From: Flavobacteriales bacterium
GTDB taxonomy: Bacteria > Bacteroidota > Bacteroidia > Flavobacteriales_E > Vicingaceae
NCBI GenBank assembly: GCA_002706365.1
Contig: PALM01000020.1
Coordinates: 186,001 to 250,000, forward strand
Reading direction: 5' to 3'
DNA: 64,000 nucleotides
Shown: in pieces, positions 1-64,000 of the stretch
Layout: every line of letters begins with the position of its first letter
How positions within the stretch are numbered: position 1 is the stretch's first letter
Notes under the pieces: generated by a model
Seen by the model: the letters and a program-made list of their open reading frames with translations, nothing else
Told to the model about the DNA's origin: nothing
Databases searched by the model: none
Position numbers and translations under genes: made by a program

Positions 1-159
1 ATCGGAATCATGGTTCAAATGGCTTACAATCTATTTGTTGCAGAACAAAATGTGGATTATGGTCCGGGAGAAATAGCGATGACCATTATGATTCCGGCTA
101 TTGGAATATATCTTATTTGGGTAGCTAGGAAGGCGAAAGCGAGTGGTTGGCTTCGTTAG
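1..159 (+). CDS. Small integral membrane protein, C-terminal part (cut by window start)
   Basis: The reading frame is open from base 1 and ends at TAG 157-159, giving the last 52 residues of a protein. Two hydrophobic segments are visible and the end is KAKASGWLR, nearly the same as the KAKANGWLR end of the complete gene at 486-920. The two are therefore tandem paralogues of one small multi-spanning membrane protein family of unknown function. The start lies outside the window. Confidence 0.75.
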   Translation: MGIMVQMAYNLFVAEQNVDYGPGEIAMTIMIPAIGIYLIWVARKAKASGWLR

Positions 160-485
160 GAGAGTGCAGTGTACAGATTTTTAGAGTAGAGAGATTTATA
201 GGTTATTGTAGATATTCGTAATTCAGAATTGACAATTCGTAATTGATCTACATCCGCCTTAACCACAAAGTGCGCAAAGTTTTTCGCTAAGGACGCAAAG
301 GGGAGTTGGACTTAATTGTCCTCCATGTTCTCCGCTTTGCCCTTCGTAGCTTTAGCGCAGAAGGGTGCCTTCTCAGTGTAGTCCGACGATAGGAGGTGCT
401 CTGTGTCCAAATAAAGACAGATGGCCGTCTTTCAACATGATCTAGACGTATAGCTTAAAGTTGAATTTATTATAAACACTTTATC
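160..485. repeat. Gene-free spacer, first copy of a duplicated intergenic repeat
   Basis: No gene seen. About 178-400 is closely repeated at about 933-1165. Both copies contain an ATTCGTAATTC-type low-complexity stretch, a CCGCCTTAACC block, a GCAAAGTGCGCAAAG block and a CTTCGTAGCTTTAGCG block in the same order. Each copy lies just downstream of one paralogue, so the gene and its downstream DNA were probably duplicated together. Confidence 0.7.
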
Positions 486-920
486 ATGAATGATTTAAGG
501 GACAAATTGCCAAAATGGTTCTGGGCTATTGCAATCATCGGACTCATCTGGAATATAATGGGTGTTATGGCATATTTGGCGCAAGTATTTGCGACTCCAG
601 AAATGATTGAAACTTGGCCTGATGGTCAGGCAGAAATGGTGGAAAACCGTCCGGCATGGGCTACTGCAGCCTTTGCAATTGCGGTATGGAGTGGATTTAT
701 TGCCTCTATTGCTCTTTTAATGAAACGAAGAATAGCTTACACTTTATTTTTAGTTTCTCTTATTGGTATTGTTATTCAATATTTTTACGAGCTATTTCTA
801 ATGGAAACTGAGTGGAGCTATGAAGCAAATCCAGTTGTCATTATGATACTGATCCCACTTTTAGGGATAATCATGTTAATGGTTTCCAAAAAAGCAAAAG
901 CCAATGGATGGCTTCGTTAA
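486..920 (+). CDS. Small four-helix integral membrane protein, function unknown
   Basis: The 144-residue product has four predicted membrane segments at about 9-31, 60-80, 83-105 and 115-135 and no signal peptide beyond the first helix. Similar small proteins in flavobacteria are sometimes loosely labelled sugar transporter, but nothing here supports a substrate. It is the second member of a tandem pair: the gene cut by the window start ends with almost the same nine residues. The ATG at 486 follows an A/T-rich leader without a Shine-Dalgarno site, which is normal for this phylum. The gene is certain; the role is unknown. Confidence 0.8.
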   Translation: MNDLRDKLPKWFWAIAIIGLIWNIMGVMAYLAQVFATPEMIETWPDGQAEMVENRPAWATAAFAIAVWSGFIASIALLMKRRIAYTLFLVSLIGIVIQYFYELFLMETEWSYEANPVVIMILIPLLGIIMLMVSKKAKANGWLR

Positions 921-1334
921 TAGAGTATAGATTGTAAGATTCTAAGAGTAGAGAGATTTATAGATTGCGGTAGGTATTCGTAATTCATAATTGAAAATTC
1001 GTAATTGATCTACATCCGCCTTAACCGCAAAGTGCGCAAAGTATTTCGCAAAGGACGCAAAGGGGAGTTGGACTTAATTGACCTCCATGTTCTCCGCTTT
1101 GCCCTTCGTAGCTTTAGCGTAGAAGGTTGCCTTCTCTGTGTCACCCCGAGCGGAGTCGAGGGGCTCTGTGTCAAATAAAACTTCAAGTATTTCAAGTACT
1201 TCAAGCGCCGCCCTGAGCGCAGTCGAAGGGTATTCTTAACTACTCATTAACTTATTCATACTCTGTTGGGGTCAGGCAATGTCTGGCTTGCCGTGGTTAA
1301 AGAAACATTTCATATTGCTTCGTATCTTTAATGC
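921..1334. repeat. Gene-free spacer with second repeat copy and a GAGCGnAGTCGA-type motif
   Basis: About 933-1165 repeats the DNA downstream of the first paralogue. Near 1142-1162 and 1212-1230 are short G/C-rich imperfect palindromes of the GAGCGGAGTCGAGG and GAGCGCAGTCGAAGG type; a relative recurs in opposite orientation near 3047. Such motifs are scattered between genes in many Bacteroidetes. A minus-strand open frame at 1010-1204 consists of repeat sequence and is not called. Confidence 0.6.
1323..1330 (+). promoter_or_regulatory. Possible -7 box (TATCTTTA)
   Basis: TATCTTTA resembles the Bacteroidetes -7 consensus TAnnTTTG except for its last base. It ends only four bases before the ATG at 1335, which would give a leaderless or nearly leaderless transcript. 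No TTG at the usual -33 spacing is seen, so this is tentative. Confidence 0.3.
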
Positions 1335-2912
1335 ATGCGAATCAATTACTTAGGACTCTTTCTACTTCTTATTATCGGTTTTAATGCAGAGGCCCAGAAA
1401 AAGCCAGTTCAAACAGAACTTGTCAATGTAACACTTGGGCAAGGACTTGTCTTTACTCAGAATCGGTGGGCATTCGCCGCTATGCGTCCTTCTGTGAGCA
1501 ACACATTCTTCTGGATAAGACAAAGTCATATAGAGAAAAGGGTTGGATACTACAATTTTGGTAGGCATATTATAGAAAGGAGGAGTGGGGGTAACTTGCA
1601 AGTGATCGATTCATTGATCATTGATGGAAATGCAAAGATTTTCGATATTGAGAGTGATGAGATTGGTAATCTATATATGTCTATAACCTTCATTGACTCC
1701 TTAAATCTCCCAGGGTATGATACCTTATACCCATCAGCTGTTCCTTATGCAATGTTGAAAATTGATAGTAATTTGAATATTGCTTGGTTAAAGTTTGAAA
1801 CAACAGGTGAATTTACTGTTACACCAGATGGAAGTAGGATATATATAAGAGATAGACTTGGAGGTTTAGGTGGAAACACCTCCATAGATCAATTAGATTC
1901 TGCGGGTAATTTTATTAGGACAAAAACTTTAAATGGAATTGGAAGTCTAACTAGACTAAAGGCAGCTTCAGATGGTAGCCTATTCTTAGGAGGAGGGTGT
2001 AGCAATCAAACAGCCATAATTGATTCAGTCAATTTTGGACATTCTTACTCTTACAATACTTATTATGCCAAATTAGACAGCAGTTTAACTGCTCAATGGG
2101 TAGTGAATATAGATGACATAAGGTGTGAAATACCAGATTTAGAGATCGATTCAGCGGGAAACCTTCACTTTTATGCTAATTTGAATAAAAGTGTCCAAAT
2201 TGGTTCCACATCACTTACCAAGCCTCTTTTCTATGATGATTTTATCTATACTTCAACAACAGTTATTGGAGGATTGAATTATGCAAGAGAATGTATGGCA
2301 AACACATCAGGAGTTGCATTTATCAAGAATAATACATACACATATAAAGGGAATAGTCTTTCTCTTAATAGAGGTGGAGCTGCATTGGTGATGTATCAGA
2401 ATTTCACAGACACTATTAATTGGGGTGGTGGATTTGTAACGATTTCAAGCGGCAGCAAGGATGTTCTTATTCTTGAATATGACCTAAATGGAAATCTTAT
2501 TGGAGCAAGTTCATATCCAGGAAATACTTCTCTAACTATAAGAGGAATCTATTACTCAAGTGACGGTTCAGTAATTATTGGAGGTCATGTATATGGCTAT
2601 TACATTGATGATTACTATAGAGGAACTATTAATGCTGCTTCAGCACCCTTGTTTCTTCAAAAGTGGGATGTTCCAGGAACTGTTGGACTCACAACTGTAG
2701 TTAAAGAAGATGAAGGAATGAGCATCTATCCAAATCCATCAGAAGGTGCGTTTAGCTTTTCAGAGAAGGTGAGTGGTAGAGTATTAGATATGCAGGGTAG
2801 AGTGTTGCTGGAATTCAATCAAGCCAATCAGATATCTTTAGAAAACCATCGGGATGGACTGTATTTCTTGCAGACTAATGAAGGGGAGGTCTTTAAACTA
2901 ATTAAACGATAG
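1335..2912 (+). CDS. Secreted protein with T9SS type A sorting domain
   Basis: The 525-residue protein has a signal peptide (about residues 1-21, ending in NAEAQ) and a C-terminal sorting domain from about residue 461 with the diagnostic SIYPNPSEGAF start, a DMQGRVL strand and an LYFLQTNEGE end. It is expected to cross the outer membrane through the type IX system and be attached at the surface or released. The middle contains repeated IDSxGNL-like strands (for example DSAGNLHFYANLN) typical of bacterial beta-propeller repeats. No catalytic motif is visible. It stands alone, followed by degenerate intergenic repeats. Confidence 0.85.
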   Translation: MRINYLGLFLLLIIGFNAEAQKKPVQTELVNVTLGQGLVFTQNRWAFAAMRPSVSNTFFWIRQSHIEKRVGYYNFGRHIIERRSGGNLQVIDSLIIDGNAKIFDIESDEIGNLYMSITFIDSLNLPGYDTLYPSAVPYAMLKIDSNLNIAWLKFETTGEFTVTPDGSRIYIRDRLGGLGGNTSIDQLDSAGNFIRTKTLNGIGSLTRLKAASDGSLFLGGGCSNQTAIIDSVNFGHSYSYNTYYAKLDSSLTAQWVVNIDDIRCEIPDLEIDSAGNLHFYANLNKSVQIGSTSLTKPLFYDDFIYTSTTVIGGLNYARECMANTSGVAFIKNNTYTYKGNSLSLNRGGAALVMYQNFTDTINWGGGFVTISSGSKDVLILEYDLNGNLIGASSYPGNTSLTIRGIYYSSDGSVIIGGHVYGYYIDDYYRGTINAASAPLFLQKWDVPGTVGLTTVVKEDEGMSIYPNPSEGAFSFSEKVSGRVLDMQGRVLLEFNQANQISLENHRDGLYFLQTNEGEVFKLIKR

Positions 2913-3089
2913 TTTTTTTCTACACAGAGGACTTGGAGAAGGCTCTGAGAACACTGAGTTAGATTTCTTTTTCCTTAGTAATTTTTAATACCTCTAAGAA
3001 CTCTGTGCCTTCTCAGTGATCTCCGTGTCCTAAAAACTCTAAGTACACTTCGACTTCGCTCAGTGCGGCGCTCTAAGTATTCTTAACTC
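2913..3089. repeat. Degenerate intergenic repeats (CACAGAG / CTCAGTG type)
   Basis: The stretch contains several imperfect copies and inverted copies of CACAGAG, TCTGTGCCTTCTCAGTG and CTCCGTGTCC words plus a CTTCGACTTCGCTCAG motif near 3047. Related words recur at 3527-3604 and in the repeats near 300-400 and 1100-1170. Confidence 0.5.
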
Positions 3090-3458
3090 TTAACTACCTC
3101 TAAACCTATTCATATCCCTACGATCCTTCTTTGTAGGTCGGCCTTTACCACTGCGTTGTCGAAGCTCTTTATTTTCCTTTTGAACTCTTTCATATGTCGC
3201 AAGGGCAGAGGCCTCGGTGGTTTCTTCGAGATATTCAGGCACTAGTTTCGCGCCCAGCCTTGATTTTGGGATATCGAGGATCTTGAAATTCCTCCATATG
3301 GGGTTGTATTTAAGAGAGATCTCATCACCAACCTTAACCGACTTAGCAGATTTCACCAGATCATCGTTCAATACCACCTTATCTGCATTGCAAAGTTTAG
3401 TAGCAATAGAGCGGGTTTTGCTCAAACGCACACACCATATGTACTTATCAATTCGCAT
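3090..3458 (-). CDS. S4-domain RNA-binding protein, Hsp15-like
   Basis: From the internal ATG at 3458 the product is 122 residues and starts MRIDKYIWCVRLSKTRS, the usual N-terminus of Hsp15/S4 proteins. The S4 fold (about residues 1-60) binds structured RNA; Hsp15 of E. coli recognises 50S subunits carrying stalled nascent chains. The tail is strongly basic (GKGRPTKKDRRDMNRF). The frame is open 13 codons further upstream to 3497, but those residues (MLKGPPCLKFRAS) do not resemble the family, so the shorter start is preferred. Family assignment is firm; the specific recycling role is inferred. Confidence 0.85.
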   Translation of the reverse strand: MRIDKYIWCVRLSKTRSIATKLCNADKVVLNDDLVKSAKSVKVGDEISLKYNPIWRNFKILDIPKSRLGAKLVPEYLEETTEASALATYERVQKENKELRQRSGKGRPTKKDRRDMNRFRGS

Positions 3459-3701
3459 TGACGCTCTAAATTTAAGACACGGAGGCCCCTTTAACAACTC
3501 ATTAAAAAAGTAATTTGGAAAAGGGGCTACTCAGAGAAGGCACAGAGGTCATGGAGAAATCCTCATCCTCAGTGGACTCTGAGCCTTCTCAGTGATCTCA
3601 GTGTCCAAAAAAATCTACACACTTAAAATCTGCACCCTTCGACTCACTTCGACGTTTTATTCTTTTCTCCTTAATCCTTAAACTTTCATCCTCAATCTAT
3701 C

Positions 3702-4106
3702 CTAATGCCAATTACTCTTTCGCTTCACCAAAACCTTCATAGCCTTCAAGCGCTGAGCATCGATCTTAGGAAGCGGATTTTTTGATTTAGGTTTAGAACG
3801 CCTAATATAGGCAGTAGATGCATGCCAGCCATTCTTCAGATTGTATAAGCGCAGGATAAGAAGCGCATAAAGAGGGACCATGGCAAAGCTATGGATCAAA
3901 AACGCAGATTTGAAACCGGCAAAGAATAAAGCAAGCACCAGCAGCAAGCTATGAATAAAACCCTGGAACAAAAGAAATTTGAAATAGCTCGCGAATCGAA
4001 TTTGTTGAATACGGAATTCTTTCAAGATCAAGAATGCGGTTATAAAAGCCGGAATGTAAAGCAATAGGGCCAAGATCTCGGCAATTTGTTGGAGGATTAC
4101 AAGCAT
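3702..4106 (-). CDS. Small membrane protein, function unknown
   Basis: The 134-residue product has about three hydrophobic segments (approximately 5-27, 43-66 and 70-88) followed by a basic tail rich in Lys and Arg (RRSKPKSKNPLP, KAMKVLVKRK), so the C-terminus probably lies in the cytoplasm. No family is recognised. It is the last chromosomal-looking gene before the accessory island, whose left boundary begins 60 bases upstream of its start codon. Confidence 0.65.
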   Translation of the reverse strand: MLVILQQIAEILALLLYIPAFITAFLILKEFRIQQIRFASYFKFLLFQGFIHSLLLVLALFFAGFKSAFLIHSFAMVPLYALLILRLYNLKNGWHASTAYIRRSKPKSKNPLPKIDAQRLKAMKVLVKRKSNWH

Positions 4107-4165
4107 AATATAAATGTACGCTTTGTATTGAAGACCTAATAATAGAGTAGTGTCTGAAATTATCT

Positions 4166-4193
4166 ATTTAACATAATATTAATTATAGGACAA
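4166..4193. other. dif-like Xer recombination site S1 (left end of island)
   Basis: ATTTAACATAA at 4166-4176 is identical to the reverse complement of the XerD-binding arm of E. coli dif. A 6-base centre (TATTAA) and an 11-base second arm (TTATAGGACAA, 4183-4193) follow, so the whole has the 11-6-11 dif layout. The same 11-mer recurs at four further places up to 16363. Recombination at the site is inferred. Confidence 0.6.
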
Positions 4194-4522
4194 AAGCAGT
4201 AATTTCCGTAATACGAGCCTTAGCGAGTATTTACACATAATAGCAGTTCTTGGACAGTACTCTGTACAATAACGATAGCTATTATGTTAAGGAAATTACT
4301 GCATGTATTCTAAAGGGATTTATAATTCTATGCTTTTGTCAACTATAATGGATATTATGTCTGCGTTTCATTTAAGCTTTTGTAAGCTTTGCTTTCAGCA
4401 AAACCAACAAATGCTAAAACTCAACTTGCTTGGCTCTTATCAGCCAAGTAAATTGCTCGCACAAATCCACGCTTCTTTTAAGAATAAAATGAAGAACATT
4501 CGTTTACTTTTGTCCTATAATT
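4181..4522. repeat. 342-base element with perfect 16-base terminal inverted repeats
   Basis: AATTATAGGACAAAAG (4181-4196) and its exact reverse complement (4507-4522) bound the element. Inside are a perfect 12-base pair of arms (4196-4207 with 4291-4302) and a perfect 10-base pair (4235-4244 with 4278-4287), giving a long nested hairpin. Its left part is homologous to 16314-16380 at the other end of the island. It overlaps dif-like site S1 through the second arm. A MITE-like origin is an alternative, but I see no target duplication. Confidence 0.6.
4229..4257. other. Inner dif-like site S1b
   Basis: ATTTACACATAA (one extra base relative to the XerD arm), a 6-base centre TAGCAG and the arm TTCTTGGACAG. 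The counterpart at 16353-16380 has the uninterrupted arm ATTTAACATAA, centre AATCAG and arm TTCTCGGACAC. An inverted arm TTATGTTAAGG (9 of 11 matches) follows at 4282-4292 within the hairpin. Confidence 0.45.
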
Positions 4523-4626
4523 AGTCGTTATGTCTCCGCCCGTTTGGCTAACGGGTCTTCGCCTACGGTAAATAACCGCTCAAATTGATTTAATTTTCTT
4601 TTTGCCGCCCCGAGGTTTTTCTTGCT

Positions 4627-4887
4627 CTACCCGGTGAAATAAGATTTGAGCCTATTCTTTAGAAACATTTTACCATAATGTGTTTTCAGATACTTTTCTC
4701 TTTTCAATGCATCTGCCTGTCCTAAACAAGCTTCGTAGTAAATTAATTTGAAAGGTCGTCTATTCATAGTTGATTCTACCTGACCTTTTTGGTGTTGCTC
4801 AAATCTTAAATCCAAATCCTTTGTATAGCCTGTATAAAGCTTACCATCCTTTTCGCTTTGAAGTACATAAGTGTAAAACATAATCAA
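4627..4887 (-). CDS. Small GIY-YIG nuclease-domain protein
   Basis: The 86-residue protein is one GIY-YIG domain: FYTYVLQS corresponds to the GIY strand, KLYTGYTKDLDLRFEQH to the YIG strand with the conserved Arg, and LKREKYLK carries the Glu of the active site. It resembles the YhbQ/UPF0213 group of stand-alone domains, which are widespread in Bacteroidetes and of uncertain function. It is the only gene between dif-like sites S1 (4166) and S2 (5424), so it would be the payload of the first module. The start may be the ATG two codons downstream (MFYTYVLQ). A role in mobility is possible but unproven. Confidence 0.8.
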   Translation of the reverse strand: MIMFYTYVLQSEKDGKLYTGYTKDLDLRFEQHQKGQVESTMNRRPFKLIYYEACLGQADALKREKYLKTHYGKMFLKNRLKSYFTG

Positions 4888-5331
4888 ATGTAAGGATTGG
4901 ATTTATTTCACGGGGCTAACGCTAAGCAAATAAGTTTTCATCTTTGCCAACGCTGAAGCCACCCAAAAAGATTTCAAACACATTTGCTTTTTCCCTCGCT
5001 TTTTTTAGATTTCGGTTGCTATCAAATTTTCGTTGATACTATGAAAATTGATATAACGAGATTGTTTTAAATTTTAAAAATTCATAGCCTTGTTTACAAA
5101 GCTATCGCTTTGGAGAAACCGACTTTAGGAGGTTCACGAACACATTTAAAATATTATCAAGTCGTGAGTAAATCCGAATAAATAATAGTCATATACTCAA
5201 CCTATTATTTATTTTTCTTTTTTCCTTTGATGAAAAAAGAAACAAAAAAATCAAGAAAAAACAATGCTTCTTCGCTCTCTTTGTGGCTTGCGCTGCTATC
5301 GCATCGCTGTTCCGCTAAGGCGGAACAAAAC

Positions 5332-5434
5332 CAATCCAAGGACGATTGCTATTCGTTTTAGCCACAAATTCACGCCAACGCCGGCTCGCTGTTTTTTCGG
5401 GCTTACGCTCTTTGCATTTCGTTATTTAACATAA
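5332..5434 (+). repeat. Cassette-tail repeat, copy 1 (ends in dif-like arm)
   Basis: CAATCCAAGGACGATTGC, CTATTCGTTTTAGCCAC and AAATTCACGCC follow one another, then TTTGCATT and the arm ATTTAACATAA. Copy 2 at 6363-6452 keeps the same blocks in the same order with scattered substitutions and a deletion in the middle. Each copy lies just upstream of a dif-like arm and, beyond it, the promoter of the next gene. Confidence 0.75.
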
Positions 5435-5451
5435 TATTTAAGATTGACTCA
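5424..5451. other. dif-like site S2 (XerD-type arm, weak second arm)
   Basis: ATTTAACATAA (5424-5434) is followed by centre TATTTA. The next 11 bases (AGATTGACTCA) match the S1 second arm poorly. The same arm in the same orientation as S1, S3, S4 and S5 marks the joint between the GIY-YIG module and the merTP module. Confidence 0.45.
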
Positions 5452-5481
5452 TTGCTTACAGATTATTATGTGTTAAAAAAG

Positions 5482-5489
5482 TACCTTTG
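5482..5489 (+). promoter_or_regulatory. -7 promoter box TACCTTTG for merTP
   Basis: TACCTTTG is an exact match to the Bacteroidetes -7 consensus TAnnTTTG, 34 bases before the ATG at 5524. A TTG lies at 5452-5454, somewhat further upstream than the usual 19-21 bases. The same octamer is used at 6484 for the next module. Confidence 0.55.
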
Positions 5490-5523
5490 AAAGAATTGGC
5501 AAGTTAATTTATTTAGAATCAGC

Positions 5524-6123
5524 ATGAAAACAACTTATATAGGTGCAGGACTTTTAGCAGCAATAGCTTCTTCCCTATGTTGTATAGCACCTTTGATTGC
5601 GATTGTTGGAGGAATTGCAGGAACTGCTTCTGCTTTTTCTTGGATTGAACCTGCCAGACCTTTTTTAATTGGCGTATCAATTGTTGCTTTAGGATTAGCT
5701 TTTTATCAGGCTTATAAACCTGTAGTAGTTAATGATTGCAACTGTGAAGTCACTGAAAAGAAGAACTTCATAAATTCTAAAGGTTTTTTATGGATAATTA
5801 CTGTTCTTTCGATTTTGATGTTTTCTTTTCCCTATTATTCTAATAATTTCTATCCTCCTATGACTTCAGAACAAAGGGTCTCTGACAGCACAAAAACGGT
5901 GCAATGTATCATTGATATTAAGGGAATGACTTGTGCAGGCTGTGAAAATCACGTGCAAACCGCTTTATTATCAATGAATGGAGTTACGGAAGCAAAAGCA
6001 TCCTACAAAGATGGAAATGCAGTTATTCAAGTAGATACTTCTAAAATCGCAATTAGTGAGCTGAAAATGAAATTAGAAGATGAAACAGGTTACAAAGTAT
6101 TGGGTCATAAAATCGGTAAATAA
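5524..6123 (+). CDS. merTP: MerT-MerP fusion (mercuric/metal ion transport protein MerTP)
   Basis: The 199-residue product joins a MerT-like membrane part (about 1-115, with the metal-binding SLCCIAPLIA in helix 1 at about 17-26 and a second cysteine pair CNC near residue 74) to a C-terminal HMA/MerP domain (about 127-195) carrying GMTCAGCENHV. In mer operons MerP passes Hg(II) to MerT for uptake into the cytoplasm; the one-chain form is usual in Bacteroidetes. The stop overlaps the next ATG by one base. No MerA reductase, MerB lyase or MerR regulator is present, so the true cargo or the fate of imported metal is unclear. It lies alone with its partner between dif-like sites S2 and S3. Confidence 0.85.
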   Translation: MKTTYIGAGLLAAIASSLCCIAPLIAIVGGIAGTASAFSWIEPARPFLIGVSIVALGLAFYQAYKPVVVNDCNCEVTEKKNFINSKGFLWIITVLSILMFSFPYYSNNFYPPMTSEQRVSDSTKTVQCIIDIKGMTCAGCENHVQTALLSMNGVTEAKASYKDGNAVIQVDTSKIAISELKMKLEDETGYKVLGHKIGK

Positions 6124-6347
6124 TGGAAAAAACGATTGAATTAAAATCAACGATTACTTGCCCAAAATGTGGGCATCAGAAACAAGAAGTTATGCCAACG
6201 GACGCTTGCCAATACTTTTATGATTGTGAGAATTGTAAAACCGTTTTAAAGCCAGTTAACAATGATTGCTGTGTTTATTGTTCTTACGGGACTGTCCCTT
6301 GCCCTCCTATTCAAGAGAATGGCAGTTGTGGTAGTGATTGTTGTTAG
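6123..6347 (+). CDS. GDCCVxC-domain cysteine-rich protein
   Basis: The 74-residue protein has an N-terminal zinc-ribbon-like CPKCGH plus CENC, then the family signature DCCVYCSYGTVPCPPIQ, and ends GSCGSDCC. Members are known next to mercury transport genes, sometimes with selenocysteine replacing a Cys of the signature; here all positions are Cys and no in-frame TGA is used. It overlaps the stop of merTP by one base (TAATG), implying translational coupling. The 12 cysteines in a cytosolic protein suggest capture of imported soft metal, which is inference. Confidence 0.8.
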   Translation: MEKTIELKSTITCPKCGHQKQEVMPTDACQYFYDCENCKTVLKPVNNDCCVYCSYGTVPCPPIQENGSCGSDCC

Positions 6348-6362
6348 TTATCGCTGTAAATT

Positions 6363-6452
6363 CAAATCCAAGAACGATTCCTATTCGTTTTAGCCACAAA
6401 TTCACACCGTCGCCAGCTCACACTTTTGCATTAGTAGTTTTATTTAACATAA
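6363..6452 (+). repeat. Cassette-tail repeat, copy 2 (ends in dif-like arm)
   Basis: Aligns with 5332-5434: the blocks ATCCAAGAACGATTCC, CTATTCGTTTTAGCCAC, AAATTCAC, TTTTGCATT and TTATTTAACATAATAT appear in order, with the middle shorter than in copy 1. It sits between the GDCCVxC gene and the efflux operon. Confidence 0.75.
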
Positions 6453-6469
6453 TATCAAAATAGTTCTTT
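6442..6469. other. dif-like site S3 (XerD-type arm, weak second arm)
   Basis: ATTTAACATAA (6442-6452) with centre TATCAA. The following 11 bases are not a good match to the second arm of S1. Same orientation as the other copies; it separates the merTP module from the RND/CDF module. Confidence 0.45.
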
Positions 6470-6483
6470 TTTCCAAAATTACT

Positions 6484-6491
6484 TACCTTTG
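6484..6491 (+). promoter_or_regulatory. -7 promoter box TACCTTTG before the efflux operon
   Basis: Exact TAnnTTTG match, ending five bases before the GTG start at 6497. If the transcript begins at the usual distance it would be nearly leaderless. The octamer is identical to the one preceding merTP and lies 42 bases from the start of the dif-like arm S3. Confidence 0.5.
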
Positions 6492-6496
6492 CCATT

Positions 6497-6799
6497 GTGA
6501 AAATTTTCGCAGCAATTTTAGGTATTTTCTTTTTGTGCTTGGCAGCAATGCCATGTGCCGATGCTGCCCCTTCTGAAGAAACAGTGATTGAATTAAGTCA
6601 AGAGCATAACCACGAAGGTGATATGGCCGACAACTGTGCCCCACTTTGTTATTGTCATTGCTGTCATGTTCATGTTACTATTTCAAACGATTATCCTAAA
6701 TTTTCTGCCATTACGCTTTTAAATGAACATACTAACTTTTATTCTAAAGCAGAGCCTGAAGCTCTAACCTACCCGCCATTTCGTCCCCCAATGGTTTAA
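6497..6799 (+). CDS. Small exported His/Cys-rich protein, DUF6660-like
   Basis: The 100-residue product starts with GTG and has a signal peptide (about 1-23, ending PCADA). The mature part has HNHEG and the cluster CAPLCYCHCCHVHV, a likely soft-metal ligand set in the periplasm. It resembles the DUF6660-type proteins seen in front of CusA/CzcA genes in Bacteroidetes. It is the first gene of the efflux module. The GTG is chosen because it gives the complete signal peptide; the next in-frame Met lies inside the hydrophobic core. Metal chaperone or sensor function is inferred. Confidence 0.7.
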   Translation: MKIFAAILGIFFLCLAAMPCADAAPSEETVIELSQEHNHEGDMADNCAPLCYCHCCHVHVTISNDYPKFSAITLLNEHTNFYSKAEPEALTYPPFRPPMV

Positions 6800-6812
6800 T
6801 TCAACTTTAATT

Positions 6813-6831
6813 GGGTAAGCACACCTTACCC
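6813..6831 (+). terminator. Short stem-loop after the DUF6660-like gene
   Basis: GGGTAAG (6813-6819), five-base loop and CTTACCC (6825-6831), followed by a T-rich stretch. It could be a weak terminator or attenuator between the small gene and the RND gene, 144 bases upstream of the latter. Confidence 0.4.
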
Positions 6832-6974
6832 CTTCTTATATCTTTTAAAAACCTATGGGTTTAAGGTATAATACGGAAGTAATAGCCGTTTTTGTTACGG
6901 ATATGCTATCGTTTAAAATCAGCATGGTATTAACCATTTGATTTTCAATTTATCGTTGAATTAAACTTTTAAGT

Positions 6975-9900
6975 ATGATTAATCAAATCATTTCTTTCTC
7001 AATAAGGAATAAATTTATTGTGGGCTTGCTTACGCTAGCTCTCATTGGAGTTGGAATTTATTCTATGAATACGGTCAATCTTGGATCGGTTCCGGATATT
7101 ACCAATAACCAAGTACAGGTAATGACTGTGTCCCCCAACCTTGCTACAGAAGATATCGAGCAATTTGTGACCTATCCGGTAGAGTTGGCAATGGGTAATT
7201 TGCCCGGTGTAGAGGAAATTCGCTCCATTTCCCGATTTGGACTCTCAGTAGTCACCATTGTTTTTGAAGATGAAATGGGAACTTATCTGCCGAGACAATT
7301 GGTACAGGAAAAACTGAACGAATTAAAGGAGACCATTCCTGAGAAATTTGGAAGCCCATCAATGGGTCCTATTTCCACAGGTTTAGGGCAGATTTATGAA
7401 TATACTATTCATCCTGAAGAGGGTTTTGAAGAAAAATACTCTCCAACAGACTTGCGTACAATTCAGGATTGGATTGTTAAAAGACAATTGACTTTGCTTG
7501 ACGGTGTGGTTGAAGTAAACTCTTTTGGTGGCTATATCAAGCAATACGAAGTAGCCATCAACCCCGATAAGCTAAATGCACAGAATGTAAGTATTTCTGA
7601 AGTATTTGAAGCTTTGGCTAGAAATAATGTTAATACAGGCGGTGCATACATCGAAAAAAACCGAATGTCCAACTTCATCAGAGGAGAGGGACTGATCCGA
7701 ACATTAGATGATATTCGAGCTATTGTTATTAAAACAGAAAATGGTATTCCGGTAACGATTGGCGATGTAGCCTCAAAGGTGCATTTTGGGCATCAAGTAC
7801 GCTATGGTGCATTTACTCAGGACGGTAAAGAAGCTGTTGGAGGCATTATTATGATGCTTAAAGGTTCTAATCCTAATGCCGTAATTCAAAATGTAAAAGA
7901 CCGTATGGAAGTGGTTGAAAAATCCCTTCCGGAAGGCTTAACCATAAATACAATTATTGATCGAAGTGAATTAATTGACAGGACTACCAATACGGTAAAA
8001 ACTAATCTACTAGAAGGAGCCTTGATTGTAATCTTTGCACTTGTACTATTATTAGGAAGTCTGCGGGGCGGTATCATAACAGCTACTACTATTCCGCTCT
8101 CCTTATTATTTGCATTTATATTAATGAAGCAATTTAATGTTTGGGCCAACCTAATGAGTTTAGGTGCTATTGACTTTGGAATTATCATTGACGGTGCGGT
8201 AATTATCATTGAAGGTACGGTTTATGAAATTCAAAAACGAATCCGAACAGGGAAAATTAATTTTAGCCGGGGAGTCATGGATGAAGTTGCTTATGAGTCT
8301 GGCAGCACCATGATGGGGTCTGCATTCTTTGGTCAGATTATTATCCTCATTGTATTTGCCCCAATTTTGTTTCTTACAGGCGTAGAAGGCAAAATGTTTC
8401 AACCCATGGCTTACACCTTTGGCTTTGCAATGATTGGAGCAATTTTCCTTTGCCTAACCTATGTCCCTATGATGTCTGCCTTGCTTATGAAACCAATTCA
8501 GAACAAAAATAACTGGTTTGGCCGATTTGAGCGATGGCTGGAAAAAGTGAGTGACAAAATTATTGGTGGTATTCAAAAGGCTTACTTGCCCTTGCTAAAA
8601 AGTGCTCTTCGCTTTAAAACTATAGTGATTATTGTGGCTATTTTTCTACTGGGCATCGCAGGATTTACTTTTTCCCGCATGGGAGGAGAATTTGTTCCTC
8701 AATTGGATGAAGGAGATATTGCCATGCAAGCACTCATTAGACCCGGAAGTTCACTTAGTGAATCAAAAGATGTTTCTATAAGAATTGAAAAACTTTTACT
8801 GGAGGATTTCCCGGAAATTAAAACGGTAACCGCTCGGATTGGTGTAGCAGATATTCCTACAGACCCTATGCCTATGGACATTGCTGACATGTATCTGATT
8901 CTTGAAAAAGACAAAGATAAATGGGTATCAGCAAATAGTAAAGATGAGCTAATTGATAAAATAAAAGACAAACTCGATAAGGAACTTGTTGGTGTTAACC
9001 TAGTCTTTACTCAACCAGTAGAGTTGAGATTTAACGAATTACTTGAAGGAGTGAGAGAGGACATTGCAGTAAAGCTTTATGGTGAAGATTTAGAAATTTT
9101 GTCTAACAAAGTGCAGGAGATGGCAGATATTATTTCTACTGTACCCGGTGCCGGTGATGTAAATCCCGAACGTACTTCAGGACTTCCCCAAATGACTGTT
9201 CGTTACAATCGGGCTAAAATCGCACAATACGGTCTTAATATTCAAAAACTGAATGAATACGTGAGCTCAGCTTTTGCCGGCGGAGTAGCAGGAGTAGTTT
9301 TTGAAGGTGAAAAACGATTCGATCTTGTGATCCGCTTTGATGAAGCTCATCGGAAAAGTATTGATGACCTTCGCACCCTTTATGTTGATCTTCCGGATGG
9401 TACACAAGTGCCAATTGAAGAAGTGGCTGATATTAGCTATGTCCCGGGTCCGATGCAGATTTCTCGTGATAACACCTATAGAAGAACTTATGTTGGGGTG
9501 AATACGCGAGGAAGAGATGTAGAATCGGTTGTAAAAGATATTCAAGACAAACTAAATGCACAATTGGACTTACCACCCGGTTATTATATTACCTATGGTG
9601 GAGAGTTTGAAAATTTGGAACGAGCTAAGAACAGGTTGGCTATTGTTGTTCCAATAGCATTGTTTCTGATTTTCGTCTTACTCTACTTTGCCCTAAAATC
9701 ATTCTCTCAATCCATTATGATTTACATTGCAATTCCACTAGCAGCTATTGGCGGTGTGTTTGCCTTATGGATGCGAGACATGCCCTTTAGTATCTCCGCC
9801 GGTGTAGGGTTTATTGTATTATTTGGGGTTGCGGTGCTGAATGGCTTAGTCTTAATTAACCGCTTTAATTCTTTAAAAGAAGAAGGAGTAACCAAAATCA

Positions 9901-11384
9901 AAGACCGCATTTTTACCGGAACTAAAGAACGGATTAGACCTATTATGCTTACGGCAACAACCGATATTTTCGGATTTCTGCCAATGGCATTTTCAACCTC
10001 AGCAGGTGCTGAAGTACAACGGCCATTAGCAACTGTAGTGATTGGAGGAATGCTGACAGCTACTTTTCTGACACTTGTAGTACTGCCGGTTTTTTACACT
10101 TTCGTTGAGAAACGCAGGGAAAAGAAAATTGGAAATCAGGGGAATAAAACAGCTCTGAACACCATCGTTCTGCTCATTGGTTTAGTTGGTTTATTCAGTA
10201 TTCCTCAATCTGCAACCGCACAGAATTTAAATCCAGATACCTTGGAGACTATTTCCCTTAAAAATGCTCAACAAAGGGTTGTTAAATTTTTTCCGCAAGT
10301 GAAGGCGAAAAGATTGCAAATAGAAAGCGAAGAGGCTCTCAAAAAAACGGCTTGGGATTTTGGAAATACTCAAATATTCACAGGAGCGGAGGAAGTAAGC
10401 AACAATACAGATGGAGTTTATACCCGGATAGGGGTTCAACAACAAAATATTGATGTCTTCGGCATTGCCCCACGCTTACGGTTGCAAAAAGAGCGGATAG
10501 CTCTTGCAGAAAGTTCCCTTGACTTGTCTTTAGCAGAGCTTAAACGAAAAGTGAAACTAGCTTGGGGGCAAGCTTATGCTGCGAAAAATACTTATCAGGT
10601 ATACAATCGGCTAGATTCGCTCTTTACCGATATTGAACGAGCAGCAGATGTAAGATTGGAAGTAGAAGAAACTTCTAAACTAGCTTATTTAGCTACTAAA
10701 AATCAAGCCAATGAAGTACGAATTCAAAAAGAACAGGCCTATCGCAATTACTTAAGTGCATTGCGACAGCTTAACTTATGGCTGGTCAGCGATACCCTTT
10801 ATACCGTGCCCAATGTGCCCAGTGAGCAGTTAACCGGAATACTCAATTTTGATATGGATTCCTTAAATTCTCACCCATTGCTTACTATGTATCAACAGCA
10901 AATAGAAGTGGCTGATGCTAAATTAAAGGAAACGAGATCAGACTTTTTGCCTAAGTTACAGGGTCAATATGGGTGGCAAGAAGTTGGAGGGCAAACCGGC
11001 TTTTATACCTATCAAGTAGGCATTAAGATTCCCTTGTTTTTTAGCCCTGAACTCGGACGTAAACAAGAGGCAAAAATCCAGCGAGAAATTGCCACCGAAA
11101 ACCTAAGGCAAAATCAGCTTCAATTTAATGCACAATTTCTGTCTAAAAAGGAGGAATACCTGAAGTGGCGTAACTCTTGGAGCTATTACAAAAATCAGGC
11201 ATTACCACTTGCTCAGGAGCAGAGAAAAGGAGCAATAGCCGCCTACCGTGAAGGAGCAATAAATTACGTTACCTTTTTGCAAAATATTAGGGATGCTATT
11301 CGCATAGAAGTGGATGCTTGGAATGCTTTGGGCAATTATTTGAATAACCGCTACGAACTTGAATACTTTTTAACAAAAAACTAA
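6975..11384 (+). CDS. HME-family RND metal efflux pump fused to TolC-like outer membrane channel
   Basis: The 1469-residue protein is an RND pump (about 1-1045) followed by a second signal-like helix (about 1059-1085, ending SATAQ) and a TolC-type channel (about 1086-1469). This fusion of inner-membrane pump and outer-membrane factor is characteristic of Bacteroidetes. TM4 carries GAIDFGIIIDGAVIIIE with D400, D406 and E413, matching the proton-relay residues of CzcA rather than the Cu/Ag-type CusA sequence. Divalent cations (Zn/Co/Cd/Ni) are therefore the better guess. The adaptor follows after 29 bases. It exports metal from the periplasm or cytoplasm across the envelope. Confidence 0.9.
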   Translation: MINQIISFSIRNKFIVGLLTLALIGVGIYSMNTVNLGSVPDITNNQVQVMTVSPNLATEDIEQFVTYPVELAMGNLPGVEEIRSISRFGLSVVTIVFEDEMGTYLPRQLVQEKLNELKETIPEKFGSPSMGPISTGLGQIYEYTIHPEEGFEEKYSPTDLRTIQDWIVKRQLTLLDGVVEVNSFGGYIKQYEVAINPDKLNAQNVSISEVFEALARNNVNTGGAYIEKNRMSNFIRGEGLIRTLDDIRAIVIKTENGIPVTIGDVASKVHFGHQVRYGAFTQDGKEAVGGIIMMLKGSNPNAVIQNVKDRMEVVEKSLPEGLTINTIIDRSELIDRTTNTVKTNLLEGALIVIFALVLLLGSLRGGIITATTIPLSLLFAFILMKQFNVWANLMSLGAIDFGIIIDGAVIIIEGTVYEIQKRIRTGKINFSRGVMDEVAYESGSTMMGSAFFGQIIILIVFAPILFLTGVEGKMFQPMAYTFGFAMIGAIFLCLTYVPMMSALLMKPIQNKNNWFGRFERWLEKVSDKIIGGIQKAYLPLLKSALRFKTIVIIVAIFLLGIAGFTFSRMGGEFVPQLDEGDIAMQALIRPGSSLSESKDVSIRIEKLLLEDFPEIKTVTARIGVADIPTDPMPMDIADMYLILEKDKDKWVSANSKDELIDKIKDKLDKELVGVNLVFTQPVELRFNELLEGVREDIAVKLYGEDLEILSNKVQEMADIISTVPGAGDVNPERTSGLPQMTVRYNRAKIAQYGLNIQKLNEYVSSAFAGGVAGVVFEGEKRFDLVIRFDEAHRKSIDDLRTLYVDLPDGTQVPIEEVADISYVPGPMQISRDNTYRRTYVGVNTRGRDVESVVKDIQDKLNAQLDLPPGYYITYGGEFENLERAKNRLAIVVPIALFLIFVLLYFALKSFSQSIMIYIAIPLAAIGGVFALWMRDMPFSISAGVGFIVLFGVAVLNGLVLINRFNSLKEEGVTKIKDRIFTGTKERIRPIMLTATTDIFGFLPMAFSTSAGAEVQRPLATVVIGGMLTATFLTLVVLPVFYTFVEKRREKKIGNQGNKTALNTIVLLIGLVGLFSIPQSATAQNLNPDTLETISLKNAQQRVVKFFPQVKAKRLQIESEEALKKTAWDFGNTQIFTGAEEVSNNTDGVYTRIGVQQQNIDVFGIAPRLRLQKERIALAESSLDLSLAELKRKVKLAWGQAYAAKNTYQVYNRLDSLFTDIERAADVRLEVEETSKLAYLATKNQANEVRIQKEQAYRNYLSALRQLNLWLVSDTLYTVPNVPSEQLTGILNFDMDSLNSHPLLTMYQQQIEVADAKLKETRSDFLPKLQGQYGWQEVGGQTGFYTYQVGIKIPLFFSPELGRKQEAKIQREIATENLRQNQLQFNAQFLSKKEEYLKWRNSWSYYKNQALPLAQEQRKGAIAAYREGAINYVTFLQNIRDAIRIEVDAWNALGNYLNNRYELEYFLTKN

Positions 11385-11413
11385 AACCGGAAACGGATAA
11401 AAAATTAAAAACG

Positions 11414-12628
11414 ATGAAAAATTATATCATAAAATTATTTACGCTACTGTTTTTAGCCGGATTTATATCAGCTTGTGGCGATAATACGAATGCAATTGAA
11501 CACAATCATCAAGATGGTGAGCAAAATGAATCACAAGTAGGTAACCATGAAGAAAGTCTGGGTGAAGTTCATTTGTCAGGATTGAAATTTGAAAGTCTGG
11601 GAATAAAAGTAGATACGCTTCCATCAAGACCTTTGTCAGGGGTGGTAAAGGCTAATGGACAGTTAGAAGTACCACCACAACATGAGGCTACTGTTACTGC
11701 TATTGTAGGTGGTAATATCACTTCTATAAAAGTGATTGAAGGAGATAAAGTCAATAGAGGTCAGATACTTGCTTATTTGTCTCATCCAGATCTTACTGAA
11801 ATTCAAACTAAATATATCGAAGCATATAATCGCACTGAATATTTGGAGAAGGAATACAATCGTCAGAAGAAGCTTTACGAAGAAGAGGTAGGTTCGGGCA
11901 AAACTTTTCAGGAGACAAAGTCTGATTATTTTTCTATGAAAGGAAAAGTAAAGGGCTATGAGGCACAGCTAAGGCAATTGAACCTGAATGTTGAGAAAAT
12001 TAGCAATGGTGATGTATATGAACAGATACCGGTAGTAAGCCCTATAGATGGTTATATTGAAAAAGTGGTGACTCAGATTGGTCAATATATTCAGCCTCAA
12101 ACCGGAATGTTTAAAATTGTAAATACCGATCATATTCATGCGGACTTAATGGTATTTGAAAAGGATGTATATAAAGTAAAAAAAGGACAAAAAATTGCTT
12201 TCACAGTAGAATCAGTTCCCGGAACCACCTTAACTGCCGAGATTTATTCTGTAGGCAAACAATTCGAGCAAAACCCTAAAGCTGTTCATGTGCATGCGGA
12301 AATTAAGGAAAAGAAGAATTTCTTGATTCCGGGCATGTACATCAATGGAAAAATTCAAACGGAAAGTAATACTGTAAAAGCTCTGCCGGAAGGAGCCATC
12401 ATTGAGGAAGAAGGCAGGCCTTATATTTTTATGGCGGAAGCACATGAAGAAGGTGGTGAAACCGAATGGGCATTTAAGGCTATTGAAGTGCGTACCGGCA
12501 TATCCGATGAGGGATGGGTTGAGATTAAATTATTAGAGCCTTTTCCTGATGGAGCTCAAGTAGCCATGAATAATGCCTATTACTTAATTTCTGAAATGAA
12601 AAAAGGTGAAACGGAGCATGAACATTAA
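11414..12628 (+). CDS. RND periplasmic adaptor subunit, CusB/CzcB type lipoprotein
   Basis: The 404-residue protein starts with a lipoprotein signal (about 1-21, lipobox FISAC with C21) followed by a His-rich linker (EHNHQDGEQ, NHEE). The membrane-fusion fold is visible: a first lipoyl half (HEATVTAIVGGNITSIKVIEGDKVNRGQIL), an alpha-hairpin (about 125-195), the second lipoyl half (VVSPIDGYIEKV) and a beta-barrel part. The protein links the RND pump to the TolC domain. The N-terminal histidines may sense or bind metal. The next gene starts three bases after the stop, so it belongs to the operon. Confidence 0.88.
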   Translation: MKNYIIKLFTLLFLAGFISACGDNTNAIEHNHQDGEQNESQVGNHEESLGEVHLSGLKFESLGIKVDTLPSRPLSGVVKANGQLEVPPQHEATVTAIVGGNITSIKVIEGDKVNRGQILAYLSHPDLTEIQTKYIEAYNRTEYLEKEYNRQKKLYEEEVGSGKTFQETKSDYFSMKGKVKGYEAQLRQLNLNVEKISNGDVYEQIPVVSPIDGYIEKVVTQIGQYIQPQTGMFKIVNTDHIHADLMVFEKDVYKVKKGQKIAFTVESVPGTTLTAEIYSVGKQFEQNPKAVHVHAEIKEKKNFLIPGMYINGKIQTESNTVKALPEGAIIEEEGRPYIFMAEAHEEGGETEWAFKAIEVRTGISDEGWVEIKLLEPFPDGAQVAMNNAYYLISEMKKGETEHEH

Positions 12629-12631
12629 GAT

Positions 12632-13264
12632 ATGGAGAACAATCGAAATAAATACCTAAAAGAAGCAAGAAGATTACAAATATGGAACGTCATTTATGAT
12701 GTTATTGAGGTGGTTGTTGCTCTAATTGCAGGCGTTTCTTCCAATAGCTCGGCACTTATTGGTTGGGCTTTAGATAGTACCATTGAAGTTATAAGTGCAG
12801 CTACTTTAGGTTGGCGTTTACATGGTGAAATTGAAGGAATTGATGAAGAAAGAGTGCAGCGAAGAAAGAAAATAACATTATATGTGATCGCCGCTTCCTT
12901 TACTTTAGTTTGCTTTTTTATTTCCTATGATTCTATTTCGAAATTGATAAATCAGGAAACTGCTAAATGGAGCACCGCAGGATTGATTATACTATTGGTT
13001 TCTTTGGTGGTAAACCCAATTCTAATTTATTACAAAAGAGATTATGGTAAAAAACTTGACAGTTCCGGCTTGTTGGCTGATGCAAAAGACACTTTTATTT
13101 GCCTTTACCAAACAGTGGTAGTCCTCGCCGGATTGTTACTTTCAAAATGGTTAGGATGGTGGTGGGCAGACCCTTTAGCTGCACTTTTAATTGTTCCTTA
13201 TGCAGCAAAAGAAGGTAGGGAAGCCTTTAAAAAAGCGAAGGAGATTTCTTATGAAGTCGGTTGA
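12632..13264 (+). CDS. CDF-like cation transporter lacking a cytosolic domain
   Basis: The 210-residue product has about six hydrophobic segments and little else. Motif-like acid residues occur where CDF exporters bind metal: ALDSTIEVIS in the second segment (D, E) and LADAKDTFIC in the fifth. The C-terminal domain of classical CDF proteins is missing, making it shorter than the usual 290-320 residues. It starts three bases after the adaptor gene. It is probably a metal/proton antiporter from cytosol to periplasm; the ion is unknown. Confidence 0.75.
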   Translation: MENNRNKYLKEARRLQIWNVIYDVIEVVVALIAGVSSNSSALIGWALDSTIEVISAATLGWRLHGEIEGIDEERVQRRKKITLYVIAASFTLVCFFISYDSISKLINQETAKWSTAGLIILLVSLVVNPILIYYKRDYGKKLDSSGLLADAKDTFICLYQTVVVLAGLLLSKWLGWWWADPLAALLIVPYAAKEGREAFKKAKEISYEVG

Positions 13265-13364
13265 TCATTTTGGGATTTATCGACAAGTTGGTTTTCATTA
13301 AAAAGGCGAAGCAGAACATAGTCATTAAACTAATGCTGATGTACTAAAACAATAGAATAAATAT

Positions 13365-14021
13365 ATGAACGGAACTAAAAAAGAACAAGAAGAAGCAATT
13401 CACTATTACGATAAGATTTCGACTATCTACGATTTTATCTCGAATTGGTATTATAAAAAACCAAGAAAATATGCAATTGAAAAACTCAAATTAAAAAAAG
13501 ACCAAGTTGTTCTAAACCTGCCATGTGGGACAGGAGTGAATTTTAAATATTTTCAGCATTATCTTAAAAATTCAGGATTGATTTTAGGAATTGATTTATC
13601 TGATGGAATGCTGAAACAAGCGGAGCAGAAAATTGATAAAAACGATTGGACAAACATTGATTTACAGTTAGAAAATGCCATCATGGTCGATCAAAAATGG
13701 GTTAATGAGTATTCAAATGGTAAGAGAATAGAAAAATTCGATGCTGTATTTTGCGATTTAGGGCTTTCCGGACTTCCTGATTGGAAGAACATAATTGACA
13801 ACATGATCTCAATATTAAAACCGGGAGGGTCGATTGTAATTCTTGATTGGTACGTTGAAAAGCCCGGACTATTAGGGAAATTTATTAAATGGATTGGCAA
13901 AGGAGAAGTTAAAAGACCACTGTGGCAATACTTACAAAGCAAAATATTTGACTTTGAACTGAAGTGGTTTGGGGTTTTCAATGGTGTATTTGTAGCATCC
14001 GGTGTGAAAGCACCTAAATAA
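13365..14021 (+). CDS. Class I SAM-dependent methyltransferase
   Basis: The 218-residue product has the Rossmann methyltransferase motifs in order: VVLNLPCGTGVNF (motif I, about 49-61), GIDLSDGMLKQAEQK (acidic end of strand 2), DAVFCDLGLSGLPDW and LKPGGSIVILDWY (post-motif III, about 150-162). It resembles the UbiE/small-molecule methyltransferase group. Its position between metal transporters suggests methylation of a metal or metalloid species or a lipid/quinone, but no As/Te-specific cysteine pattern is evident. The gap of 100 bases from the previous gene contains no clear promoter. Confidence 0.8.
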   Translation: MNGTKKEQEEAIHYYDKISTIYDFISNWYYKKPRKYAIEKLKLKKDQVVLNLPCGTGVNFKYFQHYLKNSGLILGIDLSDGMLKQAEQKIDKNDWTNIDLQLENAIMVDQKWVNEYSNGKRIEKFDAVFCDLGLSGLPDWKNIIDNMISILKPGGSIVILDWYVEKPGLLGKFIKWIGKGEVKRPLWQYLQSKIFDFELKWFGVFNGVFVASGVKAPK

Positions 14022-14030
14022 AAGAAAACG

Positions 14031-14399
14031 ATGAATACTGTAATTCCAAAGAAGTTAAAGCCATTCTATCTAGCAGAACTGAATGCTTATAAATGTGAGG
14101 TGCAAAAGAATAACTTGCATAAAGCTTGGCAACATTTAGAGAGAGCTCATGTAATAGGGCAAGCCTACCCATACGAACATTCCTATGTGCATTGGAAAAT
14201 GCTTTTGTTTGGCATCAAAATTAAAAACACAAAAGAAGTAGTCGGGCAGATTCCAAGATTAGTGTTTGGTGGTATAAAGTCATTCGTAGGTACTATTCCG
14301 GTAGGCAATACAGGCGGAGCAAACGTTCCACCTCTTCGTCCCTTGCCAATTTCAGAGGAAATTCAAAACATATTTAAATTAGCGGGAGTTAAAAAGTAA
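14031..14399 (+). CDS. DUF3703-like protein
   Basis: The 122-residue protein matches what is known of DUF3703: an N-terminal helix-rich LAELNAYKCEVQKNNLHKAWQHLERAHVIGQAY, a WKMLLFGIK segment and a C-terminal PVGNTGGANVPPLRPLPI. The LERAHxxGQ block with two histidines recurs in the family. Function is unknown; such genes commonly lie beside heavy-metal transporters. It begins nine bases after the methyltransferase and is followed by the CzcD-like gene after six bases, so the three are probably cotranscribed. Confidence 0.75.
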   Translation: MNTVIPKKLKPFYLAELNAYKCEVQKNNLHKAWQHLERAHVIGQAYPYEHSYVHWKMLLFGIKIKNTKEVVGQIPRLVFGGIKSFVGTIPVGNTGGANVPPLRPLPISEEIQNIFKLAGVKK

Positions 14400-14405
14400 T
14401 GCAAT

Positions 14406-15284
14406 ATGGGACATAATCATTCACATGAAAATGAATCCGGTAAGAATCTAAGAACAGCGTTTTTACTTAACATATGTTTTACCATTTTTGAAATAATTGG
14501 TGGCTTTTACGTCAATAGTGTCGCTATTATATCCGATGCCGTTCATGATTTGGGAGATAGTATTTCATTAGGCATTTCATGGTATTTGGATAAAAAATCG
14601 AAACAAGTAGGAAATAAGAAGTTTTCTTTTGGTTACAAGCGATTTTCGCTCTTAGGAGCATTAATTAACTCCTTGGTTTTAATTGGTGGTTCGGTTTACG
14701 TAATTTATGAAGCGATAAACCGATTAATTGAACCTGAACTTTCAGATGCTAATGGTATGATTGTTTTTGCAATAATTGGAGTATCTGTTAATGGTTATGC
14801 CTCTTGGAAATTGAGTGGTGCAAAAACATTGAACGAAAAAGTAGTTTCATGGCATTTATTGGAGGATGTTTTGGGTTGGGCTGCGGTGCTTGTAGTTGCT
14901 ATAATTTTAAAATTTAAACAAACCCCCTATTTAGACCCTGCTCTTTCCCTTTTTATAACTGCGTATATTTTATTTAATGTAGTCAAGCGACTAAAAGAAA
15001 CATTAGTCATATTTCTACAAGGCGTTCCAGACGACATTAGTATTGATAAAATTGAAATCGCATTAATTGCAATTGAGAATGTGGATTCCATTCATCATAC
15101 ACACATTTGGTCTCAGGAAGGAGAAAGCCACGTTTTTAGCACACATTTAAAACTGAAGAATATTCAAAATTTGAATGAATTATTGAAATTGAAAAAAGCA
15201 GTAAAAGAAAGCTTAAAAGAATACCACTTCGATCATTGTACGGTAGAAACAGAATTGGATAAAGAGAGTTGTGGAATAGAATAA
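14406..15284 (+). CDS. Cation diffusion facilitator, CzcD/ZitB type
   Basis: The 292-residue product starts with a His-rich tail (MGHNHSHENE), has six membrane helices and a C-terminal cytosolic domain (about 205-285) with IHHTHIWS. The zinc site is intact: HDLGD (HxxxD) in helix 2 within SDAVHDLGDS, and HLLED (HxxxD) in helix 5. It should export Zn(II), Cd(II) or Co(II) from the cytosol in exchange for protons, feeding the periplasmic capture by the RND pump. Of the three CDF-type proteins here it is the only one with the classical metal site. Confidence 0.88.
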   Translation: MGHNHSHENESGKNLRTAFLLNICFTIFEIIGGFYVNSVAIISDAVHDLGDSISLGISWYLDKKSKQVGNKKFSFGYKRFSLLGALINSLVLIGGSVYVIYEAINRLIEPELSDANGMIVFAIIGVSVNGYASWKLSGAKTLNEKVVSWHLLEDVLGWAAVLVVAIILKFKQTPYLDPALSLFITAYILFNVVKRLKETLVIFLQGVPDDISIDKIEIALIAIENVDSIHHTHIWSQEGESHVFSTHLKLKNIQNLNELLKLKKAVKESLKEYHFDHCTVETELDKESCGIE

Positions 15285-15291
15285 AAGGATA

Positions 15292-16089
15292 ATGAAGAAA
15301 TCAATTTTCAATATTGCTCAAATGGATTGCCCGTCCGAAGAACAAATGATACGGATGAAATTGTCAGAGTTAAATGGAATTCATCAACTTGAATTTGATA
15401 TTCCCAATAGGAAACTGACCATAGTTAATGAAACAGATTCTAAGTTAATTCTTGATTCTTTAGAAGATTTAAAACTCAATACCACTTTAATTTCTGAAGA
15501 ATCAATTAAAGATTATGTAGCTGAAAAATCAACCAATGCGAATGAGCGTAAAATGTTGTGGGCAGTTCTCATTATCAATTTTACCTTCTTTTTGATTGAA
15601 TTGATCTATGGTTGGCTTTCAGATTCAATGGGGTTAATCGCTGATTCATTAGATATGCTTGCTGATTCTTTGGTTTATATTTTGAGTCTGATGGCAGTTG
15701 GAGCAGCTGTAGCTAAAAAGAAAAAAGTAGCACGTTTAAGTGGATATTTTCAAATGGCTTTAGCAGTTTTAGGTTTAGCTGAATTAATAAGAAGAGTTTT
15801 CGGAACGTCTGAAATTCCTGAGTTTCAGAATATGATTATCATTTCAATTTTAGCCCTAATTGCCAATTCTGTTTCGCTCTACCTCATTCAGAAAGCCAAA
15901 AGTAAAGAAGCTCATATGCAAGCTTCAGCTATTTTTACTTCAAATGATATCATTATTAATTCGGGTGTAATTGTAGCAGGTGTTTTAGTCTACCTGACTG
16001 AAAGTAAGATTCCCGATTTGGTAATTGGGTTAATCATTTTTGGAATTGTATTAAGAGGTGCTTTTAGAATATTAAGATTAGGAAAATAA
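15292..16089 (+). CDS. Cation transporter with degenerate HMA-like N-terminus
   Basis: The 265-residue product begins with an about 70-residue HMA-like fold whose binding loop reads MDCPSEEQM, so only one Cys remains, followed by a CDF-like six-helix membrane part. Metal-site positions read DMLAD in helix 2 (DxxxD) and NDIIIN in helix 5, unlike the HxxxD pairs of the neighbouring CDF. There is no cytosolic C-terminal domain. It starts eight bases after the previous gene and closes the operon. Altered ligands suggest a different ion from the CzcD-like neighbour. Confidence 0.75.
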   Translation: MKKSIFNIAQMDCPSEEQMIRMKLSELNGIHQLEFDIPNRKLTIVNETDSKLILDSLEDLKLNTTLISEESIKDYVAEKSTNANERKMLWAVLIINFTFFLIELIYGWLSDSMGLIADSLDMLADSLVYILSLMAVGAAVAKKKKVARLSGYFQMALAVLGLAELIRRVFGTSEIPEFQNMIIISILALIANSVSLYLIQKAKSKEAHMQASAIFTSNDIIINSGVIVAGVLVYLTESKIPDLVIGLIIFGIVLRGAFRILRLGK

Positions 16090-16293
16090 TAATATTGCCT
16101 CCCCTACTTCACACACTTTCGTTTTCGCTGCGCTGCACCAAAAAAGTGTTCCGTCCTTCCCCAAATTGAAGAGAAAGAGAAAAACCTTCCCTCCTTTTTT
16201 AAAAAGAAATTAAATCAGCTTCCCAAATAAAATTTTGTCATGATTTTTGGGGAATTGAAGGGTTAAAATCACGCCAAAATTTAATGCTGCGTT

Positions 16294-16325
16294 ATTTAAC
16301 ATAACGCAAGGACATTATAGGGCAT
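16294..16325. other. dif-like site S4 (right end of island)
   Basis: ATTTAACATAA (16294-16304) and TTATAGGGCAT (16315-16325, 9 of 11 matches to the S1 second arm) are separated by ten bases instead of six. The site is also part of a perfect 8-base palindrome, TGCGTTAT with ATAACGCA around TTAAC. It is the direct-repeat counterpart of S1, about 12.1 kb away. Confidence 0.5.
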
Positions 16326-16488
16326 AATAAGATAAATCCCGTAATACGTAGTATTTAACATAAAATCAGTTCTCGGACACACCTGTTCGAGATCGATCGA
16401 TTTTATGCGCCGTGCTGAGCCCGTCGAAGCATTAAGGGATTTATCGCATTCATAATAGAATGATCCAAAAACTCTATTATGCCGCCCT
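16314..16488. repeat. Hairpin element homologous to the left-end element
   Basis: The outer arms are AGGGCATAATA (16319-16329) and TATTATGCC-G-CCCT (16475-16488); the inner arms GATAAATCCC (16331-16340) and GGGATTTATC (16436-16445) are perfect. ATTATAGG, CCGTAATACG, GTATTTA, ACATAA, CAGTTCT and GGACA occur in the same order as in 4182-4256. The element is shorter than the left one and has taken up a GAGCCCGTCGAAGC word in its loop. Confidence 0.6.
16353..16380. other. dif-like site S5
   Basis: ATTTAACATAA (16353-16363), six-base centre AATCAG, second arm TTCTCGGACAC (16370-16380). With S1 it is the only site here with a full 11-6-11 layout; its second arm matches the S1 arm at 8 of 11 positions. 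Confidence 0.6.
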
Positions 16489-16657
16489 GACTGCCTATAT
16501 ATCGCAAACCGTCCGGGTTTAACAAAATATTGATCATTGGAAAGACTTGCTTTCTAGTGGCATTTAATTGCTTTTGAGAATTAGCAATTTTTACTCCTAA
16601 ATTTTATAATCATCAACCTTCCTTTGCCTTGAAAATGCTACTTAAAGTGCTTTGTAA

Positions 16658-17287
16658 ATGAAGAAAAACGTTTCTACTAAAGTTAAAATATCTGCACATA
16701 TAGTGGGATGTGCCTTGCTTTTTATTAATCTGTTTATGCAAAAAGTCGTTGGTCAAACTACTGGGTTTACTGGTGTGAACGTTTCATACTTGGGTGAAAT
16801 GGTTACTCATCCAGGTATAAAGGTAGGTGTAGATTATGGATTGAGTGCGTGGTCAAAAGTAAAAGCAGAGGGCAAAGAGCGTGAAAGAAAGATCTCGAAA
16901 AGCATAGTTTTCTCGCCATCCTTAGGATCATTCTACCATAAAAGATATCAAACAGGGTTTTTCATTATTCCAGAGCTGAAGTACTTGAGAGTAAACCCGA
17001 AAGGCTTTTATTATGATTTAGGTATTGGGCTCGGCTATTTGCGAACTGTAATACCCAATGTTTATGAAATATCCCCTTCTGGAGATATCAACAAAGTACA
17101 GGTGGGTTATGACTACTTATCTTCCTTATGTTTTATAACGTTAGGGAGATCCATAAATAGACAAAACGACAATTCAATGTCGCTTTTTGTAAAGCCACAG
17201 TTCATGTATGCTATTCCCAACTTTACATATGGAACAGGATACTTTTTTCTAGAACTCGGGGTAAACTTAAAAATCAAAGAAACATGA
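16658..17287 (+). CDS. Exported beta-barrel-like protein, function unknown
   Basis: The 209-residue product has a long signal peptide (about 1-32, ending VVGQ). The mature part alternates aromatic and small residues in short strands (GFFIIPELKYLRV, GFYYDLGIGLGYLRTV, MSLFVKPQFMYAI, GYFFLELGVNLKI), with a final strand suited to an outer-membrane barrel. No specific family is recognised. Its stop overlaps the next start in ATGA, so it is translated together with the hydrolase gene. Confidence 0.7.
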   Translation: MKKNVSTKVKISAHIVGCALLFINLFMQKVVGQTTGFTGVNVSYLGEMVTHPGIKVGVDYGLSAWSKVKAEGKERERKISKSIVFSPSLGSFYHKRYQTGFFIIPELKYLRVNPKGFYYDLGIGLGYLRTVIPNVYEISPSGDINKVQVGYDYLSSLCFITLGRSINRQNDNSMSLFVKPQFMYAIPNFTYGTGYFFLELGVNLKIKET

Positions 17288-18339
17288 AAATAACAACCAT
17301 TTACATTTTTTTAATGCTTGCTTTCTCTTTCTACTCCTGTGAAAAGTTTGAATTTACAGAAGATGCTGATACATTTTACCATTTAAAAGTAAGCGATGCA
17401 GTAATTCCCGTTTGGGTAAAAGGCAATACGGAATCGAAGAAATTTGTTGTATTCGTTAATGGAGGGCCGGGCCTCACCTCTTTAGACGTTGCTCACATGG
17501 ACGCACTTGGCTGGGAAGGTTCGTTAGAAGACGAAATAGCTATGGTTTATTATGACCAACGGGGTACAGGAAATGCACAAGGTAGAATTCCGCAAGAAAC
17601 GTTAACCCTTCGTCATTACCTTTTAGACTTAAAATCAGTTGTACAAAGCATCCATGGAATGTATAATGGTGCCCAAGTATTTTTAATGGGACATAGTTTC
17701 GGTGGATTTATTGGTCAGTCTTTTTTGCTAGAAGATGAAAACAGCCATCTTATTTCAGGATGGATAAATATAGATGGTAGCACTATTGTAGACAATGAAA
17801 TAACTTGGCAATACAGGCACGGTTTTTTAATAGACATTGCCAATGAACAGATGTCTGAAGATTCTATAAAGTGGTCGAATGCTATAGAATGGGCACAAAA
17901 CAATAATCCAATAGAATCGCAAAGCCAGAAAGAAGAGTGGCGAAAATTCATTGGGCATGCAGGTGAAGGATTAATTCCAACCGATGATCTCAATATATCA
18001 GCCAGGGATTTTCTAGGAGTTATCTTTAATTCTTCCTACAACATATTTCCAGCATACTTATCAGCAAATAGTAGCTTGGTAAGCTATAAACTATATACAG
18101 ACGCTGAAGGAACAAACCTCTTACCCCTTTTACACAAGATTGAAATACCTGTTCTAACCATTTGGGGGAAATATGATGATGTGATCCCTCCCCAACTTGG
18201 AATGGACGGGTTCAATGCTCTTGGAACTGTTGCCAACAGAAAAGAATTTATTCTTTTTCAAGAATCAGGACATCAACCTTTTGTAAACCAAGCCGATTTG
18301 TTTACGAAAAAGGTGGTTGAGTTTGTCAATGACATTTAA
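17284..18339 (+). CDS. Alpha/beta hydrolase lipoprotein
   Basis: The 351-residue protein carries a lipoprotein signal (C19 in FSFYSC) and an alpha/beta hydrolase fold: oxyanion NGGPG (about 59-63), YDQRGTG (about 90-96), nucleophile elbow GHSFGG (about 136-141), acid in WGKYDD (about 295) and His in SGHQPF (about 329). NGGPG plus DQRGTG is typical of the proline iminopeptidase group, so a periplasmic peptidase is plausible. It overlaps the upstream gene by four bases and is followed after two bases by the S41-like gene. Confidence 0.82.
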   Translation: MKITTIYIFLMLAFSFYSCEKFEFTEDADTFYHLKVSDAVIPVWVKGNTESKKFVVFVNGGPGLTSLDVAHMDALGWEGSLEDEIAMVYYDQRGTGNAQGRIPQETLTLRHYLLDLKSVVQSIHGMYNGAQVFLMGHSFGGFIGQSFLLEDENSHLISGWINIDGSTIVDNEITWQYRHGFLIDIANEQMSEDSIKWSNAIEWAQNNNPIESQSQKEEWRKFIGHAGEGLIPTDDLNISARDFLGVIFNSSYNIFPAYLSANSSLVSYKLYTDAEGTNLLPLLHKIEIPVLTIWGKYDDVIPPQLGMDGFNALGTVANRKEFILFQESGHQPFVNQADLFTKKVVEFVNDI

Positions 18340-18341
18340 TC

Positions 18342-19946
18342 ATGAAGAACATTCTCTTTCATTGCTCATACTCAACTTATTTCCTTCAAATACAAATGTT
18401 GAGTTTATTGCTCAGAAAAGTAAAGTCGGTCGTTATTCTTTCTCTTTTATTGGTTATAAACATTAGTTTACTATCTCAAGAGTCAAACAAAACCACTGAA
18501 TGGATCAATGACCTAGATTATTTAAAGGATCAAATATATAAGACCTTACCGCAAGCCGAAGAACGAATTAATGAAAATGATTTCAACCTTCAGCTTGCAA
18601 AGCTAAAATCAAAAGCATTTTCACTTTCTAAAGAAGAAATGGCTGTTGAAATCATGTCCTTACTAGCTTTAACCAAGGACAATGATTGCTTTGTTTACCC
18701 ATTTCAAGAGGCACTGAATACCCAAATCCTTCCCCTCAAAACTTATTTCTTTTCTGACGGACTTTATGTTTGCGATGCGGCCGAACCTTATGCAGACTTA
18801 ATTGGCGAAAAGATTGAACAAATCGGAAATTATAAAATTGATAATTTATTCAAAAGGCTTCAGGCGGTTATGCCTGCTGACAATGTACACTATCAACGGT
18901 ATCAGTTTAGCTTGTACAGTCAACTCCCAAACTTTCTTAAATGGGCTGGAGCTATTGATAATCAAAAAGAAGTTTCTATTGTCACCTCTTCCGGAGCCAC
19001 TAACACAGTTTCTTTCGGAGACTTGTCATCCTACCTTAAATTAGAGCGGACGCTTGCAAGTCAAGTGGGCTTAACAAGCAGCCAAAGCATTCACGAAAAG
19101 GAAAATTATTGGATGGAGTTTTTGGAGGATGGTAAATGCCTGTTCGTTCAACTAAAAGCTATTGCTAATAATAAAGAAGGGAACTCTTTCTCTGATTTTG
19201 TGAAAGAAATTGAAATACTCATTAGTAGTGGCAAAGTAGAAAAAGTTATCATTGATAACCGCTATGGAGGTGGTGGGAATGGGTTTATGTTAAGTGACTT
19301 AACTGATTTATTGCACGAATCAAAGGCAATCAATCAGAGTGGTAAACTTTTTGTCTTAACCAGCCGCAGTACCAAAGGAGCATTGCTTGAGCTTAGCGCT
19401 ATACTTCAATTAAACACCAAAGCCATTTTAGTCGGTGAAGCAAGCGGTGAAGGCCCTAATACCGTTGGTGACCGCATTGCAGTGACGCTACCAAGTTCTG
19501 AGATAGAGGTAAATCTAACAAAAGTGTTTTGGCCGACCTCTTTTAGGTTCGACCAAAGAAAAACCATTCAGCCGGATCTTAAAGTGAACTATACGCATGA
19601 AGATTATCTCTATAAGCACGATTCTTGGCTAGAGGCTATTCAGGAGTATAAACTAGCATCTAATAAAAAGCCGACACCGAATTTTAGCTTGCAAAATGAG
19701 TTAGTTGGGAAATACAAAGTAGAAGGTTACAAACTGAGTATATACCGGGAAGATGGTAAACTCTATGCTGTAGTAAAGAAGAAAATGAGAAGCTTTTTTG
19801 AACTTCATACTGAACTATATCAAGCTATGGAAGGATCCCTTTCGTCAGATATTCCCCAACTCAGCTTTCTTTATGAAGAGAAGGATGAGGAAAGCAGTTT
19901 AACTAAACTAAAATGGCTTGGGAAAGCATATGAGATGAAAGAATAA
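18342..19946 (+). CDS. Exported peptidase S41-like protein
   Basis: The 534-residue product has a signal peptide that fits best from the internal ATG at 18396 (MLSLLLRKVKSVVILSLLLV); the upstream 18 residues are poor. In the second half VIIDNRYGGGGNGFML corresponds to the DxRxNxGG strand of S41 tail-specific proteases, TSRSTKGALLELSAIL to the nucleophile segment and VGEASGEGPNTVGD to the following strand. The usual Ser-Lys context is altered, so activity is uncertain. It is the third gene of a cotranscribed group of exported hydrolases. Confidence 0.7.
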   Translation: MKNILFHCSYSTYFLQIQMLSLLLRKVKSVVILSLLLVINISLLSQESNKTTEWINDLDYLKDQIYKTLPQAEERINENDFNLQLAKLKSKAFSLSKEEMAVEIMSLLALTKDNDCFVYPFQEALNTQILPLKTYFFSDGLYVCDAAEPYADLIGEKIEQIGNYKIDNLFKRLQAVMPADNVHYQRYQFSLYSQLPNFLKWAGAIDNQKEVSIVTSSGATNTVSFGDLSSYLKLERTLASQVGLTSSQSIHEKENYWMEFLEDGKCLFVQLKAIANNKEGNSFSDFVKEIEILISSGKVEKVIIDNRYGGGGNGFMLSDLTDLLHESKAINQSGKLFVLTSRSTKGALLELSAILQLNTKAILVGEASGEGPNTVGDRIAVTLPSSEIEVNLTKVFWPTSFRFDQRKTIQPDLKVNYTHEDYLYKHDSWLEAIQEYKLASNKKPTPNFSLQNELVGKYKVEGYKLSIYREDGKLYAVVKKKMRSFFELHTELYQAMEGSLSSDIPQLSFLYEEKDEESSLTKLKWLGKAYEMKE

Positions 19947-19965
19947 GCCAGCACTTCCCAATCAA

Positions 19966-21072
19966 TTACAAATAATTATGGTTGAACAGTTGGGACTCTA
20001 TTTTCATTGTAATATCCATTACGGGATATGGTCTAATGTTTCCGAGTACGACAATTAGAACTTCATCATCGAGGTACCGATGAATGTTACAGCTGTATCC
20101 ATACATGCTGCCACCATGTCGCACTAATTTGCCACTTGGCTTTGATGCATTGTTTCTTTGATATTTTTTTACTTTAAACCCATAACCGTAGCTGCCATAT
20201 TCATCTTCCTTGCCATCAAAAAGAAGTTTCTTGCTTTCAATGGTTAACAACTGGCTGGAGTATAGAGCCTGATCCCATTTTAATAGATCTCCAATTGTCG
20301 AATACATATCTCCTCCACCTTTGGCATAAGCTATATAATTTGGCCTTGCAATGGCAAGTTCACCATCCACTACATCATATCCTAAAGCTTTATCTAAGAC
20401 TTGGTCGTTGGTTCTTTCAACTCCCGTACTGCTCATTTTAGCTGGCTCAAATATTTCATTCCTCAAAAAATCTTTGTAAGACTGACCACTAATCCGTTCT
20501 AAAACTAAAGCAGCCAATTGATAGTTTAGATTTGAATAGGCATAGGTTGATCCTGGAGTAAAATTAAGTTCCATTTCTTGGTAAAGTTCAAGTAACTCTT
20601 TGCTAGAAATATCTCTGTATTCAAGCTTCGTAATGCGATTTAAATGTACTGGCAAACCGGAGGAATTTTTCATAAGAAGGTGGAGGGTTAAATCACCCAC
20701 TTCGTTTTGCAATTCCGGCAAGTATACACGAATGGGATTGTGGAGATCAACTAACCCTTTTTCGTGAAGGATCATAATTGCAATAGCTGTAAATGATTTT
20801 GTGGCTGAACCAATTAAAAACTTAGTTTCTACTCTATTCTTCTCTCTAGTTTCAACATTTGCATAGCCCAAGGCATTTTGATAGATCACTTTTCCCTTTT
20901 TAGCGACCAATACACTTCCGCTAAACTCATTATTCTCATGGTAGCGGCCTAACAAACTGTCAAGCTTAAGTCGCATTTCTTGACCATTTAAAGCTGGGAT
21001 AGCACCCATGAATGCGAAAGTCAATAAGATTAGAGTTCTTTCGACCAGTAAAACTTTAAATTTCTTTACCAT
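19966..21072 (-). CDS. Exported serine hydrolase, beta-lactamase/class C fold
   Basis: The 368-residue product has an N-terminal hydrophobic signal (about 9-29) and the penicillin-recognising triad: SATK (S89, K92), YSN (Y179-N181) and HGG (H319-G321). Such proteins include esterases, D-aminopeptidases and PBP-like enzymes; true beta-lactamase function is not implied. Its start lies inside the 3' end of the upstream gene (17-base overlap). It is the last gene of a six-gene minus-strand operon starting at 26442 and converges with the S41-like gene. Confidence 0.85.
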   Translation of the reverse strand: MVKKFKVLLVERTLILLTFAFMGAIPALNGQEMRLKLDSLLGRYHENNEFSGSVLVAKKGKVIYQNALGYANVETREKNRVETKFLIGSATKSFTAIAIMILHEKGLVDLHNPIRVYLPELQNEVGDLTLHLLMKNSSGLPVHLNRITKLEYRDISSKELLELYQEMELNFTPGSTYAYSNLNYQLAALVLERISGQSYKDFLRNEIFEPAKMSSTGVERTNDQVLDKALGYDVVDGELAIARPNYIAYAKGGGDMYSTIGDLLKWDQALYSSQLLTIESKKLLFDGKEDEYGSYGYGFKVKKYQRNNASKPSGKLVRHGGSMYGYSCNIHRYLDDEVLIVVLGNIRPYPVMDITMKIESQLFNHNYL

Positions 21073-22288
21073 CCTTGTTTAGTTTTTTTGTGGTAATCAC
21101 TTTTCCATTTGAATCGTATTCAAATTCAATCATTGCCACTCCATTATCGATCCGATTGATTAGTACTCCTTTATCATTCAAATAGCTCATTCTAATTAAT
21201 TTATTTTGAGAACTATACTTGTACTTTACTTGATGGTAACCTCTACTATTATGAAGAACTGCTTGATCTTTTACAGTAAAATAGGATAAAGAAATTCTCC
21301 GGTTTCCATCCTTACTCCACTCTATTTTGAGAAGATGATAATCAGCTTCTAAATGGACTCCCCGATTACCCTCTATATCGTAGAATCGTCTTTCTGATAT
21401 ATTTCCAAATTCATCGAATTCCGTTCTACTTTCACAGATTCCATAAGCACTATAAATTCGACTTCCATTTTCATCAAAGTGGATAAGTTGACGTTCATAT
21501 CCAAATTCATTAAAAAACTGTCTGCCCAAAGCAACATTGGGCCCATTCCCTTTTTCTAAATCACTTGAATTATTTAGGACCTTCCAGGATAAAAAATTTC
21601 CTTCATGGTTTGTATAAATTACATCTTGAGACGCTCCTGAAGAGTTTTCTATTAGCTCACCGTTCTCATCAATATTTTGCATACGAGCTATTTGACCAAG
21701 GTGATTAAAATTTAATTTTAATCGATAAAACTCAAATCCTGGCCTTATGGCTACGCTTTCTCCTGCTTGATCTTGTCTTTCTTCAATTACAGATCCATCC
21801 TCTTGATAACTCCATTGGTATTGATAGATGCCCCAACTATTGGTGATTCTATTCTCATCCTGATCTAAGAAGTGGAGCGATTTTCTATAGCCTCTCTCAT
21901 CAATAGTATAGCTGAAACTACTACAATTACCCAAGACAGCGGTTACTTTTCCTTCACTATCGAAAAAAAACATATGCTCTGTACTATCTGTATAGCTAAA
22001 CTTTATTTGGTGAGAAAGCATAAACAAATTAGCCGTATGATTCGGCTTTCTCGGAGTTTCTCCATTGTAAAATGCAATACTTTTTAGCTGGTAAAATTCA
22101 TCAAAAACAAAGCGATAATGATTTCGACTTAGCGCCACTTCCTTCCTTAAGGGCACACTTCCTTCAATATAAGATAGTGGTGTTTCTACGAATTTTAAGG
22201 TTGAATAATAAAAGACTTGCTCCTCAGCTTTTGACATTAAACTGAAAGAGAATATGAGTGGTAATATAATTCCAATAAGCTTTTTCAT
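21056..22288 (-). CDS. Exported protein with YD/RHS-like text repeats
   Basis: The 410-residue product has a signal peptide (about 1-21) and repeated strands of the form FDEFGNISERRFYDIEGNRG, FNHLGQIARMQNIDENGEL, FNEFGYERQLIHFDENGSR and YDSNGKVITTKKLNKDGKE. These match the short beta-strand units of RHS/YD-type proteins and MORN-like repeat proteins of Bacteroidetes. No toxin domain or enclosing shell is present, so it is not a polymorphic toxin. It follows the TonB-like gene by five bases and overlaps the serine hydrolase. Confidence 0.65.
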   Translation of the reverse strand: MKKLIGIILPLIFSFSLMSKAEEQVFYYSTLKFVETPLSYIEGSVPLRKEVALSRNHYRFVFDEFYQLKSIAFYNGETPRKPNHTANLFMLSHQIKFSYTDSTEHMFFFDSEGKVTAVLGNCSSFSYTIDERGYRKSLHFLDQDENRITNSWGIYQYQWSYQEDGSVIEERQDQAGESVAIRPGFEFYRLKLNFNHLGQIARMQNIDENGELIENSSGASQDVIYTNHEGNFLSWKVLNNSSDLEKGNGPNVALGRQFFNEFGYERQLIHFDENGSRIYSAYGICESRTEFDEFGNISERRFYDIEGNRGVHLEADYHLLKIEWSKDGNRRISLSYFTVKDQAVLHNSRGYHQVKYKYSSQNKLIRMSYLNDKGVLINRIDNGVAMIEFEYDSNGKVITTKKLNKDGKEI

Positions 22289-22293
22289 ACTAT

Positions 22294-23268
22294 TTATTTT
22301 TCAGGTACTATTTTCAGAACCATTTTCTGTTCAAAGCGAATTTCTTCGCCCCTATCATTCATAGCAGCCCTCCATTGATCGTGATCTAAAAAATAGCGCT
22401 CAATTTCTTTGCCTACGGCAGTATCAATCACTCGATGTAGCATAACTTTTGATATGTGTCCATCTTTTTCAATCACTAAGGAATAAAAGTTACTTCCGTA
22501 GACCCCATTTTCTCTTAAGCCAGGTAGTTTTTTTTCAAGGTGAGCCAGTAGGTCTTGTTGAATGTGCAATTGCATGGAATCCGTAATAGGAGGTTTTGCT
22601 GCATAATGATAAATTCTATTAAGATCCGTCTTAAGTTCTTCTACTATTTCTAAATCAGGAATGAGGTCAATTTCTTTCAGATCAGGATAAGTATTCAAAG
22701 ATTTTCTCTCCATTTGCCCTAGAGATACATACTGCAGCTGAGTAAGTGCGCTGTGCTTTTTCGATTGATAGTCGATCGACCCCAACTTGGGAATCACTTT
22801 ACCTTCTTGATTTAACATAAAGTGATGGTTGTATTCAGTAACGGACTTCTTCCATCCTGAAATAGGGGCGCTGTAAGCATATCCTTCTTCATAAAAATAC
22901 ACCTCGGCTTTATCGTCTACCATAAAGGCAATTTCACCTTGAGTTAAATGCCACTGTCCATTATGATATGTTAAAAAAGCAAGAGCCTTCTTTTTTTCAG
23001 TTACAAACTGTTTGGGGAATGTCGGTGGACAAACAACATTAAAATCATGCTTTACTTTCAAGTAGTCTCCTTCTGTTATACCACTTTGCTTTCGATGCAG
23101 AACCTCTAGTATTTGAATTCTAAAAAAACCATTTCCTGCAGCCCTTAGCTGTATATGAGCAACTAAATTGGGTTTAAGCAATAGTTCATGCATTTTGTGG
23201 GGCGCTTGATCGGCGAATAGTCGAATGCAAATACCACTAAAAAGCAGAATGGTGATTATTTTCTTCAT
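22294..23268 (-). CDS. Exported protein with TonB-like C-terminal domain
   Basis: The 324-residue product has a signal peptide (about 1-20, ending LFADQA). The last 90 residues (LVIEKDGHISKVMLHRVIDTAVGKEIERYF, with FEQKMVLKIVPEK at the end) follow the pattern of the TonB C-terminal fold often found at the end of periplasmic Bacteroidetes proteins. The first 150 residues are unassigned. Being secreted rather than anchored, it cannot be a canonical energy transducer. It lies in the exported-hydrolase operon. Confidence 0.6.
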   Translation of the reverse strand: MKKIITILLFSGICIRLFADQAPHKMHELLLKPNLVAHIQLRAAGNGFFRIQILEVLHRKQSGITEGDYLKVKHDFNVVCPPTFPKQFVTEKKKALAFLTYHNGQWHLTQGEIAFMVDDKAEVYFYEEGYAYSAPISGWKKSVTEYNHHFMLNQEGKVIPKLGSIDYQSKKHSALTQLQYVSLGQMERKSLNTYPDLKEIDLIPDLEIVEELKTDLNRIYHYAAKPPITDSMQLHIQQDLLAHLEKKLPGLRENGVYGSNFYSLVIEKDGHISKVMLHRVIDTAVGKEIERYFLDHDQWRAAMNDRGEEIRFEQKMVLKIVPEK

Positions 23269-23274
23269 CCTTGA

Positions 23275-23946
23275 TTATTCCACTCTTTTGAATTTTTGCC
23301 AACCATAATATTCTTTGATCAAAAAGCGCTTACCATTTCGGTAGCCTTTTATTGGATAGGCTTTCACAATAGCCTGAATTAATTCTGTGTTTTTAGGAAA
23401 TACATTTAATAAAATAACATAGTCTTGGTTCTTTGGAGTGGCTTCTACTTTAAAATGCACCGGATGCTGCAAAATTGACTTAGAATTTGAAGGATAGGCC
23501 ACTACATCGATAAGCTGGTCGTCTTTTAATTGAAAAGAAGCGCTTCCCAAGAGATCGCTTTTTCCTCTTTCAATTAAAGAATCACCTTGCAATATTCTGT
23601 AAGTAAATGGACAGAGTTCATCTCTAAAGTAGGTATTGTGAATCAGAATTGAGGAAACTGTATCTTGGTTTTCTTGAGCCACTATTTTTACTGCTTCTGC
23701 TTGCTTTCCAATTTGTTGAAAATGCAAGAAAAGCGAGTCTCTTTTTATGTGATAATATCCCATACCAAAGTAGTCACCCACATCATCCCATTCCTCATAA
23801 GTAAAAGAACCATCCTTTCTAAAGTGGATCAGTCGATCCGATTCTGCGATCTGAAGAAATTCTTCTTGGTAATAACCAACTAAACCCTCTTGTGCCTGAT
23901 GAAGCAGTGGAAAAAAACTAAGTATCAAGTACGAAAGTAACTTCAA
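23275..23946 (-). CDS. Exported protein of unknown function
   Basis: The 223-residue product has a signal peptide (about 1-18, ending HQAQ). The N-terminal half (LIHFRKDGSFTYEEWDDVGDYFGMGYYHIKRDSLFLHF) resembles lipocalin-like or META-type strands seen in small Bacteroidetes envelope proteins that describe a response curve, but I cannot name a family. It sits two bases downstream of the PDZ-hydrolase gene and six bases upstream of the TonB-like gene, so it is part of the operon. Confidence 0.6.
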   Translation of the reverse strand: MKLLSYLILSFFPLLHQAQEGLVGYYQEEFLQIAESDRLIHFRKDGSFTYEEWDDVGDYFGMGYYHIKRDSLFLHFQQIGKQAEAVKIVAQENQDTVSSILIHNTYFRDELCPFTYRILQGDSLIERGKSDLLGSASFQLKDDQLIDVVAYPSNSKSILQHPVHFKVEATPKNQDYVILLNVFPKNTELIQAIVKAYPIKGYRNGKRFLIKEYYGWQKFKRVE

Positions 23947-23948
23947 CT

Positions 23949-25328
23949 TTATTTCAATTGATTCATCCAGTTGATGGTAGTCTCCCCAACTCCCTTATGG
24001 TAATGGTTTGCCATGTAAGCCCAATATTGACCATTGTTCATCACTTCGATCTTCTCTTCCATGGACTGGAATCTTACAAAACCATGATCTGCTTCTTTGA
24101 TCAACTTTGCCGTAGCGCGGTTTGGGTGATGACGGTTCACGATCCTTTCGATGGCGTAAATATGGTCAGGATTTAGGGCCTCTACATCAAATTCGCCATA
24201 TATAGCCAATACATGTGAATTCACTTTGGACCATTCGGTCGACAGAACCAAGTTTTGGATACTCGTCCAGTAGGTGTAATGCCGGTGGATATATTGGCCG
24301 TTTTTAAAACTTTCTAAGGTTCCCTCTTCCTCTAATAGCTTGTAGATCTCTTCGTTTTGCAATATTTCCTCATTCGACTTTTGAGCCACGAGCAATTCAT
24401 ACCAAAAAGGCGTGGCATTCCGAATATCAGCCTCTATCTCAATATCACTAAGATTAAAATATAGTCCTTGAACTCTGGTGAGTTCTTGCATGTATTCAAA
24501 CCATGTATTAACCAAAGTTCCGTAAGTCATAACCCCTTTGGGTTGAAACTCTGAAGCAATTAATGGGGCTACGATTCCTCCGATGGAGTGTCCGAATAGA
24601 AATATATTTTCCGGATCTATCTGAGGCTTTTTTTGCAGGTCTTTATACCCATTTCTAAAAACTTCAACTTCTTCTAAAAAGTCGATATCAAAACAGTTTT
24701 TGTCACTCTTGCTATCCCCCATTCCCGGTTTCTCAATTCGATAGACTGCATATCCTGCAGCTACCCAATCATCAATTAACTTACGCGTTGGCTGTTGCGG
24801 TGAATAAGCAAGATCGATGGATTGACAAGGGTATCCTTGAATGAAAAAAACTACTGGCGCTTTTTCCTTTCCCTTGGGAAGGTGAAGAATTGTTCTCAAT
24901 TGATTGCCTTTATAGCTTACACTGCTGTATATAACTTCAGCAAGGTCTGATTGCTCCATGGGTCTTGCTTGGGCAATTCCTTTGGTTTCCAATCTCTTTC
25001 CATTTCTATACAGCACTACTTCTAACTTATCTCCACTTCTATAACGGCCTATTTCCGTGACAATATCTTGAATTGAATTAATGATGCTTCCGTTTAGTTG
25101 AGTGATGATGTCGGCTTCTTTTATTCCAACTTTATCTGCCGTTGTACCTTCTAGAACACTGATTACATAAACGCCTTGTGGCTTATTCAGCCCATTTACC
25201 TTTGCTATTGAATCATTAACTTGCGATAGCCTTAAGCCTAAAGCAGCTCTTCGGTTTAATTTATCTTCTTGAGCACTAAGGCATGTGCTTAACAGGCTAA
25301 TGGCAAATAATAGTATGCTAATTCTCAT
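23949..25328 (-). CDS. Exported PDZ domain - alpha/beta hydrolase fusion
   Basis: The 459-residue protein has a signal peptide (about 1-19), a PDZ domain (about 35-115; GVYVISVLEGTTADKVGIKEADIITQLNG is the carboxylate-binding region and helix) and an alpha/beta hydrolase domain (about 130-459). The hydrolase elbow is FGHSIGG (Ser about 246), preceded by KPGMGDS, with a late acid (YGEFDVEA) and His (EADHGF). The PDZ part probably docks C-terminal peptides or holds the enzyme to a partner. Second gene of the operon. Confidence 0.8.
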   Translation of the reverse strand: MRISILLFAISLLSTCLSAQEDKLNRRAALGLRLSQVNDSIAKVNGLNKPQGVYVISVLEGTTADKVGIKEADIITQLNGSIINSIQDIVTEIGRYRSGDKLEVVLYRNGKRLETKGIAQARPMEQSDLAEVIYSSVSYKGNQLRTILHLPKGKEKAPVVFFIQGYPCQSIDLAYSPQQPTRKLIDDWVAAGYAVYRIEKPGMGDSKSDKNCFDIDFLEEVEVFRNGYKDLQKKPQIDPENIFLFGHSIGGIVAPLIASEFQPKGVMTYGTLVNTWFEYMQELTRVQGLYFNLSDIEIEADIRNATPFWYELLVAQKSNEEILQNEEIYKLLEEEGTLESFKNGQYIHRHYTYWTSIQNLVLSTEWSKVNSHVLAIYGEFDVEALNPDHIYAIERIVNRHHPNRATAKLIKEADHGFVRFQSMEEKIEVMNNGQYWAYMANHYHKGVGETTINWMNQLK

Positions 25329-25338
25329 TTTTATAGGA

Positions 25339-26442
25339 TTAAGATTTTCGTTGTGGGAATTGGTACTCCCCTTTCTTCATTTGGTTTGTAATCATTTCTA
25401 GTCGTGGTTTAAAGCCTTCAGGACAAATTTTCGCACATTGCTTTAAAGCAACAGTAGCAGCTGACTTTTTCCCTAAATAATAATAGGCAATGCCATGGTA
25501 AAGCCTCATGCCCCAATCCTTTTCATATTGTTTGATAGCTTGATTGAGTAAATTAACTGCCTCTTTGTCTTGCTTAAGCTTAATTAAAGTTACAGCCATT
25601 TGACGTGCTTCAGAGGCCGTATATTTTAGCTCTTGAATATTTTCTAATGCCTGATTGAACTCCACTTCTCGGGCTAAAGCATCAAGAATCTCCAGTTTGG
25701 TGCTCAGGTTTACAAAGCTTGGATGAGCAGCAAAGCCTCCATAACCTCCATTCATCGAACGATTTACCCAATCCAAAGCTTCTTCCAAATTCGTATTGTG
25801 CTGTACACACCATGCCGCTGCATCATTCCAAGCTTCCCATTGATAGGTGTTCTCTCCATTTAACTCATAGCGCAATTTCTCTACTGTGGTTTGCTTTAAG
25901 TCTACTTCTATGGTAAAAGGGATCATTCTGTTTGTCCATTTTAAAGCTAACTGACAGCTGTTTCCTGTTTGCTTCATCACCTCGTATTTTAATCTCTCAG
26001 AATATGGAGCAAGCGTATCCTTAACGATTACTTGAAGCACCACATCTTCATCAAGGTTTAAATAGTAACTACCCCACAGATTATCTGGTTGAGCAAAAAG
26101 TAAGGTATGCTCATGGCCATTAGGAATGATGTGAAAACCATAGGAACCGGCTTTCAATTGCTGTCCTTCTATTTTTACATCTGTATCAAAGCTGATGGTG
26201 GTGTTTTCATTCGCTCCTGCTCGCCATGGTGTTGGATTGCCGTTTTGAGGAATTACATAAGGATTGTTCCAAACATCTCTGCCATTAGCTGCCGGACTGT
26301 GGTAATTAATTTCGATAAAGGTAACGCCCAATTGTTGAACCAATTTGGCCTTAGGACTGGCTTTAGGTAAGGTTAAGGTATGAAATTGAGCATTCGTGCA
26401 AAAGCTAAATAATATGCTCCCAAGAAAAAGAAGTGATCTCAT
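25339..26442 (-). CDS. Exported DUF2911 protein with TPR tail
   Basis: The 367-residue product has a signal peptide (about 1-18). About 20-165 is DUF2911: VEINYHSPAANGRDVWNNP-like strand (here FIEINYHSPAANGRDVW), PWRAGANENTTISFDTDVKI and LKAGSYGFHIIP. The C-terminal half has helical pairs of TPR type (LDALAREVEFNQALENIQEL, LNQAIKQYEKDWGMRLYHGIAYYYLG). The function of DUF2911 is unknown. It is the first gene of the operon, divergent from the AraC regulator with 139 bases between starts. Confidence 0.78.
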   Translation of the reverse strand: MRSLLFLGSILFSFCTNAQFHTLTLPKASPKAKLVQQLGVTFIEINYHSPAANGRDVWNNPYVIPQNGNPTPWRAGANENTTISFDTDVKIEGQQLKAGSYGFHIIPNGHEHTLLFAQPDNLWGSYYLNLDEDVVLQVIVKDTLAPYSERLKYEVMKQTGNSCQLALKWTNRMIPFTIEVDLKQTTVEKLRYELNGENTYQWEAWNDAAAWCVQHNTNLEEALDWVNRSMNGGYGGFAAHPSFVNLSTKLEILDALAREVEFNQALENIQELKYTASEARQMAVTLIKLKQDKEAVNLLNQAIKQYEKDWGMRLYHGIAYYYLGKKSAATVALKQCAKICPEGFKPRLEMITNQMKKGEYQFPQRKS

Positions 26443-26581
26443 GTGAACTTTTTATGCAAAGCAATTCATAAGGCCCCTGTTTCAAGGGGTAATAATTGCT
26501 AAAAGTTCCATTTAACCACCATAAGCTCCAGCTATCAAATAGTTAAACCGCAAAATCTTTCATTCAACTAAATTTAGCCCT

Positions 26582-27436
26582 GTGAATCAATGTGGTTATA
26601 TACGAAGAATACAAAATAGCGCGCTGCAAAATTGGAGTGAGAGTAATTGTGTAGCCTCTTCTTTAACCTTTTTTGAAAAGGAGCAGGAAAATGCGCCTCT
26701 TTCCATAAAGCTCGTAACCAAAGGGATAGAAAGGTATCGACTTGGTTCTGCTAGCTACAAGCTAAACCAAGGTGAATTTATCGTTATAGCGCAGGGCCAA
26801 ACCGTAGAAACTACGATAAAATCAAAGGAGTCAACGAAAGGCATTTGCATCTATCCGCCTTTGTCGATGATTCAAGAAGTATTTGACGGTTTTGGGAAGC
26901 CTTTAGAAAAACAATTGGATTCAGAAATTAAACCAGAATCATTTCATTTGACCACCTGTATTTATCGTTTGGTTTCACTTCAGGCCACTTCAAGGTTTTT
27001 AAATCAACAAAGCCCCACACTTTTAAGTCAAAGCGAAAAAGACGACCATTGGTGGCAATCCTTTTACCTCAATCTTGCAGAACATTTAGCCTACGACCAA
27101 CAAAAAATAAACCTGATTCTTGGTCAGTTGGATGTGGTCAAAAAGCACACCAAAGAGGAGTTATACCGACGAATTTCAAAAACAAGGGATTTTATCCACG
27201 ACCATAAATTTGAAAACATAGACTTGAATGAATTGGCTCAGCTCAGCAGTCTATCCAAGTATCATTTTCTCCGATCGTTTAAAGCCATATATAAGCAGTC
27301 GCCCTATCAATACCTCTTGAACTTAAAACTTGCAGAAGCCAAAAAATTACTCCAAAAAGGGTATAACTATCGGGAAATCGCCAATGAAATTGGCTATTCA
27401 GATACCAAGAATTTAAGCAAAAAGCTAAGGGCTTAA
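26582..27436 (+). CDS. AraC-family transcriptional regulator
   Basis: The 284-residue product, starting with GTG, has a cupin-like sensing part (about 1-110) and a C-terminal AraC HTH pair (about 185-284): DLNELAQLSSLSKYHFLRSFKAIYKQSPYQYLLNLKLAEAKKLL and YREIANEIGYSDTKNLSKKLRA. Its divergent position opposite the six-gene operon suggests it controls that operon. A TAAATTTA box (26569-26576) ends six bases before the GTG, so the transcript may have almost no leader. The inducer is unknown. Confidence 0.85.
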   Translation: MNQCGYIRRIQNSALQNWSESNCVASSLTFFEKEQENAPLSIKLVTKGIERYRLGSASYKLNQGEFIVIAQGQTVETTIKSKESTKGICIYPPLSMIQEVFDGFGKPLEKQLDSEIKPESFHLTTCIYRLVSLQATSRFLNQQSPTLLSQSEKDDHWWQSFYLNLAEHLAYDQQKINLILGQLDVVKKHTKEELYRRISKTRDFIHDHKFENIDLNELAQLSSLSKYHFLRSFKAIYKQSPYQYLLNLKLAEAKKLLQKGYNYREIANEIGYSDTKNLSKKLRA

Positions 27437-27495
27437 CTTACTTTTAATTAAACAAGTGGTTTAAAAAATGACAAATTAGTAATTGTCATGCTTCA

Positions 27496-28770
27496 TCATT
27501 TTTCCTTTTCAAACCTTTCCCTTAAGATAGAAATAGGAACATCACCATTTTCCAATAGTCTTTGGTGAAAATCTATCCATTGGAAGTTTTCAGATTCTTT
27601 CGCTTTCGCTAATAAGCACAACATTTCATGAGCGCCATATTTATACGTTATGACTTGAGCTGGCCATCGTTTCATTCTGCTTATTTCGCGCCATGCTACC
27701 TGATCTTGATCCTTGATGTGTGTTTTCCAATAAGTAAAGGCTTGCTTGTCGCTCCAACCGTAATAATTGATTCCCACATCTAGCACCACACGAACCGAAC
27801 GAATCAAGTCCCATTCATATTTTCCATACTCATCCATCGGGCTAGAATAGATATCCAAATACTCGACATAAGCTCCCCAGCCTTCGACAAAACCCGGGTA
27901 CCAAAATAGATCAAGTAATGCTGATCGATCTACTTTCCCATTGACAAAGCCTTGGTAATGATGTCCGGGAAATGCTTCGTGTGCATAGATCCATTCAATT
28001 TGTCTTTGGTTGAACGCTTGATTAAAGTAATTGAAATAAAAGGTACCTGCGTTATAAAAAGCCGGGACATGTGCCAAATTTGAATCTGTTCCTTGGGCAA
28101 TTTTGGCTGCTTTCATTTCATCCGCAAAAGGAAATAGATGCGCATATTTCCGCTGCATTTTTTGCTGCGCAAGCTCAAACCGCTTCTGAACTAGGCTAAC
28201 CTCATTCAAAAAAAAGGAAGAGTCATTGATGTGTTGGTTAAATTCATCAGTATTATACCCAAGTTCCACTCTGATCTTTTCCATCTTATGTTTTACGAAA
28301 GCCACTTCGCGCTTTCCAAAAGCAAATAAACTATCCGGATTAACTTCAATATCTACCCATCTTTTCAACAGGTACTGATACCAGTCTTTTCCGTGCTCAA
28401 TGTGTATAATTGAAGCCGCTTTTTGCGGTAGTTTTCCTCTCCACTTCTTTGAAAGTTGAATTCGGAATAGGTTAAGTTCCGCTTCATATAATATTATCGC
28501 CAAATTCAATTCTTGCTTTGCAGTTAAGTCAGCCTGCTTAAAAGTTTTTACCTCTTCTAATACCCTTTTAAAGAATTGCTCTTGTTTTGCCAACTGTTCA
28601 TGTTCAGGGATATCGGCTAGCGTTTCCAAGTAAGCAATCCGAATTGGTGGAATATTTAAGTTTTCATACTCTTGAATAAAACGTTTTTCAAAAGCACTAA
28701 ACGAATGCTCTTGGGCTTGAGAAGCTATTGAGAAAACTACCGAAAGAGTATAAAGTAACATCTTCATCAC
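27496..28770 (-). CDS. Exported DUF885-family metallopeptidase-like protein
   Basis: The 424-residue product has a signal peptide (about 1-19, ending ASQAQ). The DUF885 signature HEAFPGHHYQ (about residues 264-273) supplies the HExxxGH zinc ligands and the downstream EGWGAYVEYL (about 297) the third acidic ligand. Members with known activity are carboxypeptidases or amidases. It faces the AraC gene tail-to-tail (59 bases apart) and may belong to the same peptide-handling locus. Confidence 0.82.
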   Translation of the reverse strand: MMKMLLYTLSVVFSIASQAQEHSFSAFEKRFIQEYENLNIPPIRIAYLETLADIPEHEQLAKQEQFFKRVLEEVKTFKQADLTAKQELNLAIILYEAELNLFRIQLSKKWRGKLPQKAASIIHIEHGKDWYQYLLKRWVDIEVNPDSLFAFGKREVAFVKHKMEKIRVELGYNTDEFNQHINDSSFFLNEVSLVQKRFELAQQKMQRKYAHLFPFADEMKAAKIAQGTDSNLAHVPAFYNAGTFYFNYFNQAFNQRQIEWIYAHEAFPGHHYQGFVNGKVDRSALLDLFWYPGFVEGWGAYVEYLDIYSSPMDEYGKYEWDLIRSVRVVLDVGINYYGWSDKQAFTYWKTHIKDQDQVAWREISRMKRWPAQVITYKYGAHEMLCLLAKAKESENFQWIDFHQRLLENGDVPISILRERFEKEK

Positions 28771-29043
28771 CTAAGGGGTTTATTAATTTTAAAGGACATG
28801 CAAGGAAATCCATTTTAGGAATAAACTAAGTAGGCAACAAACCTATCTAAAGGAAATACGGCATATGGAGTTAAAGTTGCTAATTTGTACTGCAAGTCAG
28901 CTAAGCTAGAATTTGATCTATTACCTAGAAAAAGTTGCAACCGGATCTTCCATTACTAGTTAGCAATAATTACCCCTAACAATCAACCTATATCCCTCAA
29001 TTTTACTTCTGAATTTAAGAAATCTGTACTTAATTTATAGACC

Positions 29044-30315
29044 ATGAAATCCTTCCTATTTGCCCTATGTTCAATAGCTCTTCTAAGTTTGAATGCTCAA
29101 CATATTATCCATGTTCCAAGAGATGCAGCGAATCTATCTTCCGCTGTGCAATTAGCCAATTCAGGCGACACTATCATATTTGCGTCAGGCATTTTTACTG
29201 ACTCTGCACATGTGAATAATAAACGATTGGTTATTCAAGGTCAAGCTGATGGTAGTAGTGTTTTATCCCCTGGCATTAATGGAAGGTCGTTTGAGCTTTT
29301 GAATTCGGATGTTGAGTTTATTCACTTGACATTTGATAATTTACAACAAAATACTCCTGCCCCAAACTATGCCATAAGCGCAACTTACTCTGATGTAAAG
29401 ATTTATCAATGTTCATTTAACAATTTACTGTCGCCGGTCTATTTATATTGGGGTCATTTAGCGATAAGTCATTCAACCTTTAGTGAAGTTAGAGGATCTA
29501 CTGCTTTGCAGCTTGCCGGCGGTTCCTTTAATATTCATAATAATCTCTTTTATGGCCAGAACTACTCTGCTGCTATGATCAATAGAGCAAATGGGAGCTT
29601 TTATAATAACACCCTAATTGGCGCTACCACTAGTCGGAATTATGGCATTATTATAAATGTAGATTCCATTACTCATATATACAATAATATAATAGACGGA
29701 TTTGCAAGAGGAATTTATCTCCTTGCTACAGACTCCTCTGAATTTAATGCACTTAGAATACACCATAACAATATTTATAATGTTGCCCATTTGTATCGAT
29801 ACGAATACAATGAGAGTTTAAATCGCCCCATATTCTATGGGAACTTAACTCCTAACCCAGGTATTGGAGAAATAAGTGTTTATTCCAATTTTATGGATAC
29901 ACTCAATAAAGATTATAGTCTTCAGTCAAATTCCCCATGCATTGATGCAGGTACTAATGCTTACCCCAACTCTATAGGCATTGATTTAAATGGGAATAAC
30001 CGTCTAGTTGGTCTACAAACAGATTTGGGAGCCTTTGAATATTCAGTTTTAACAGGATTAGATAGAACTCACCATGATCTTGAAGCTAAAATTGAAGTAT
30101 TCCCCCAACCTACGAATAACCATATCTATTTAAGATTCAAAGAGAAACGACTAGGAAGAATAGAGATCTTAGACACATCTGGGGAGGTTGCTAATCAAAT
30201 TACTCTTACCGGTCAAAATGAATTAAGAATAGAGCTTCCAGAAACCAAGGGCTTGTATTTCCTTCGTTTGATAAATGATGAGTCAGTAATTGTAAAAAAA
30301 ATAATAAAGATTTAA
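29044..30315 (+). CDS. Secreted right-handed beta-helix protein with T9SS sorting domain
   Basis: The 423-residue protein has a signal peptide (about 1-18, ending LNAQ), pectate-lyase-like beta-helix coils (ISATYSDVKIYQCSFNNL, LAISHSTFSEVRG, FNIHNNLFYG, HIYNNIIDGFARGIYL) and the choice-of-anchor Q-type end SPCIDAGTN with DLGAFEY (about 298-335). A sorting domain (VFPQPTNNHIYLRF and GLYFLRLINDE) closes it. It should be displayed on the surface, possibly acting on or binding a polysaccharide; catalytic residues cannot be assigned. Confidence 0.82.
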   Translation: MKSFLFALCSIALLSLNAQHIIHVPRDAANLSSAVQLANSGDTIIFASGIFTDSAHVNNKRLVIQGQADGSSVLSPGINGRSFELLNSDVEFIHLTFDNLQQNTPAPNYAISATYSDVKIYQCSFNNLLSPVYLYWGHLAISHSTFSEVRGSTALQLAGGSFNIHNNLFYGQNYSAAMINRANGSFYNNTLIGATTSRNYGIIINVDSITHIYNNIIDGFARGIYLLATDSSEFNALRIHHNNIYNVAHLYRYEYNESLNRPIFYGNLTPNPGIGEISVYSNFMDTLNKDYSLQSNSPCIDAGTNAYPNSIGIDLNGNNRLVGLQTDLGAFEYSVLTGLDRTHHDLEAKIEVFPQPTNNHIYLRFKEKRLGRIEILDTSGEVANQITLTGQNELRIELPETKGLYFLRLINDESVIVKKIIKI

Positions 30316-30575
30316 CTTGATTCCGAAAGAACAATGTTTATCATACTATATAGAGTTAAGAGTTAAATGAAAAACTTGTCTATTCAAAGGCAAGCCATTT
30401 TAATTTGGGCGTGCCCCTCTACCCTACTTCGCAGTTCTTCGGGTCGGGCAAACGAGCCTGATTAAATCAGGAGAATTCACAAACACCGTTGAGAATGGAC
30501 AAGTTTGAGTAATCCGCCGAACATTACTATTCTTACGATCACACTTCATCTCACATAAACAATTTATAAATTTTA
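30316..30575. repeat. Intergenic stretch with GGGCGTGCCCC / GGGTCGGGC element
   Basis: No gene. At 30409-30460 lies GGGCGTGCCCCTCTACC, a CTTCG-rich middle and GGGTCGGGC, followed by the palindrome CCTGATT-A-AATCAGG (about 30458-30472). Elements of this composition recur between genes of many Bacteroidetes and probably form a stem; function unknown. The remainder shows nothing recognisable. Confidence 0.45.
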
Positions 30576-30597
30576 TAGTTCTTATAATTGAGAACTA
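30576..30597. promoter_or_regulatory. Candidate MarR/GbsR operator 1 (inverted repeat)
   Basis: TAGTTCT (30576-30582), eight bases, AGAACTA (30591-30597): a perfect 7-base inverted repeat that covers the -33 TTG of the regulator promoter. The core GTTCT-N8-AGAAC recurs at 31123-31140 before the efflux operon, which argues that both are bound by the regulator encoded between them. Confidence 0.65.
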
Positions 30598-30617
30598 AAA
30601 AAACCTTCCTATATTTG
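30588..30617 (+). promoter_or_regulatory. Promoter of the MarR/GbsR gene (TTG-N19-TATATTTG)
   Basis: TTG at 30588-30590, exactly 19 bases, then TATATTTG at 30610-30617. This is the canonical Bacteroidetes promoter layout. The ATG lies at 30634. The -33 element is inside operator 1, so binding of the regulator would block polymerase. Confidence 0.75.
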
Positions 30618-30633
30618 CAACAAAATATTTCCA

Positions 30634-31104
30634 ATGAGTGATCAAATAACACTTACTGAAAAACAGAAAAAATTGATTGAGCAATTAGGAATATACCATG
30701 AAAAAAGTGGTTTATCTCCAGCTTCTGGAAGAATTAAGGCCCTTTTAACTGTTTCACCTGTACTGGAATTGAGTTTTGATCAAATTAGGGAGACCTTACA
30801 ATTAAGTAAGAGTGCTACTAGTAATTCAATTAATTTACTAATGAGTATGGGAGCAATTGATTATATAACTCATCCTGGTGATCGAAAAAGATTCTTTAGG
30901 AGTAAAATTGGAAATTGGAGAGATACAATGAAACAGTCCTTTAGAAATATTACAAATGTTGCAGATCTATTAGAAGAAATTTTAATTCAAAGGCCAAATG
31001 AGACTGAAGAGTTTAATAAGAATCTAGAGGAAGTAATTAGCTTTATGAGATACTTTAAGAAAGAAATACCATCACTTTATAAAAAATGGGATAAATCGGA
31101 ATAA
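30634..31104 (+). CDS. MarR/GbsR-type transcriptional regulator
   Basis: The 156-residue product has a winged helix at about 15-95: SPASGRIKALLTVSPVLELSFDQIRETLQLSKSATSNSINLLMSMGAIDYITHPGDRKRFF contains the recognition helix (KSATSNSINLLMSMG) and the wing (GDRKRFF). This fits the GbsR-like branch of the MarR superfamily. It directly precedes a complete tripartite RND pump (75-base gap), and identical half-site repeats lie upstream of both, so it is very probably the local repressor. The ligand is unknown. Confidence 0.83.
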   Translation: MSDQITLTEKQKKLIEQLGIYHEKSGLSPASGRIKALLTVSPVLELSFDQIRETLQLSKSATSNSINLLMSMGAIDYITHPGDRKRFFRSKIGNWRDTMKQSFRNITNVADLLEEILIQRPNETEEFNKNLEEVISFMRYFKKEIPSLYKKWDKSE

Positions 31105-31120
31105 AAAAATTTAACCCTAA

Positions 31121-31140
31121 AAGTTCTTTTTATTCAGAAC
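31121..31140. promoter_or_regulatory. Candidate MarR/GbsR operator 2 before the efflux operon
   Basis: GTTCT (31123-31127), eight bases, AGAAC (31136-31140), flanked by A-rich sequence as in operator 1. It lies 39 bases upstream of the TolC-type gene start. An A/T-rich segment ahead of the ATG could hold the promoter, but no good TAnnTTTG is seen. Confidence 0.6.
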
Positions 31141-31178
31141 AAACTAAATTTAACTATATATTAATATATGTTCAAATC

Positions 31179-32534
31179 ATGACAAAAAATAGAATCATCA
31201 GTTGGCTTAGCTGTCTTTTATTGGCACTACCACATACCATTAAAGCGCAAGCTGAAAAAACCGAGTTCAATCTTAGCTTAAAAGAAGTACTTGAATACAG
31301 CCTCAAACACAGTTTCTCTATCCAGCAGGCTACTTACGATCAACAAAGTGCCAAATTCAAAGAGATGGAAGTAATGAGCAGCGGTCTTCCACAAGTCACT
31401 GCAGAAGGACAATATCAAAACTTTCCCAATTTGCCTACGCAAATACTTCCTGGAGAACTCCTTGGTCAGCCTGGAAGTGAAATTGAAGTACAATTTGGGA
31501 CTGAATACAATGCAAATGGTGCTATCAAAGTAAATCAGCTGCTTTATGATCAATCTTTCTTAACTGCTTTGAAAGCCTCTAAAAGCTCTAGAGAGCTCTA
31601 TCAGCTCCTTAAGGAAGGTACCGAAGAGGATGTAATCTATGAAGTTTCTACCGCATTCTATTCTGTATTGCAATTGGAAGCTAAACTCAAGGTCTTGGAT
31701 AGCAACTTACAGACTTTAGACCATCTAGAACAGTTGATGAAGGTGCAAATGGAGAATGACCTTGTGAAAAAGACGGATTACGGCAGAGTGAAAGTAAATA
31801 AGGTGAATATAAACACCGAATACCAAGCTCTGGACGCCAGCTTAAAACAACAGAAGAACTATTTGAAATTCCTAATGGGAATGCCAATTACCAATGAGAT
31901 CAGTCTAAGAAAGGGTGAAAGTATTGAAGAGATCAATCTTAAATCCCTTCAAAATGCGAGAGTAGATCAAATCTCTTTAAAAATTATAGATAAACAAAAA
32001 GCCTTAACTCAGCTTGAAAAGCAATCCATTATTGCGCAATACTACCCTACTCTATCATTGTTCGGACAACAAATGTGGCAAGCTCAAAGATCTGAATTCA
32101 ACTTCTTTGATGGAAATGAACCTTGGTTCCAACAAACTTATTGGGGAGTGCAATTAGAGATTCCAATTTTCGATGGACTTAGAAAGCATAGACAGATCCA
32201 ACAAAGTAAAGTGGCTTTGGATAAAATAAGTTTAGAGAAAACTCAAACCAATCGTCAGCTGGATATGCAGTTTGTTAACGCTAAAAAACAGTTGCTAAAC
32301 AGTTTAAAGTCGGTTAATGCACAAGAAGTAAATAGAGAGTTGGCTAAAGAAGTATATCAGCAAACTAGGCACTTGTACCAAGAACAGGTGATTAGCTTAA
32401 CTGAATTCCTTGATGCGGAGCAAGCCTATCTACAATCGCAAAACAACTATTTCAACGAACTCATAAAATTTAAAGTCGCTGAGCTCGACCTTTTAAAAGC
32501 TCAAGGAAATCTTAAAACTATTCTGAATCAATAA
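31179..32534 (+). CDS. TolC-family outer membrane efflux channel
   Basis: The 451-residue product has a signal peptide (about 1-24, ending IKAQ) and the duplicated TolC pattern: long coiled-coil helices with alternating beta strands, LSLKEVLEYSLKHSFSIQQATYDQQSAKFK at the start of the first half and YWGVQLEIPIFDGLRKHRQIQQSKVALDKISLEKTQ in the second (the VPIFDGxR strand is typical). It is the outer-membrane component of the pump encoded by the next two genes, 23 bases upstream of the adaptor. Confidence 0.9.
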   Translation: MTKNRIISWLSCLLLALPHTIKAQAEKTEFNLSLKEVLEYSLKHSFSIQQATYDQQSAKFKEMEVMSSGLPQVTAEGQYQNFPNLPTQILPGELLGQPGSEIEVQFGTEYNANGAIKVNQLLYDQSFLTALKASKSSRELYQLLKEGTEEDVIYEVSTAFYSVLQLEAKLKVLDSNLQTLDHLEQLMKVQMENDLVKKTDYGRVKVNKVNINTEYQALDASLKQQKNYLKFLMGMPITNEISLRKGESIEEINLKSLQNARVDQISLKIIDKQKALTQLEKQSIIAQYYPTLSLFGQQMWQAQRSEFNFFDGNEPWFQQTYWGVQLEIPIFDGLRKHRQIQQSKVALDKISLEKTQTNRQLDMQFVNAKKQLLNSLKSVNAQEVNRELAKEVYQQTRHLYQEQVISLTEFLDAEQAYLQSQNNYFNELIKFKVAELDLLKAQGNLKTILNQ

Positions 32535-32557
32535 AATCAATATTTAAATAATCAATC

Positions 32558-33616
32558 ATGAAAAAAACACTAACCGTCCTATTTAGCATTTCTGTTTTTG
32601 CTCTTGTAGGGTTCACCCTCTATGGCAATAAGCAAGACATGAAAGAAGAGGCCAAGCTTGCCGAAGTAAAAAGTGATGCCATACCAGTTGAAATCACTAG
32701 CTTGGAAAGAAAGAACATTAATACGGCATTTAATGCAGATGGAATACTAAATGCAAAGACCGATCTAGCTATACTCTCAGAGACTACTGGCACTGTGGTG
32801 AAGATGTACAAAGAGAAAGGTACCATGGTTTCAAAAGGAGAACTTTTGGCACAAATTGAGAATAATACCATCCAAGCTGAAGTCTCAGCTGCTAAAGTGA
32901 ATCTTGAAAAGGTCCAAACAGATATGGATCGTTTTACTAAGCTTTATAAGGAGAATGCGGTAACCAAAAGACAATTGGAAGATGTGAAGATCGATCTAAA
33001 GGAAGCTGAATCTAGATATAGCTCTGCACAAAATCAATTGGAGAATAGCTACATCAGGGCAACTGCATCTGGCAAGATCAATAATGATTTCTTACAAGTT
33101 GGTGAGTTAATCTCTCTAGGCCAAAAACTATATGAAATTATAGACCCTAGCATACTTAAACTCAGCGTAAAGCTAACTGCTTCTGATGTCCTCTCTTTAA
33201 AGGAAGGTAATCTTGTTAAAGTATCAGCTCAGGTATTTCCACAAATGAAACTGGATGGTAGAATCATCTCAATAGCTTCTAAAGCTGATGATGCTTTGAA
33301 ATACGAAGTTGAAATTGAAGTGATAAACAAAGGTGATGTTGAGTTAAAAGCTGGCATGTACGCTACAGCACATTTCAATTCAAAAGGAAATCAAGAAAAG
33401 AACTACCTCGATAGAAACGCTTTAATAGGTAGTATCCAAAATCCTGAAGTCTATGTAGTTGAAGAGGGCAAAAGTCACTTAAAACAACTTACACTAGGCG
33501 AGATTCGCGGTGAACTTGTAGAAGTTTTGTCTGGAATTCAACTAGATGATCAGGTGGTGCTGAACGGACAGATCAACTTGAGTGAAGGAACAAAAGTGAA
33601 CATATTAGAAAAGTAA
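32558..33616 (+). CDS. RND periplasmic adaptor subunit (membrane fusion protein)
   Basis: The 352-residue product has one N-terminal helix (about 1-23), no lipobox, and the HlyD/AcrA order: first lipoyl half (ILSETTGTVVKMYKEKGTMVSKGELLAQI), a short alpha-hairpin (about 105-155), second lipoyl half (SYIRATASGKINNDFLQVGELISLGQKLYEI) and barrel/proximal domains. It bridges the TolC channel and the RND pump; the pump gene starts five bases downstream. Confidence 0.9.
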   Translation: MKKTLTVLFSISVFALVGFTLYGNKQDMKEEAKLAEVKSDAIPVEITSLERKNINTAFNADGILNAKTDLAILSETTGTVVKMYKEKGTMVSKGELLAQIENNTIQAEVSAAKVNLEKVQTDMDRFTKLYKENAVTKRQLEDVKIDLKEAESRYSSAQNQLENSYIRATASGKINNDFLQVGELISLGQKLYEIIDPSILKLSVKLTASDVLSLKEGNLVKVSAQVFPQMKLDGRIISIASKADDALKYEVEIEVINKGDVELKAGMYATAHFNSKGNQEKNYLDRNALIGSIQNPEVYVVEEGKSHLKQLTLGEIRGELVEVLSGIQLDDQVVLNGQINLSEGTKVNILEK

Positions 33617-33620
33617 GATC

Positions 33621-36600
33621 ATGAACATTACAAAAACATCAATCAAAAGACCCACCCTAGTAGTGGTGCTTTTTACCATTCTAATAGGAATGGGTATGTT
33701 CAGCTACTCAAAACTAAACTACGAACTGCTTCCAGACATGAGCTTTCCTGTTCTAACGGTTACTACAATGTATCCGGGAGCTGCACCTTATGAAGTAGAG
33801 AATTCAGTTACAAAGGAGATTGAAGATGCAGTTTCAACCTTGGAAGGACTAAAAAGGGTGAATTCCACTTCAATGGAAAGTGTTTCCATTGTTATTGTGG
33901 AAATGCAACAAGGTGTAGATGAGGACATTGTACTACAAGAGGCCCAGCGAAAGATCAATGCTATACAAAACGAATTGCCAGATGATGCAGAACAGCCTTC
34001 TTTGGGAAAGTTCGACATCAATGATCTTCCAATAATGAATTTAGGGGTTGCGGCAGATCTAGCCGGAACTGAATTATATGATCTAGTAGACAAGACCATT
34101 CAGCCTCAATTGGCTAAGATACAGGGAGTTGCTCAAGTAGATATTTTGGGCGGACAGCCAAGAGAAATTAGAGTGAATATCAATGAGAAGAAGTTAGAAA
34201 CCTATGGACTTAACATTCTTCAAATAAGTCAGGCCATTAAGAATTCAAACATCGACTTCCCTGCGGGGAAAGTGAAGAATGGCGAAACTCAAACTTTGCT
34301 TAGACTGTCAGGCAAGTATGCCAATTTAGATCAGTTGCGAAGTCTAGTATTGAGCATGAATCAAGATGGATCGGCAGTAAGACTTAAAGATGTTGCCGAG
34401 GTGCACGACACGCAGAAAGAAGCTGAGATCATTACTAGAGTGAATGGTGAAAGTGCAATTGGACTTAACATTCAAAAACAAGGAGACGCAAATGCTGTAG
34501 AAGTTAGTGCACAGGCAAGGGAGTTAATGACAGAATTGGAAGAGATCTATGCTGATCAGAATTTGAGATTCTCTATAGCATCTGACAGCTCAGAATTTAC
34601 ACTAGAAGCTGCAGATGCGGTGATCCATGATCTACTCTTCGCTGTGATTCTTGTGGCTTTAGTGATGTTACTCTTCCTGCACAGTTTAAGGAATGCCGTA
34701 ATAGTAATGTTGGCTGTACCTGCTTCTATCATCTCCACTTTTACTGTGATGATGCTTATGGGCTTTTCGCTGAACTTAATGACACTGCTAGCGCTTTCCT
34801 TAGTGGTTGGTATTCTGGTGGATGATGCCATTGTGGTAATTGAAAATATTTACCGTCACATGGAAATGGGAAAAAGTAAGTTTCAAGCAGCTTATGATGG
34901 AATTCGCGAGATTGGGATAACTGTTATTTCCATCACATTGGTAATTGTTGCTGTGTTCTTGCCACTTTCTCTTACAGGAGGACTGATAGGAAACATTATG
35001 CGCCAATTCTCAATTACGGTTGCGATGAGTACCCTATTGAGTCTCTTAGTTGCATTCACAATGATCCCATTGCTTGCATCAAGATTTTCAAAGATCTCAC
35101 AATTAAAGAGCAAAGGCTTAATTGGTAGCTTCATAAGCTGGTTTGAAGGAATCATTAAGAGCTTTGAGAATGCCATGACGAATGCCCTTAAATGGTCGTT
35201 CAATCATAAGTTCATTGTCTTATCAACAACCTTTGTATTGTTCATTGCCTCCTTTACTCTAGTTGGATTTGGCTTTATTGGAAGTGAATTCGTTTCCAAT
35301 GGAGATAGAGGTGAATTCAAGATGGAAATTGAGCTCCCTAAGAAGGCGAGTTTAAGACAAACCAATCTACTCACTCAAAAAGTAGAGCAATTTATTGATC
35401 AATATCCAGAAGTTGAACGAATTTCATCTACTGTCGGACAAAGCTCAGGACAAATGTCAACCAATGCCACACCATATATGGCTGAGCTTAACGTGCAATT
35501 GGTTGATAAAGACAAGAGAAAAAGTTCTACTGAGATTTTCTCAAGAAAGTTACAGATAGCTTTAGAAGAGAATATTGTAGGTGCAAAGTTTAAAGCTAGT
35601 CCGGTTTCTATGGTTGGAGGAAGTACAGATGCACCGATCCAGGTGATTCTTAGTGGCACCAATCTAGATTCTGTAAAGGCGGTTTCTCAAAAAGTAAAGC
35701 AAATTGTTAAAGGTATAGAAGGAACGGCTGAAACAGAAAGCAGCTTAGAAGCTGGGAGCCCTGAGATTCAGGTTGTTCTTAACAGGGATAAGATGGCAAG
35801 ATTGGGTCTCACATTAGATGCTGTTGGAGGAACGATGAGAACTGCATTCAATGGAGTTGAAGATTCAAGATATAGAGATGGCGATAATGAATATGACATC
35901 AATATTTTATTGGATGAATTCAATAGAGATGAGACTGAGGATGTAGCCAACCTAAGTATTATTAATGCTATGGGTCAGAAGATCCAGTTAGATCAAATCG
36001 CCGATATTATTGAGGGAAGCAGTCCTACAGAGCTAAATCGTAGAGATAAAGTACCCACCATTACTATTTCGGCACAGGTAATTGGAAAAACTGTAGGAAC
36101 AGTAGGTGAAGAAATTGTAGCAGCACTTGATCAATTAGAAATGCCTGTGGGAGTGAGTTATAGTATGGGGGGTGATCTGGAGAATCAAAGTGATGCTTTT
36201 GGAAGCTTGGGTGTGGCCCTTTTAGCTTCTCTTGCGATCGTGTATTTGATCATGGTAGCGCTCTATGAGAGTTATGTTTATCCACTTGTGGTTATGTTCT
36301 CTCTCCCACTGGCAGTAATAGGTGCCTTATTAGCCTTGGCTCTATCAAAAAGCGCATTGAGTATCTTCTCAATTTTGGGAATGATTATGTTGATAGGTCT
36401 AGTTGCAAAGAATGCCATTTTGGTTGTAGACTTTACCAATCAACTTAAAGACGCAGGACTAGAAGTAAAGTCGGCACTATTGAAAGCCACTCAAGTACGT
36501 ATTAGACCAATTCTAATGACTACTCTGGCAATGGTAATTGGTATGTTGCCAATTGCACTCGCTTCTGGTGCAGGTGCAGAATGGAAGAATGGATTAGCAT

Positions 36601-36785
36601 GGGTGCTGATTGGAGGCTTGACAAGTTCAATGTTCTTAACTTTAGTTGTAGTACCTGTGATTTATTACATATTTGATAAAGTGCTTGCCAAGTTTGGCTT
36701 GGATAAAAAGCAATCAATAGTGTTAATAGAGACACCGAAAGAAGAATTGAACACAGAAGTTTCGGAGACATTACAGCATGCATAA
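33621..36785 (+). CDS. RND multidrug efflux permease (AcrB/MexB-type HAE)
   Basis: The 1054-residue protein has the full RND length with 12 helices and two periplasmic loops. TM4 contains VVGILVDDAIVVIENIYRHME with the DD proton-relay pair (about 401-402), as in drug pumps and unlike the DFG-D-E pattern of the metal pump in the island. The N-terminal RPTLVVVLFTILIGMGMFSY is typical. It is the third gene of the MarR-controlled operon; a terminator follows. Substrates are probably amphiphilic drugs or metabolites. Confidence 0.92.
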   Translation: MNITKTSIKRPTLVVVLFTILIGMGMFSYSKLNYELLPDMSFPVLTVTTMYPGAAPYEVENSVTKEIEDAVSTLEGLKRVNSTSMESVSIVIVEMQQGVDEDIVLQEAQRKINAIQNELPDDAEQPSLGKFDINDLPIMNLGVAADLAGTELYDLVDKTIQPQLAKIQGVAQVDILGGQPREIRVNINEKKLETYGLNILQISQAIKNSNIDFPAGKVKNGETQTLLRLSGKYANLDQLRSLVLSMNQDGSAVRLKDVAEVHDTQKEAEIITRVNGESAIGLNIQKQGDANAVEVSAQARELMTELEEIYADQNLRFSIASDSSEFTLEAADAVIHDLLFAVILVALVMLLFLHSLRNAVIVMLAVPASIISTFTVMMLMGFSLNLMTLLALSLVVGILVDDAIVVIENIYRHMEMGKSKFQAAYDGIREIGITVISITLVIVAVFLPLSLTGGLIGNIMRQFSITVAMSTLLSLLVAFTMIPLLASRFSKISQLKSKGLIGSFISWFEGIIKSFENAMTNALKWSFNHKFIVLSTTFVLFIASFTLVGFGFIGSEFVSNGDRGEFKMEIELPKKASLRQTNLLTQKVEQFIDQYPEVERISSTVGQSSGQMSTNATPYMAELNVQLVDKDKRKSSTEIFSRKLQIALEENIVGAKFKASPVSMVGGSTDAPIQVILSGTNLDSVKAVSQKVKQIVKGIEGTAETESSLEAGSPEIQVVLNRDKMARLGLTLDAVGGTMRTAFNGVEDSRYRDGDNEYDINILLDEFNRDETEDVANLSIINAMGQKIQLDQIADIIEGSSPTELNRRDKVPTITISAQVIGKTVGTVGEEIVAALDQLEMPVGVSYSMGGDLENQSDAFGSLGVALLASLAIVYLIMVALYESYVYPLVVMFSLPLAVIGALLALALSKSALSIFSILGMIMLIGLVAKNAILVVDFTNQLKDAGLEVKSALLKATQVRIRPILMTTLAMVIGMLPIALASGAGAEWKNGLAWVLIGGLTSSMFLTLVVVPVIYYIFDKVLAKFGLDKKQSIVLIETPKEELNTEVSETLQHA

Positions 36786-36822
36786 AGAAACTATAATTAG
36801 TGGTTAGTGGTTTAATTGTAGT

Positions 36823-36862
36823 ACTAGACGGGGCACATCTTGGGTTCCGTCTAGTTTATTTT
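36823..36862 (+). terminator. Intrinsic terminator after the RND operon
   Basis: ACTAGACGG (36823-36831) pairs perfectly with CCGTCTAGT (36847-36855) around a 15-base loop and is followed by TTATTTT. It separates the pump genes from the TetR gene. Confidence 0.75.
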
Positions 36863-36879
36863 AAATAAAATTTTCAAGC

Positions 36880-37479
36880 ATGACAAGAGAAGAATTGATC
36901 CAAAGGATTTTGAAAATAATGCGAACAAAAGGAGCCCATGCTATTCGTATGAGCCGTTTACATAGAGAAGCGAATATAAGTTCTAAGCTTATTAAGGCAC
37001 ACTTTTCAAGCAAGGAAGAAGTATTTGAAGCATGTATGACATGGGTGCTCGATATCCATAAAGATTTCGCTAGCACTGTTCAGAATGACCTAAGTCTGAA
37101 CCCATTCCAAAAGCTCATTCGCATCTATAAACATGGTTTAGTGGAAGTGATGAACTATCATCCATCCTTCTTTTTCTATTTGAAGAAAAAACAAAGTAGT
37201 ACATATAAACTTATTGATGATTATACCAAGCATATTTTTAATGAACTCTATCTAGCATTATTAGAGGAGTCAAGAAATAAGGGATTTTTGATTTCTGGAA
37301 TTAACCTAAAGGTATTCTGCAAGACACAACTTTCACAGAGTCAGATCATCTTGGAAAAGATGTATGCTGAGTACTATGAATATACAGATCAAGTAGTTAA
37401 GATCCAACTTCTTAGTCTAAGAAGCATATTAAAGAAAGAATTCATGGATCAATTTGATGAGGAATTGATGATTAAATAG
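36880..37479 (+). CDS. TetR/AcrR-family transcriptional regulator
   Basis: The 199-residue product has an N-terminal TetR helix-turn-helix (about 5-50: RILKIMRTKGAHAIRMSRLHREANISSKLIKAHFSSKEEVF) and an all-helical ligand domain. The DNA-binding helix is less canonical than usual (SRLHREANISSKLIKAHF). It follows the RND operon but is cut off by a terminator, so it may be transcribed separately from the short A/T-rich gap. Control of the pump in addition to the MarR protein is possible. Confidence 0.75.
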   Translation: MTREELIQRILKIMRTKGAHAIRMSRLHREANISSKLIKAHFSSKEEVFEACMTWVLDIHKDFASTVQNDLSLNPFQKLIRIYKHGLVEVMNYHPSFFFYLKKKQSSTYKLIDDYTKHIFNELYLALLEESRNKGFLISGINLKVFCKTQLSQSQIILEKMYAEYYEYTDQVVKIQLLSLRSILKKEFMDQFDEELMIK

Positions 37480-38159
37480 AACTTCCTAAAAGATGACAAG
37501 CCATTTTCTTTTATAAATTCTCTTCCATTAAGCCAATTCAAACAAACAAGCCCCCAAATCCACCATAAATAACAAATTGATCTAAGCATGTCGAATTCAC
37601 AAATCTCAACTTTCTAATACCACCTAATACCACATCCCAAACCCTTCTTAGATCAACACTTCCCTCTTCTCTTTATCAATCGTTGATAAACTCTAAAATC
37701 AAATAATTCTTATAGAAATACCTCAAATTGTCACAAAAAAAGCATCTGTATAGATATGGTCATGTGCTATACAATTTTACTAGGACCTATCCAGCTCTAA
37801 TTCAATTATTGAACAACAATAACTTAAACTGTGCTTTCATCTTCATAAATAAATTACCATAGACAATCTTCTATGATTAGATGTATGATAAGCATTAACA
37901 CTTCTCTTTCATTAGATCGCCTTGTAGTTTCAATCTTCTTGACAAGGATATTAATTAGCATTCAAGCTGGCTTGTCTATTTTGTCTTATTTAAGAAAATT
38001 TAGTTGTAAGGTATAGTTTAAAGTTGTCAGAAGCCTCTAGTTAAAACCAATCCAAGCTTAGGGAAGAATTCAATAGTCTCCAAATAAAAGGATGATGTGA
38101 AAAAGCAAGTAATAATTGCTTCAGACAATTACGAGATACTTGAAGACAACTGTCCCGTA
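37480..38159. other. 680-base gene-free stretch
   Basis: No open frame of coding character is present on either strand. The sequence is strongly A/T-rich with scattered short words and no alignment to the repeats of other intergenic regions. Near its right end GCAAGTAAT (38105-38113) pairs with ATTACTTGC (38163-38171, in the end of the DoxX-like gene) around a 49-base loop that itself holds AATTG...CAATT arms. Confidence 0.5.
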
Positions 38160-38543
38160 TTAATTACTTGCTGCTTTTGACTTGTTCTCGGATAGTTTCG
38201 CTAAACTGAATGCAGCAATCGCCATTACTAAATCTCTTACTGCAACATCCACATAATTCCAGCTTAATAGTAAAGTAATTGCAATAGACACTAACCATAC
38301 AGAAACCACATATGCTCCTATTCTTGTCTTAGTTAAAACCAAGATGCCTGCTATAACTTCGATAACACCAACAATCATCATGAAAGCAGAAGGCTCAAAA
38401 GGCAGCATGGAGGCAAATCCTTCTGAAACATACTGACTCCAATCTACTAAAATGTTGGTAAACTTATCCAGACCGGCCACAATAGGCACTAAACCAAATG
38501 TGTACTTTAATATATCTTTAACTGAGTGTAAATTCGAATTCAT
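38160..38543 (-). CDS. DoxX-like membrane protein
   Basis: The 127-residue product has four membrane segments with the DoxX-like pattern: LKYTFGLVPIVAGLDKFTNIL, MMIVGVIEVIAGILVLTKTRIGAYVVSVWLVSIAITLLLS and a final VRDLVMAIAAFSLAKL. The GVIEVIAGILVL block is the second helix of this superfamily. No redox-active cysteines are present. It is divergent from the ECF sigma gene (117 bases between starts), a common pairing for sigma-controlled membrane proteins. Confidence 0.75.
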   Translation of the reverse strand: MNSNLHSVKDILKYTFGLVPIVAGLDKFTNILVDWSQYVSEGFASMLPFEPSAFMMIVGVIEVIAGILVLTKTRIGAYVVSVWLVSIAITLLLSWNYVDVAVRDLVMAIAAFSLAKLSENKSKAASN

Positions 38544-38598
38544 AATTAATATTGATTTAAAAATTTATATAACTCTTTGATTGAGTACCTAAAAAAAG

Positions 38599-38640
38599 GT
38601 TACAAATTTTTGTAACTAATCTGAACGTTTTTTTATCTAA
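38599..38640 (+). promoter_or_regulatory. Possible ECF-type promoter / palindrome before the sigma gene
   Basis: A perfect palindrome GTTACAAA-TT-TTTGTAAC (38599-38616) lies between the divergent genes. Its right part, TTTGTAAC, followed after 19 bases by TCTAAA (38636-38641), resembles an AAC / TC-type ECF promoter, so autoregulation is conceivable. The reading is tentative. Confidence 0.35.
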
Positions 38641-38659
38641 AAAGAAAAACCTTTAGGTT

Positions 38660-39340
38660 ATGGATGGAGTGAGGAGTATACACAAAAGTGATTGTCAATT
38701 ATCAGATTCTGATATTGTAAAACGAGTAATTTCTGGTGAAAGTGAACTCTACGAACTTTTGATCAGAAGGAATAATCAAAAGCTATATCGAGTAATTAGA
38801 AGCTATTTAAAGGAGCTTAGTGAAATTCAAGATATCATGCAAAACACCTACTTAAAAGCTTTTGAGAAGTTATTTCAGTTTAAGCACGAAGCCACTTTTT
38901 CTACTTGGCTGATAAGAATTGGAATTAATGAAGCGCTCGTTCGTTTAAAAGACAAAGGCAAAATACATCAGCTGAATGATCCGTCAAAAACAATTGAAAG
39001 TAATGCCATAATTGAAATTCCTGATAAAGATCAACCGAATCCCGAAAAGGATTTTATAAGAAGAGAAATGAAACAGATTCTAGAGGAGTTGATTGATAGT
39101 TTAGAACCTAAATACAAAACAGTATATATGTTAAAAGAAGTTGAAGGAATGAGCATAAAAGAGGTTTCAGACTGTGTAGGAATCTCTCAATCAAATGTAA
39201 AAGTTCGTTTACACAGAGCCAAAAACACACTCAAAGAAAAATCTCAAGTACTCATTTTAAATAAAGAAATTGATGTTTTTGAGTTTGGCGACTCAAAATG
39301 CGACAACATAGCTGAGAGGATTATGAGTGTTATTAATTAA
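38660..39340 (+). CDS. ECF-type RNA polymerase sigma factor
   Basis: The 226-residue product has sigma region 2 (about 28-100: YELLIRRNNQKLYRVIRSYLKELSEIQDIMQNTYLKAFEKLFQFKHEATFSTWLIRIGINEAL) and region 4 (about 145-195: LEPKYKTVYMLKEVEGMSIKEVSDCVGISQSNVKVRLHRAKNTLK). The long linker with acidic stretch DKDQPNPEKDF and a 30-residue C-terminal tail are mild extensions. No anti-sigma gene is adjacent; the DoxX-like gene is divergent and the PLP decarboxylase follows. Confidence 0.9.
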   Translation: MDGVRSIHKSDCQLSDSDIVKRVISGESELYELLIRRNNQKLYRVIRSYLKELSEIQDIMQNTYLKAFEKLFQFKHEATFSTWLIRIGINEALVRLKDKGKIHQLNDPSKTIESNAIIEIPDKDQPNPEKDFIRREMKQILEELIDSLEPKYKTVYMLKEVEGMSIKEVSDCVGISQSNVKVRLHRAKNTLKEKSQVLILNKEIDVFEFGDSKCDNIAERIMSVIN

Positions 39341-39381
39341 TTGCAAATTTCCCTTTTGTTAACTCTATTAATAATATAGAA

Positions 39382-40593
39382 TTGAATCTAAAAGATGACT
39401 TAATAGACCTAATCAAAAAAAATGAAACCCGCAGTAGATCATTGGACATCGCTCCCACTGATCGAAAAGTATTATTGGAAAAAGTAAATGCTTATACCGA
39501 GGAGTTTCTTACCAACCTAGGTATTTTAAAGGCATATGAAGGAAAAGGATATGATAAGTTTAAAGAAGATCAGTTTTTTGAAATCAGAGAGGATACGCTT
39601 AGGGTTGATCAAATATTGAGTTTGCTTAAAACGCGAATTGACCAAGTAGGCTTAAATCCAGCATCTCCAGGGCATTTAGGGTACATTCCCGGTGGTGGAA
39701 TCTTCGAAGCAGCAGTTGGAGATTATATAGCAGCAGTAACCAATCGATATGCAGGGGTCTTTTTTGCTTCTCCTGGCGCAGTGCGTATGGAAAATGCGCT
39801 TATAGATTGGGCAGGTAGATTAATGGGATACAAAAACAACTTTGCAGGCAACCTTACTTCAGGAGGTAGTATTGCAAATTTAATCGCAATTTCAACTGCA
39901 CGCCATGCAAAAGATATTACAAGTAAATTGGTTGCCCAATCGGTAATATACACCACCCAACAATCTCATCATAGCATTCAAAAGGCCATAAAGATTTGTG
40001 GATTAGAGGAGTGTACGATTCGATTTGTCGACCTAGATGAAAATTATCGCCTGACTCCTGAAGTACTAGAGAAACAAATAATCGAGGATCAAAAACAAGG
40101 CTTGCATCCTTTTTTAATCATTGCCAATGCAGGGTCTACAGATACAGGAGCTATAGATCCAATTCAACAAATTGCCGTAATTGCCAATAAATATGATCTA
40201 TGGCTTCATCTTGATGCTGCCTATGGTGGGTTCTTTATGCTCAGTGAATACGGCAAGCAAAAAATGAAGGGGATAGAATTAGCCGACTCAATCATCCTTG
40301 ATCCACACAAAGGGATGTTTATACCTTATGGCAGTGGGATTATACTTGTTAAGAATAAAAAATATCTTCTTGAAGCCAACAACTATGAGGCAAACTATAT
40401 GCAGGATATTAAAGATCATCAAGAAGAATATTCCCCTTCAGAATTGTCACCGGAACTGAGTAAACATTTCAGGGGAATGAGATTGTGGTTACCATTAAAA
40501 CTACATGGAATAGATGTTTTTAGAGCATGTCTTGAAGAAAAGCTGGGACTAGCAGCTTATTTTAATAGAATGGTAAAAAAAACTAGGGTTTGA
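39382..40593 (+). pseudogene. PLP-dependent (group II) decarboxylase, N-terminal part, frameshifted
   Basis: The 403-codon frame, starting with TTG, encodes most of an aromatic-L-amino-acid/glutamate decarboxylase-type enzyme: substrate-side NPASPGHLGYIPGGG, cofactor region SGGSIANLIAISTARHAK, HLDAAYGG and the PLP lysine motif DPHKGMF (about 308-314). It ends abruptly after KKTRV at a TGA. The missing C-terminal domain continues in another frame from about 40583 (see next entry). The cause is one extra A in the A8 run 40575-40582; with A7 the reading becomes KLGFETLPMHYL and is continuous. It may be a real pseudogene, a sequencing error or slippage expression. Confidence 0.85.
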
Positions 40594-40837
40594 AACTCTT
40601 CCAATGCACTACTTATCTATTGTTGTATACCGATACCCAAGCACTAATGAGCATCCAGACAGTTTCAATAGAAAGTTAGCACAGTTTATTAGAAAGGATG
40701 GAAGAATCTTTGTTTCTACAACAACCTTAAATGGGAAATTCATGCTTCGTGCAGCTATACTGTCATTTAGAACACACCAGCAGGATATTGATTTGTTGCT
40801 AAAGTTGTTGAAAGAATACATTGAAAATAACAATTGA
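40583..40837 (+). pseudogene. PLP-dependent decarboxylase, C-terminal part in shifted frame
   Basis: The 77-codon frame with an ATG at 40604 and its upstream extension (LGFETLP before MHYL) encode the C-terminal domain of the same decarboxylase: YLSIVVYRYPS, VSTTTLNGKFMLRAAILSFRTHQQDID and a final LLKEYIENN. It has no start signal of its own and would make no stable protein alone. The two parts together give the normal family length of about 480 residues. A strong terminator begins in its stop codon. Confidence 0.85.
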
Positions 40838-40869
40838 ATAATATAGCCTAGGGTCTAGGCTATATTATT
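40837..40869. terminator. Bidirectional terminator between convergent genes
   Basis: A perfect 15-base stem, AATAATATAGCCTAG (40837-40851) with CTAGGCTATATTATT (40855-40869), encloses a 3-base loop (GGT). It begins in the stop codon of the decarboxylase tail and serves the convergent outer-membrane gene as well, since A/T tails occur on both sides. Confidence 0.85.
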
Positions 40870-40885
40870 CGTGCTATCAGCTTCT

Positions 40886-41536
40886 TTAAAACTTCACCCC
40901 AACATATAGGTTGGGCTCAAAAAGAAAATAGTCTGCCCATTTATCGTCCAAAGTTTTGAATTCTTCAGGTGCTTCGGTGTCAATCCAGAATTGACCATGC
41001 ACTTGAGGTTCTATAAAGAAGCGCTTACTCTTGCCAAAGGCAATGTGATAACCAATGTGCACAGAAGTGTACAGCTTGAACCCATTGTCGATCTTTTTAT
41101 TGTCCTCATCCAAATAGGTTTGGAATAGCGGCAACACTTCAACTGTGCTGAATAGTCCTTTCCAGAGCATGCGTTGATAAGACACCCCTATTCCGCTCTC
41201 TCTAACCCAACCCGGGTAATACTCGCTCCCATTATCTACCTTGTCTAACAATCCATCACCCCACTGTATGCCCATCGGTTGGAACAATCGCCAAGTGGCT
41301 AATTTGACCCCAAAGATGTTCTTATTGTCTAGATCGCGCTTAATGTGCAATTCAAAGTGTTGGGTGTTTGTTTTGTCGTTCCAGGGTTGATCTAGGTATT
41401 GAGGATAAGCAATAATTGGAGTGCTTATTCGATACTTGAATTTTACTTCATCGCTATTGTTAGCGTTATTTTCTTGTGCAAATGCAGTGATACTGCAATA
41501 AATAATTAAGAGAATTGCGATACTTACTCTTATCAT
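40886..41536 (-). CDS. Exported outer-membrane barrel-like protein
   Basis: The 216-residue product has a signal peptide (about 1-20, ending TAFAQ). It shows alternating strands typical of a small barrel (HFELHIKRDLDNKNIFGVKLATWRLF, GIGVSYQRMLWKGLFSTVEVLPLFQTYL, LYTSVHIGYHIAFGKSKRFFIEPQVHGQFW) and a C-terminal strand LFEPNLYVGVKF ending in Phe, as expected for BAM substrates. The family is unknown. Confidence 0.72.
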   Translation of the reverse strand: MIRVSIAILLIIYCSITAFAQENNANNSDEVKFKYRISTPIIAYPQYLDQPWNDKTNTQHFELHIKRDLDNKNIFGVKLATWRLFQPMGIQWGDGLLDKVDNGSEYYPGWVRESGIGVSYQRMLWKGLFSTVEVLPLFQTYLDEDNKKIDNGFKLYTSVHIGYHIAFGKSKRFFIEPQVHGQFWIDTEAPEEFKTLDDKWADYFLFEPNLYVGVKF

Positions 41537-41779
41537 GACTTTAGTTTTAAGAGGTTTATTATATGATTCGTAATTGCTGGCCAGTAATTGACCTTGTTTT
41601 TAATTGATTTGACGGGGCAAATGTGAGCTTGATCCAATGGGTGGTCGTCCGAAAATGAAAAGGTGGACTTCTTAATGAAAATCAGGACTTTCTGTTTTAT
41701 ACCTTCTTCTTTTCCAGTTCTTTATTTGATTTTGGGATATAGCCTGAACTGATTACTTTTAGTTTCTTATTTCCTACGA

Positions 41780-43549
41780 TTGATCGACCAAAAATCTATA
41801 GCTGTTCTTCCTCTAGAAAACCTAAGCTCAGATCCAGAAAATGAGTATTTCGCCGATGGGATGACGGAGGAGATTATCAATGCCTTGAGTAAGATCGAAG
41901 GCCTTAAGGTAACCGCACGCACGTCTTCATTTGTTTTTAAGCATCAAAAAGAAGATGTAAGAATTATTGGGAATCAGCTTGGTGTGAGTACGGTCTTAGA
42001 AGGCAGTATTCGAAAAGCCGATAATCGCATTCGAGTTACCACTCAATTGATCAGAACAGACAACGGATTCCACATTTGGTCTGAAAGTTTCGACCGCCAA
42101 CTAAATGACGTTTTTAAATTGCAAGATGAGATCAGTCTTTTGGTAGCAGAAAAGATCAGGGAGAATTTTGGTCACCTCAGTATTGAAAGTCATTTGGTTG
42201 AAACGACAACTTCTAATGTAGAGGCCTATAACACCTATCTAAAAGGCCGATTTAATCATTTAAAGTGGGATGAAGAGGGCATTCAGAAAGCGATAGAGCT
42301 TTATTCAGAGTGCATTGCCATGGAGCCTGCTTATGCCGACCCACATTTTGGATTGGCTTATTGCTATGCAATGGCTGGGTCTTGGTGGCCTGAACCATCT
42401 CTTCTAGTAGAGGCAGAAAAGCACATCAATAAAGGTTTTTCCATTGATGATCAATCAGCTTTAGGCTATTATGCTAAAGCAACTCTTAGTTTTTGGGGCC
42501 ATTGGGATTTTCAAAAAGCTCAAGAGAACTATATCAAGGCCATGCAGCTAAGTCCCAAATATACTGAGGCAGAAGAAGGTCTTGTTGAACTTTACACTGC
42601 AGTTGGTGATTTTGATAATGCCTTGAAGCATGTAGAAAACATCCTCCAGATCAATCCTCTTTCTGCGAATCACTTTTTTACTAAGTCTAATATTTTTTAT
42701 CAGAAAGGTGACTTCAAACAAGCAGAGAAATTTGCGGACCAAGCTCTAATATTGGATCCAAACTTTACACATGCTATAGCCTTAAAACAACTTTGTTTGA
42801 TCCATAATGGTAATGAAGATAAGTTGAATCATTTTTTAAATACAACTCAACTGATTGAGCGAGCTGAAGCTTGCAATTTACTTTTTGACCTATTTCACAA
42901 AAGCAAAGAAATTCAAACATCAACGATTGATGAAGAACTAAACAAAGAAGTTCCTATACCCCTCTTTCCCTGGACCCTCTTCGTTAAGATTTACGCCAAT
43001 CGAATTAATGATGCAGAAGCCGAACTAAAAGATGCCGTTAAGCGAAAATTGGGACAGTATGTTAATTTTAAATCGCATCCCTTACTACTCCCACTTAGGA
43101 AGTCCGCTGTTTTTCAAAAACTTGCTAATGAAAACCTGGTCGATAATGGTTCATCAAAAGAGCTCACTCTCGGGACAGAAAAGCTTGCTCTAATAAGCAA
43201 GGAAGAAGCGAGCTCGCTAATCAATAGATTGAACGATTTGATGGAAAAGCAAAAGGCATATTTAGAAAATGCGATTACATTGCGTTCAACCGCAGAAAGA
43301 ATTGACATTTCCTCAAATAAGCTTTCATATCTACTCAATGAATACCTTGGCAAGAACTTCAATGAGTTCATTAACGGCTATCGCTTAAAAGCCTTTCAAG
43401 ATATGGCATTGGATCCAAAGAATAGCCACCTTACGCTGCTGGGTCTAGCTTATGAAAGCGGCTTTACTTCCAAGTCTGTCTTCAATGATTTCTTCAAGAA
43501 ATCTACCGGTTTAACCCCAAAAGCTTGGGTAAAGCAAGAAAAGTCTTGA
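41780..43549 (+). CDS. AraC-type regulator with TolB-like N-terminus and TPR repeats
   Basis: The 589-residue product has a TolB-like/FlgO N-terminal domain (about 5-115: SIAVLPLENLSSDPENEYFADGMTEEIINALSKIEGLKVTARTSS), TPR-type repeats (about 145-330) and a C-terminal AraC HTH (about 480-589: TLRSTAERIDISSNKLSYLLNEYLGKNFNEFINGYRLK and LTLLGLAYESGFTSKSVFNDFFKKSTGLTPKAW). The start is TTG; the frame is open only ten codons further upstream (TGA 41750-41752) with no ATG. Such proteins are cytosolic regulators of Bacteroidetes with unknown signals. The gene ends seven bases from the convergent CPBP gene. Confidence 0.82.
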   Translation: MIDQKSIAVLPLENLSSDPENEYFADGMTEEIINALSKIEGLKVTARTSSFVFKHQKEDVRIIGNQLGVSTVLEGSIRKADNRIRVTTQLIRTDNGFHIWSESFDRQLNDVFKLQDEISLLVAEKIRENFGHLSIESHLVETTTSNVEAYNTYLKGRFNHLKWDEEGIQKAIELYSECIAMEPAYADPHFGLAYCYAMAGSWWPEPSLLVEAEKHINKGFSIDDQSALGYYAKATLSFWGHWDFQKAQENYIKAMQLSPKYTEAEEGLVELYTAVGDFDNALKHVENILQINPLSANHFFTKSNIFYQKGDFKQAEKFADQALILDPNFTHAIALKQLCLIHNGNEDKLNHFLNTTQLIERAEACNLLFDLFHKSKEIQTSTIDEELNKEVPIPLFPWTLFVKIYANRINDAEAELKDAVKRKLGQYVNFKSHPLLLPLRKSAVFQKLANENLVDNGSSKELTLGTEKLALISKEEASSLINRLNDLMEKQKAYLENAITLRSTAERIDISSNKLSYLLNEYLGKNFNEFINGYRLKAFQDMALDPKNSHLTLLGLAYESGFTSKSVFNDFFKKSTGLTPKAWVKQEKS

Positions 43550-43555
43550 TCGAGT

Positions 43556-44269
43556 CTATTGTGAGTTACTAAACAGGGCAAGCATGATGATCACATCTTG
43601 AATAAAATGAATCAACCAAGCCCAAAAGATTCCTTTGGTTTCTAAGATCGACTTGGCTAAGAACCACCCTAAAAACCCTGCTAACAATACACCAGACCAA
43701 CCACCAGGTGTTCCAAAATAATGAACAGCCCCAAACAGCACTCCAGAAACAATCGCAATGCTTCGATCATTCAATACTCCTTTTAAAGCGATAATTACCC
43801 CTAGCCTACTGATACTTTCTTCAACGAAAGAGTTAATTATAGAGAATACAATTACATAAGGAAGCACACTGAGAAAGCTTGCTGCAGAAGGCAAACCCTT
43901 TCTATAGAACTGAAAATAGATCGATAAAGCAGTGATCAAGCTGATCAAAACAGCCCACTCCCAGCCTGCTTTGCTCCAAGTGGTGGCAGGTTTTGGTCGG
44001 ATTCCTATATAGGGTTCTGCTAGAAAGGTTGAAGTAGAATTTCCAATTCGAAAATAGCTGAGGAAGACCGACTTTCGTGTAGCATAAAAGCTAAAAAGTA
44101 ATATTAATGTGACCAGCAGAGTTGCTGGTTGATAGAGAAGATGTCTATTGATCTCATTCGAATATCCTTCAAGAAGCATATATCCACTAAGCTGCCTGTA
44201 GAGAATGGGGAGCATAATGGTAACGAGAATTACCAAAAGCAGCAATCCGTAGTTCTTTATCAAATTCAT
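43556..44269 (-). CDS. CPBP-family intramembrane metalloprotease
   Basis: The 237-residue product has about eight hydrophobic segments and the three CPBP motifs: EESISRLGVI (EExxxR), FGAVHYFG (FxxxH) and HFIQD near the C-terminus (His of motif 3). Relatives include prenyl-endopeptidases and bacteriocin-immunity proteins. It lies 29 bases downstream of the serine hydrolase gene, on the same strand, so the two are probably cotranscribed. Confidence 0.8.
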   Translation of the reverse strand: MNLIKNYGLLLLVILVTIMLPILYRQLSGYMLLEGYSNEINRHLLYQPATLLVTLILLFSFYATRKSVFLSYFRIGNSTSTFLAEPYIGIRPKPATTWSKAGWEWAVLISLITALSIYFQFYRKGLPSAASFLSVLPYVIVFSIINSFVEESISRLGVIIALKGVLNDRSIAIVSGVLFGAVHYFGTPGGWSGVLLAGFLGWFLAKSILETKGIFWAWLIHFIQDVIIMLALFSNSQ

Positions 44270-44298
44270 AGGTCTGTATGATCTAAGAATGAGAATCG

Positions 44299-45444
44299 CT
44301 AAAGTTTTTCTAGCTGCATTAACACTTTAACCATAAGCATTACCGCCTTCTTGGATGATCCCAATTGATTTAAAGTGCTGGCAAAATAAATATCTAGATC
44401 AGGACAATAATACATAGAGGTGCCATTCAAACCAGAGTGTCCAATAACTTCCCATTGCGGAAGGGCTACGAAAAGCTCTTTAAAAGCAATTTTCCGAAGT
44501 CCGAAACCATAATACATCCCTTTGGTTTCCGGAATCCAATCTTTCATTCTTTTGAGAGTAGTTTCAGAAACGATTTCACCCTTCAGCAAAGCACGATTGA
44601 ATGAGATCAGATCTTTACCGGTGGAAACAATGGCACCTCCTGCCCAATCTGCACTTAAACTCTTATAAGTGCTGATCTCTAAATCAGCCGCATATATTTC
44701 AGCCATTACACCTAGCGAATCCTGAGATTTTGATAGTAAATTGAAATAGGTATGATTGAGTTCAAGCGGATCAATGATCTTTTGATGTATGAAATCATGA
44801 AAAGGTATACCACTAATTTCTTCAATGATCATTCCCAGAAGCACATATTCTGTATCCGTGTAATAGAATCCTTTTCCCGGAGCAAAATAAGGCTCGAAAT
44901 GATCCTTAGCAAAGGCAATCAACTCTTTGGGTTCCCAGAGTCGATCCGGTTGATACATGATTCTATCAAAAATTGAAGGAGAGCCATCATCTGTTTCTTC
45001 ACCGAAATAGTCGGCTAAGCCTGAAGTATGTTGTAACAAGTGAGCAATCTGAATAGAATCCCCATAATCAATTCCATTTAATACATGCAGATCCTTCATG
45101 ATCTCAGCCGACAAATAGTTGGCAATGGGATCTTCGAAGCCCAATTGACCTTGATCTACCAGGATGCCAATAGCTGCTGCTGTAAAAGTCTTACCTACAC
45201 TAGCCGTGTAGAAAGGGTTATCTATACTTACTTGCTTTCCATCCTTGAATACTCCTTTAGCAGTTTGCCATTCGAAATTCTTAGAAGGAGAATATAAAGA
45301 CAAATAGACATTGTGAATATCCTTTTGCTTTAGTTGTTTTTCTAAAAGCTTGTCGATCTTTTTGATGACTTTCTCTTGCCTGTTTTGCGCCAATACCGGG
45401 TCTATCAGCAATAGCATTAATAAGAAGGATAGCATTGTCTTCAT
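44299..45444 (-). CDS. Exported serine hydrolase, beta-lactamase/class C fold
   Basis: The 381-residue product has a signal peptide (about 1-19, ending VLAQ). The catalytic SVGK (S82, K85) and the HSG near the C-terminus are clear, while the second motif is YTD rather than YxN (FYYTDTEYVLLG). This Asn-to-Asp change occurs in esterase- and peptidase-like members. It is the second protein of this fold in the window, distant from the one at 19966-21072. Confidence 0.83.
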   Translation of the reverse strand: MKTMLSFLLMLLLIDPVLAQNRQEKVIKKIDKLLEKQLKQKDIHNVYLSLYSPSKNFEWQTAKGVFKDGKQVSIDNPFYTASVGKTFTAAAIGILVDQGQLGFEDPIANYLSAEIMKDLHVLNGIDYGDSIQIAHLLQHTSGLADYFGEETDDGSPSIFDRIMYQPDRLWEPKELIAFAKDHFEPYFAPGKGFYYTDTEYVLLGMIIEEISGIPFHDFIHQKIIDPLELNHTYFNLLSKSQDSLGVMAEIYAADLEISTYKSLSADWAGGAIVSTGKDLISFNRALLKGEIVSETTLKRMKDWIPETKGMYYGFGLRKIAFKELFVALPQWEVIGHSGLNGTSMYYCPDLDIYFASTLNQLGSSKKAVMLMVKVLMQLEKL

Positions 45445-45683
45445 TGCATTAGTTTTTAATTTGACACAAAAGTCAGCTTAACTCTCTTGCTCTTCGTCCG
45501 ACATTCCTCATGAATGATATTTCGGACTTTATTCTTTAACAGGATCTCTAAAACGCATGCAAATGATGGCTATTAAGCCATTAGGATGAAACTAGCTTAA
45601 AAAAGTCCGATGATATAATCCAAGACGATTCCCAGCCCTTCTCCATCGAATTTTGCCCCTGCATTTAACAAAAACACAATAAA

Positions 45684-46541
45684 ATGAATAAGATAATCCT
45701 TGCCGGTTCCACCGGCTATTTAGGCAGTCACTTAGTTAAGGTATTACAAAAAGAAAAACTACCATTTCAGGCTATTGCCAGAAATGAGAAGAAGCTACTA
45801 GAGCAGGGACTAGATTATTCCCAGATCATACAAGCTGAGGTTACAAAAGCTGATACGCTTAGAGGGAAATTAAAAGGTGCGGAGATTGTCATTTCTACAG
45901 TTGGAATTACGCGTCAGAAAGATGGCCTCACCTTTATGGATGTAGATTATCAAGCCAATTTGAACCTGTTGCGTGAAGCCCAAAGAGCCGGAATAAAGAA
46001 GTTCATCTATGTATCAGTGATCAATGGCGATAAAATGCGGCATTTAAAGATCACGGAAGCTAAGGAAAAGTTTGTGGATGAATTAAAGTCCTCAGGAATG
46101 GATTACTTGATTGTTCGACCCAATGGCTTTTTCTCTGATCTAAAGGATTTCCTTGATATGGCGCAGAAAGGAAAAGTCTATTTATTTGGGGATGGTGAAT
46201 ATAAATTGAATCCGATCCATGGAAAAGATTTGGCAAATGGAATAATTGAAGCAATCAATACTAACCATAGAGAATTGATCATTGGAGGGCCAGACATCCT
46301 CACACAAAACGAAATTGCAGAGATGGCCTTACAAAGTTGGAAAAAGAAGATTCGAATTATACATCTACCCCAATGGTTTAGACGATTGATATTATGCTTG
46401 TTAAGAAATTTTACTTCATCAAAAACTTACGGTCCAATAGAGTTCTTCCTTGAGTTAGGATCGCAAGACAATATTGCTCCAAGATATGGTGTACATCGAA
46501 TCAAAGAATACTTTGCTCAAGAAGTAGACAAAATCAATTAG
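45684..46541 (+). CDS. NmrA-like NAD(P)-binding protein (atypical SDR)
   Basis: The 285-residue product starts with the nucleotide-binding glycine motif GSTGYLGSH (about 8-16) and follows the atypical short-chain dehydrogenase fold: VEIVISTVG strand, KFIYVSVINGD, DYLIVRPNGFFSDL and a PIHGKDLANGI motif typical of NmrA/NDUFA9-like proteins. No classical YxxxK catalytic pair is seen, so it may be a redox sensor or quinone reductase-related protein. It stands alone. Confidence 0.82.
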   Translation: MNKIILAGSTGYLGSHLVKVLQKEKLPFQAIARNEKKLLEQGLDYSQIIQAEVTKADTLRGKLKGAEIVISTVGITRQKDGLTFMDVDYQANLNLLREAQRAGIKKFIYVSVINGDKMRHLKITEAKEKFVDELKSSGMDYLIVRPNGFFSDLKDFLDMAQKGKVYLFGDGEYKLNPIHGKDLANGIIEAINTNHRELIIGGPDILTQNEIAEMALQSWKKKIRIIHLPQWFRRLILCLLRNFTSSKTYGPIEFFLELGSQDNIAPRYGVHRIKEYFAQEVDKIN

Positions 46542-46599
46542 AGAAATAGACCATTCAGCTATTTATGAAGTTTCAAATATCTCAATGAATGAATAAGGA

Positions 46600-47631
46600 T
46601 TACATCAACACTCCCCTATTCGCCTTGATCGCAGGCGGTAAATCCTTTTCACCCAAAATCTCCCTTAGATCGATCTCTATAGTTCTGCATAGTGATAACA
46701 TGGGAATGTCATTGATCATGCTTGAGAATGGGTTTTCTGAATAATCACCAATCAATTCCATTACAATGTCTACCCAACTGATCAGCACAGTGATCAATAT
46801 TGATAGAAATAAGCCTAATGTTCCCAAACTCAACATCTCAGGGATAGCGCTAAAAGGCAATAGAATAATGAATATGCCAATGAAATACCTACTCATATTA
46901 GCGTATTGTCTTGGAAATGGGAATTTCTTAATACGCTCGTTCTTACCTTGAAGGGTGTAAAAACTACGGAGAACATCCACCATTCTCATGTGCCTAAAAT
47001 CATCGATCAGCTCTTGTTTTCTTAAGGCTCTGAGGTCTCTCGACTGTTCATTGATGAGTTGGGTAGCTGTGTTTACGGCATTTTTTACCTTTTCTGCTTC
47101 ATTTGGCCCTAAGAAGTGATCTAAACTACTTCTTTCATCATCATCATCGATCAAACCAACTCCAAAATTACGCTGATACTTATCAGCAAGCTTGCCATAA
47201 TGTCCGCCCTGAGTAATGTGCTCCCAGCTAGTTGGTACCAACAACTGTGCCCTATGCGCATATAACCACGCAATATGTCTATAGATCAAACGCCGTTTGA
47301 TTTTATGAAGCTCTTCTTTGGAAATAGTTTGATTAAATTGATCAGAAACAAAGCCATCCACCATCATTCCCCAACTTCTACTTTCATTCACTATTCCGCC
47401 CCATATCTTCCTTGCTTCCCATAATCTATCATAAGCCTGATTATTCTTAAAGCCCACATAAAATGCAACAGCGGCACCAATTACAGATACTGCAAGCCAA
47501 GGGATCTTTATGCTAATGATCTCGAAATAATACAGGGCTGCAACTACTGTCATTGCAGGAAATAGCCATAGAAAATGCCTTCCTGTGAGGCTGATCAGTC
47601 TTTTAAAGCTCAGGTTTTTGGTAACTATCAC
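46600..47631 (-). CDS. Bestrophin-family anion channel (UPF0187)
   Basis: The 343-residue product has the bacterial bestrophin layout: N-terminal helix, two hydrophobic pairs (LWLFPAMTVVAALYYFEI, IPWLAVSVIGAAVAFYVGFKNNQAYDRLWEARKIWG and YFIGIFIILLPFSAIPEML-LGTLGLFLSILITVLISWVDIV) and the signature NNQAYDRLWEARKIWGGIVNESR. The usual C-terminal block LMELIGDYSENPFSSMINDIPMLSLCRTIEIDL is present. These are pentameric anion or cation channels of the inner membrane. Confidence 0.88.
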   Translation of the reverse strand: MIVTKNLSFKRLISLTGRHFLWLFPAMTVVAALYYFEIISIKIPWLAVSVIGAAVAFYVGFKNNQAYDRLWEARKIWGGIVNESRSWGMMVDGFVSDQFNQTISKEELHKIKRRLIYRHIAWLYAHRAQLLVPTSWEHITQGGHYGKLADKYQRNFGVGLIDDDDERSSLDHFLGPNEAEKVKNAVNTATQLINEQSRDLRALRKQELIDDFRHMRMVDVLRSFYTLQGKNERIKKFPFPRQYANMSRYFIGIFIILLPFSAIPEMLSLGTLGLFLSILITVLISWVDIVMELIGDYSENPFSSMINDIPMLSLCRTIEIDLREILGEKDLPPAIKANRGVLM

Positions 47632-47760
47632 ACTATCAATATTTCTCGGAAAGATAGTGATTCAAATGAATAGGAATTGGCAGCAATCATAATTGGAATA
47701 TTCTGTGTCTATATCTTGAAATACAGGCTCTTATCAATAATTACTCAAACCATCCAAAAC

Positions 47761-48885
47761 ATGAATACTCCATCTTGTCTACTAAAATTTAAGAAGTTAA
47801 CAAGCCTTATTGTATGCTTCACAATCATGCAATCTATTGTCATTGCTCAGGATTACGATATCTATGTAAGTGATGCTGGAAACTTTACAACAGGTTTTAA
47901 GATCATTAAATATGATTCTTCTGGATCGAATCCTAGCACATTCATTAACACTAATCTTCCATGGCCACAAGACATGATCTTTTTTGAAGACTCCGGATTT
48001 GTTTTGGTTTCTACAATAGGTAACGGCAGGATCAGTCGCTTTGATTCAAATACAGGTGCATTTCTAAGTCACTTTGCAACTGGAATTGGTGATCCCACTC
48101 GTATGAAAATTCGAAACGACACCTTATATGTCTTACAATGGGCAGGAAATAATAGGATATTAAGGTACTTACTGGATGGCACCTATATTGGCAACTTTAC
48201 CACTGCAGGTGTAGGAAGTAGTATTGGCTTGGATTGGGATCATCATGGGAATTTATATGTAAGTAGTTATTATGGAGATTATGTCCAGAAATTTGGTCCT
48301 AGTGGTGCTGATTCAGGTAGGTTTATTAATTCAAATCTAGCAGGACCGACAAATATTTGGTTTGACAAGAATGGAGATCTCCTAGTTTCTGATTACGATG
48401 GTACAGCGGTTAAACGATTCGATTCTACAGGCTCATTCAAATCGAATTTCATCACAGGCCTTTCTAAATGTGAAGGCGTTGCATTCCTTCCTAATGGTGA
48501 CATATTAATAGGAAATGGCTTCAGTAGTTCTGTTAAACAATATGACAGCTTAGGAAACTACAAAAGAGATATTATTCCGTCTGGACGCGGAGGATTACAA
48601 AACCCCAATGCCATTGTGATTAGACCTAAAAGACTCTCTTCCGGTCTTTCTGCAGAGAAGGTGGATCAAGCACCCACTATTCGACCTACGGTTGGAGAAG
48701 TTTTTGATATATTGGGTCCACAACAAATAGATCAAATAAGCTTGATCAGCATGGATGGAAGAATAAGTCAACTATCGATAAATAACAGCTACATAGACCT
48801 AAGCAATAGGAGATCTGGCATCTATGTATTGCGATTAGAGACCGCTAAAGGGGTTTATGATCAAAGGATCTTGGTTAGTCATTAA
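47761..48885 (+). CDS. Secreted NHL/beta-propeller-like protein with T9SS sorting domain
   Basis: From the ATG at 47761 the product is 374 residues with a signal peptide ending in VIAQ (about 28-31). The open frame continues upstream to a TTG at 47677, but those residues are not signal-like. The body has propeller repeats (ISRFDSNTGAFLSHF, ILRYLLDGTYIGNF, VKRFDSTGSFKSNF and VKQYDSLGNYKRDI). The C-terminal part (EKVDQAPTIRPTVGEVFDILGPQQIDQISLISMDGRI and SGIYVLRLETAKGVYDQRILV) is a type A sorting domain. Confidence 0.82.
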   Translation: MNTPSCLLKFKKLTSLIVCFTIMQSIVIAQDYDIYVSDAGNFTTGFKIIKYDSSGSNPSTFINTNLPWPQDMIFFEDSGFVLVSTIGNGRISRFDSNTGAFLSHFATGIGDPTRMKIRNDTLYVLQWAGNNRILRYLLDGTYIGNFTTAGVGSSIGLDWDHHGNLYVSSYYGDYVQKFGPSGADSGRFINSNLAGPTNIWFDKNGDLLVSDYDGTAVKRFDSTGSFKSNFITGLSKCEGVAFLPNGDILIGNGFSSSVKQYDSLGNYKRDIIPSGRGGLQNPNAIVIRPKRLSSGLSAEKVDQAPTIRPTVGEVFDILGPQQIDQISLISMDGRISQLSINNSYIDLSNRRSGIYVLRLETAKGVYDQRILVSH

Positions 48886-48977
48886 GCCTTCGGTTGGTTG
48901 CATTTTTAGCGCTTGTATCGACTAAGCATATTTTCATTAAAGTATCTTTATATCGTTATTCTTGATCAATTCAAATC

Positions 48978-49013
48978 ATGAATAACACAGATCAATTTAC
49001 TTTCCCAGAATAA
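48978..49013 (+). CDS. Possible 11-residue leader peptide before the HMA-AraC gene
   Basis: ATG 48978, eleven codons and TAA 49011-49013 form a mini-frame whose stop ends one base before the regulator ATG (49015). A reinitiation or coupling role is possible. No conserved feature of the peptide can be judged from one sequence. Confidence 0.3.
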   Translation: MNNTDQFTFPE

Positions 49014-49014
49014 A

Positions 49015-49575
49015 ATGAAGCTCTACATTAAGAATATGGTTTGCGCTCGTTGCAAAATGGTAGTACAAAGCGAATTGGAAAAGTTAGGGCTTCAGATTGT
49101 TTCTATTGATTTAGGTGAAGTTGAAGTTTCAGAATCAAATATTGATTCTATCAAAGAGGAACTGTTGCATAATCTTCAAGCTTTGGGTTTTGATCTTATC
49201 GACGATAGAAAAAGTAGGCTCATTGAACAAATAAAAAAGCTGATCATCGAGCTGGTGCAGCAAAAGCACAATCAGATAAATATTAATCTTTCAGATTACC
49301 TGGCTCAAGAGATCAAGCAGGATTATAGTAGCTTGAGCAATCTCTTTTCAGAGGTAGAAGGAATTACCATTGAGAAGTACTTCATCAATCAGAAAATAGA
49401 AAAGGTAAAGGAGCTCCTTATGTATGATGAAATGACATTGAATGAGATTGCCTTTCATCTCAATTACAGTAGCGTAGCACATTTGAGCAATCAATTCAAA
49501 AAGGTTACTGGCTTATCTCCCTCCTATTTCAAGCAGCTTAAAGAAAAGAAGCGCAGGCAAATTGAAGATCTGTAA
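49015..49575 (+). CDS. AraC-type regulator with N-terminal HMA-like metal domain
   Basis: The 186-residue product combines a heavy-metal-associated fold (about 1-65; loop NMVCARCKM with CxxC at C10 and C13) with an AraC HTH (about 95-180; IEKYFINQKIEKVKELLMYDEMTLNEIAFHLNYSSVAHLSNQFKKVTGLSPSYFKQL). It could sense Cu(I) or another soft metal directly through the HMA loop. Such one-component proteins occur in Bacteroidetes next to copper or HMA genes; the HMA-MauE gene follows 80 bases downstream. Confidence 0.82.
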   Translation: MKLYIKNMVCARCKMVVQSELEKLGLQIVSIDLGEVEVSESNIDSIKEELLHNLQALGFDLIDDRKSRLIEQIKKLIIELVQQKHNQININLSDYLAQEIKQDYSSLSNLFSEVEGITIEKYFINQKIEKVKELLMYDEMTLNEIAFHLNYSSVAHLSNQFKKVTGLSPSYFKQLKEKKRRQIEDL

Positions 49576-49655
49576 ATCTTGTAACACTTTCCCAAAATAG
49601 TGTAAGAGCCTAAGGTTCTACCCTTCTGACTTTTGTGCCATAAAAATTATTCAAA

Positions 49656-50366
49656 ATGGTACATACGTATAATATTAAGGGAATGACCTGTAGAAGCTGT
49701 GAAGCAAAAGTCAAATCAGCTTTGGTCATGGTGGAAAATGTAAATGCTGTTGAAGTCTCAACGACCGATAATTCAGCAACAATTACTATGGACAAGCATA
49801 TTCCCTTGTCAGTATTTCAAAAAGCTTTAGATGCAAAGTATAAGATAAGTGCTCAAAGTCATAATGAAAACTTAGAGCAAACTAAATCTTGGTTTGCAAC
49901 ATACAAACCAATCCTACTCATTTTTCTATACATCTCAGCAGTTACATTGCTCATCCAGATTATAGGACAAGAGTTTAACTTCTCAGAATGGATGCGCCAT
50001 TTTATGGCAGCTTTCTTTCTAGTGTTTTCATTCTTTAAAATGCTAGATCTCAAAGGCTTTTCTGAAAGCTATGTAATGTATGATATAGTTGCAAAAAGAT
50101 TTCCGAAATGGGCAAAAATATATGCCTTTGTAGAATTGGCATTGGGAATTGCTTTTGTTATAAACTTCAACCCATTTATAACCACAATTGTGACTCTAGT
50201 AGTAATGTCAGCTAGCATCATAGGGGTGCTACAAACGGTATTGAATAAGCAGAAGATCCAATGTGCTTGTTTGGGGGCTGTTTTCAATCTACCAATGAGT
50301 ACGGTGACAATTATTGAAGATGGATTAATGATCGCAATGAGTGTAGCTATGCTTATTATGATGTAA
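49656..50366 (+). CDS. HMA domain - MauE/DoxX-like membrane protein fusion
   Basis: The 236-residue product has an HMA domain (about 1-66; GMTCRSCEAKV with CxxC at C12 and C15) followed by four membrane helices of the MauE/methylamine utilization type (about 85-235) and the characteristic QCACLGAVFNLPMSTVTIIEDGLM with a CxC pair near the third helix. MauE-like proteins work in thiol redox or disulfide reactions. The combination suggests metal delivery to, or sensing at, a membrane thiol relay. Likely a target of the HMA-AraC regulator. Confidence 0.82.
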   Translation: MVHTYNIKGMTCRSCEAKVKSALVMVENVNAVEVSTTDNSATITMDKHIPLSVFQKALDAKYKISAQSHNENLEQTKSWFATYKPILLIFLYISAVTLLIQIIGQEFNFSEWMRHFMAAFFLVFSFFKMLDLKGFSESYVMYDIVAKRFPKWAKIYAFVELALGIAFVINFNPFITTIVTLVVMSASIIGVLQTVLNKQKIQCACLGAVFNLPMSTVTIIEDGLMIAMSVAMLIMM

Positions 50367-50381
50367 TTTATATAGAATAGT

Positions 50382-51308
50382 ATGAAAGCTGTTGCTTATA
50401 AGAGATATGGAGCACCAACTGTGTTGGAGCTTGTTGATATTGAAAAGCCAAATCCTAAGGCGCATGAACTACTAGTTCGTGTTCAATCAACTACAGTTAC
50501 AGCGGGGGATGTGAGATTGAGAAGTCTAAACTTCCCTCCTGTAGCTAGGCTTCTGGTAAGATTGATCTTTGGCTTCTTTAGACCCAAAAAGCAGATACTT
50601 GGTCATGAACTTTCTGGAATCGTTGAAGAAGTTGGAAGGGATGTCACAAAGTTTAAAGTTGGTGATGCAATTATAGCCACCACAACATCATCAAGATCAG
50701 GCTCCTATGCAGAATATGTTTGTATTCCAGAAGATAGGAAAAAGGGTGTACTTGCTATAAAGCCAGCCTCTCTTAGTTTTAATCAAGCGGCAGCCTTACC
50801 TATTGGAGCTATAACAGCATTATATCTGCTTGAAAAAGCCAAGATCGGTGAAGGCATGGATGTATTGATCTATGGTGCTTCAGGAAGTGTGGGAAGCTAT
50901 GCCTTACAAATTGCAAAAGCAAAAGGAGCAGCTGTTGTTGCTGTCTCTAGCTCAAACAATAAAGACCTAATGAGTGAACTTGGTGCCAATGCTGTTGTAA
51001 GCTATGATATAGAGAACTATACAAGTATTCAAAAGAAGTTTGATATTGTAATGGATGCAGTAGGAAAAGTCTCGAAAGCAGAAATCAAAGGACTGCTAAA
51101 TAAAAATGGAAAATTTGTATCTGTAAAGTCATTTACAAAGCCAGATCAATCACATCTAAACGCAATAATTAAGCTAGTTGAACAATCTAAACTTTCACCA
51201 CTTATTGATAGCTGTTATACGTTAGAACAAATTGTCGAAGCTCATGAATATGTGGATAAAGGAAAAAAGAGAGGTAATGTAGTCATTGAAGTCAGCAAGC
51301 AAAATTGA
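50382..51308 (+). CDS. Zinc-less MDR NAD(P)H-dependent oxidoreductase (quinone reductase-like)
   Basis: The 308-residue product has the GroES-like N-terminal domain and a Rossmann part with YGASGSVGSYALQIAKAKGA (about 165-184). Substrate-side GHELSGIVEEVG is present, while the structural-zinc cysteines of alcohol dehydrogenases are absent. It resembles quinone oxidoreductases and enoyl reductases. It starts 15 bases after the HMA-MauE gene and is probably cotranscribed; a link to redox stress is plausible. Confidence 0.87.
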   Translation: MKAVAYKRYGAPTVLELVDIEKPNPKAHELLVRVQSTTVTAGDVRLRSLNFPPVARLLVRLIFGFFRPKKQILGHELSGIVEEVGRDVTKFKVGDAIIATTTSSRSGSYAEYVCIPEDRKKGVLAIKPASLSFNQAAALPIGAITALYLLEKAKIGEGMDVLIYGASGSVGSYALQIAKAKGAAVVAVSSSNNKDLMSELGANAVVSYDIENYTSIQKKFDIVMDAVGKVSKAEIKGLLNKNGKFVSVKSFTKPDQSHLNAIIKLVEQSKLSPLIDSCYTLEQIVEAHEYVDKGKKRGNVVIEVSKQN

Positions 51309-51353
51309 TTTTCACTATCTCTCAGATCTCAACTCCCAAATCCCAAATCTGTC

Positions 51354-52172
51354 TTATCCTATCTTAAACGACCGCATCGATCCAGATCTAAAGGCCATTT
51401 CCTCATTGAAAAAGCCCAATTCTTCGTCTTTTTCATGTAAAGCAAGCGCATAAAGCATTGGTAAATAGTGTTCTGCTGTGGGTATGCTGAGTTTTGCCGC
51501 ATTACCCAAGGCTTGGTAATTGATTAGTTTACTATGCTCTCTCTTCTTGATCAATTCTTTTGACAAGGCATCAAATTCCAATGCCCAGTCGTATGGATTA
51601 CTTTCATTGCGCAGATCGGCCATTCGAAGGTTGTGGACGATATTTCCGCTACCAACTATTAATACCCCCTTTCTTCTCAATGAAGAGAGCTGCTGAGCTA
51701 GTTCATAATGGTATTGTGGTGGCTTAGTGTAATCTAAGCTCAACTGAAAGACAGGTACATTGGCATCCGGAAACATTTTGACTAATACACTCCATGTACC
51801 GTGATCCAATCCCCATTCGTGATCTAGATGCACCTCTGTTTTCTCAACTACTTTTTGCACCTCTTTGGCATATTCCGGAGAACCTGAAGCGGGATACTGC
51901 ACATCAAAAAGCTCTTGTGGAAATCCACCAAAGTCGTGAATGGTGCGTGGACTCTCCATGGCAGTGACAAATGTTCCTTTGGTTTCCCAATGTGCAGAGA
52001 CGCACAGAATTGCTTTTGGGTTTGGTAAGTTTTTAACTGATTCCGCCCAGCCTCGAGTGAAGCTATTCTCTGAGATTGCATTCATGGGATTACCATGTCC
52101 TACAAAGAGGACAGGCATTTTTGGAGATGGCGCGAAATTATCGGCCAACTTATTCAATTCATTCAACTTCAT
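51354..52172 (-). CDS. ygiD: 4,5-DOPA extradiol dioxygenase-like protein (YgiD/LigB family)
   Basis: From the ATG at 52172 the product is 272 residues and starts MKLNELNKLADNF. The LigB-type metal site is visible: VGHGNPM and SAHWETKG (His ligands), LDHGTWSVL and the end of the active site in GSGNIVHNL. E. coli YgiD opens L-DOPA; the in vivo substrate in this phylum is not known. The frame runs seven codons further upstream (MPLTGAA), which do not fit the family, so the inner start is favoured. Confidence 0.85.
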   Translation of the reverse strand: MKLNELNKLADNFAPSPKMPVLFVGHGNPMNAISENSFTRGWAESVKNLPNPKAILCVSAHWETKGTFVTAMESPRTIHDFGGFPQELFDVQYPASGSPEYAKEVQKVVEKTEVHLDHEWGLDHGTWSVLVKMFPDANVPVFQLSLDYTKPPQYHYELAQQLSSLRRKGVLIVGSGNIVHNLRMADLRNESNPYDWALEFDALSKELIKKREHSKLINYQALGNAAKLSIPTAEHYLPMLYALALHEKDEELGFFNEEMAFRSGSMRSFKIG

Positions 52173-52287
52173 AGCAGCTCCTGTAAGTGGCAAAAAGCCA
52201 GGGTTTTTAAAAAATCTTTCCTTTTCAACCTAAATTACCTGTATATACATATAAAGTAAAAAATAATTAAAGATATTCTAATACGCT

Positions 52288-53442
52288 CTATTCATTTTGC
52301 CATCCGAATGGATAATATTTATCAACAGATAAGGAAATGCCAAATTGAACCATCCAAATGATGTCGTCATAGCGAATATTCATATAATCCCTTCCAGCAT
52401 AGAAATGGAACAGATAGCCCACAGTACGGTGATTTAAAGGTCGTACCTCAATGAATTGATGAAACATCAATCGATAGTCATCTCTCTCTTCGATCAAATT
52501 AGGGTCAAATAGATCTAGATTATCTGTGATATAGGTCAATTCTGTCCTAAAATGCCATTCTTGATCCGCTCTGAACATGCGTGTAATCGGACCAGTATAA
52601 TAATCGAAATGAAGGCCTACCCTCTTTCTTCCATATGACTTCTCCTGTTCTTTGGTGAAAACCAGCGGAGTATTATCAAAACCACCATCCATTCTATAAC
52701 TCAGGCCTATTGTGCTAAGTCTGTGTTTCTCATTATTGGCAAAACTCCACTTTAAGATGAACTTCAAATAATTGGTTGAAAAATCCCCAGATATGTAATC
52801 ATTCCTCTTCTCGGTGCTATCATTTGAATAGGTATAGAAGCCCAGTGGCTGCCCATTGCTATAATGATGGATCAAAGAGGTTAAGGTGAAGAATTGAAAC
52901 TTTTCATTTGGTTTCAATTTTGTGGTATCACCCCGACCATTATCATTCCAAAACCACCTTTTCTTGCTATCGTAAATCGCAAAATCATAACCTAGACCAA
53001 TGTAGTTGCTCCATGGGACTAGAGGCTTGGAGCTATCTGCAGTCATTCTAAAATTAGCGCGATAATCGATGGTTACTCGCTGCCTTCTTTTGAATGAACT
53101 TCTAGATGGGCGACCCATCAAAATTGGAAATCTTAGGTCTAAATTGGCTTCAACTAAATAGCCACTTCTACCCTCTCCTTCTTTATAATCTACCCTTCTT
53201 TCACCAATTGATTCAGAATATGGAAATGTGGCATAACTCATCCCATCTTGAGAGATCCAAGCTCTTTGCATTTCTCCATAAATAGAAGCATCTCTTATAA
53301 GATGTTGATTGTAAAGGGCATTTTGCGAGAAGCATTCCACAGTCTGCAGCAGCAGCAGCAGCAGCACTAAAAGGCCTAGTTTATTTAGAATAGCAATGAA
53401 TTTGGGGAAATGAATTCCTTTTGATATTCGCTTCAATCGCAT
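52288..53442 (-). CDS. Exported outer-membrane barrel-like protein, function unknown
   Basis: The 384-residue product has a long signal peptide with a seven-Leu core (about residues 28-34) encoded by a CAG/CTG-type triplet tract at about 53346-53364, ending in FSQ. The mature part has aromatic-rich antiparallel strands (IGLGYDFAIYDSKKRWFW, FQFFTLTSLIHHYSNGQPLGFYTYSN and YLFHFYAGRDYMNIRYDDIIWMVQFGISL). It fits an outer-membrane barrel but no family can be named. It is divergent from the giant T9SS gene. Confidence 0.7.
   Translation of the reverse strand: MRLKRISKGIHFPKFIAILNKLGLLVLLLLLLQTVECFSQNALYNQHLIRDASIYGEMQRAWISQDGMSYATFPYSESIGERRVDYKEGEGRSGYLVEANLDLRFPILMGRPSRSSFKRRQRVTIDYRANFRMTADSSKPLVPWSNYIGLGYDFAIYDSKKRWFWNDNGRGDTTKLKPNEKFQFFTLTSLIHHYSNGQPLGFYTYSNDSTEKRNDYISGDFSTNYLKFILKWSFANNEKHRLSTIGLSYRMDGGFDNTPLVFTKEQEKSYGRKRVGLHFDYYTGPITRMFRADQEWHFRTELTYITDNLDLFDPNLIEERDDYRLMFHQFIEVRPLNHRTVGYLFHFYAGRDYMNIRYDDIIWMVQFGISLSVDKYYPFGWQNE
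53346..53364. repeat. CAG-type triplet tract in a signal-peptide region
   Basis: Six consecutive CAG-type triplets, read as CTG on the coding minus strand, encode the leucine core of the signal peptide of the gene at 52288-53442. In-frame slippage would change the core length without a frameshift. Confidence 0.7.
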
Positions 53443-53561
53443 TTTACAAATCTAAGGTGTGCCGACAGACAAAATTTGAATGAAGGATTAAATCTTATAA
53501 ATTTATTCAAATCAATGATTCATAGATAATTGGTAATTTCAAGTCCTTTTTTAAAAGCAGC

Positions 53562-53606
53562 AGGCAACGCTTTTAAATTGGCTGCGTCATTTAGTAGTAA
53601 ATGACG
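53562..53606 (+). promoter_or_regulatory. Candidate ECF promoter and hairpin before the giant T9SS gene
   Basis: GGCAAC (53563-53568) is followed after an 18-base gap by TC within CGTCATTTA, the AAC / CGTC pattern of ECF promoters. CGTCATTTA (53585-53593), loop GTAG and TAAATGACG (53598-53606) form a perfect 9-base stem, 53 bases before the ATG at 53660. The hairpin could be an operator, a leader structure or fortuitous. Confidence 0.4.
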
Positions 53607-53659
53607 AATTGCACCAAACCTTTTATGCGATTTGGTCGTCATAATCTAATATACACCAG

Positions 53660-56600
53660 ATGAAAAAAACACTACTACCTCTCTTACTAATTTTCTTTAG
53701 CCTTTTTATAAGTCAAGACATTCAAGCACAGCGATTTGAGTGGCTTAAGATCTATTCAAGTTCTGGATTTAGCACCGGAGATCAATTTATTGAAGTATCG
53801 GGTAACAATGTGTTCGTTGCAGGAGAATTCCAAGGTAGTTTGAGCTTTGGAAGTACGGTCTTGAATTCGGGTACTACTAGGACGATCTATTTGGCTAATT
53901 ATGATACGCTGGGAAACTTCAGATGGGCGATTAGAAATACTGGTGGTTCAACTTTTACAGATGTGATTGATATTGATGTTGATGATTCCGCCAATGTCTA
54001 TTTAACGGGTATGTACAATACTTCGATGAGTTGGGGTTCGACGAGTCTGAGTCTAGGAAACTCATCTTCTTCTAGAGAAGCTTTCATCGTAAAAATAGAT
54101 GATCAAGGTGTAGCTCAATGGATAAGAGGAATTTATAGTCCGACTACAACTTTTTCATTCAGAGGAGTAGTGGATATCTCTGTCAGTGATAACAAAGTCT
54201 TCATTGCCGGCCAACAAGTTAGTGATATTAGATTCACAGGATCGTCTCTTATTCTTCGCCAAACTACTGGAAGTGCATTTCAACAAAACAATATCTTCGT
54301 GGGGGAACTGGATCACAATGGTAATCCGCTAGCCTTGAATAGGATTATCACTGCAGCTGCAAACGTTACGAACTTTAACTCTGTGGGAGATATAGAAGCC
54401 CTTAACGATTCAGTTTTTTATTTCTCTGGCACCTATAGAGGTCAATATACCTTTGGAACCAATAATGTCCCCTTCCCAAACACTACCTCAAATATTCTTG
54501 GTGTAGCTAAATTCACTAACTACGACTGCGACTGGCTAGTTAGACCAACTTCATCAAGTGGAGTTTTCACTTTTGTACCTCAAATTTCCGTCGCCAATAA
54601 TGGAGACCTTTATCTTGCTGGAAACACAACCGGTAATATGGTTATCCAGAATAACACCATTACAGCTCCACCGGGCTTTAGTTCTTTTTTGAGATATATT
54701 TACGCTTTGAGAATTAGTTCTAGTGGCTCACTTCTAAATTTCAAATCTTTTAATGCGCCAAATCAAAATATAACTGATTCAGACCTCAATGCTAAGAATG
54801 AGTTCTTGATTTCCGCGGATTTTAGAGATAGTGTTGATATCAATGGAGTGAAGACATTTCCAAACGGCACATTTAGTGGAGATCACCTTATTATCAAGCT
54901 AGACACAGATCTAGATCCTATGTGGTATCAAACTGGTGGAGGCGGAAATGCCGATTTGCCTTTATCTCTAGCTGCCGACGAAGGGAAAACAAGCTTTTAT
55001 GTGAGTGGCAACTTTAGAGGCTTGTCTCAATTTGGAACCACCTTCTTTGCTGGAAATACTTCATTTTCTACATCAATTATCTACAAAATGGATGATTGTG
55101 GAAGTAATCCTGTACCAATTACTTTTTCTGGAGATACGAATCTATGCCAAGGACAAAGCGTGAGGATCATTGCAAATCCTCCCACTTTAGCAACTTTTCA
55201 ATGGATGAGAGATTCTGTTATCTTGGCTGGAGAGGTTTTTAGGGACTTATTGGTAAGTACTTCAGGCAATTATCAAGTCATTGTCAATGGTTCTGGCTGT
55301 TTAGATACCTCAAGGGTAATTCGCGTGAATGTAGGAACTCCTCCAACAGTCACTTATGCTCAGCGTGATACGGTTTGTGAACAAGATGCGCCAATTGCTT
55401 TAAGTGGCGGACTTCCTCTTGGTGGAACATATAAAGGTCCTGGAGTAGTTAACAATACTTTTGACCCATCACTTACCGGAATTGGCACCTATCAGATCAG
55501 ATATGTCTTTTCAAATAATGGTTGTGCAGACTCGGCCACTTCAAGCATTTTTGTGAAGCCTGCACCAACAGTTTTCTTTGCTCCTATTTCCAATATTTGT
55601 ATCACCGCCTCCCCTATCACACTTACAAATGCATTTCCGAGCGGAGGTACATTCTCAGGTAATGGCGTGACAGGTAATCAATTCGATCCGCAAATTGCAG
55701 GTGGAGGATTTACCGATATCACATACACATACACTGATCCTAACGGCTGCGTTGGAACTGCTATTCAAACTGTGGAAGTAGATACTTTGCCTTCAGTTGC
55801 CCTGAACCCTATTGCAGATATCTGTGCTAATGAGTCACCTAGACTTTTGGTAGAAGGTGTTCCTGCTGGTGGAGTGTATTCAGGACCAGGTGTTGTTAAC
55901 GGCAGCTTCGATCCTTCTCTTACTGGTACAGGGACCTATACGATTACTTACTCCTTATCGAATCAATGCGGCAGCTCTTCTGCTACCCAGAGCATAACGG
56001 TAATTTCTGCACCTTCCGCTTCTTTAGGAAGCTTTGCCGACTTATGTGAAAACGATGGGCCAGTTTCCTTAAGTGGTGGTAGTCCGACTGGCGGAACATA
56101 TTCTGGTGTTGGAGTTAGCGGAGGTTCATTTGATCCTTCTGTTTCAGGAACAGGAACCTTTACCATTTACTATGAATTTACCAATGCGATTGGCTGTACT
56201 GATAGAGATTCTTCCACCATTACAGTGAACCCGCTTCCAAATTCAAGCATTAGTCCGAATACATCAATTTGTCTTGGGAGCAGCACTACTCTTCAAGCGA
56301 CTGGAGGGACTTCATATCTATGGAGCACTTCAGCTAGCACAGCAAGTATAAATGTGAGTCCGACTACTACTACAAACTACTCCGTTACCATTACTACTGC
56401 CAATGGTTGCTCTGCTGTAGAGAATGCAACTGTAACAGTTAATCCATTGCCAACTACTAGCATTAGCGGCACATCTGTGATCTGTGAAGGAAGTAGCACC
56501 ACTCTAACTGCATCTGGCGGACAAAGCTACAGCTGGAGCAATAGTGCCTCAACTGCTGCGATCACCGTCGCTCCTACTGTAACTACAACATATACCGTGA

Positions 56601-58699
56601 CTGCAACGGATGCGAACGGTTGTACAGACACTGAAAGTCAAGTAGTGACTGTAAACCCTGCTCCTAATGTATCATTAGGAAGCTTCGCCGACCTATGCGA
56701 AAATGATGGACCAATTACACTAAGTGGTGGCACACCTGCAGGTGGAACTTATTCAGGTCCTGGAGTAAGCGCTGGAAGCTTTGACCCTAATGTATCAGGT
56801 GTTGGTACTTTCTTGATCTATTACAGCTTTACAGATGCTATAGGATGTAGTGCCCGAGATTCTTCATTCATTACTGTGAATCCACTACCTATTACTAGCA
56901 TCACTCCAAATACATCCATTTGCCTTGGAAGCAGTACTACTCTTCAAGCTACGGGTGGAACTTCATACCTGTGGAGCACATCAGCTACAACTGCAAGTAT
57001 TAATGTTAGTCCGACGACTACTACGAACTATTCCGTAACAATAACCAATGCGAACAACTGTTCTGCAGTTGAGAACGTAACAGTATCGGTTAATCCATTG
57101 CCAACAGCAAGCATTAGTGGTACATCAGTCATCTGCGAAGGAAGCAGTACTACATTGACTGCAAGTGGCGGACAAAGCTATAGCTGGAACAATAGTGCCT
57201 CTACAGCTGCAATCACGGTCTCTCCTACTGTAACTACAACTTATACTGTGACTGCAACAGATGCAAATGGCTGTACAGATACTGAAAGTCAGATTGTGAC
57301 CGTGAATCCTGCTCCTAATGTATCTTTAGGAAGCTTTGCCGACCTATGCGAAGGTGATGCACCAATTACACTCAGCGGTGGAACTCCAGCCGGAGGAACA
57401 TATTTTGGCACAGGAGTTATTGCTGGAAATTTCGACCCTAATTTATCAGGAGTAGGCACTTTTACGATCTTTTATAGCTTCACTGATGCAATAGGTTGTA
57501 GCGCAGTAGACTCTTCTTCTATAACAGTCAACCCACTTCCTATTACCACGATCACTCCAGATACAAGCATTTGTAGTGGAAGCTCTATCAATCTCAATGC
57601 TACTGGTGGAACTACTTATTTGTGGAATACATCGGCTACAACAGCGGGAATTACCGTAAGTCCAACAACTACAACTAATTATTCTGTAACAATCACGAAT
57701 TCAAACAACTGCTCTGTTGTAGAGAATGTGACTGTAACAGTGAATTCAAGTCCATCTGCAAGTATCAATGGTAACTCTACCATCTGCGCTGGTAGTAGCA
57801 CTACGCTTACTGCTACAGGCGGTGGTAACTATTTATGGAGTAACAATGCTTCTACAGCTGCGATTACAGTCTCTCCTTCTGCTAACACAACTTATTCGGT
57901 TACTGTAACAAATAGTTTCGGTTGTACATCTACAGCAAGCCAAAGTGTAACGGTTAATCCACTTCCAAGCATCACAGTTTCCAATGATACGGCGATCTGT
58001 CTTGGAGATAGTGTGCAACTGACTGCATCCGGAAGCACAGCAAGCTATTTGTGGAGTACGAATGAGACCACATCACAGATCATTGCAAAGCCACAGAATA
58101 CCACTAATTACACAGTTACATTAACTGATGCAAACGGATGTACAGCTAGTGGATCTGTGCTTGTAACTGTAAATACCGGATCTCCAATCAATATTGGACC
58201 TGATACTTTATTGGATCCTGTGAACACCACTTCGTACACCTACGATGCAGGTATTGGGTTCTTTATATCATACTTATGGCAAGATAATTCTACTAATCAA
58301 ACTCTTACTGTTAACTATGATCCAGCAAAAGCAGGAACCACAGATACAATTAGTGTGATTGCATTCACAAGTAGTGGTTGTCCGTCGGTTGATACTGCCC
58401 TAGTAACTTATGACTTGGCATCAGGCATTTCTGAGAATTACAGTCTGGAAAGTATCATTAGTGTGAGTCCGAACCCAACAACGGATCAAGTGAATATCCG
58501 TTTTAGTAAAACTGGCAAAGGTTTTAGAAATATTCAACTCTTCGATCTCAATGGTAAGATCGTATTTGATCAGAAATACGATGCCTCTTTGGATCTGATC
58601 ACTCTTGATCTTATGGAATGGAAGTTCAATAAGGGAGTGTATCTCTTGAATATTGAAGAGAACGGACAGTTCTTCCAAGAGAAGATTGTGGTGCAGTAA
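53660..58699 (+). CDS. Giant secreted repeat protein with T9SS sorting domain
   Basis: The 1679-residue protein has a signal peptide (about 1-24, ending IQAQ), a propeller-like N-terminal region (about 25-480), a run of six Ig-like modules of the SLGSFADLCENDGPITLSGG type interleaved with two further Ig/PKD-like modules of the ICLGSSTTLQATGG and VICEGSSTTLTASGG types, and a C-terminal sorting domain (VSPNPTTDQVNIRF and GVYLLNIEENGQFF, about 1600-1679). In the region from about 56.0 to 57.97 kb the three-module set repeats with an exact 651-base period. It is probably a surface adhesin or matrix protein. Confidence 0.9.
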   Translation: MKKTLLPLLLIFFSLFISQDIQAQRFEWLKIYSSSGFSTGDQFIEVSGNNVFVAGEFQGSLSFGSTVLNSGTTRTIYLANYDTLGNFRWAIRNTGGSTFTDVIDIDVDDSANVYLTGMYNTSMSWGSTSLSLGNSSSSREAFIVKIDDQGVAQWIRGIYSPTTTFSFRGVVDISVSDNKVFIAGQQVSDIRFTGSSLILRQTTGSAFQQNNIFVGELDHNGNPLALNRIITAAANVTNFNSVGDIEALNDSVFYFSGTYRGQYTFGTNNVPFPNTTSNILGVAKFTNYDCDWLVRPTSSSGVFTFVPQISVANNGDLYLAGNTTGNMVIQNNTITAPPGFSSFLRYIYALRISSSGSLLNFKSFNAPNQNITDSDLNAKNEFLISADFRDSVDINGVKTFPNGTFSGDHLIIKLDTDLDPMWYQTGGGGNADLPLSLAADEGKTSFYVSGNFRGLSQFGTTFFAGNTSFSTSIIYKMDDCGSNPVPITFSGDTNLCQGQSVRIIANPPTLATFQWMRDSVILAGEVFRDLLVSTSGNYQVIVNGSGCLDTSRVIRVNVGTPPTVTYAQRDTVCEQDAPIALSGGLPLGGTYKGPGVVNNTFDPSLTGIGTYQIRYVFSNNGCADSATSSIFVKPAPTVFFAPISNICITASPITLTNAFPSGGTFSGNGVTGNQFDPQIAGGGFTDITYTYTDPNGCVGTAIQTVEVDTLPSVALNPIADICANESPRLLVEGVPAGGVYSGPGVVNGSFDPSLTGTGTYTITYSLSNQCGSSSATQSITVISAPSASLGSFADLCENDGPVSLSGGSPTGGTYSGVGVSGGSFDPSVSGTGTFTIYYEFTNAIGCTDRDSSTITVNPLPNSSISPNTSICLGSSTTLQATGGTSYLWSTSASTASINVSPTTTTNYSVTITTANGCSAVENATVTVNPLPTTSISGTSVICEGSSTTLTASGGQSYSWSNSASTAAITVAPTVTTTYTVTATDANGCTDTESQVVTVNPAPNVSLGSFADLCENDGPITLSGGTPAGGTYSGPGVSAGSFDPNVSGVGTFLIYYSFTDAIGCSARDSSFITVNPLPITSITPNTSICLGSSTTLQATGGTSYLWSTSATTASINVSPTTTTNYSVTITNANNCSAVENVTVSVNPLPTASISGTSVICEGSSTTLTASGGQSYSWNNSASTAAITVSPTVTTTYTVTATDANGCTDTESQIVTVNPAPNVSLGSFADLCEGDAPITLSGGTPAGGTYFGTGVIAGNFDPNLSGVGTFTIFYSFTDAIGCSAVDSSSITVNPLPITTITPDTSICSGSSINLNATGGTTYLWNTSATTAGITVSPTTTTNYSVTITNSNNCSVVENVTVTVNSSPSASINGNSTICAGSSTTLTATGGGNYLWSNNASTAAITVSPSANTTYSVTVTNSFGCTSTASQSVTVNPLPSITVSNDTAICLGDSVQLTASGSTASYLWSTNETTSQIIAKPQNTTNYTVTLTDANGCTASGSVLVTVNTGSPINIGPDTLLDPVNTTSYTYDAGIGFFISYLWQDNSTNQTLTVNYDPAKAGTTDTISVIAFTSSGCPSVDTALVTYDLASGISENYSLESIISVSPNPTTDQVNIRFSKTGKGFRNIQLFDLNGKIVFDQKYDASLDLITLDLMEWKFNKGVYLLNIEENGQFFQEKIVVQ
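56008..57966 (+). repeat. Three tandem supermodules of 651 bases (217 residues)
   Basis: The landmark GGAAGCTT with the following CGCC/TGCC word starts at 56027, 56678 and 57329, two steps of exactly 651 bases. The copies are highly similar in DNA, for example AGCTTYGCCGACCTATGCGA in two of them. Each encodes one FADLCE-type module and two GSSTTL-type modules. The third copy is somewhat more diverged. Confidence 0.8.
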
Positions 58700-58766
58700 A
58701 TTCAATACTTTAATAAAGGCTGAAGATCATCTTATCTTGAATATCTTTAGGAATTATTTTTTCCTG

Positions 58767-59597
58767 ATGAACTATTCAATCAAGACAGCTTTTCTACTCT
58801 TATCGATCTTTTGCATTTCAATAGTTCATGCTCAAGATGATTATGAGCGATATGGAATAGATGATAGCAGCAAGTTCTTTATTGGAGCTAATATCAATGC
58901 CTTCTTCCCCAATCACAACACGGCTGTTTTGTACTCTGGGATGCCTTCGGTTACTCAATTCAATATACCCTATATTCTAAGTCGACCGGAAAACCAGCAA
59001 ACCTTTGATGACTTTTTTAGGGCTCCTTATCAAGTGGCAGAATACCCTTTGGAGTCTCGCTACAGAACAACAGTGGAGTTGGGCTTGCATATACTATACA
59101 AACCACTTAAGGATCTCGGTTTTTTCCTTGACTTCAATGTGGCTCAGCTAGATTATGAGCAATTCTTTACCATGCAGGTAGATGATCCAAATAACAATAT
59201 TCCTGGTCCTACCCTTCTTCGCTTCCCCATTATTGGCGAAGAGAATCGCTTTAATCTGAATCTTGGAATCCAGTATTTCTATTATCGTGGAGAAAGCAGT
59301 AGAGCCTTCATTTCAGCATATGGGAATGTCAATAATATTAGCATGCAGAGCAATTATATCGTAATCGATAATATTCGCTACGATATCTTTCATCTCAATA
59401 ATAACTCAGCCGACCTGCAAGTTGGTGGCAATGGCATAGGTGCAGGAGTTGGTATGGGTTTTCAATTCGATCTCACTGAGGTGATGCTGGCTGATATCCA
59501 TTATCAACTTACGCATGCTCAAGTGAACCTCACTGAACAATTCAATGAAAGAGGTTTGCAGAACTCCCTGGGGATAAGGGTGCTTTGGAAGTTATAA
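58767..59597 (+). CDS. Exported outer-membrane barrel-like protein
   Basis: From the ATG at 58767 the product is 276 residues with a signal peptide ending VHAQ (about 18-22). The frame is open to 58653 but that part overlaps the end of the giant gene and has no signal-like content. Strands such as RTTVELGLHILYKPLKDLGFFLDFNVAQLDY, FNLNLGIQYFYYRGESS and a C-terminal NSLGIRVLWKL suggest a barrel. It may be a partner of the giant protein, since the genes are close (67 bases) and on the same strand. Confidence 0.7.
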   Translation: MNYSIKTAFLLLSIFCISIVHAQDDYERYGIDDSSKFFIGANINAFFPNHNTAVLYSGMPSVTQFNIPYILSRPENQQTFDDFFRAPYQVAEYPLESRYRTTVELGLHILYKPLKDLGFFLDFNVAQLDYEQFFTMQVDDPNNNIPGPTLLRFPIIGEENRFNLNLGIQYFYYRGESSRAFISAYGNVNNISMQSNYIVIDNIRYDIFHLNNNSADLQVGGNGIGAGVGMGFQFDLTEVMLADIHYQLTHAQVNLTEQFNERGLQNSLGIRVLWKL

Positions 59598-59651
59598 GCT
59601 GCCAACTTTGTTTACATTTAAAACGTCTCTTAGTAAATAAAGCTACTATCA

Positions 59652-60740
59652 ATGCTTAGGCTTATCTATATAGTTTGTTTTACCCTATGCTCCTTGACTA
59701 CAATAGCACAAACTAATTTCTATTTTTTAGATAGCTATCATAATTTATACGAATACGATCTACAAGACTGTAGTCAAAACTTCATTACCAAACTTCTCGA
59801 TAGCAATGGGGTGGATCACATTCTTACAGATATGGCGATTACGGATAATGGAGAATTCTATTTCATTTCTGGAGATGAAGTCTACCATTACGATCAAGAA
59901 GAAGACTATATCATTGAAATAGGTAGCATTTATCTAAGTTGTGATCCTCAACTTTCAAATGCATATTACAATTCATGCACTTCTGTAGGAAACGAACTAT
60001 TGATCATTGGAGCTGGAAATGGATCTATTCTTAAATTCGATTTAAATAACAACTCGGCGACTTGCATTGGCATGTTGACAAGTGGCAATGATGATCTTTC
60101 TGGAGGCATTGTAGAGCATGAAGGATATTTCTACGCAAGTGGCAGAAGCCCCGCCGGCTTGTATAAATTCAAGATCAATCAAACTTATACTGCATTAGAA
60201 GAGATCAGTTTTATTCCAATGTCTGATTACATTCAAGGATATTCATTGCTGAGTCTCCAAATGGATTCGACAAATGAAGATAAAAGCTTAATCACCTCAC
60301 ATAAACCGGTTAATATTAGCAGCATAAATTTTAGTCAGATTTCTCTCAGCAATTCATCAATTTCAACGATATGCATAGTCTCTAACTTCCAAAATGTGTA
60401 TGGTGCTGCATCAAAAAAGCCTACGGATCCCTCAGTTGAACCTTTGACAGAGGTGATTTGCGAAGAGCTCATCTTACCTAATATTTTTAGTCCAAACGGA
60501 GATGGGATCAATGACAAATTCAGAGCAATTCAAGGTGATAGTTTAAGCGAGATCAATCTCAAGATATATAATCGCTATGGAATGGAAGTGTACAGTCAAA
60601 CAGAAGGACCTATTGAGTGGGATGGAAAGCAATCCGCTTCCAATGCATCTGAGTCGTCTAGCTATTATTATGTATTAAAGTATCGCGACTACTGTGATGA
60701 AGAGTTGGTGAAAAAGGGTTCATTAATGCTGATCTACTGA
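59652..60740 (+). CDS. Secreted protein with gliding-motility type B (T9SS) sorting domain
   Basis: The 362-residue product has a signal peptide (about 1-19, ending TIAQ), a body with propeller-like strands, and a C-terminal type B domain: LPNIFSPNGDGINDKFRAIQGDSLSEINLKIYNRYGMEVYSQ, then WDGKQSASNASESSSYYYVLKYRDYCDEELVKKGSLMLIY. Type B proteins are exported through the T9SS and held by SprF/PorP-type partners. It ends 11 bases before a convergent kinase gene. Confidence 0.88.
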   Translation: MLRLIYIVCFTLCSLTTIAQTNFYFLDSYHNLYEYDLQDCSQNFITKLLDSNGVDHILTDMAITDNGEFYFISGDEVYHYDQEEDYIIEIGSIYLSCDPQLSNAYYNSCTSVGNELLIIGAGNGSILKFDLNNNSATCIGMLTSGNDDLSGGIVEHEGYFYASGRSPAGLYKFKINQTYTALEEISFIPMSDYIQGYSLLSLQMDSTNEDKSLITSHKPVNISSINFSQISLSNSSISTICIVSNFQNVYGAASKKPTDPSVEPLTEVICEELILPNIFSPNGDGINDKFRAIQGDSLSEINLKIYNRYGMEVYSQTEGPIEWDGKQSASNASESSSYYYVLKYRDYCDEELVKKGSLMLIY

Positions 60741-60750
60741 GTATAGCTGC

Positions 60751-61722
60751 TTAATTGCAAGCATTTAGAGCCCTTTCTGTCATTTCCCGACTGTAATCAT
60801 GCAATTTCCAATGATCTGGCGACCAACCTTCTAAGAAGCGGCAGAAATCAGCCCAAGCAAATGGGTAGAGTCTCCACCACTCTTCTTCCAAAGCATCAAG
60901 ATCAATAGAATGATTGGATTTAATTATCGCTTTCTTCAATTCGTCAAAATAGAAATCGAGCAGTCCATCTGCATAATCAAATAGCTCCTCAGATTCAAAA
61001 CAACTGCTTAAGAAATAAGCTACATCCTTTATGCCGCAACCTCCACCTACATATTGAAAATCAACAGCGGCAACTTTTTGAAAGTCGGTAGAATAACAGA
61101 AGTTGGCTAGCTTGGCATCCCCGTGAACAATTGTCTGATACTTTGCTTCTGCCAGAGTTTTCGAAATAACTAAAGATTTAGTTTTCAGTATCCCCTCTGG
61201 CATTGCTTCCCATTCATCTTTTCTGGTATCCAAATGCCAATAGGTACCTTCCCCCCACAATCTACTGGGTTCTTTTCCGATAAATCTCGCATGAAAATTG
61301 GCCAGCCATTTCAAAGTGAGTCTAGCTATTTGTCGATCAACCACTTCAAGCCTTTTTGGAAATCCTGCAGCATCAAGATCTTCAAGAGCAAGAATAATGT
61401 TTATCTCGCTTGAATCGAGGAAAAGGAGTTTGGGTAGTCTACAATCATCATTGCATGAATCTGCCCAATCCTTATACCAATTACACTCTATTTCATAGGA
61501 TCTCAGCTTACGCTGATGAGAAGTTTCAGTATTCCATCCCCTGGGATGACTACCTTTTGCTTTGAGATCGATCTCTTTGACGATGATCGAATTTCCGGAA
61601 GGTTTTAATGTATATCGACAGATCTTCCCATAGCCGCTCCAGAGTTCCTGAAGCACCTCACTCAGCTCAATGAAATCTTCTTTTAGCGAATTGAGCAATG
61701 AATTCTCTTGTTCCCTATTCAT
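60751..61722 (-). CDS. Small-molecule phosphotransferase (EcKinase/CHK-like)
   Basis: The 323-residue product has the kinase-like fold of aminoglycoside/choline kinases: a lysine/aspartate-rich N-lobe, LALEDLDAAGFPKRL near the hinge, catalytic HGDAKLANF (about 195-203), and metal-binding DFQYVGGGCGIKDVAYFL (about 212-229). The HGDxxxxN motif corresponds to the Brenner motif. The substrate cannot be assigned. Confidence 0.82.
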   Translation of the reverse strand: MNREQENSLLNSLKEDFIELSEVLQELWSGYGKICRYTLKPSGNSIIVKEIDLKAKGSHPRGWNTETSHQRKLRSYEIECNWYKDWADSCNDDCRLPKLLFLDSSEINIILALEDLDAAGFPKRLEVVDRQIARLTLKWLANFHARFIGKEPSRLWGEGTYWHLDTRKDEWEAMPEGILKTKSLVISKTLAEAKYQTIVHGDAKLANFCYSTDFQKVAAVDFQYVGGGCGIKDVAYFLSSCFESEELFDYADGLLDFYFDELKKAIIKSNHSIDLDALEEEWWRLYPFAWADFCRFLEGWSPDHWKLHDYSREMTERALNACN

Positions 61723-61900
61723 CTGTTAATTACGATATTCAATCTTTTTGCTGCTTCAGAAATCAATCCCAAAGGTAAATCCAATATTGAATGCATTCTC
61801 TAATTCATTAGTTAAGGACCATTTGATTCAATAGGATTATTTAAACCCTTTTGCAGAATTGCTGTTTAAAAGATTTATAAACCAATTATCACAGTTTCAA

Positions 61901-62746
61901 ATGAAAAAACGTCTACTTCTTTCTTCTTTTACCTTAGTTCTTGCCTTAATGGCAATCAGTATTATCTTAAGTTCAAGTTCCAATGGTAGAGCTTTTGCCG
62001 GCAACAGTGGAAACACTGGAGCACCGGGAGAGCCAACAACTTGTGGGAGCTGTCATGCCGGTGGCTCATATGGAGCAACTACTTATCAAATTGAGTTATT
62101 GGATAGCAACAATCGTGTAGTTTCCTCCTACAATCCGGGTGATGTATATACTTTGAGAGGAACTTTCACTACCCCTTCCGGAAATCTTGTACCAGCTGCT
62201 TATGGTTTTCAGGTGGTGAGCTTGATCAACACAAATGGCACTTATAATGCATGGTCGTCACCATCTGCCAACACCAGAATTGCATCTGCTTTTAATGGCA
62301 GATCTTATGCAGAACAAAACGGTCCTATTACGAATAACACTTTTAGCGTAAGTTGGACAGCTCCTTCACAGGGAAGCGGCCCGGTAGACTTTTATAGCGC
62401 TTCCAATGGTATCAATAACAATAGAGGCACATCTGGTGATAATGGTTATTCAGATCAGTTGACCATTACGGAAAATGTTTCTACAGCTATCAATGAAGTG
62501 AATCTAAACGACTACTTCAACTTCTATCCCAATCCGGTTAGAAACACCTTGAATGTAGAGAATGCTAATGATGGGTTAATCAGCCTAAGGATCTTTGATT
62601 ATCAAGGAAGACAACAAGCTGTTCACACAATTAATGGAACATCTCAGAAGTCTATTGATCTAAGCAATCTTAGTGATGGTCTTTATTTGATACAGCTCGA
62701 AGATCAATCGGGAAATAAAGCAGTTCAGAAATTGATCAAACAATAG
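61901..62746 (+). CDS. Secreted choice-of-anchor V-like protein with CxxCH motif and T9SS sorting domain
   Basis: From the ATG at 61901 the product is 281 residues with a signal peptide ending RAFA. The upstream TTG at 61859 adds 14 unlikely residues. The N-terminal part carries PTTCGSCHAGGSYG, a c-type-heme-like CxxCH, then a YxxxIELLDSNN-type module that resembles the choice-of-anchor V family. The C-terminal end (FYPNPVRNTLNVENANDG, DGLYLIQLEDQSGNK) is a type A sorting domain. Confidence 0.8.
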   Translation: MKKRLLLSSFTLVLALMAISIILSSSSNGRAFAGNSGNTGAPGEPTTCGSCHAGGSYGATTYQIELLDSNNRVVSSYNPGDVYTLRGTFTTPSGNLVPAAYGFQVVSLINTNGTYNAWSSPSANTRIASAFNGRSYAEQNGPITNNTFSVSWTAPSQGSGPVDFYSASNGINNNRGTSGDNGYSDQLTITENVSTAINEVNLNDYFNFYPNPVRNTLNVENANDGLISLRIFDYQGRQQAVHTINGTSQKSIDLSNLSDGLYLIQLEDQSGNKAVQKLIKQ

Positions 62747-62755
62747 ATATTCATT

Positions 62756-62989
62756 CTACTTTTTCACTTTCGACTTTAAGTCGTAGAGCAGATATTCCAA
62801 TCCGTTCAATTTGATCTCGTAAAGGGTTTCCAATAGCACTCCCAATTTGCCTTTTGGAAATCCTTTTTGTTTGAACCATACCAAATAGGGTTCAGGTAGA
62901 TCACAAAGTACTCTGCCTTTGTATTTACCAAAGGGCATTTTCATTTGAACTAATTGCAAGAGTAGTTTGGAATTGGCTTCTTGGTCCAT
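62756..62989 (-). CDS. DUF3820-family small protein
   Basis: The 77-residue product contains the DUF3820 signature MPFGKYKGRVLCDLPEPYLVWFKQKGFPKGKLGVLL. Distant relatives have been called quorum-sensing-regulated virulence factors, but function is unknown. It lies next to the convergent T9SS gene and 34 bases from the oxygenase gene on the same strand. Confidence 0.83.
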   Translation of the reverse strand: MDQEANSKLLLQLVQMKMPFGKYKGRVLCDLPEPYLVWFKQKGFPKGKLGVLLETLYEIKLNGLEYLLYDLKSKVKK

Positions 62990-63023
62990 GCTGAGCTTTG
63001 CTCAAAACTAAGGGTTTAGATCC

Positions 63024-63737
63024 TTATAAACCTCTTCGCTTCATCCAGCCTGTTAAACTAACTCTTAATGCATTTGATGTAAGCACTTCGTGTTCTAGGG
63101 CGCTATCGAAGAACACAAGTCGACCTGGCAAAGGTTCTATGATGATGCTGTTCGAATTCGAGGTCCGAGTTCGTTCATTTCCGTCTATGACTCCCATTTC
63201 AGATTTCTGATTCCTGATTTCTGATTTACTTTCAGCCTCTTGCTCACTATTCAACCTCTTGCTGTATATCACTAACTCTCCTCCATCTCCATTCTTCCAA
63301 TCTTCACTGAGGTAAAGCACCATGGAGAATTTACGTTGATCCCTATTGTGGAATTGATCTGAATGTCGCTCGTAGAAACTGCCCTCCTCATAGATAGCAT
63401 AGTGGAAATTATAATCGAGAATACCAGCAAAACAGCTGTAATTGAGATACTCTACGAATTCAGCAACCCAATTCATATAGTCTTGCTGTACTCCTTCTAT
63501 ACCGGTCTTTGGAAGCCAGTAGATCTGATCTGATCGAATGGATTTCTCTTTGGTAAAATTGAAACGATCACCTATGCCGGCAAGACGAAAATCATTGTTT
63601 TCGTATCGATTGATAGCAAGTTCTCTAAGCTCGTCTATAAAACTTTTAGAAAAGCATTCATCGTAGATGGCATAACCTTTATCAAGGTATCCATCGATTA
63701 ATTTCTCAAATTGAGAAATAGATTTGGTTGTCTTCAA
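63024..63737 (-). CDS. 2OG-Fe(II) oxygenase with low-complexity insertion
   Basis: The 237-residue product has the prolyl hydroxylase-like jelly roll: iron ligands in ERHSDQF (HxD) and ALEHEVL, 2-oxoglutarate binding in RVSLTGW, and the strand KFSMVLYLSEDW-GDGGELVIY between them. About residues 165-198 form an insertion (EAESKSEIRNQKSEMGVIDGNERTRTSNSNS) encoded by near-repeats of AATCAGAAATCAGG-type DNA at about 63130-63230, found otherwise between genes. Protein hydroxylation is the usual role. The start is TTG at 63737, directly after TGA; no better start exists. Confidence 0.8.
   Translation of the reverse strand: MKTTKSISQFEKLIDGYLDKGYAIYDECFSKSFIDELRELAINRYENNDFRLAGIGDRFNFTKEKSIRSDQIYWLPKTGIEGVQQDYMNWVAEFVEYLNYSCFAGILDYNFHYAIYEEGSFYERHSDQFHNRDQRKFSMVLYLSEDWKNGDGGELVIYSKRLNSEQEAESKSEIRNQKSEMGVIDGNERTRTSNSNSIIIEPLPGRLVFFDSALEHEVLTSNALRVSLTGWMKRRGL
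63130..63232. repeat. Low-complexity intergenic-type repeat inside a coding region
   Basis: On the minus strand AAATCAGAAATCAGG, AATCAGAAATCTG and a CGAACTCGGACCTCG-like word follow one another. These resemble low-complexity intergenic sequence such as ATTCGTAATTCATAATTG near 215-240 and 975-1005. The tract is in frame in the 2OG oxygenase. Confidence 0.6.
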
Positions 63738-63739
63738 TC

Positions 63740-63774
63740 AAAAAAAAATAGCTGCACAAAATTGCAGCTATTTT
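63740..63774 (-). terminator. Strong intrinsic terminator (minus strand)
   Basis: AAAATAGCTGC (63745-63755) and GCAGCTATTTT (63764-63774) pair perfectly over 11 bases around an 8-base loop. Read on the minus strand the stem is followed by a run of nine T residues (complement of 63740-63748). It terminates the T9SS gene ending at 63801, and its T run stops three bases from the TTG start of the oxygenase. Confidence 0.85.
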
Positions 63775-63800
63775 CAATTCAATACTCTTTTTGAAAAATA

Positions 63801-64000
63801 TTAATTCACCACGATCTTTCTCGAGATTCTTTCATCTCCTCTTTGAATACTTAAGAAGTAGATTCCCTTATCCAAGTCTTCCAGATCTAGACTCAATCTT
63901 CCATTCTGAAAATTCAATGGCAAGCTCACTTCCTTACCTCTAATATCTAGAAGCATAATTGAGCCATAATTCCCTTTTACTAATCCATCTACATATAGAT
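63801..64000 (-). CDS. C-terminal end of a T9SS-sorted protein (cut by window end)
   Basis: On the minus strand the frame is open to the window edge and ends in TAA at 63803-63801. The visible 66 residues (VDGLVKGNYGSIMLLDIRGKEVSLPL, GRLSLDLEDLDKGIYFLSIQRGDERISRKIVVN) match a type A sorting domain. The rest of the protein lies outside the window. Confidence 0.75.
   Translation of the reverse strand, partial: LYVDGLVKGNYGSIMLLDIRGKEVSLPLNFQNGRLSLDLEDLDKGIYFLSIQRGDERISRKIVVN

Follow-up and report, generated by a model that had tools for sequence, protein, structure and literature searches.

CTXphi of Vibrio cholerae integrates at dif without an integrase of its own, by an exchange that XerC alone carries out on a folded single strand; its attP1 has a 12-bp centre, its attP2 a centre of 5-7 bp, and the two are inverted and lie 90 bp apart, according to the part of that report available to us (PMC4246890). 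Bacteroidetes microvirus proviruses (BMV) use Bacteroidetes dif-like sites, also without an integrase, and the accessible portion of their description records for BMV4-6 an additional dif-like site that calls CTXphi to mind (PMC3091885). EludIMEX-1 and the gonococcal genomic island (GGI) are islands at dif or dif-like sites that are attributed, in the sections at hand, to host Xer (PMC5357621), and LME-1 of Legionella is an element with a dif mimic that integrates at dif, a modified downstream dif site being mentioned in the available excerpt (PMC9765430). In the Acinetobacter pdif and chromosomal dif modules, cargo lies between Xer sites with modules in a row; 28-bp C/D and D/C sites bound these modules, which have been described mostly on plasmids, and as far as the consulted part of the source goes the main dif is reportedly uninvolved (PMC12907356).

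The window analysed here is a 64,000-nt stretch of a Bacteroidota genome (3.02 Mb assembly, 47 contigs), in which an initial annotation had described a block of metal-transport genes bracketed and subdivided by dif-like sites, and had likened it to the Acinetobacter pdif modules and to elements that use host XerC/XerD. The core of that description is supported; the closest mechanism, however, is CTXphi-type integration at the main dif and not that of the pdif modules. We consider it probable that the block from 4166 to 16325 is a cargo-only island inserted at the chromosomal dif, and this judgement covers jointly the island and a CTXphi-like use of the host Xer recombinases.

The left end of the island (form A, 4166..4193, + strand) consists of the XerD arm ATTTAACATAA, the centre TATTAA and the XerC arm TTATAGGACAA. 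On sequence grounds it is very likely this genome's native chromosomal dif, a reading adopted because form A is near-single-copy in the family and lies near the GC-skew peak. The 28-nt layout of form A (11-6-11) was found in 33 of 46 family genomes, as a single copy in 32 and as two copies in one (G024), and the reversed-pattern control gave 0 matches. The distance from the GC-skew maximum to A is 15.8 kb in the window's own genome, G000 (a 358-kb contig with noisy skew) and 8.0 kb in G010 (a 400-kb stretch), the only two genomes in which this position was checked. A comparison of the native dif with the second arm of the site, proposed earlier as a check, comes out positive, the dif XerC arm matching TTATAGGACAA since 4166 is dif itself. 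The XerD of this genome scores above the NCBIfam cut-off, and a XerC-like protein falls just under its own.

The 11-mer ATTTAACATAA does occur, as had been annotated, at 4166, 5424, 6442, 16294 and 16353, always on the + strand and always between genes, and the 11-6-11 arrangement reported for 4166 and 16353 is confirmed as well. By chance the window would be expected to hold a mean of 0.14 copies. The whole assembly has six, as against three of the 11-mer read backwards; all six lie in the window and five in the island, and the sixth, at 22810, is genic (CDS 22294-23268). The short motif alone is little proof, the 12-mer TATTTAACATAA being about as frequent in 60 relatives as its reversed control; it is the 28-nt layout that stands out.

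Bracketing of the metal genes stands at the left end, 4166, but on the right the island ends with the site at 16294, not that at 16353; the former was overlooked because of its longer centre. This site (form B, 16294..16325, + strand) has the XerD arm ATTTAACATAA, the 10-nt centre CGCAAGGACA and the XerC arm TTATAGGGCAT. When the island was compared with the array of G006, a genome of another genus, similarity began at 4165 and the best match ended at 16327. Site 16353, within a nested hairpin recognised by its sequence to the right of B (16331..16445, + strand), is a nested dif-like copy. Its counterpart next to dif, at 4228-4257 on the + strand (TATTTACACATAA-TAGCAG-TTCTTGGACAG), has an arm with one extra base and belongs to a hairpin (4196..4302, + strand; sequence, fold and inverted repeat I8) nested in the loop between dif and an inverted site. 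The internal sites, whose second arms had been called poor, are XerD half-sites and not full sites. Half-site h1 (5424-5434), which has no XerC arm, stands in the end part (5333..5440, + strand) of an accessory segment X, and h2 (6442-6452) in a second copy of that segment end (6365..6458, + strand); the 63-nt stretches preceding the two are 86% identical to each other (repeat D1). Both half-sites remain unexplained in the model that we favour.

Eleven genes of the island were scanned, one of them a GIY-YIG domain ORF in the accessory segment (4627..4887, - strand; PF01541) that, among the fetched stretches, is common to the window and G006 only. The others are on the + strand and encode a MerT-HMA fusion for mercuric transport (5524..6123; PF02411, PF00403), a GDCCVxC domain protein (6123..6347; NF041374), a small DUF6660 protein (6497..6799; PF20365), a CusA/CzcA heavy-metal RND pump (6975..11384; TIGR00914 over residues 1-1052 of 1469), a CzcB-like periplasmic adaptor (11414..12628; TIGR01730), a cation diffusion facilitator (CDF; 12632..13264; PF01545), a class I methyltransferase (13365..14021; PF13847), a DUF3703 protein (14031..14399; PF12487) and two CDF efflux proteins (14406..15284, TIGR01297; 15292..16089, with an N-terminal HMA domain, PF01545 and PF00403). 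The RND pump has a long additional C-terminal part past residue 1052. The earlier claim that the island lacks a recombinase of its own is borne out: none of the eleven genes matched integrase, transposase or relaxase families, and the five PF00589 genes of the genome are all on other contigs. Nor did the window island match filamentous ssDNA phage genes, its cargo being metal transport, or replication or transfer families, and the route by which the DNA arrived is not indicated. There is no tRNA in the window, an Rfam scan of positions 1-24000 yielded nothing reaching the gathering threshold, and a search of a plasmid collection with 4100-16700 gave no near match.

An A site with a B downstream, both on one strand of one contig, occurs in the window's genome (G000) and in the relatives G019, G010, G008, G015, G005 and G018, and a relaxed arm adds A-B islands in G004, G011 and G020; no reverse-oriented relaxed B was present in the fetched stretches. 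The B centres measure 9-11 nt, versus 6 nt in dif. Between dif and a B-type site the relatives have other cargo, namely Mza defence proteins, type IIG restriction, T9SS-sorted proteins and other metal pumps. The shortest module measures 0.5 kb (G018) and the longest about 48 kb (G006), and some genomes have arrays of two or three, with consecutive B sites in G006, G005 and G004. The variation between occupied and empty sites that had been anticipated exists, between two species of one genus and not in the window's own species: the empty dif of G028 and the occupied one of G004 have flanks 94% identical on both sides, the unit is about 11.33 kb long, and the insert is closed on its far side by another dif-like site, whose centre is its own. 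Most of the DNA shared by the island and G006 is 90-99% identical (one piece is 77%), while the left flank is unmatched and the two shared flank genes reach only 45 and 49% protein identity. By comparison, then, A and B enclose varied cargo in a unit that some genomes have and others lack, that can be repeated in tandem and that is found across genera, and island DNA common to two genera breaks at the sites, which we interpret as transfer. Taken this way, dif seems to serve travelling genes in general as a place to dock.

To the right of many of these sites lie inverted dif-like copies, of which 34 were found (shuffled mean 0.4, maximum 4), as against one direct copy where 0.32 were expected. 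Within 600 nt, an inverted copy accompanies only 17 of the 27 A sites and 5 of the 11 B sites; a strict one is absent within 600 nt to the right of the window's own B. In most copies the XerD arm is broken after the same half, TTATGT, by an insert that is often hairpin-like. Two such sites follow dif in the window, both on the - strand. In P2 (4338..4454), the XerC arm (4338-4348), centre (4349-4354) and XerD half (4355-4360) are succeeded by an 88-nt insert and a possible, degenerate second XerD half (TAAATT, 4449-4454). P3 (4510..4574) has exactly the XerC arm of dif, the centre TTAGTCG and a XerD arm divided by a 35-nt insert (4534-4568), and it pairs with dif in the predicted fold of the whole segment. 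Pairing of P3 with a half-site was considered separately, in eight segments, and was unsupported; the half-sites pair locally or elsewhere.

From such predicted folds we infer that the inverted copies could pair with dif within a single strand, in the manner of the attP of CTXphi. Across 21 folds (z-scores -1.5 to -10.6), at least 7 of 9 XerC-arm bases are paired with the inverted copy in 20, and the inner XerD half is fully paired in 19, both exceptions being B sites. The outer XerD half (TATTTA/TAAATA) is paired in none of the 21 minimum-energy folds, and forcing it to pair costs 0.2-2.3 kcal/mol (14 folds tried). A 22nd pair (G008 B) was too long for folding and was included in the covariation test. 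XerC-arm position 6 agrees in 22/22 pairs; covariation of the stem beyond the arms is unsupported, 304 of 2000 permutations equalling or exceeding the observed value, and recognition by the same XerC may be all that the match of the arms reflects. A scan of IMG/VR for a recruiting phage matched at least 120 stretches; among the 80 of these that were examined, an inverted hit was present in 2. The P3 pattern had no exact match there.

Our preferred reading, that of a probable cargo-only, CTX-type element exploiting Xer at dif, fits because the left site retains a 6-nt centre and the right sites have the longer ones. Both the catalysis by Xer and the folding are inferences, with no recombination data behind them. 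Incoming DNA would be recombined into dif by host XerC/XerD: in the CTXphi-like version, B and an inverted dif-like copy, both on one single strand, would pair into a duplex that is like dif and has a mismatched centre; XerC would then perform a single strand exchange at the border of XerC arm and centre, and replication would complete integration. With its 6-nt centre the left site would leave dif usable. The broken XerD arm might spoil a duplex site yet loop out in a folded strand, and we propose that it could act as a lock that permits integration from single-stranded DNA only, as supplied for example by transformation or conjugation.

Within the limits of the sources available in part, the locus differs from each known system. 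Unlike CTXphi, the element has no matched phage genes, its cargo is metal pumps or defence, its host belongs to the Bacteroidota, and its first inverted copy, with an interrupted XerD arm, begins about 70-400 nt from the site (PMC4246890). BMV are genomes of ssDNA phages (6.3 kb for BMV1) and carry capsid genes, for which there was no match here (PMC3091885). EludIMEX-1 resembles the island in carrying a resistance gene, whereas neither tandem arrays nor inverted folded sites are described, in the text at hand, for it or for the GGI, and in the GGI it is the XerD arm that diverges, without a long centre (PMC5357621). The host of LME-1 uses the single-recombinase XerL system (PMC9765430). In contrast to the Acinetobacter modules, the main dif is here the anchor, A and B share one orientation and the B centre is long (PMC12907356). 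What we read as new is the inverted dif-like copies beside many of these sites, most of them with an interrupted XerD arm.

It remains possible, though we doubt it, that host XerC/XerD integrate double-stranded circles at dif, as in VGJphi or the GGI, and that the inverted copies are decoration or regulatory, a folded strand being unnecessary. The B sites that lack a strict inverted copy, the window's own among them, and the outer arm half left unpaired in every fold would suit such a route, whereas B centres so unlike that of dif and the strong enrichment of inverted copies in one orientation only would not. We regard as unlikely that the modules are moved by a tyrosine recombinase of the c51 clade (XerA/integron-integrase-like, 274-276 aa), present at some dif loci and acting in trans for the remaining modules, in an integron-like system that has taken dif as its platform. 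All four clade members found in the 46 family genomes are at dif loci, in G006 between two B sites and in G035, G060 and, as a fragment, G012 at 1.7-10.6 kb right of A; yet G000 and most island-bearing genomes have none, their other matches being 26-36% identical, and a search of 395 class genomes at E 1e-60 matched G006 itself and nothing else. Equally improbable, in our judgement, is that the dif-adjacent cargo is swapped by homologous recombination, through repeated segments or through cargo genes in common, with Xer action rare or ancient. Copies of segment X are similar (79-84% in g4), and sequence shared by G011 and G020 continues for 1.9 kb to the right of A and returns about 0.3 kb to the left of B; the cargo differs only between these points, inside A-B, and exchange there was therefore not at the sites themselves. 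Against it, the edges of similarity to G006 coincide with sites, and the insert of G004 ends in a dif-like site with its own centre. That the repeats arose by chance, or form a promoter-like motif in AT-rich spacers and not recombination sites, as the AT-rich XerD arm, the near-control frequency of the bare 12-mer and the half-sites upstream of genes might suggest, we regard as refuted for A and B by the 28-nt layout without control hits and by the empty/occupied pair, though not for the half-sites. An integron attC reading (RYYYAAC/GTTRRRY) was abandoned after form A proved to be dif, and a MITE reading was set aside, unit ends coinciding with dif-like sites and cargo differing.

Integrons have one anchor site, a stack of modules in the same orientation, single-strand sites that can fold and Xer-like chemistry. 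The locus shares the single anchor and the same-orientation stacking and, by prediction and inference only, foldable single-strand sites and Xer-like chemistry; unlike integrons, the window island has no matched intI, the anchor is dif, the arms are dif arms and the modules span the lengths given above. Beyond the model that we favour, we raise only tentatively, the more so as the outer arm half is unpaired in all 21 minimum-energy folds, the idea of a cassette system run by Xer, in which dif is the fixed, attI-like anchor and modules bring foldable, attC-like single-strand sites with a XerD arm that is broken, often by a hairpin, and that would restrict recombination to single-stranded DNA. 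If it is true, imported single strands supply Bacteroidota with modules for metal resistance and phage defence, which gather at the replication terminus while dif is kept and no dedicated integrase is needed. The interrupted XerD arm offers a concrete, testable device for single-strand-only recombination, and the search rule of dif, B and inverted copies may lead to mobile defence and metal modules missed by integrase-based searches. An element of the kind that we favour would make the site of chromosome separation a docking place for cargo in a Bacteroidota family, beyond phages and Acinetobacter plasmids.

A search of 46 genomes of the family Vicingaceae with the dif pattern ATTTAACATAAN{3,14}TTATARGACA found matches in 33 of them, and the reversed pattern, used as a control, found none. 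A 6-nt centre (form A; single in 32 genomes, two in G024) is found in 34 of the 45 pattern rows, and the remaining 11 have a centre of 9-11 nt (form B); the 13 genomes without a match include some incomplete assemblies and at least one (G001) with a variant arm. The initial annotation had called for comparison with the native dif of this genome, and by the family-wide pattern and GC skew that dif is inferred to be the site at 4166 itself. On the 358-kb contig that contains the window, A is at 190,166 and cumulative GC skew, in a noisy profile, peaks at 205,947; the corresponding positions in a 400-kb stretch of the relative G010 are 304,029 for A and 312,039 for the peak. Outside the island, the genome encodes XerD (347.5 bits; cut-off, 329.6) and an XerC-like protein that scores below its cut-off (327.8 bits; cut-off, 335.15).

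The 11-mer ATTTAACATAA, identical to the E. coli dif XerD arm, is present at 4166, 5424, 6442, 16294 and 16353, as first described, and inspection of the sequences bore out an 11-6-11 layout at 4166 and 16353. The claim that it always lies between genes holds for these five places but not for a sixth window copy, at 22810, which is within a coding sequence. These six copies (chance mean for the window, 0.14) are the only ones in the 3.02 Mb assembly and share one strand; the assembly has three copies of the reversed 11-mer. The bare 12-mer is not a signal alone, being present in 47 of 60 relatives with reversed-control counts of similar size. The left end of the metal-resistance island remains at 4166, but its right end, initially placed at 16380, is the form-B site at 16294, giving an A-to-B length of 12,128 bp.

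A and B occur on one contig in six genomes by the strict pattern (G019, G010, G008, G015, G018 and G005), with B always downstream of A on the same strand. The window's genome is the seventh; its B was unmatched by the strict pattern because the XerC arm is variant. Relaxing the XerD arm added B in G004, G011 and G020, and no reverse-oriented relaxed B was present in the fetched stretches. In G006, A sits at the extreme end of a contig and the three B sites are on a second one; in G017 and G036, too, A and B are on separate contigs. B was not found in the remaining fetched A-bearing stretches, several of which stop shortly past A.

The occupied and empty variants of the site that the initial annotation had suggested looking for are found within one genus. 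G028, the empty form, has the order left flank, A, accessory segment X, half-site h (the XerD arm alone), right flank, and G004, the occupied form, has left flank, A, X1, h1, cargo, B, X2, h2, right flank. Both flanking sides are 94% identical between the two, and the single A of G028 aligns to both A and B of G004, ~11.33 kb apart. Segment X itself is inferred to belong to the occupied state, because G025, G021, G003 and G012 have A without X. Right of its half-site, G028 (L050) also carries a ~340 bp insertion relative to G004, with the direct repeat TTTTCTACA on both sides. In the window, a 63-nt repeat (5333-5395 and 6365-6427) ends the accessory segment ahead of each half-site (5424 and 6442). 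A MerT-GDCCVxC gene pair may be a sub-module, since it is bracketed by the two copies of the segment's end and is missing at that place in G019.

Cargo differs among genomes: metal efflux genes in the window's genome, G019, G006 and G004; type IIG restriction-modification genes in G011 and G020; large T9SS-sorted proteins in G010 and G005; and a mixed set in G015. In G008, Mza-type defence genes between A and B (L039:4475-16393) encode homologues of MzaB, MzaC, MzaD and MzaE and are accompanied by a DNA methylase; MzaA was not matched there, and two more genes in the cargo had no match. Type I restriction genes lie to the right of A in G017, whose B is on another contig. B sites also form arrays, at 9.5 and 18.9 kb from A in G005, at 11.3 and 34.4 kb in G004, and as three sites in G006. 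In a Bacteroidetes bin (L128), B-like sites at 4689 and 6613, 1,924 nt apart and each with inverted copies, are read here as a small module pair.

Window 4165-16327 matches the G006 array in pieces of 97.3, 89.6, 91.1, 77.3 and 99.1% identity, with ~1.5 kb (12604-14145) unmatched and piece 4343-5440 matching a different module of the array. The last piece (2,183 bp, 99.1%) ends at 16327, just beyond B, and a weaker match (83%) to another G006 B extends to 16407. Apart from weaker second matches inside this block, window 1-24000 has no further match to G006 above 120 bp; against the DNA left of G006's A, no match exceeds 80 bp. Two right-flank genes common to both share 45% and 49% protein identity. 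A GIY-YIG open reading frame in the dif-proximal segment (4627-4887) is 98.8% identical in G006 and was unseen in the other fetched stretches.

The segments right of A or B are rich in inverted dif-like sites. In 36 of 38 segments (19,682 bases; two shortened by contig ends were omitted), there were 34 inverted sites, versus a shuffled mean of 0.4 (maximum, 4), and one direct copy, versus 0.32; the fetched stretches outside these segments hold 9 inverted matches in 957 kb. Of the 27 A sites, 17 have an adjoining inverted copy, as do 5 of the 11 B sites (a set that includes the window's B and excludes that of G036). Among the ten A sites that lack one, three run into a contig end after 39, 99 and 346 bases, and a run of N is present at one of the six B sites that lack one. 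The search required the inner XerD half, TTATGT, and the arm is interrupted after it, as the next bases are CT in 26 of 34 copies. The outer half, TAAAT[AT], lies no more than 160 nt further on in 29 of the 34 copies; the corresponding figures are 29% for random positions and 39% for random positions close to A or B. The stretch between the halves is 0, 1 or 25 to ~112 nt long and often hairpin-like (ends CTCC...CGGG or CTGC...GCAG).

When 21 stretches, each running from a site to its inverted copy, were folded as DNA, z ranged from -1.5 to -10.6. The inner XerD half was fully paired in 19 of 21 folds; of the 9 XerC-arm bases, 7-9 were paired in 20 folds and 6 in the remaining one. The outer XerD half was paired in none of the 21, and forcing it cost 0.2-2.3 kcal/mol in the 14 folds tried. 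When the whole window segment was folded, dif paired with the inverted copy P3 (4510..4574), not P2 (4338..4454). Position 6 of the XerC arm is the same base in both members of all 22 pairs (13 G, 9 A); covariation of stem bases beyond this arm was not found in these pairs.

The layout of B and P2 resembles the CTXphi attP1/attP2 plan, in which inverted sites with centres of 12 bp (attP1) and 5-7 bp (attP2) lie 90 bp apart and a folded single strand undergoes exchange through XerC alone (PMC4246890). An inferred XerC-side exchange at dif would be expected to give a left site with the 6-nt centre and a right site with the centre of the element, the arrangement found in the ten genomes with A and B on one contig. 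We propose that the interrupted XerD arm could act as a single-strand lock, which the predicted folds neither prove nor exclude. Two processes are the strongest alternatives to an explanation by Xer alone. Tyrosine recombinases of clade c51 (274-276 aa, XerA/integron-integrase-like) could act in module movement, and all four members in the 46 family genomes are at dif loci (L056:5350-6180, L051:1380-2204, L096:4323-5150 and a fragment at G012:C4:48298-48624); the matches in G035 and G012 each include a stop. Homologous exchange inside islands would fit the cargo edges of G011 and G020, which lie inside the island and off the sites: sequence shared at 90-91% identity flanks differing cargo, reaching 1.9 kb into the island and restarting ~0.3 kb before B, so this replacement did not occur at the sites.

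No paper describing dif-located cargo islands in Bacteroidota was found, in a search with subscription journals mostly outside its coverage. Related literature comprises IMEX reviews, Acinetobacter modules (PMC12907356), Bacteroidetes microvirus proviruses (PMC3091885), EludIMEX-1/GGI (PMC5357621) and LME-1 of Legionella (PMC9765430). A wider scan identified B-like sites in 20 stretches, of which 8 have an inverted match and 12 have none; three of the 8 are outside the fetched family genomes (Taibaiella koreensis, an Ignavibacteriaceae bin and a RIFCSP Bacteroidetes bin), and a B-like site without an inverted match in a Candidatus Fimenecus bin is perhaps chance. Of 395 class genomes, 17 contain the P3 core, and 12 of these belong to the family; the five others are at background by number, because the reversed control also matched five genomes, and two of them (G259 and G196) have dif less than 200 nt away. 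Among the IMG/VR matches listed (L146-L225), a 28-nt dif-like site with the same arms and varying centres (TGGTAA, TGCAAA and others) is present on many contigs, several of ~5 kb, and it is possible that these contigs are dif-using phages of Bacteroidota.

Follow-up and report, generated by a model that had tools for sequence, protein, structure and literature searches.

A metal-resistance island at the chromosomal dif site of a Flavobacteriales bacterium, with a covarying hairpin as its probable CTXphi-type attachment site

A 12.13-kb metal-resistance island lies at dif, the site at which linked copies of a bacterial chromosome are untangled, in a Flavobacteriales bacterium, and is probably an IMEX without phage genes that uses a folded, CTXphi-type attachment site and the host Xer enzymes. 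In the window (the whole stretch of 64,000 nucleotides analysed, from contig PALM01000020.1) it occupies 4183..16314, beginning with its XerC arm and ending with its own centre, as delimited by junction comparison with a related island in the genome G006. As in an IMEX, dif-like direct repeats stand on both flanks of the island, at dif, and no recombinase of its own is found among its larger predicted proteins (Pfam); as in a CTXphi-type attP, two inverted dif-like sites fold into an XerC stem, an unpaired centre and an XerD stem. Filamentous-phage replication and virion genes, which would mark a CTXphi-type phage, were not recognised in the island.

The left element of the window (4165-4360) contains dif (4167..4192, plus strand) in a 10+6+10 layout: XerD arm TTTAACATAA at 4167-4176, 6-nt centre TATTAA at 4177-4182 and XerC arm TTATAGGACA at 4183-4192. 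With up to three mismatches allowed, the motif TTTAACATAA-TATTAA-TTATAGGACA is present in exactly one copy in 11 of 14 Bacteroidota genomes and absent from the other three; in the island's own genome the arm pattern occurs once with zero mismatches, the next best, with two, sitting within the right element. The site is conserved class-wide, and the whole left element finds matches in 100 of 149 related genomes at E <= 0.01, mostly over its first 30 bases. Read on the other strand, the motif is identical to E. coli dif, GGTGCGCATAATGTATATTATGTTAAAT (PMC3025954), at 20 of 28 positions, counted by eye. Cumulative GC skew of the contig has its maximum at 205,946, with dif at 190,167 and the right junction at about 202,300 (202.3 kb), and the mean skew is +0.039 on the left and -0.029 on the right; the switch is clear in this contig alone, as by sampling G084 is noisy and G079 is roughly 260 kb off. 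Among the proteins encoded in the genome are XerD, which exceeds the NCBIfam cut-off, and another that is XerC/D-like (281.6 bits) and putatively XerC. Because of its copy number, its likeness to E. coli dif, its position in the skew and the encoded XerD and XerC/D-like proteins, the 26-mer of the left element can most probably be identified as the chromosomal dif, in which case the window spans the replication terminus.

The original prediction had described a right element that shares a series of boxes with the left one and differs from it in its stems. The boxes are all in place: ATTTAACATAA at 16294-16304, TTATAGG from 16315, GATAAATCCC at 16331-16340, CGTAATACG at 16340-16348, TTTAACATAA-AATCAG-TTCTCGGACA at 16354-16379 and GGGATTTATC at 16436-16445, and so is the left counterpart with its different stems, at 4165-4360. 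What went unseen is that the shared boxes are, judged by their sequence, the XerD and XerC arms of dif; with the chromosome's single dif in the left element, the ends of the island would therefore be products of site-specific recombination at dif. The right element (16295-16490) opens with TTTAACATAA-CGCAAGGACA-TTATAGGGCA, followed by the homologous hairpin. This opening is the right junction, an altered dif (16295..16324, plus strand) composed of an XerD arm at 16295-16304, which sits in the loop of a palindrome GCGTTATTTAACATAACGC, a 10-nt centre CGCAAGGACA at 16305-16314 and an XerC arm TTATAGGGCA at 16315-16324. The two ends had been taken for direct repeats about 12.1 kb apart; the spacing (4167 to 16295) stands, but they are not two copies of one element.

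The anatomy of the junctions can be read in two genomes. The island of G006, which belongs to another genus, has 99.1% nucleotide identity to ours over the last 2.2 kb up to window position 16327, 97% at the left hairpin and 91% over 6.6 kb inside, with a mosaic middle part. At the right end the two are the same up to ATAACGCA, with a slightly different centre, and a different hairpin follows the first bases of the XerC arm; at the left end the sequence is shared from TTATAGGACAAAAG rightward, and the differences lie in the centre and to its left. These positions of divergence thus put the breakpoint at the centre/XerC-arm border at both ends, which is the XerC cleavage position in cholera phages (PMC4246890). 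The flanks outside the island have no similarity to the G006 stretches compared, and the XerD proteins of the two genomes are only 68% identical. A near-identical island between unrelated flanks, in hosts with XerD proteins this far apart, has moved horizontally, possibly by natural transformation, by conjugation or with a helper phage. An origin of the island as a phage or plasmid was considered and dropped, the searches of viral contigs (altered dif), phage records (left hairpin) and plasmids (right terminus) having returned no matching record; one plasmid match is to the dif-like 38-mer alone.

Of 199 genomes, 8 have altered dif sites of this type, and all 8 belong to the island's own family; the window's own copy, with its 10-nt centre, escapes the search pattern. 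Such sites make up stacks of units of about 10 kb, oriented like dif, in both G005 and G019. The left hairpin belongs to the island; given the stacked units at dif, the right hairpin (16315 onward, XerC arm included) was most plausibly the attachment hairpin of an element that had occupied the place next to dif before. The original prediction had put that hairpin at the right end of the island; the island itself stops at about 16314, and the hairpin is better assigned to the older neighbour. Inside the island, two 63-bp repeats of 86% identity (window 5333-5440 and 6365-6458) immediately precede cargo genes. Behind each repeat comes a perfect copy of the XerD-arm motif TTTAACATAAT, for which no clear XerC arm can be made out. 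These may be what is left of older junctions, and the island may accordingly be composite.

Folded as a single strand, the left element consists of nested parts. The inner three-way-junction hairpin (4196..4302, plus strand) is formed by an outer stem GCAGTAATTTCC/GGAAATTACTGC, a short hairpin and a folded pair of dif-like sites; site B (4335..4364, minus strand), an inverted dif-like site with a 6-nt centre, pairs with dif and closes the outer hairpin; and site C (4507..4537, minus strand), assigned partly by eye, is a second inverted dif-like site. The order of inverted dif-like sites on the XerC side of dif is hence the inner pair, then B, then C. In the older occupant's hairpin, the inner three-way junction (16331..16445, plus strand) has the outer stem GATAAATCCC/GGGATTTATC, and an inverted B-type partner CTCTATTATGCCGCC (16473..16487, minus strand), recognised in the fold and by eye, closes the outer hairpin of the right element. 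Inner modules follow a common order of variable outer stem, short hairpin, XerD stem, internal loop and XerC stem, the internal loop having one bulged base, usually an A, that faces 4-6 nt on the opposite side. Compared with dinucleotide shuffles as single-stranded DNA, the whole elements fold with z -7.9 (left) and z -5.0 (right), and the inner modules with z -8.5 and z -3.1. The right module carries a short insert GTGCTGAGCCCGTCGAAGCA at 16412-16431; stretches like it, of the form TGAGC..GTCGAAG, also break up the modules in L020 and L023 and are perhaps a small mobile repeat. At about 1963-2265 of L059 (G069 contig 115, 18963-19265) three inner modules stand in tandem directly behind dif, which suggests that the modules themselves multiply.

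The pairing of the hairpin is under selection, as the original prediction had proposed from the differing stems. Across 19 modules, with arms trimmed by hand and loops taken out, 95.6% of the pairing cells are paired, and 15 of 25 base pairs have changed on both sides (compensatory changes). The modules reach a covariation score of 0.451, whereas shuffles score 0.150, with none of 500 as high, and sliding the arms gives at most 0.088; with stems swapped between modules, the observed pairing is never reached in 20,000 permutations. Imperfect pairs are G.T in 12 cases and A.C in 2, an excess that suggests that one particular strand folds and that fits the plus strand. The covariance model R1 was built on the RNAalifold structure, which leaves out most of the outer stem (tested separately, with the hand-trimmed arms). 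Run on the entire 358-kb contig, it returns two matches, the left and right hairpins, both of them training sequences (E 8e-16 and 1e-10); in 149 genomes it returns 19 matches at E <= 1e-4, part of them training sequences and every one beside dif or an altered dif. The matches outside the training set (among them G006, G010, G019 at 426 kb, G026 contig 34 and further copies in G069) adjoin dif or an altered dif likewise, and among 74 named loci chosen for dif the seven strong matches, all seven from the training set, abut dif. The covariance search suggested at the outset has thus yielded further members, in which pairing is maintained and accessory genes are flanked.

Covariation cannot separate RNA from single-stranded DNA, and a plus strand that tolerates G.T(U) pairs would also suit a structured RNA, a regulator or non-coding RNA that came to lie beside dif by chance. 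We consider this very unlikely: the hairpin always adjoins dif or an altered dif, whatever the cargo, and dif arms make up its conserved loops; one-side G.U changes account for just 12 cells, compared with 77 both-side changes; and the hairpin has no Rfam match at gathering level. The hairpins could otherwise serve dif itself, in fork arrest or in the control of FtsK or Xer, with islands at the terminus being incidental, and hairpins are indeed found adjacent to dif in many families. Among the 87 dif loci with enough flank, however, 21 have an inverted dif partner within 400 nt on the XerC side, compared with 2 that have one on the XerD side and 2 in shuffled flanks, leaving 66 of the 87 without a partner; moreover, the same module occurs at altered dif sites some 10 kb from dif, and its sequence travels with the island, so that a host terminus structure is hardly credible. 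Two of these observations also count against the probable attachment role, namely that the hairpin is absent from most of the 87 loci and that altered dif sites were found in one family only.

We propose the following course of integration by analogy with CTXphi. The attachment site would consist of two mutually inverted dif-like sites in place of a plain double-stranded one, with a centre of 9-10 nt in the first and of 6 nt in its inverted partner B, and the pair would fold within one strand into an XerC stem, an unpaired centre and an XerD stem. The host enzymes XerC and XerD would carry the reaction: XerC would cut at the border between centre and XerC arm, both in dif and in the folded strand, one strand would be exchanged, and replication would then complete the integration. 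The left product would be a proper dif, composed of the host XerD arm, the host centre and the island's XerC arm, and the right product an altered dif, presumably poorly recombining, composed of the island's XerD arm and centre and the XerC arm of the old neighbour. Repeated insertions would stack elements and leave the right hairpin from an earlier occupant. For the attachment site reconstructed for the island, the folding z-score is -7.1; the fold of minimum energy contains the XerC stem but has the XerD arm taken up by a small palindrome of its own. Beside the XerC cut, the centres of host and island have little sequence in common, which counts against our proposal, the homology next to that cut being said to decide CTXphi integration (PMC4246890). 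The lack of recognised replication, relaxase and virion genes on the island, and of a matching plasmid or phage record, counts against it as well.

It is the covariation that points to single-stranded DNA as the recombining form. Were a double-stranded circle to recombine with dif through a single altered dif, as in integration of the VGJphi or GGI type, one XerC exchange would yield identical junctions (PMC4246890), and the hairpins would be accessory, for instance in replication or packaging. Such a route leaves unexplained the covarying pairing within a strand, the constant succession of a long-centre site and an inverted site, and the bias of G.T over A.C, and we regard it as unlikely.

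Integron attC sites are likewise folded single-stranded DNA with extrahelical bases, recombined by a tyrosine recombinase, and the cassette-like units at dif add to the resemblance. Nevertheless, the chance that these loci are integron-like arrays of attC sites served by an IntI integrase is close to negligible: IntI exceeds the cut-off in none of 60 genomes, the best matches skipping profile positions ~181-238, the target is dif, and the arms match dif and not the known attC boxes. An attC identity was rejected on these grounds, and the folded Xer site remains our preferred reading.

The cargo of the island is metal resistance, encoded almost throughout on the plus strand. A MerT and HMA-domain protein (5524..6123) is followed by an RND efflux pump of the AcrB/CzcA type fused to an OEP domain (6975..11384), a membrane fusion protein of the CusB/HlyD type (11414..12628), a first cation efflux (CDF) protein (12632..13264), a methyltransferase-domain protein with a DUF3703 protein (13365..14399) and two more CDF proteins (14406..16089), which makes three CDF exporters. 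The RND pump and the outer-membrane efflux (OEP) domain form one protein of 1469 amino acids, and ORFs of similar length occur in L049 and L050. No recombinase, replication protein, relaxase or capsid/virion gene was recognised in the ORF list or, for the larger predicted proteins, by Pfam. Directly behind the left hairpin lies a GIY-YIG nuclease-domain gene (4627..4887, minus strand; Pfam PF01541), which could be cargo or could encode a nuclease acting on the folded strand; a role in homing or as a single-strand nuclease was set aside, with no match at the other dif loci tested and none in viral contigs.

The cargo next to dif is swappable and differs between hosts. Locus L048 (2975-12094) holds a complete Mza-type defence system, a C5 methylase and matches to MzaB-E, between dif and an altered dif; G008 has C5 methylase, HATPase, Z1, DUF4420 and AIPR proteins, which are the MzaB-E matches plus the methylase. 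G015 carries putAbiC and NA37 proteins, and G010, the two units of G005 and the second unit of G019 contain mostly large secreted-looking or uncharacterised proteins, judged by eye. Outside the island's own order, a locus from a Bacteroidales MAG (L134), in which the hairpin is present, has a CBASS cyclase, an E2-like protein and a methylase 1.3-6.5 kb downstream of dif; no right border could be found for it. In G023, phage-like genes lie between dif and a degenerate dif-like site. A similar span in L055 (1330-16360) encodes packaging-ATPase-like and capsid-like proteins, by eye, and is perhaps a tailless provirus.

Like the island, IMEX of the CTXphi type in Vibrio cholerae have no recombinase of their own and leave an altered dif at one junction (PMC4246890, PMC5357621), and the folded attP(+) of CTXphi, formed by attP1 and attP2, has the same inverted pair giving XerC stem, unpaired centre and XerD stem in one strand. 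The dimensions are comparable, CTXphi having a long centre of 12 bp, a short one of 5-7 bp and sites 90 bp apart (PMC4246890), and the island centres of 9-10 and 6 nt and sites some tens of nt to ~140 nt apart. Unlike CTXphi, the window island and its relatives belong to Bacteroidota, have an additional nested three-way-junction module and carry metal-resistance, restriction/defence or secreted-protein genes in place of a filamentous phage, with no recognised replication or virion genes. The BMV microviruses (PMC3091885) and PhiCjT23-like phages (PMC9719478) of Bacteroidetes resemble the island in being integrase-less, with dif-like flanks and predicted use of XerC/D, but are single-stranded DNA phages of ~6-8 kb with capsid and replication genes, and folded inverted attachment pairs are not described in the parts of these reports available to us. 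The gonococcal genetic island, EludIMEX-1 and Legionella LME-1 (PMC5357621, PMC9765430) also sit at dif, but in other phyla, and the accessible portions of these sources describe no folded inverted pair; LME-1 is reported there to have intact dif on one side and, on the other, a modified dif that lowers excision. The pdif or XerC/D-site modules of Acinetobacter (PMC7399989, PMC5790767) share with the island cargo bounded by XerC/D sites and no recombinase; they are mostly plasmid-borne, and no conserved hairpin fold is mentioned in the sections consulted.

Integrase-less phages at dif are already known in Bacteroidetes (PMC3091885, PMC9719478), and so are non-phage IMEX in other phyla (PMC5357621, PMC9765430). 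In the open literature, which includes few subscription papers, we found no report of islands that lack phage genes and bear folded inverted Xer sites, nor of stacks of cargo at dif in Bacteroidota. More tentatively, and leaning slightly against it ourselves, we put forward a phylum-wide, virus-free class of Bacteroidota islands that integrate as single strands, in which the host XerCD would serve as integrase, dif as the head of an array and covarying three-way-junction DNA hairpins as attachment sites, making up an integron-like archive at the terminus of defence, metal-resistance and secreted-protein cargo, possibly fed by uptake of single-stranded DNA. If our reading is true, XerCD and oligonucleotides would allow a test of which nucleic acid form integrates, a covarying structure without a match in Rfam would be accounted for, and terminus islands with metal-resistance, Mza or CBASS genes could be found by a simple marker, dif followed by an inverted partner. 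Islands without recognised phage genes would then also make use of the folding of a single DNA strand, as known from the CTXphi attP and the integron attC, and dif in Bacteroidota would be a loading dock for accessory genes.
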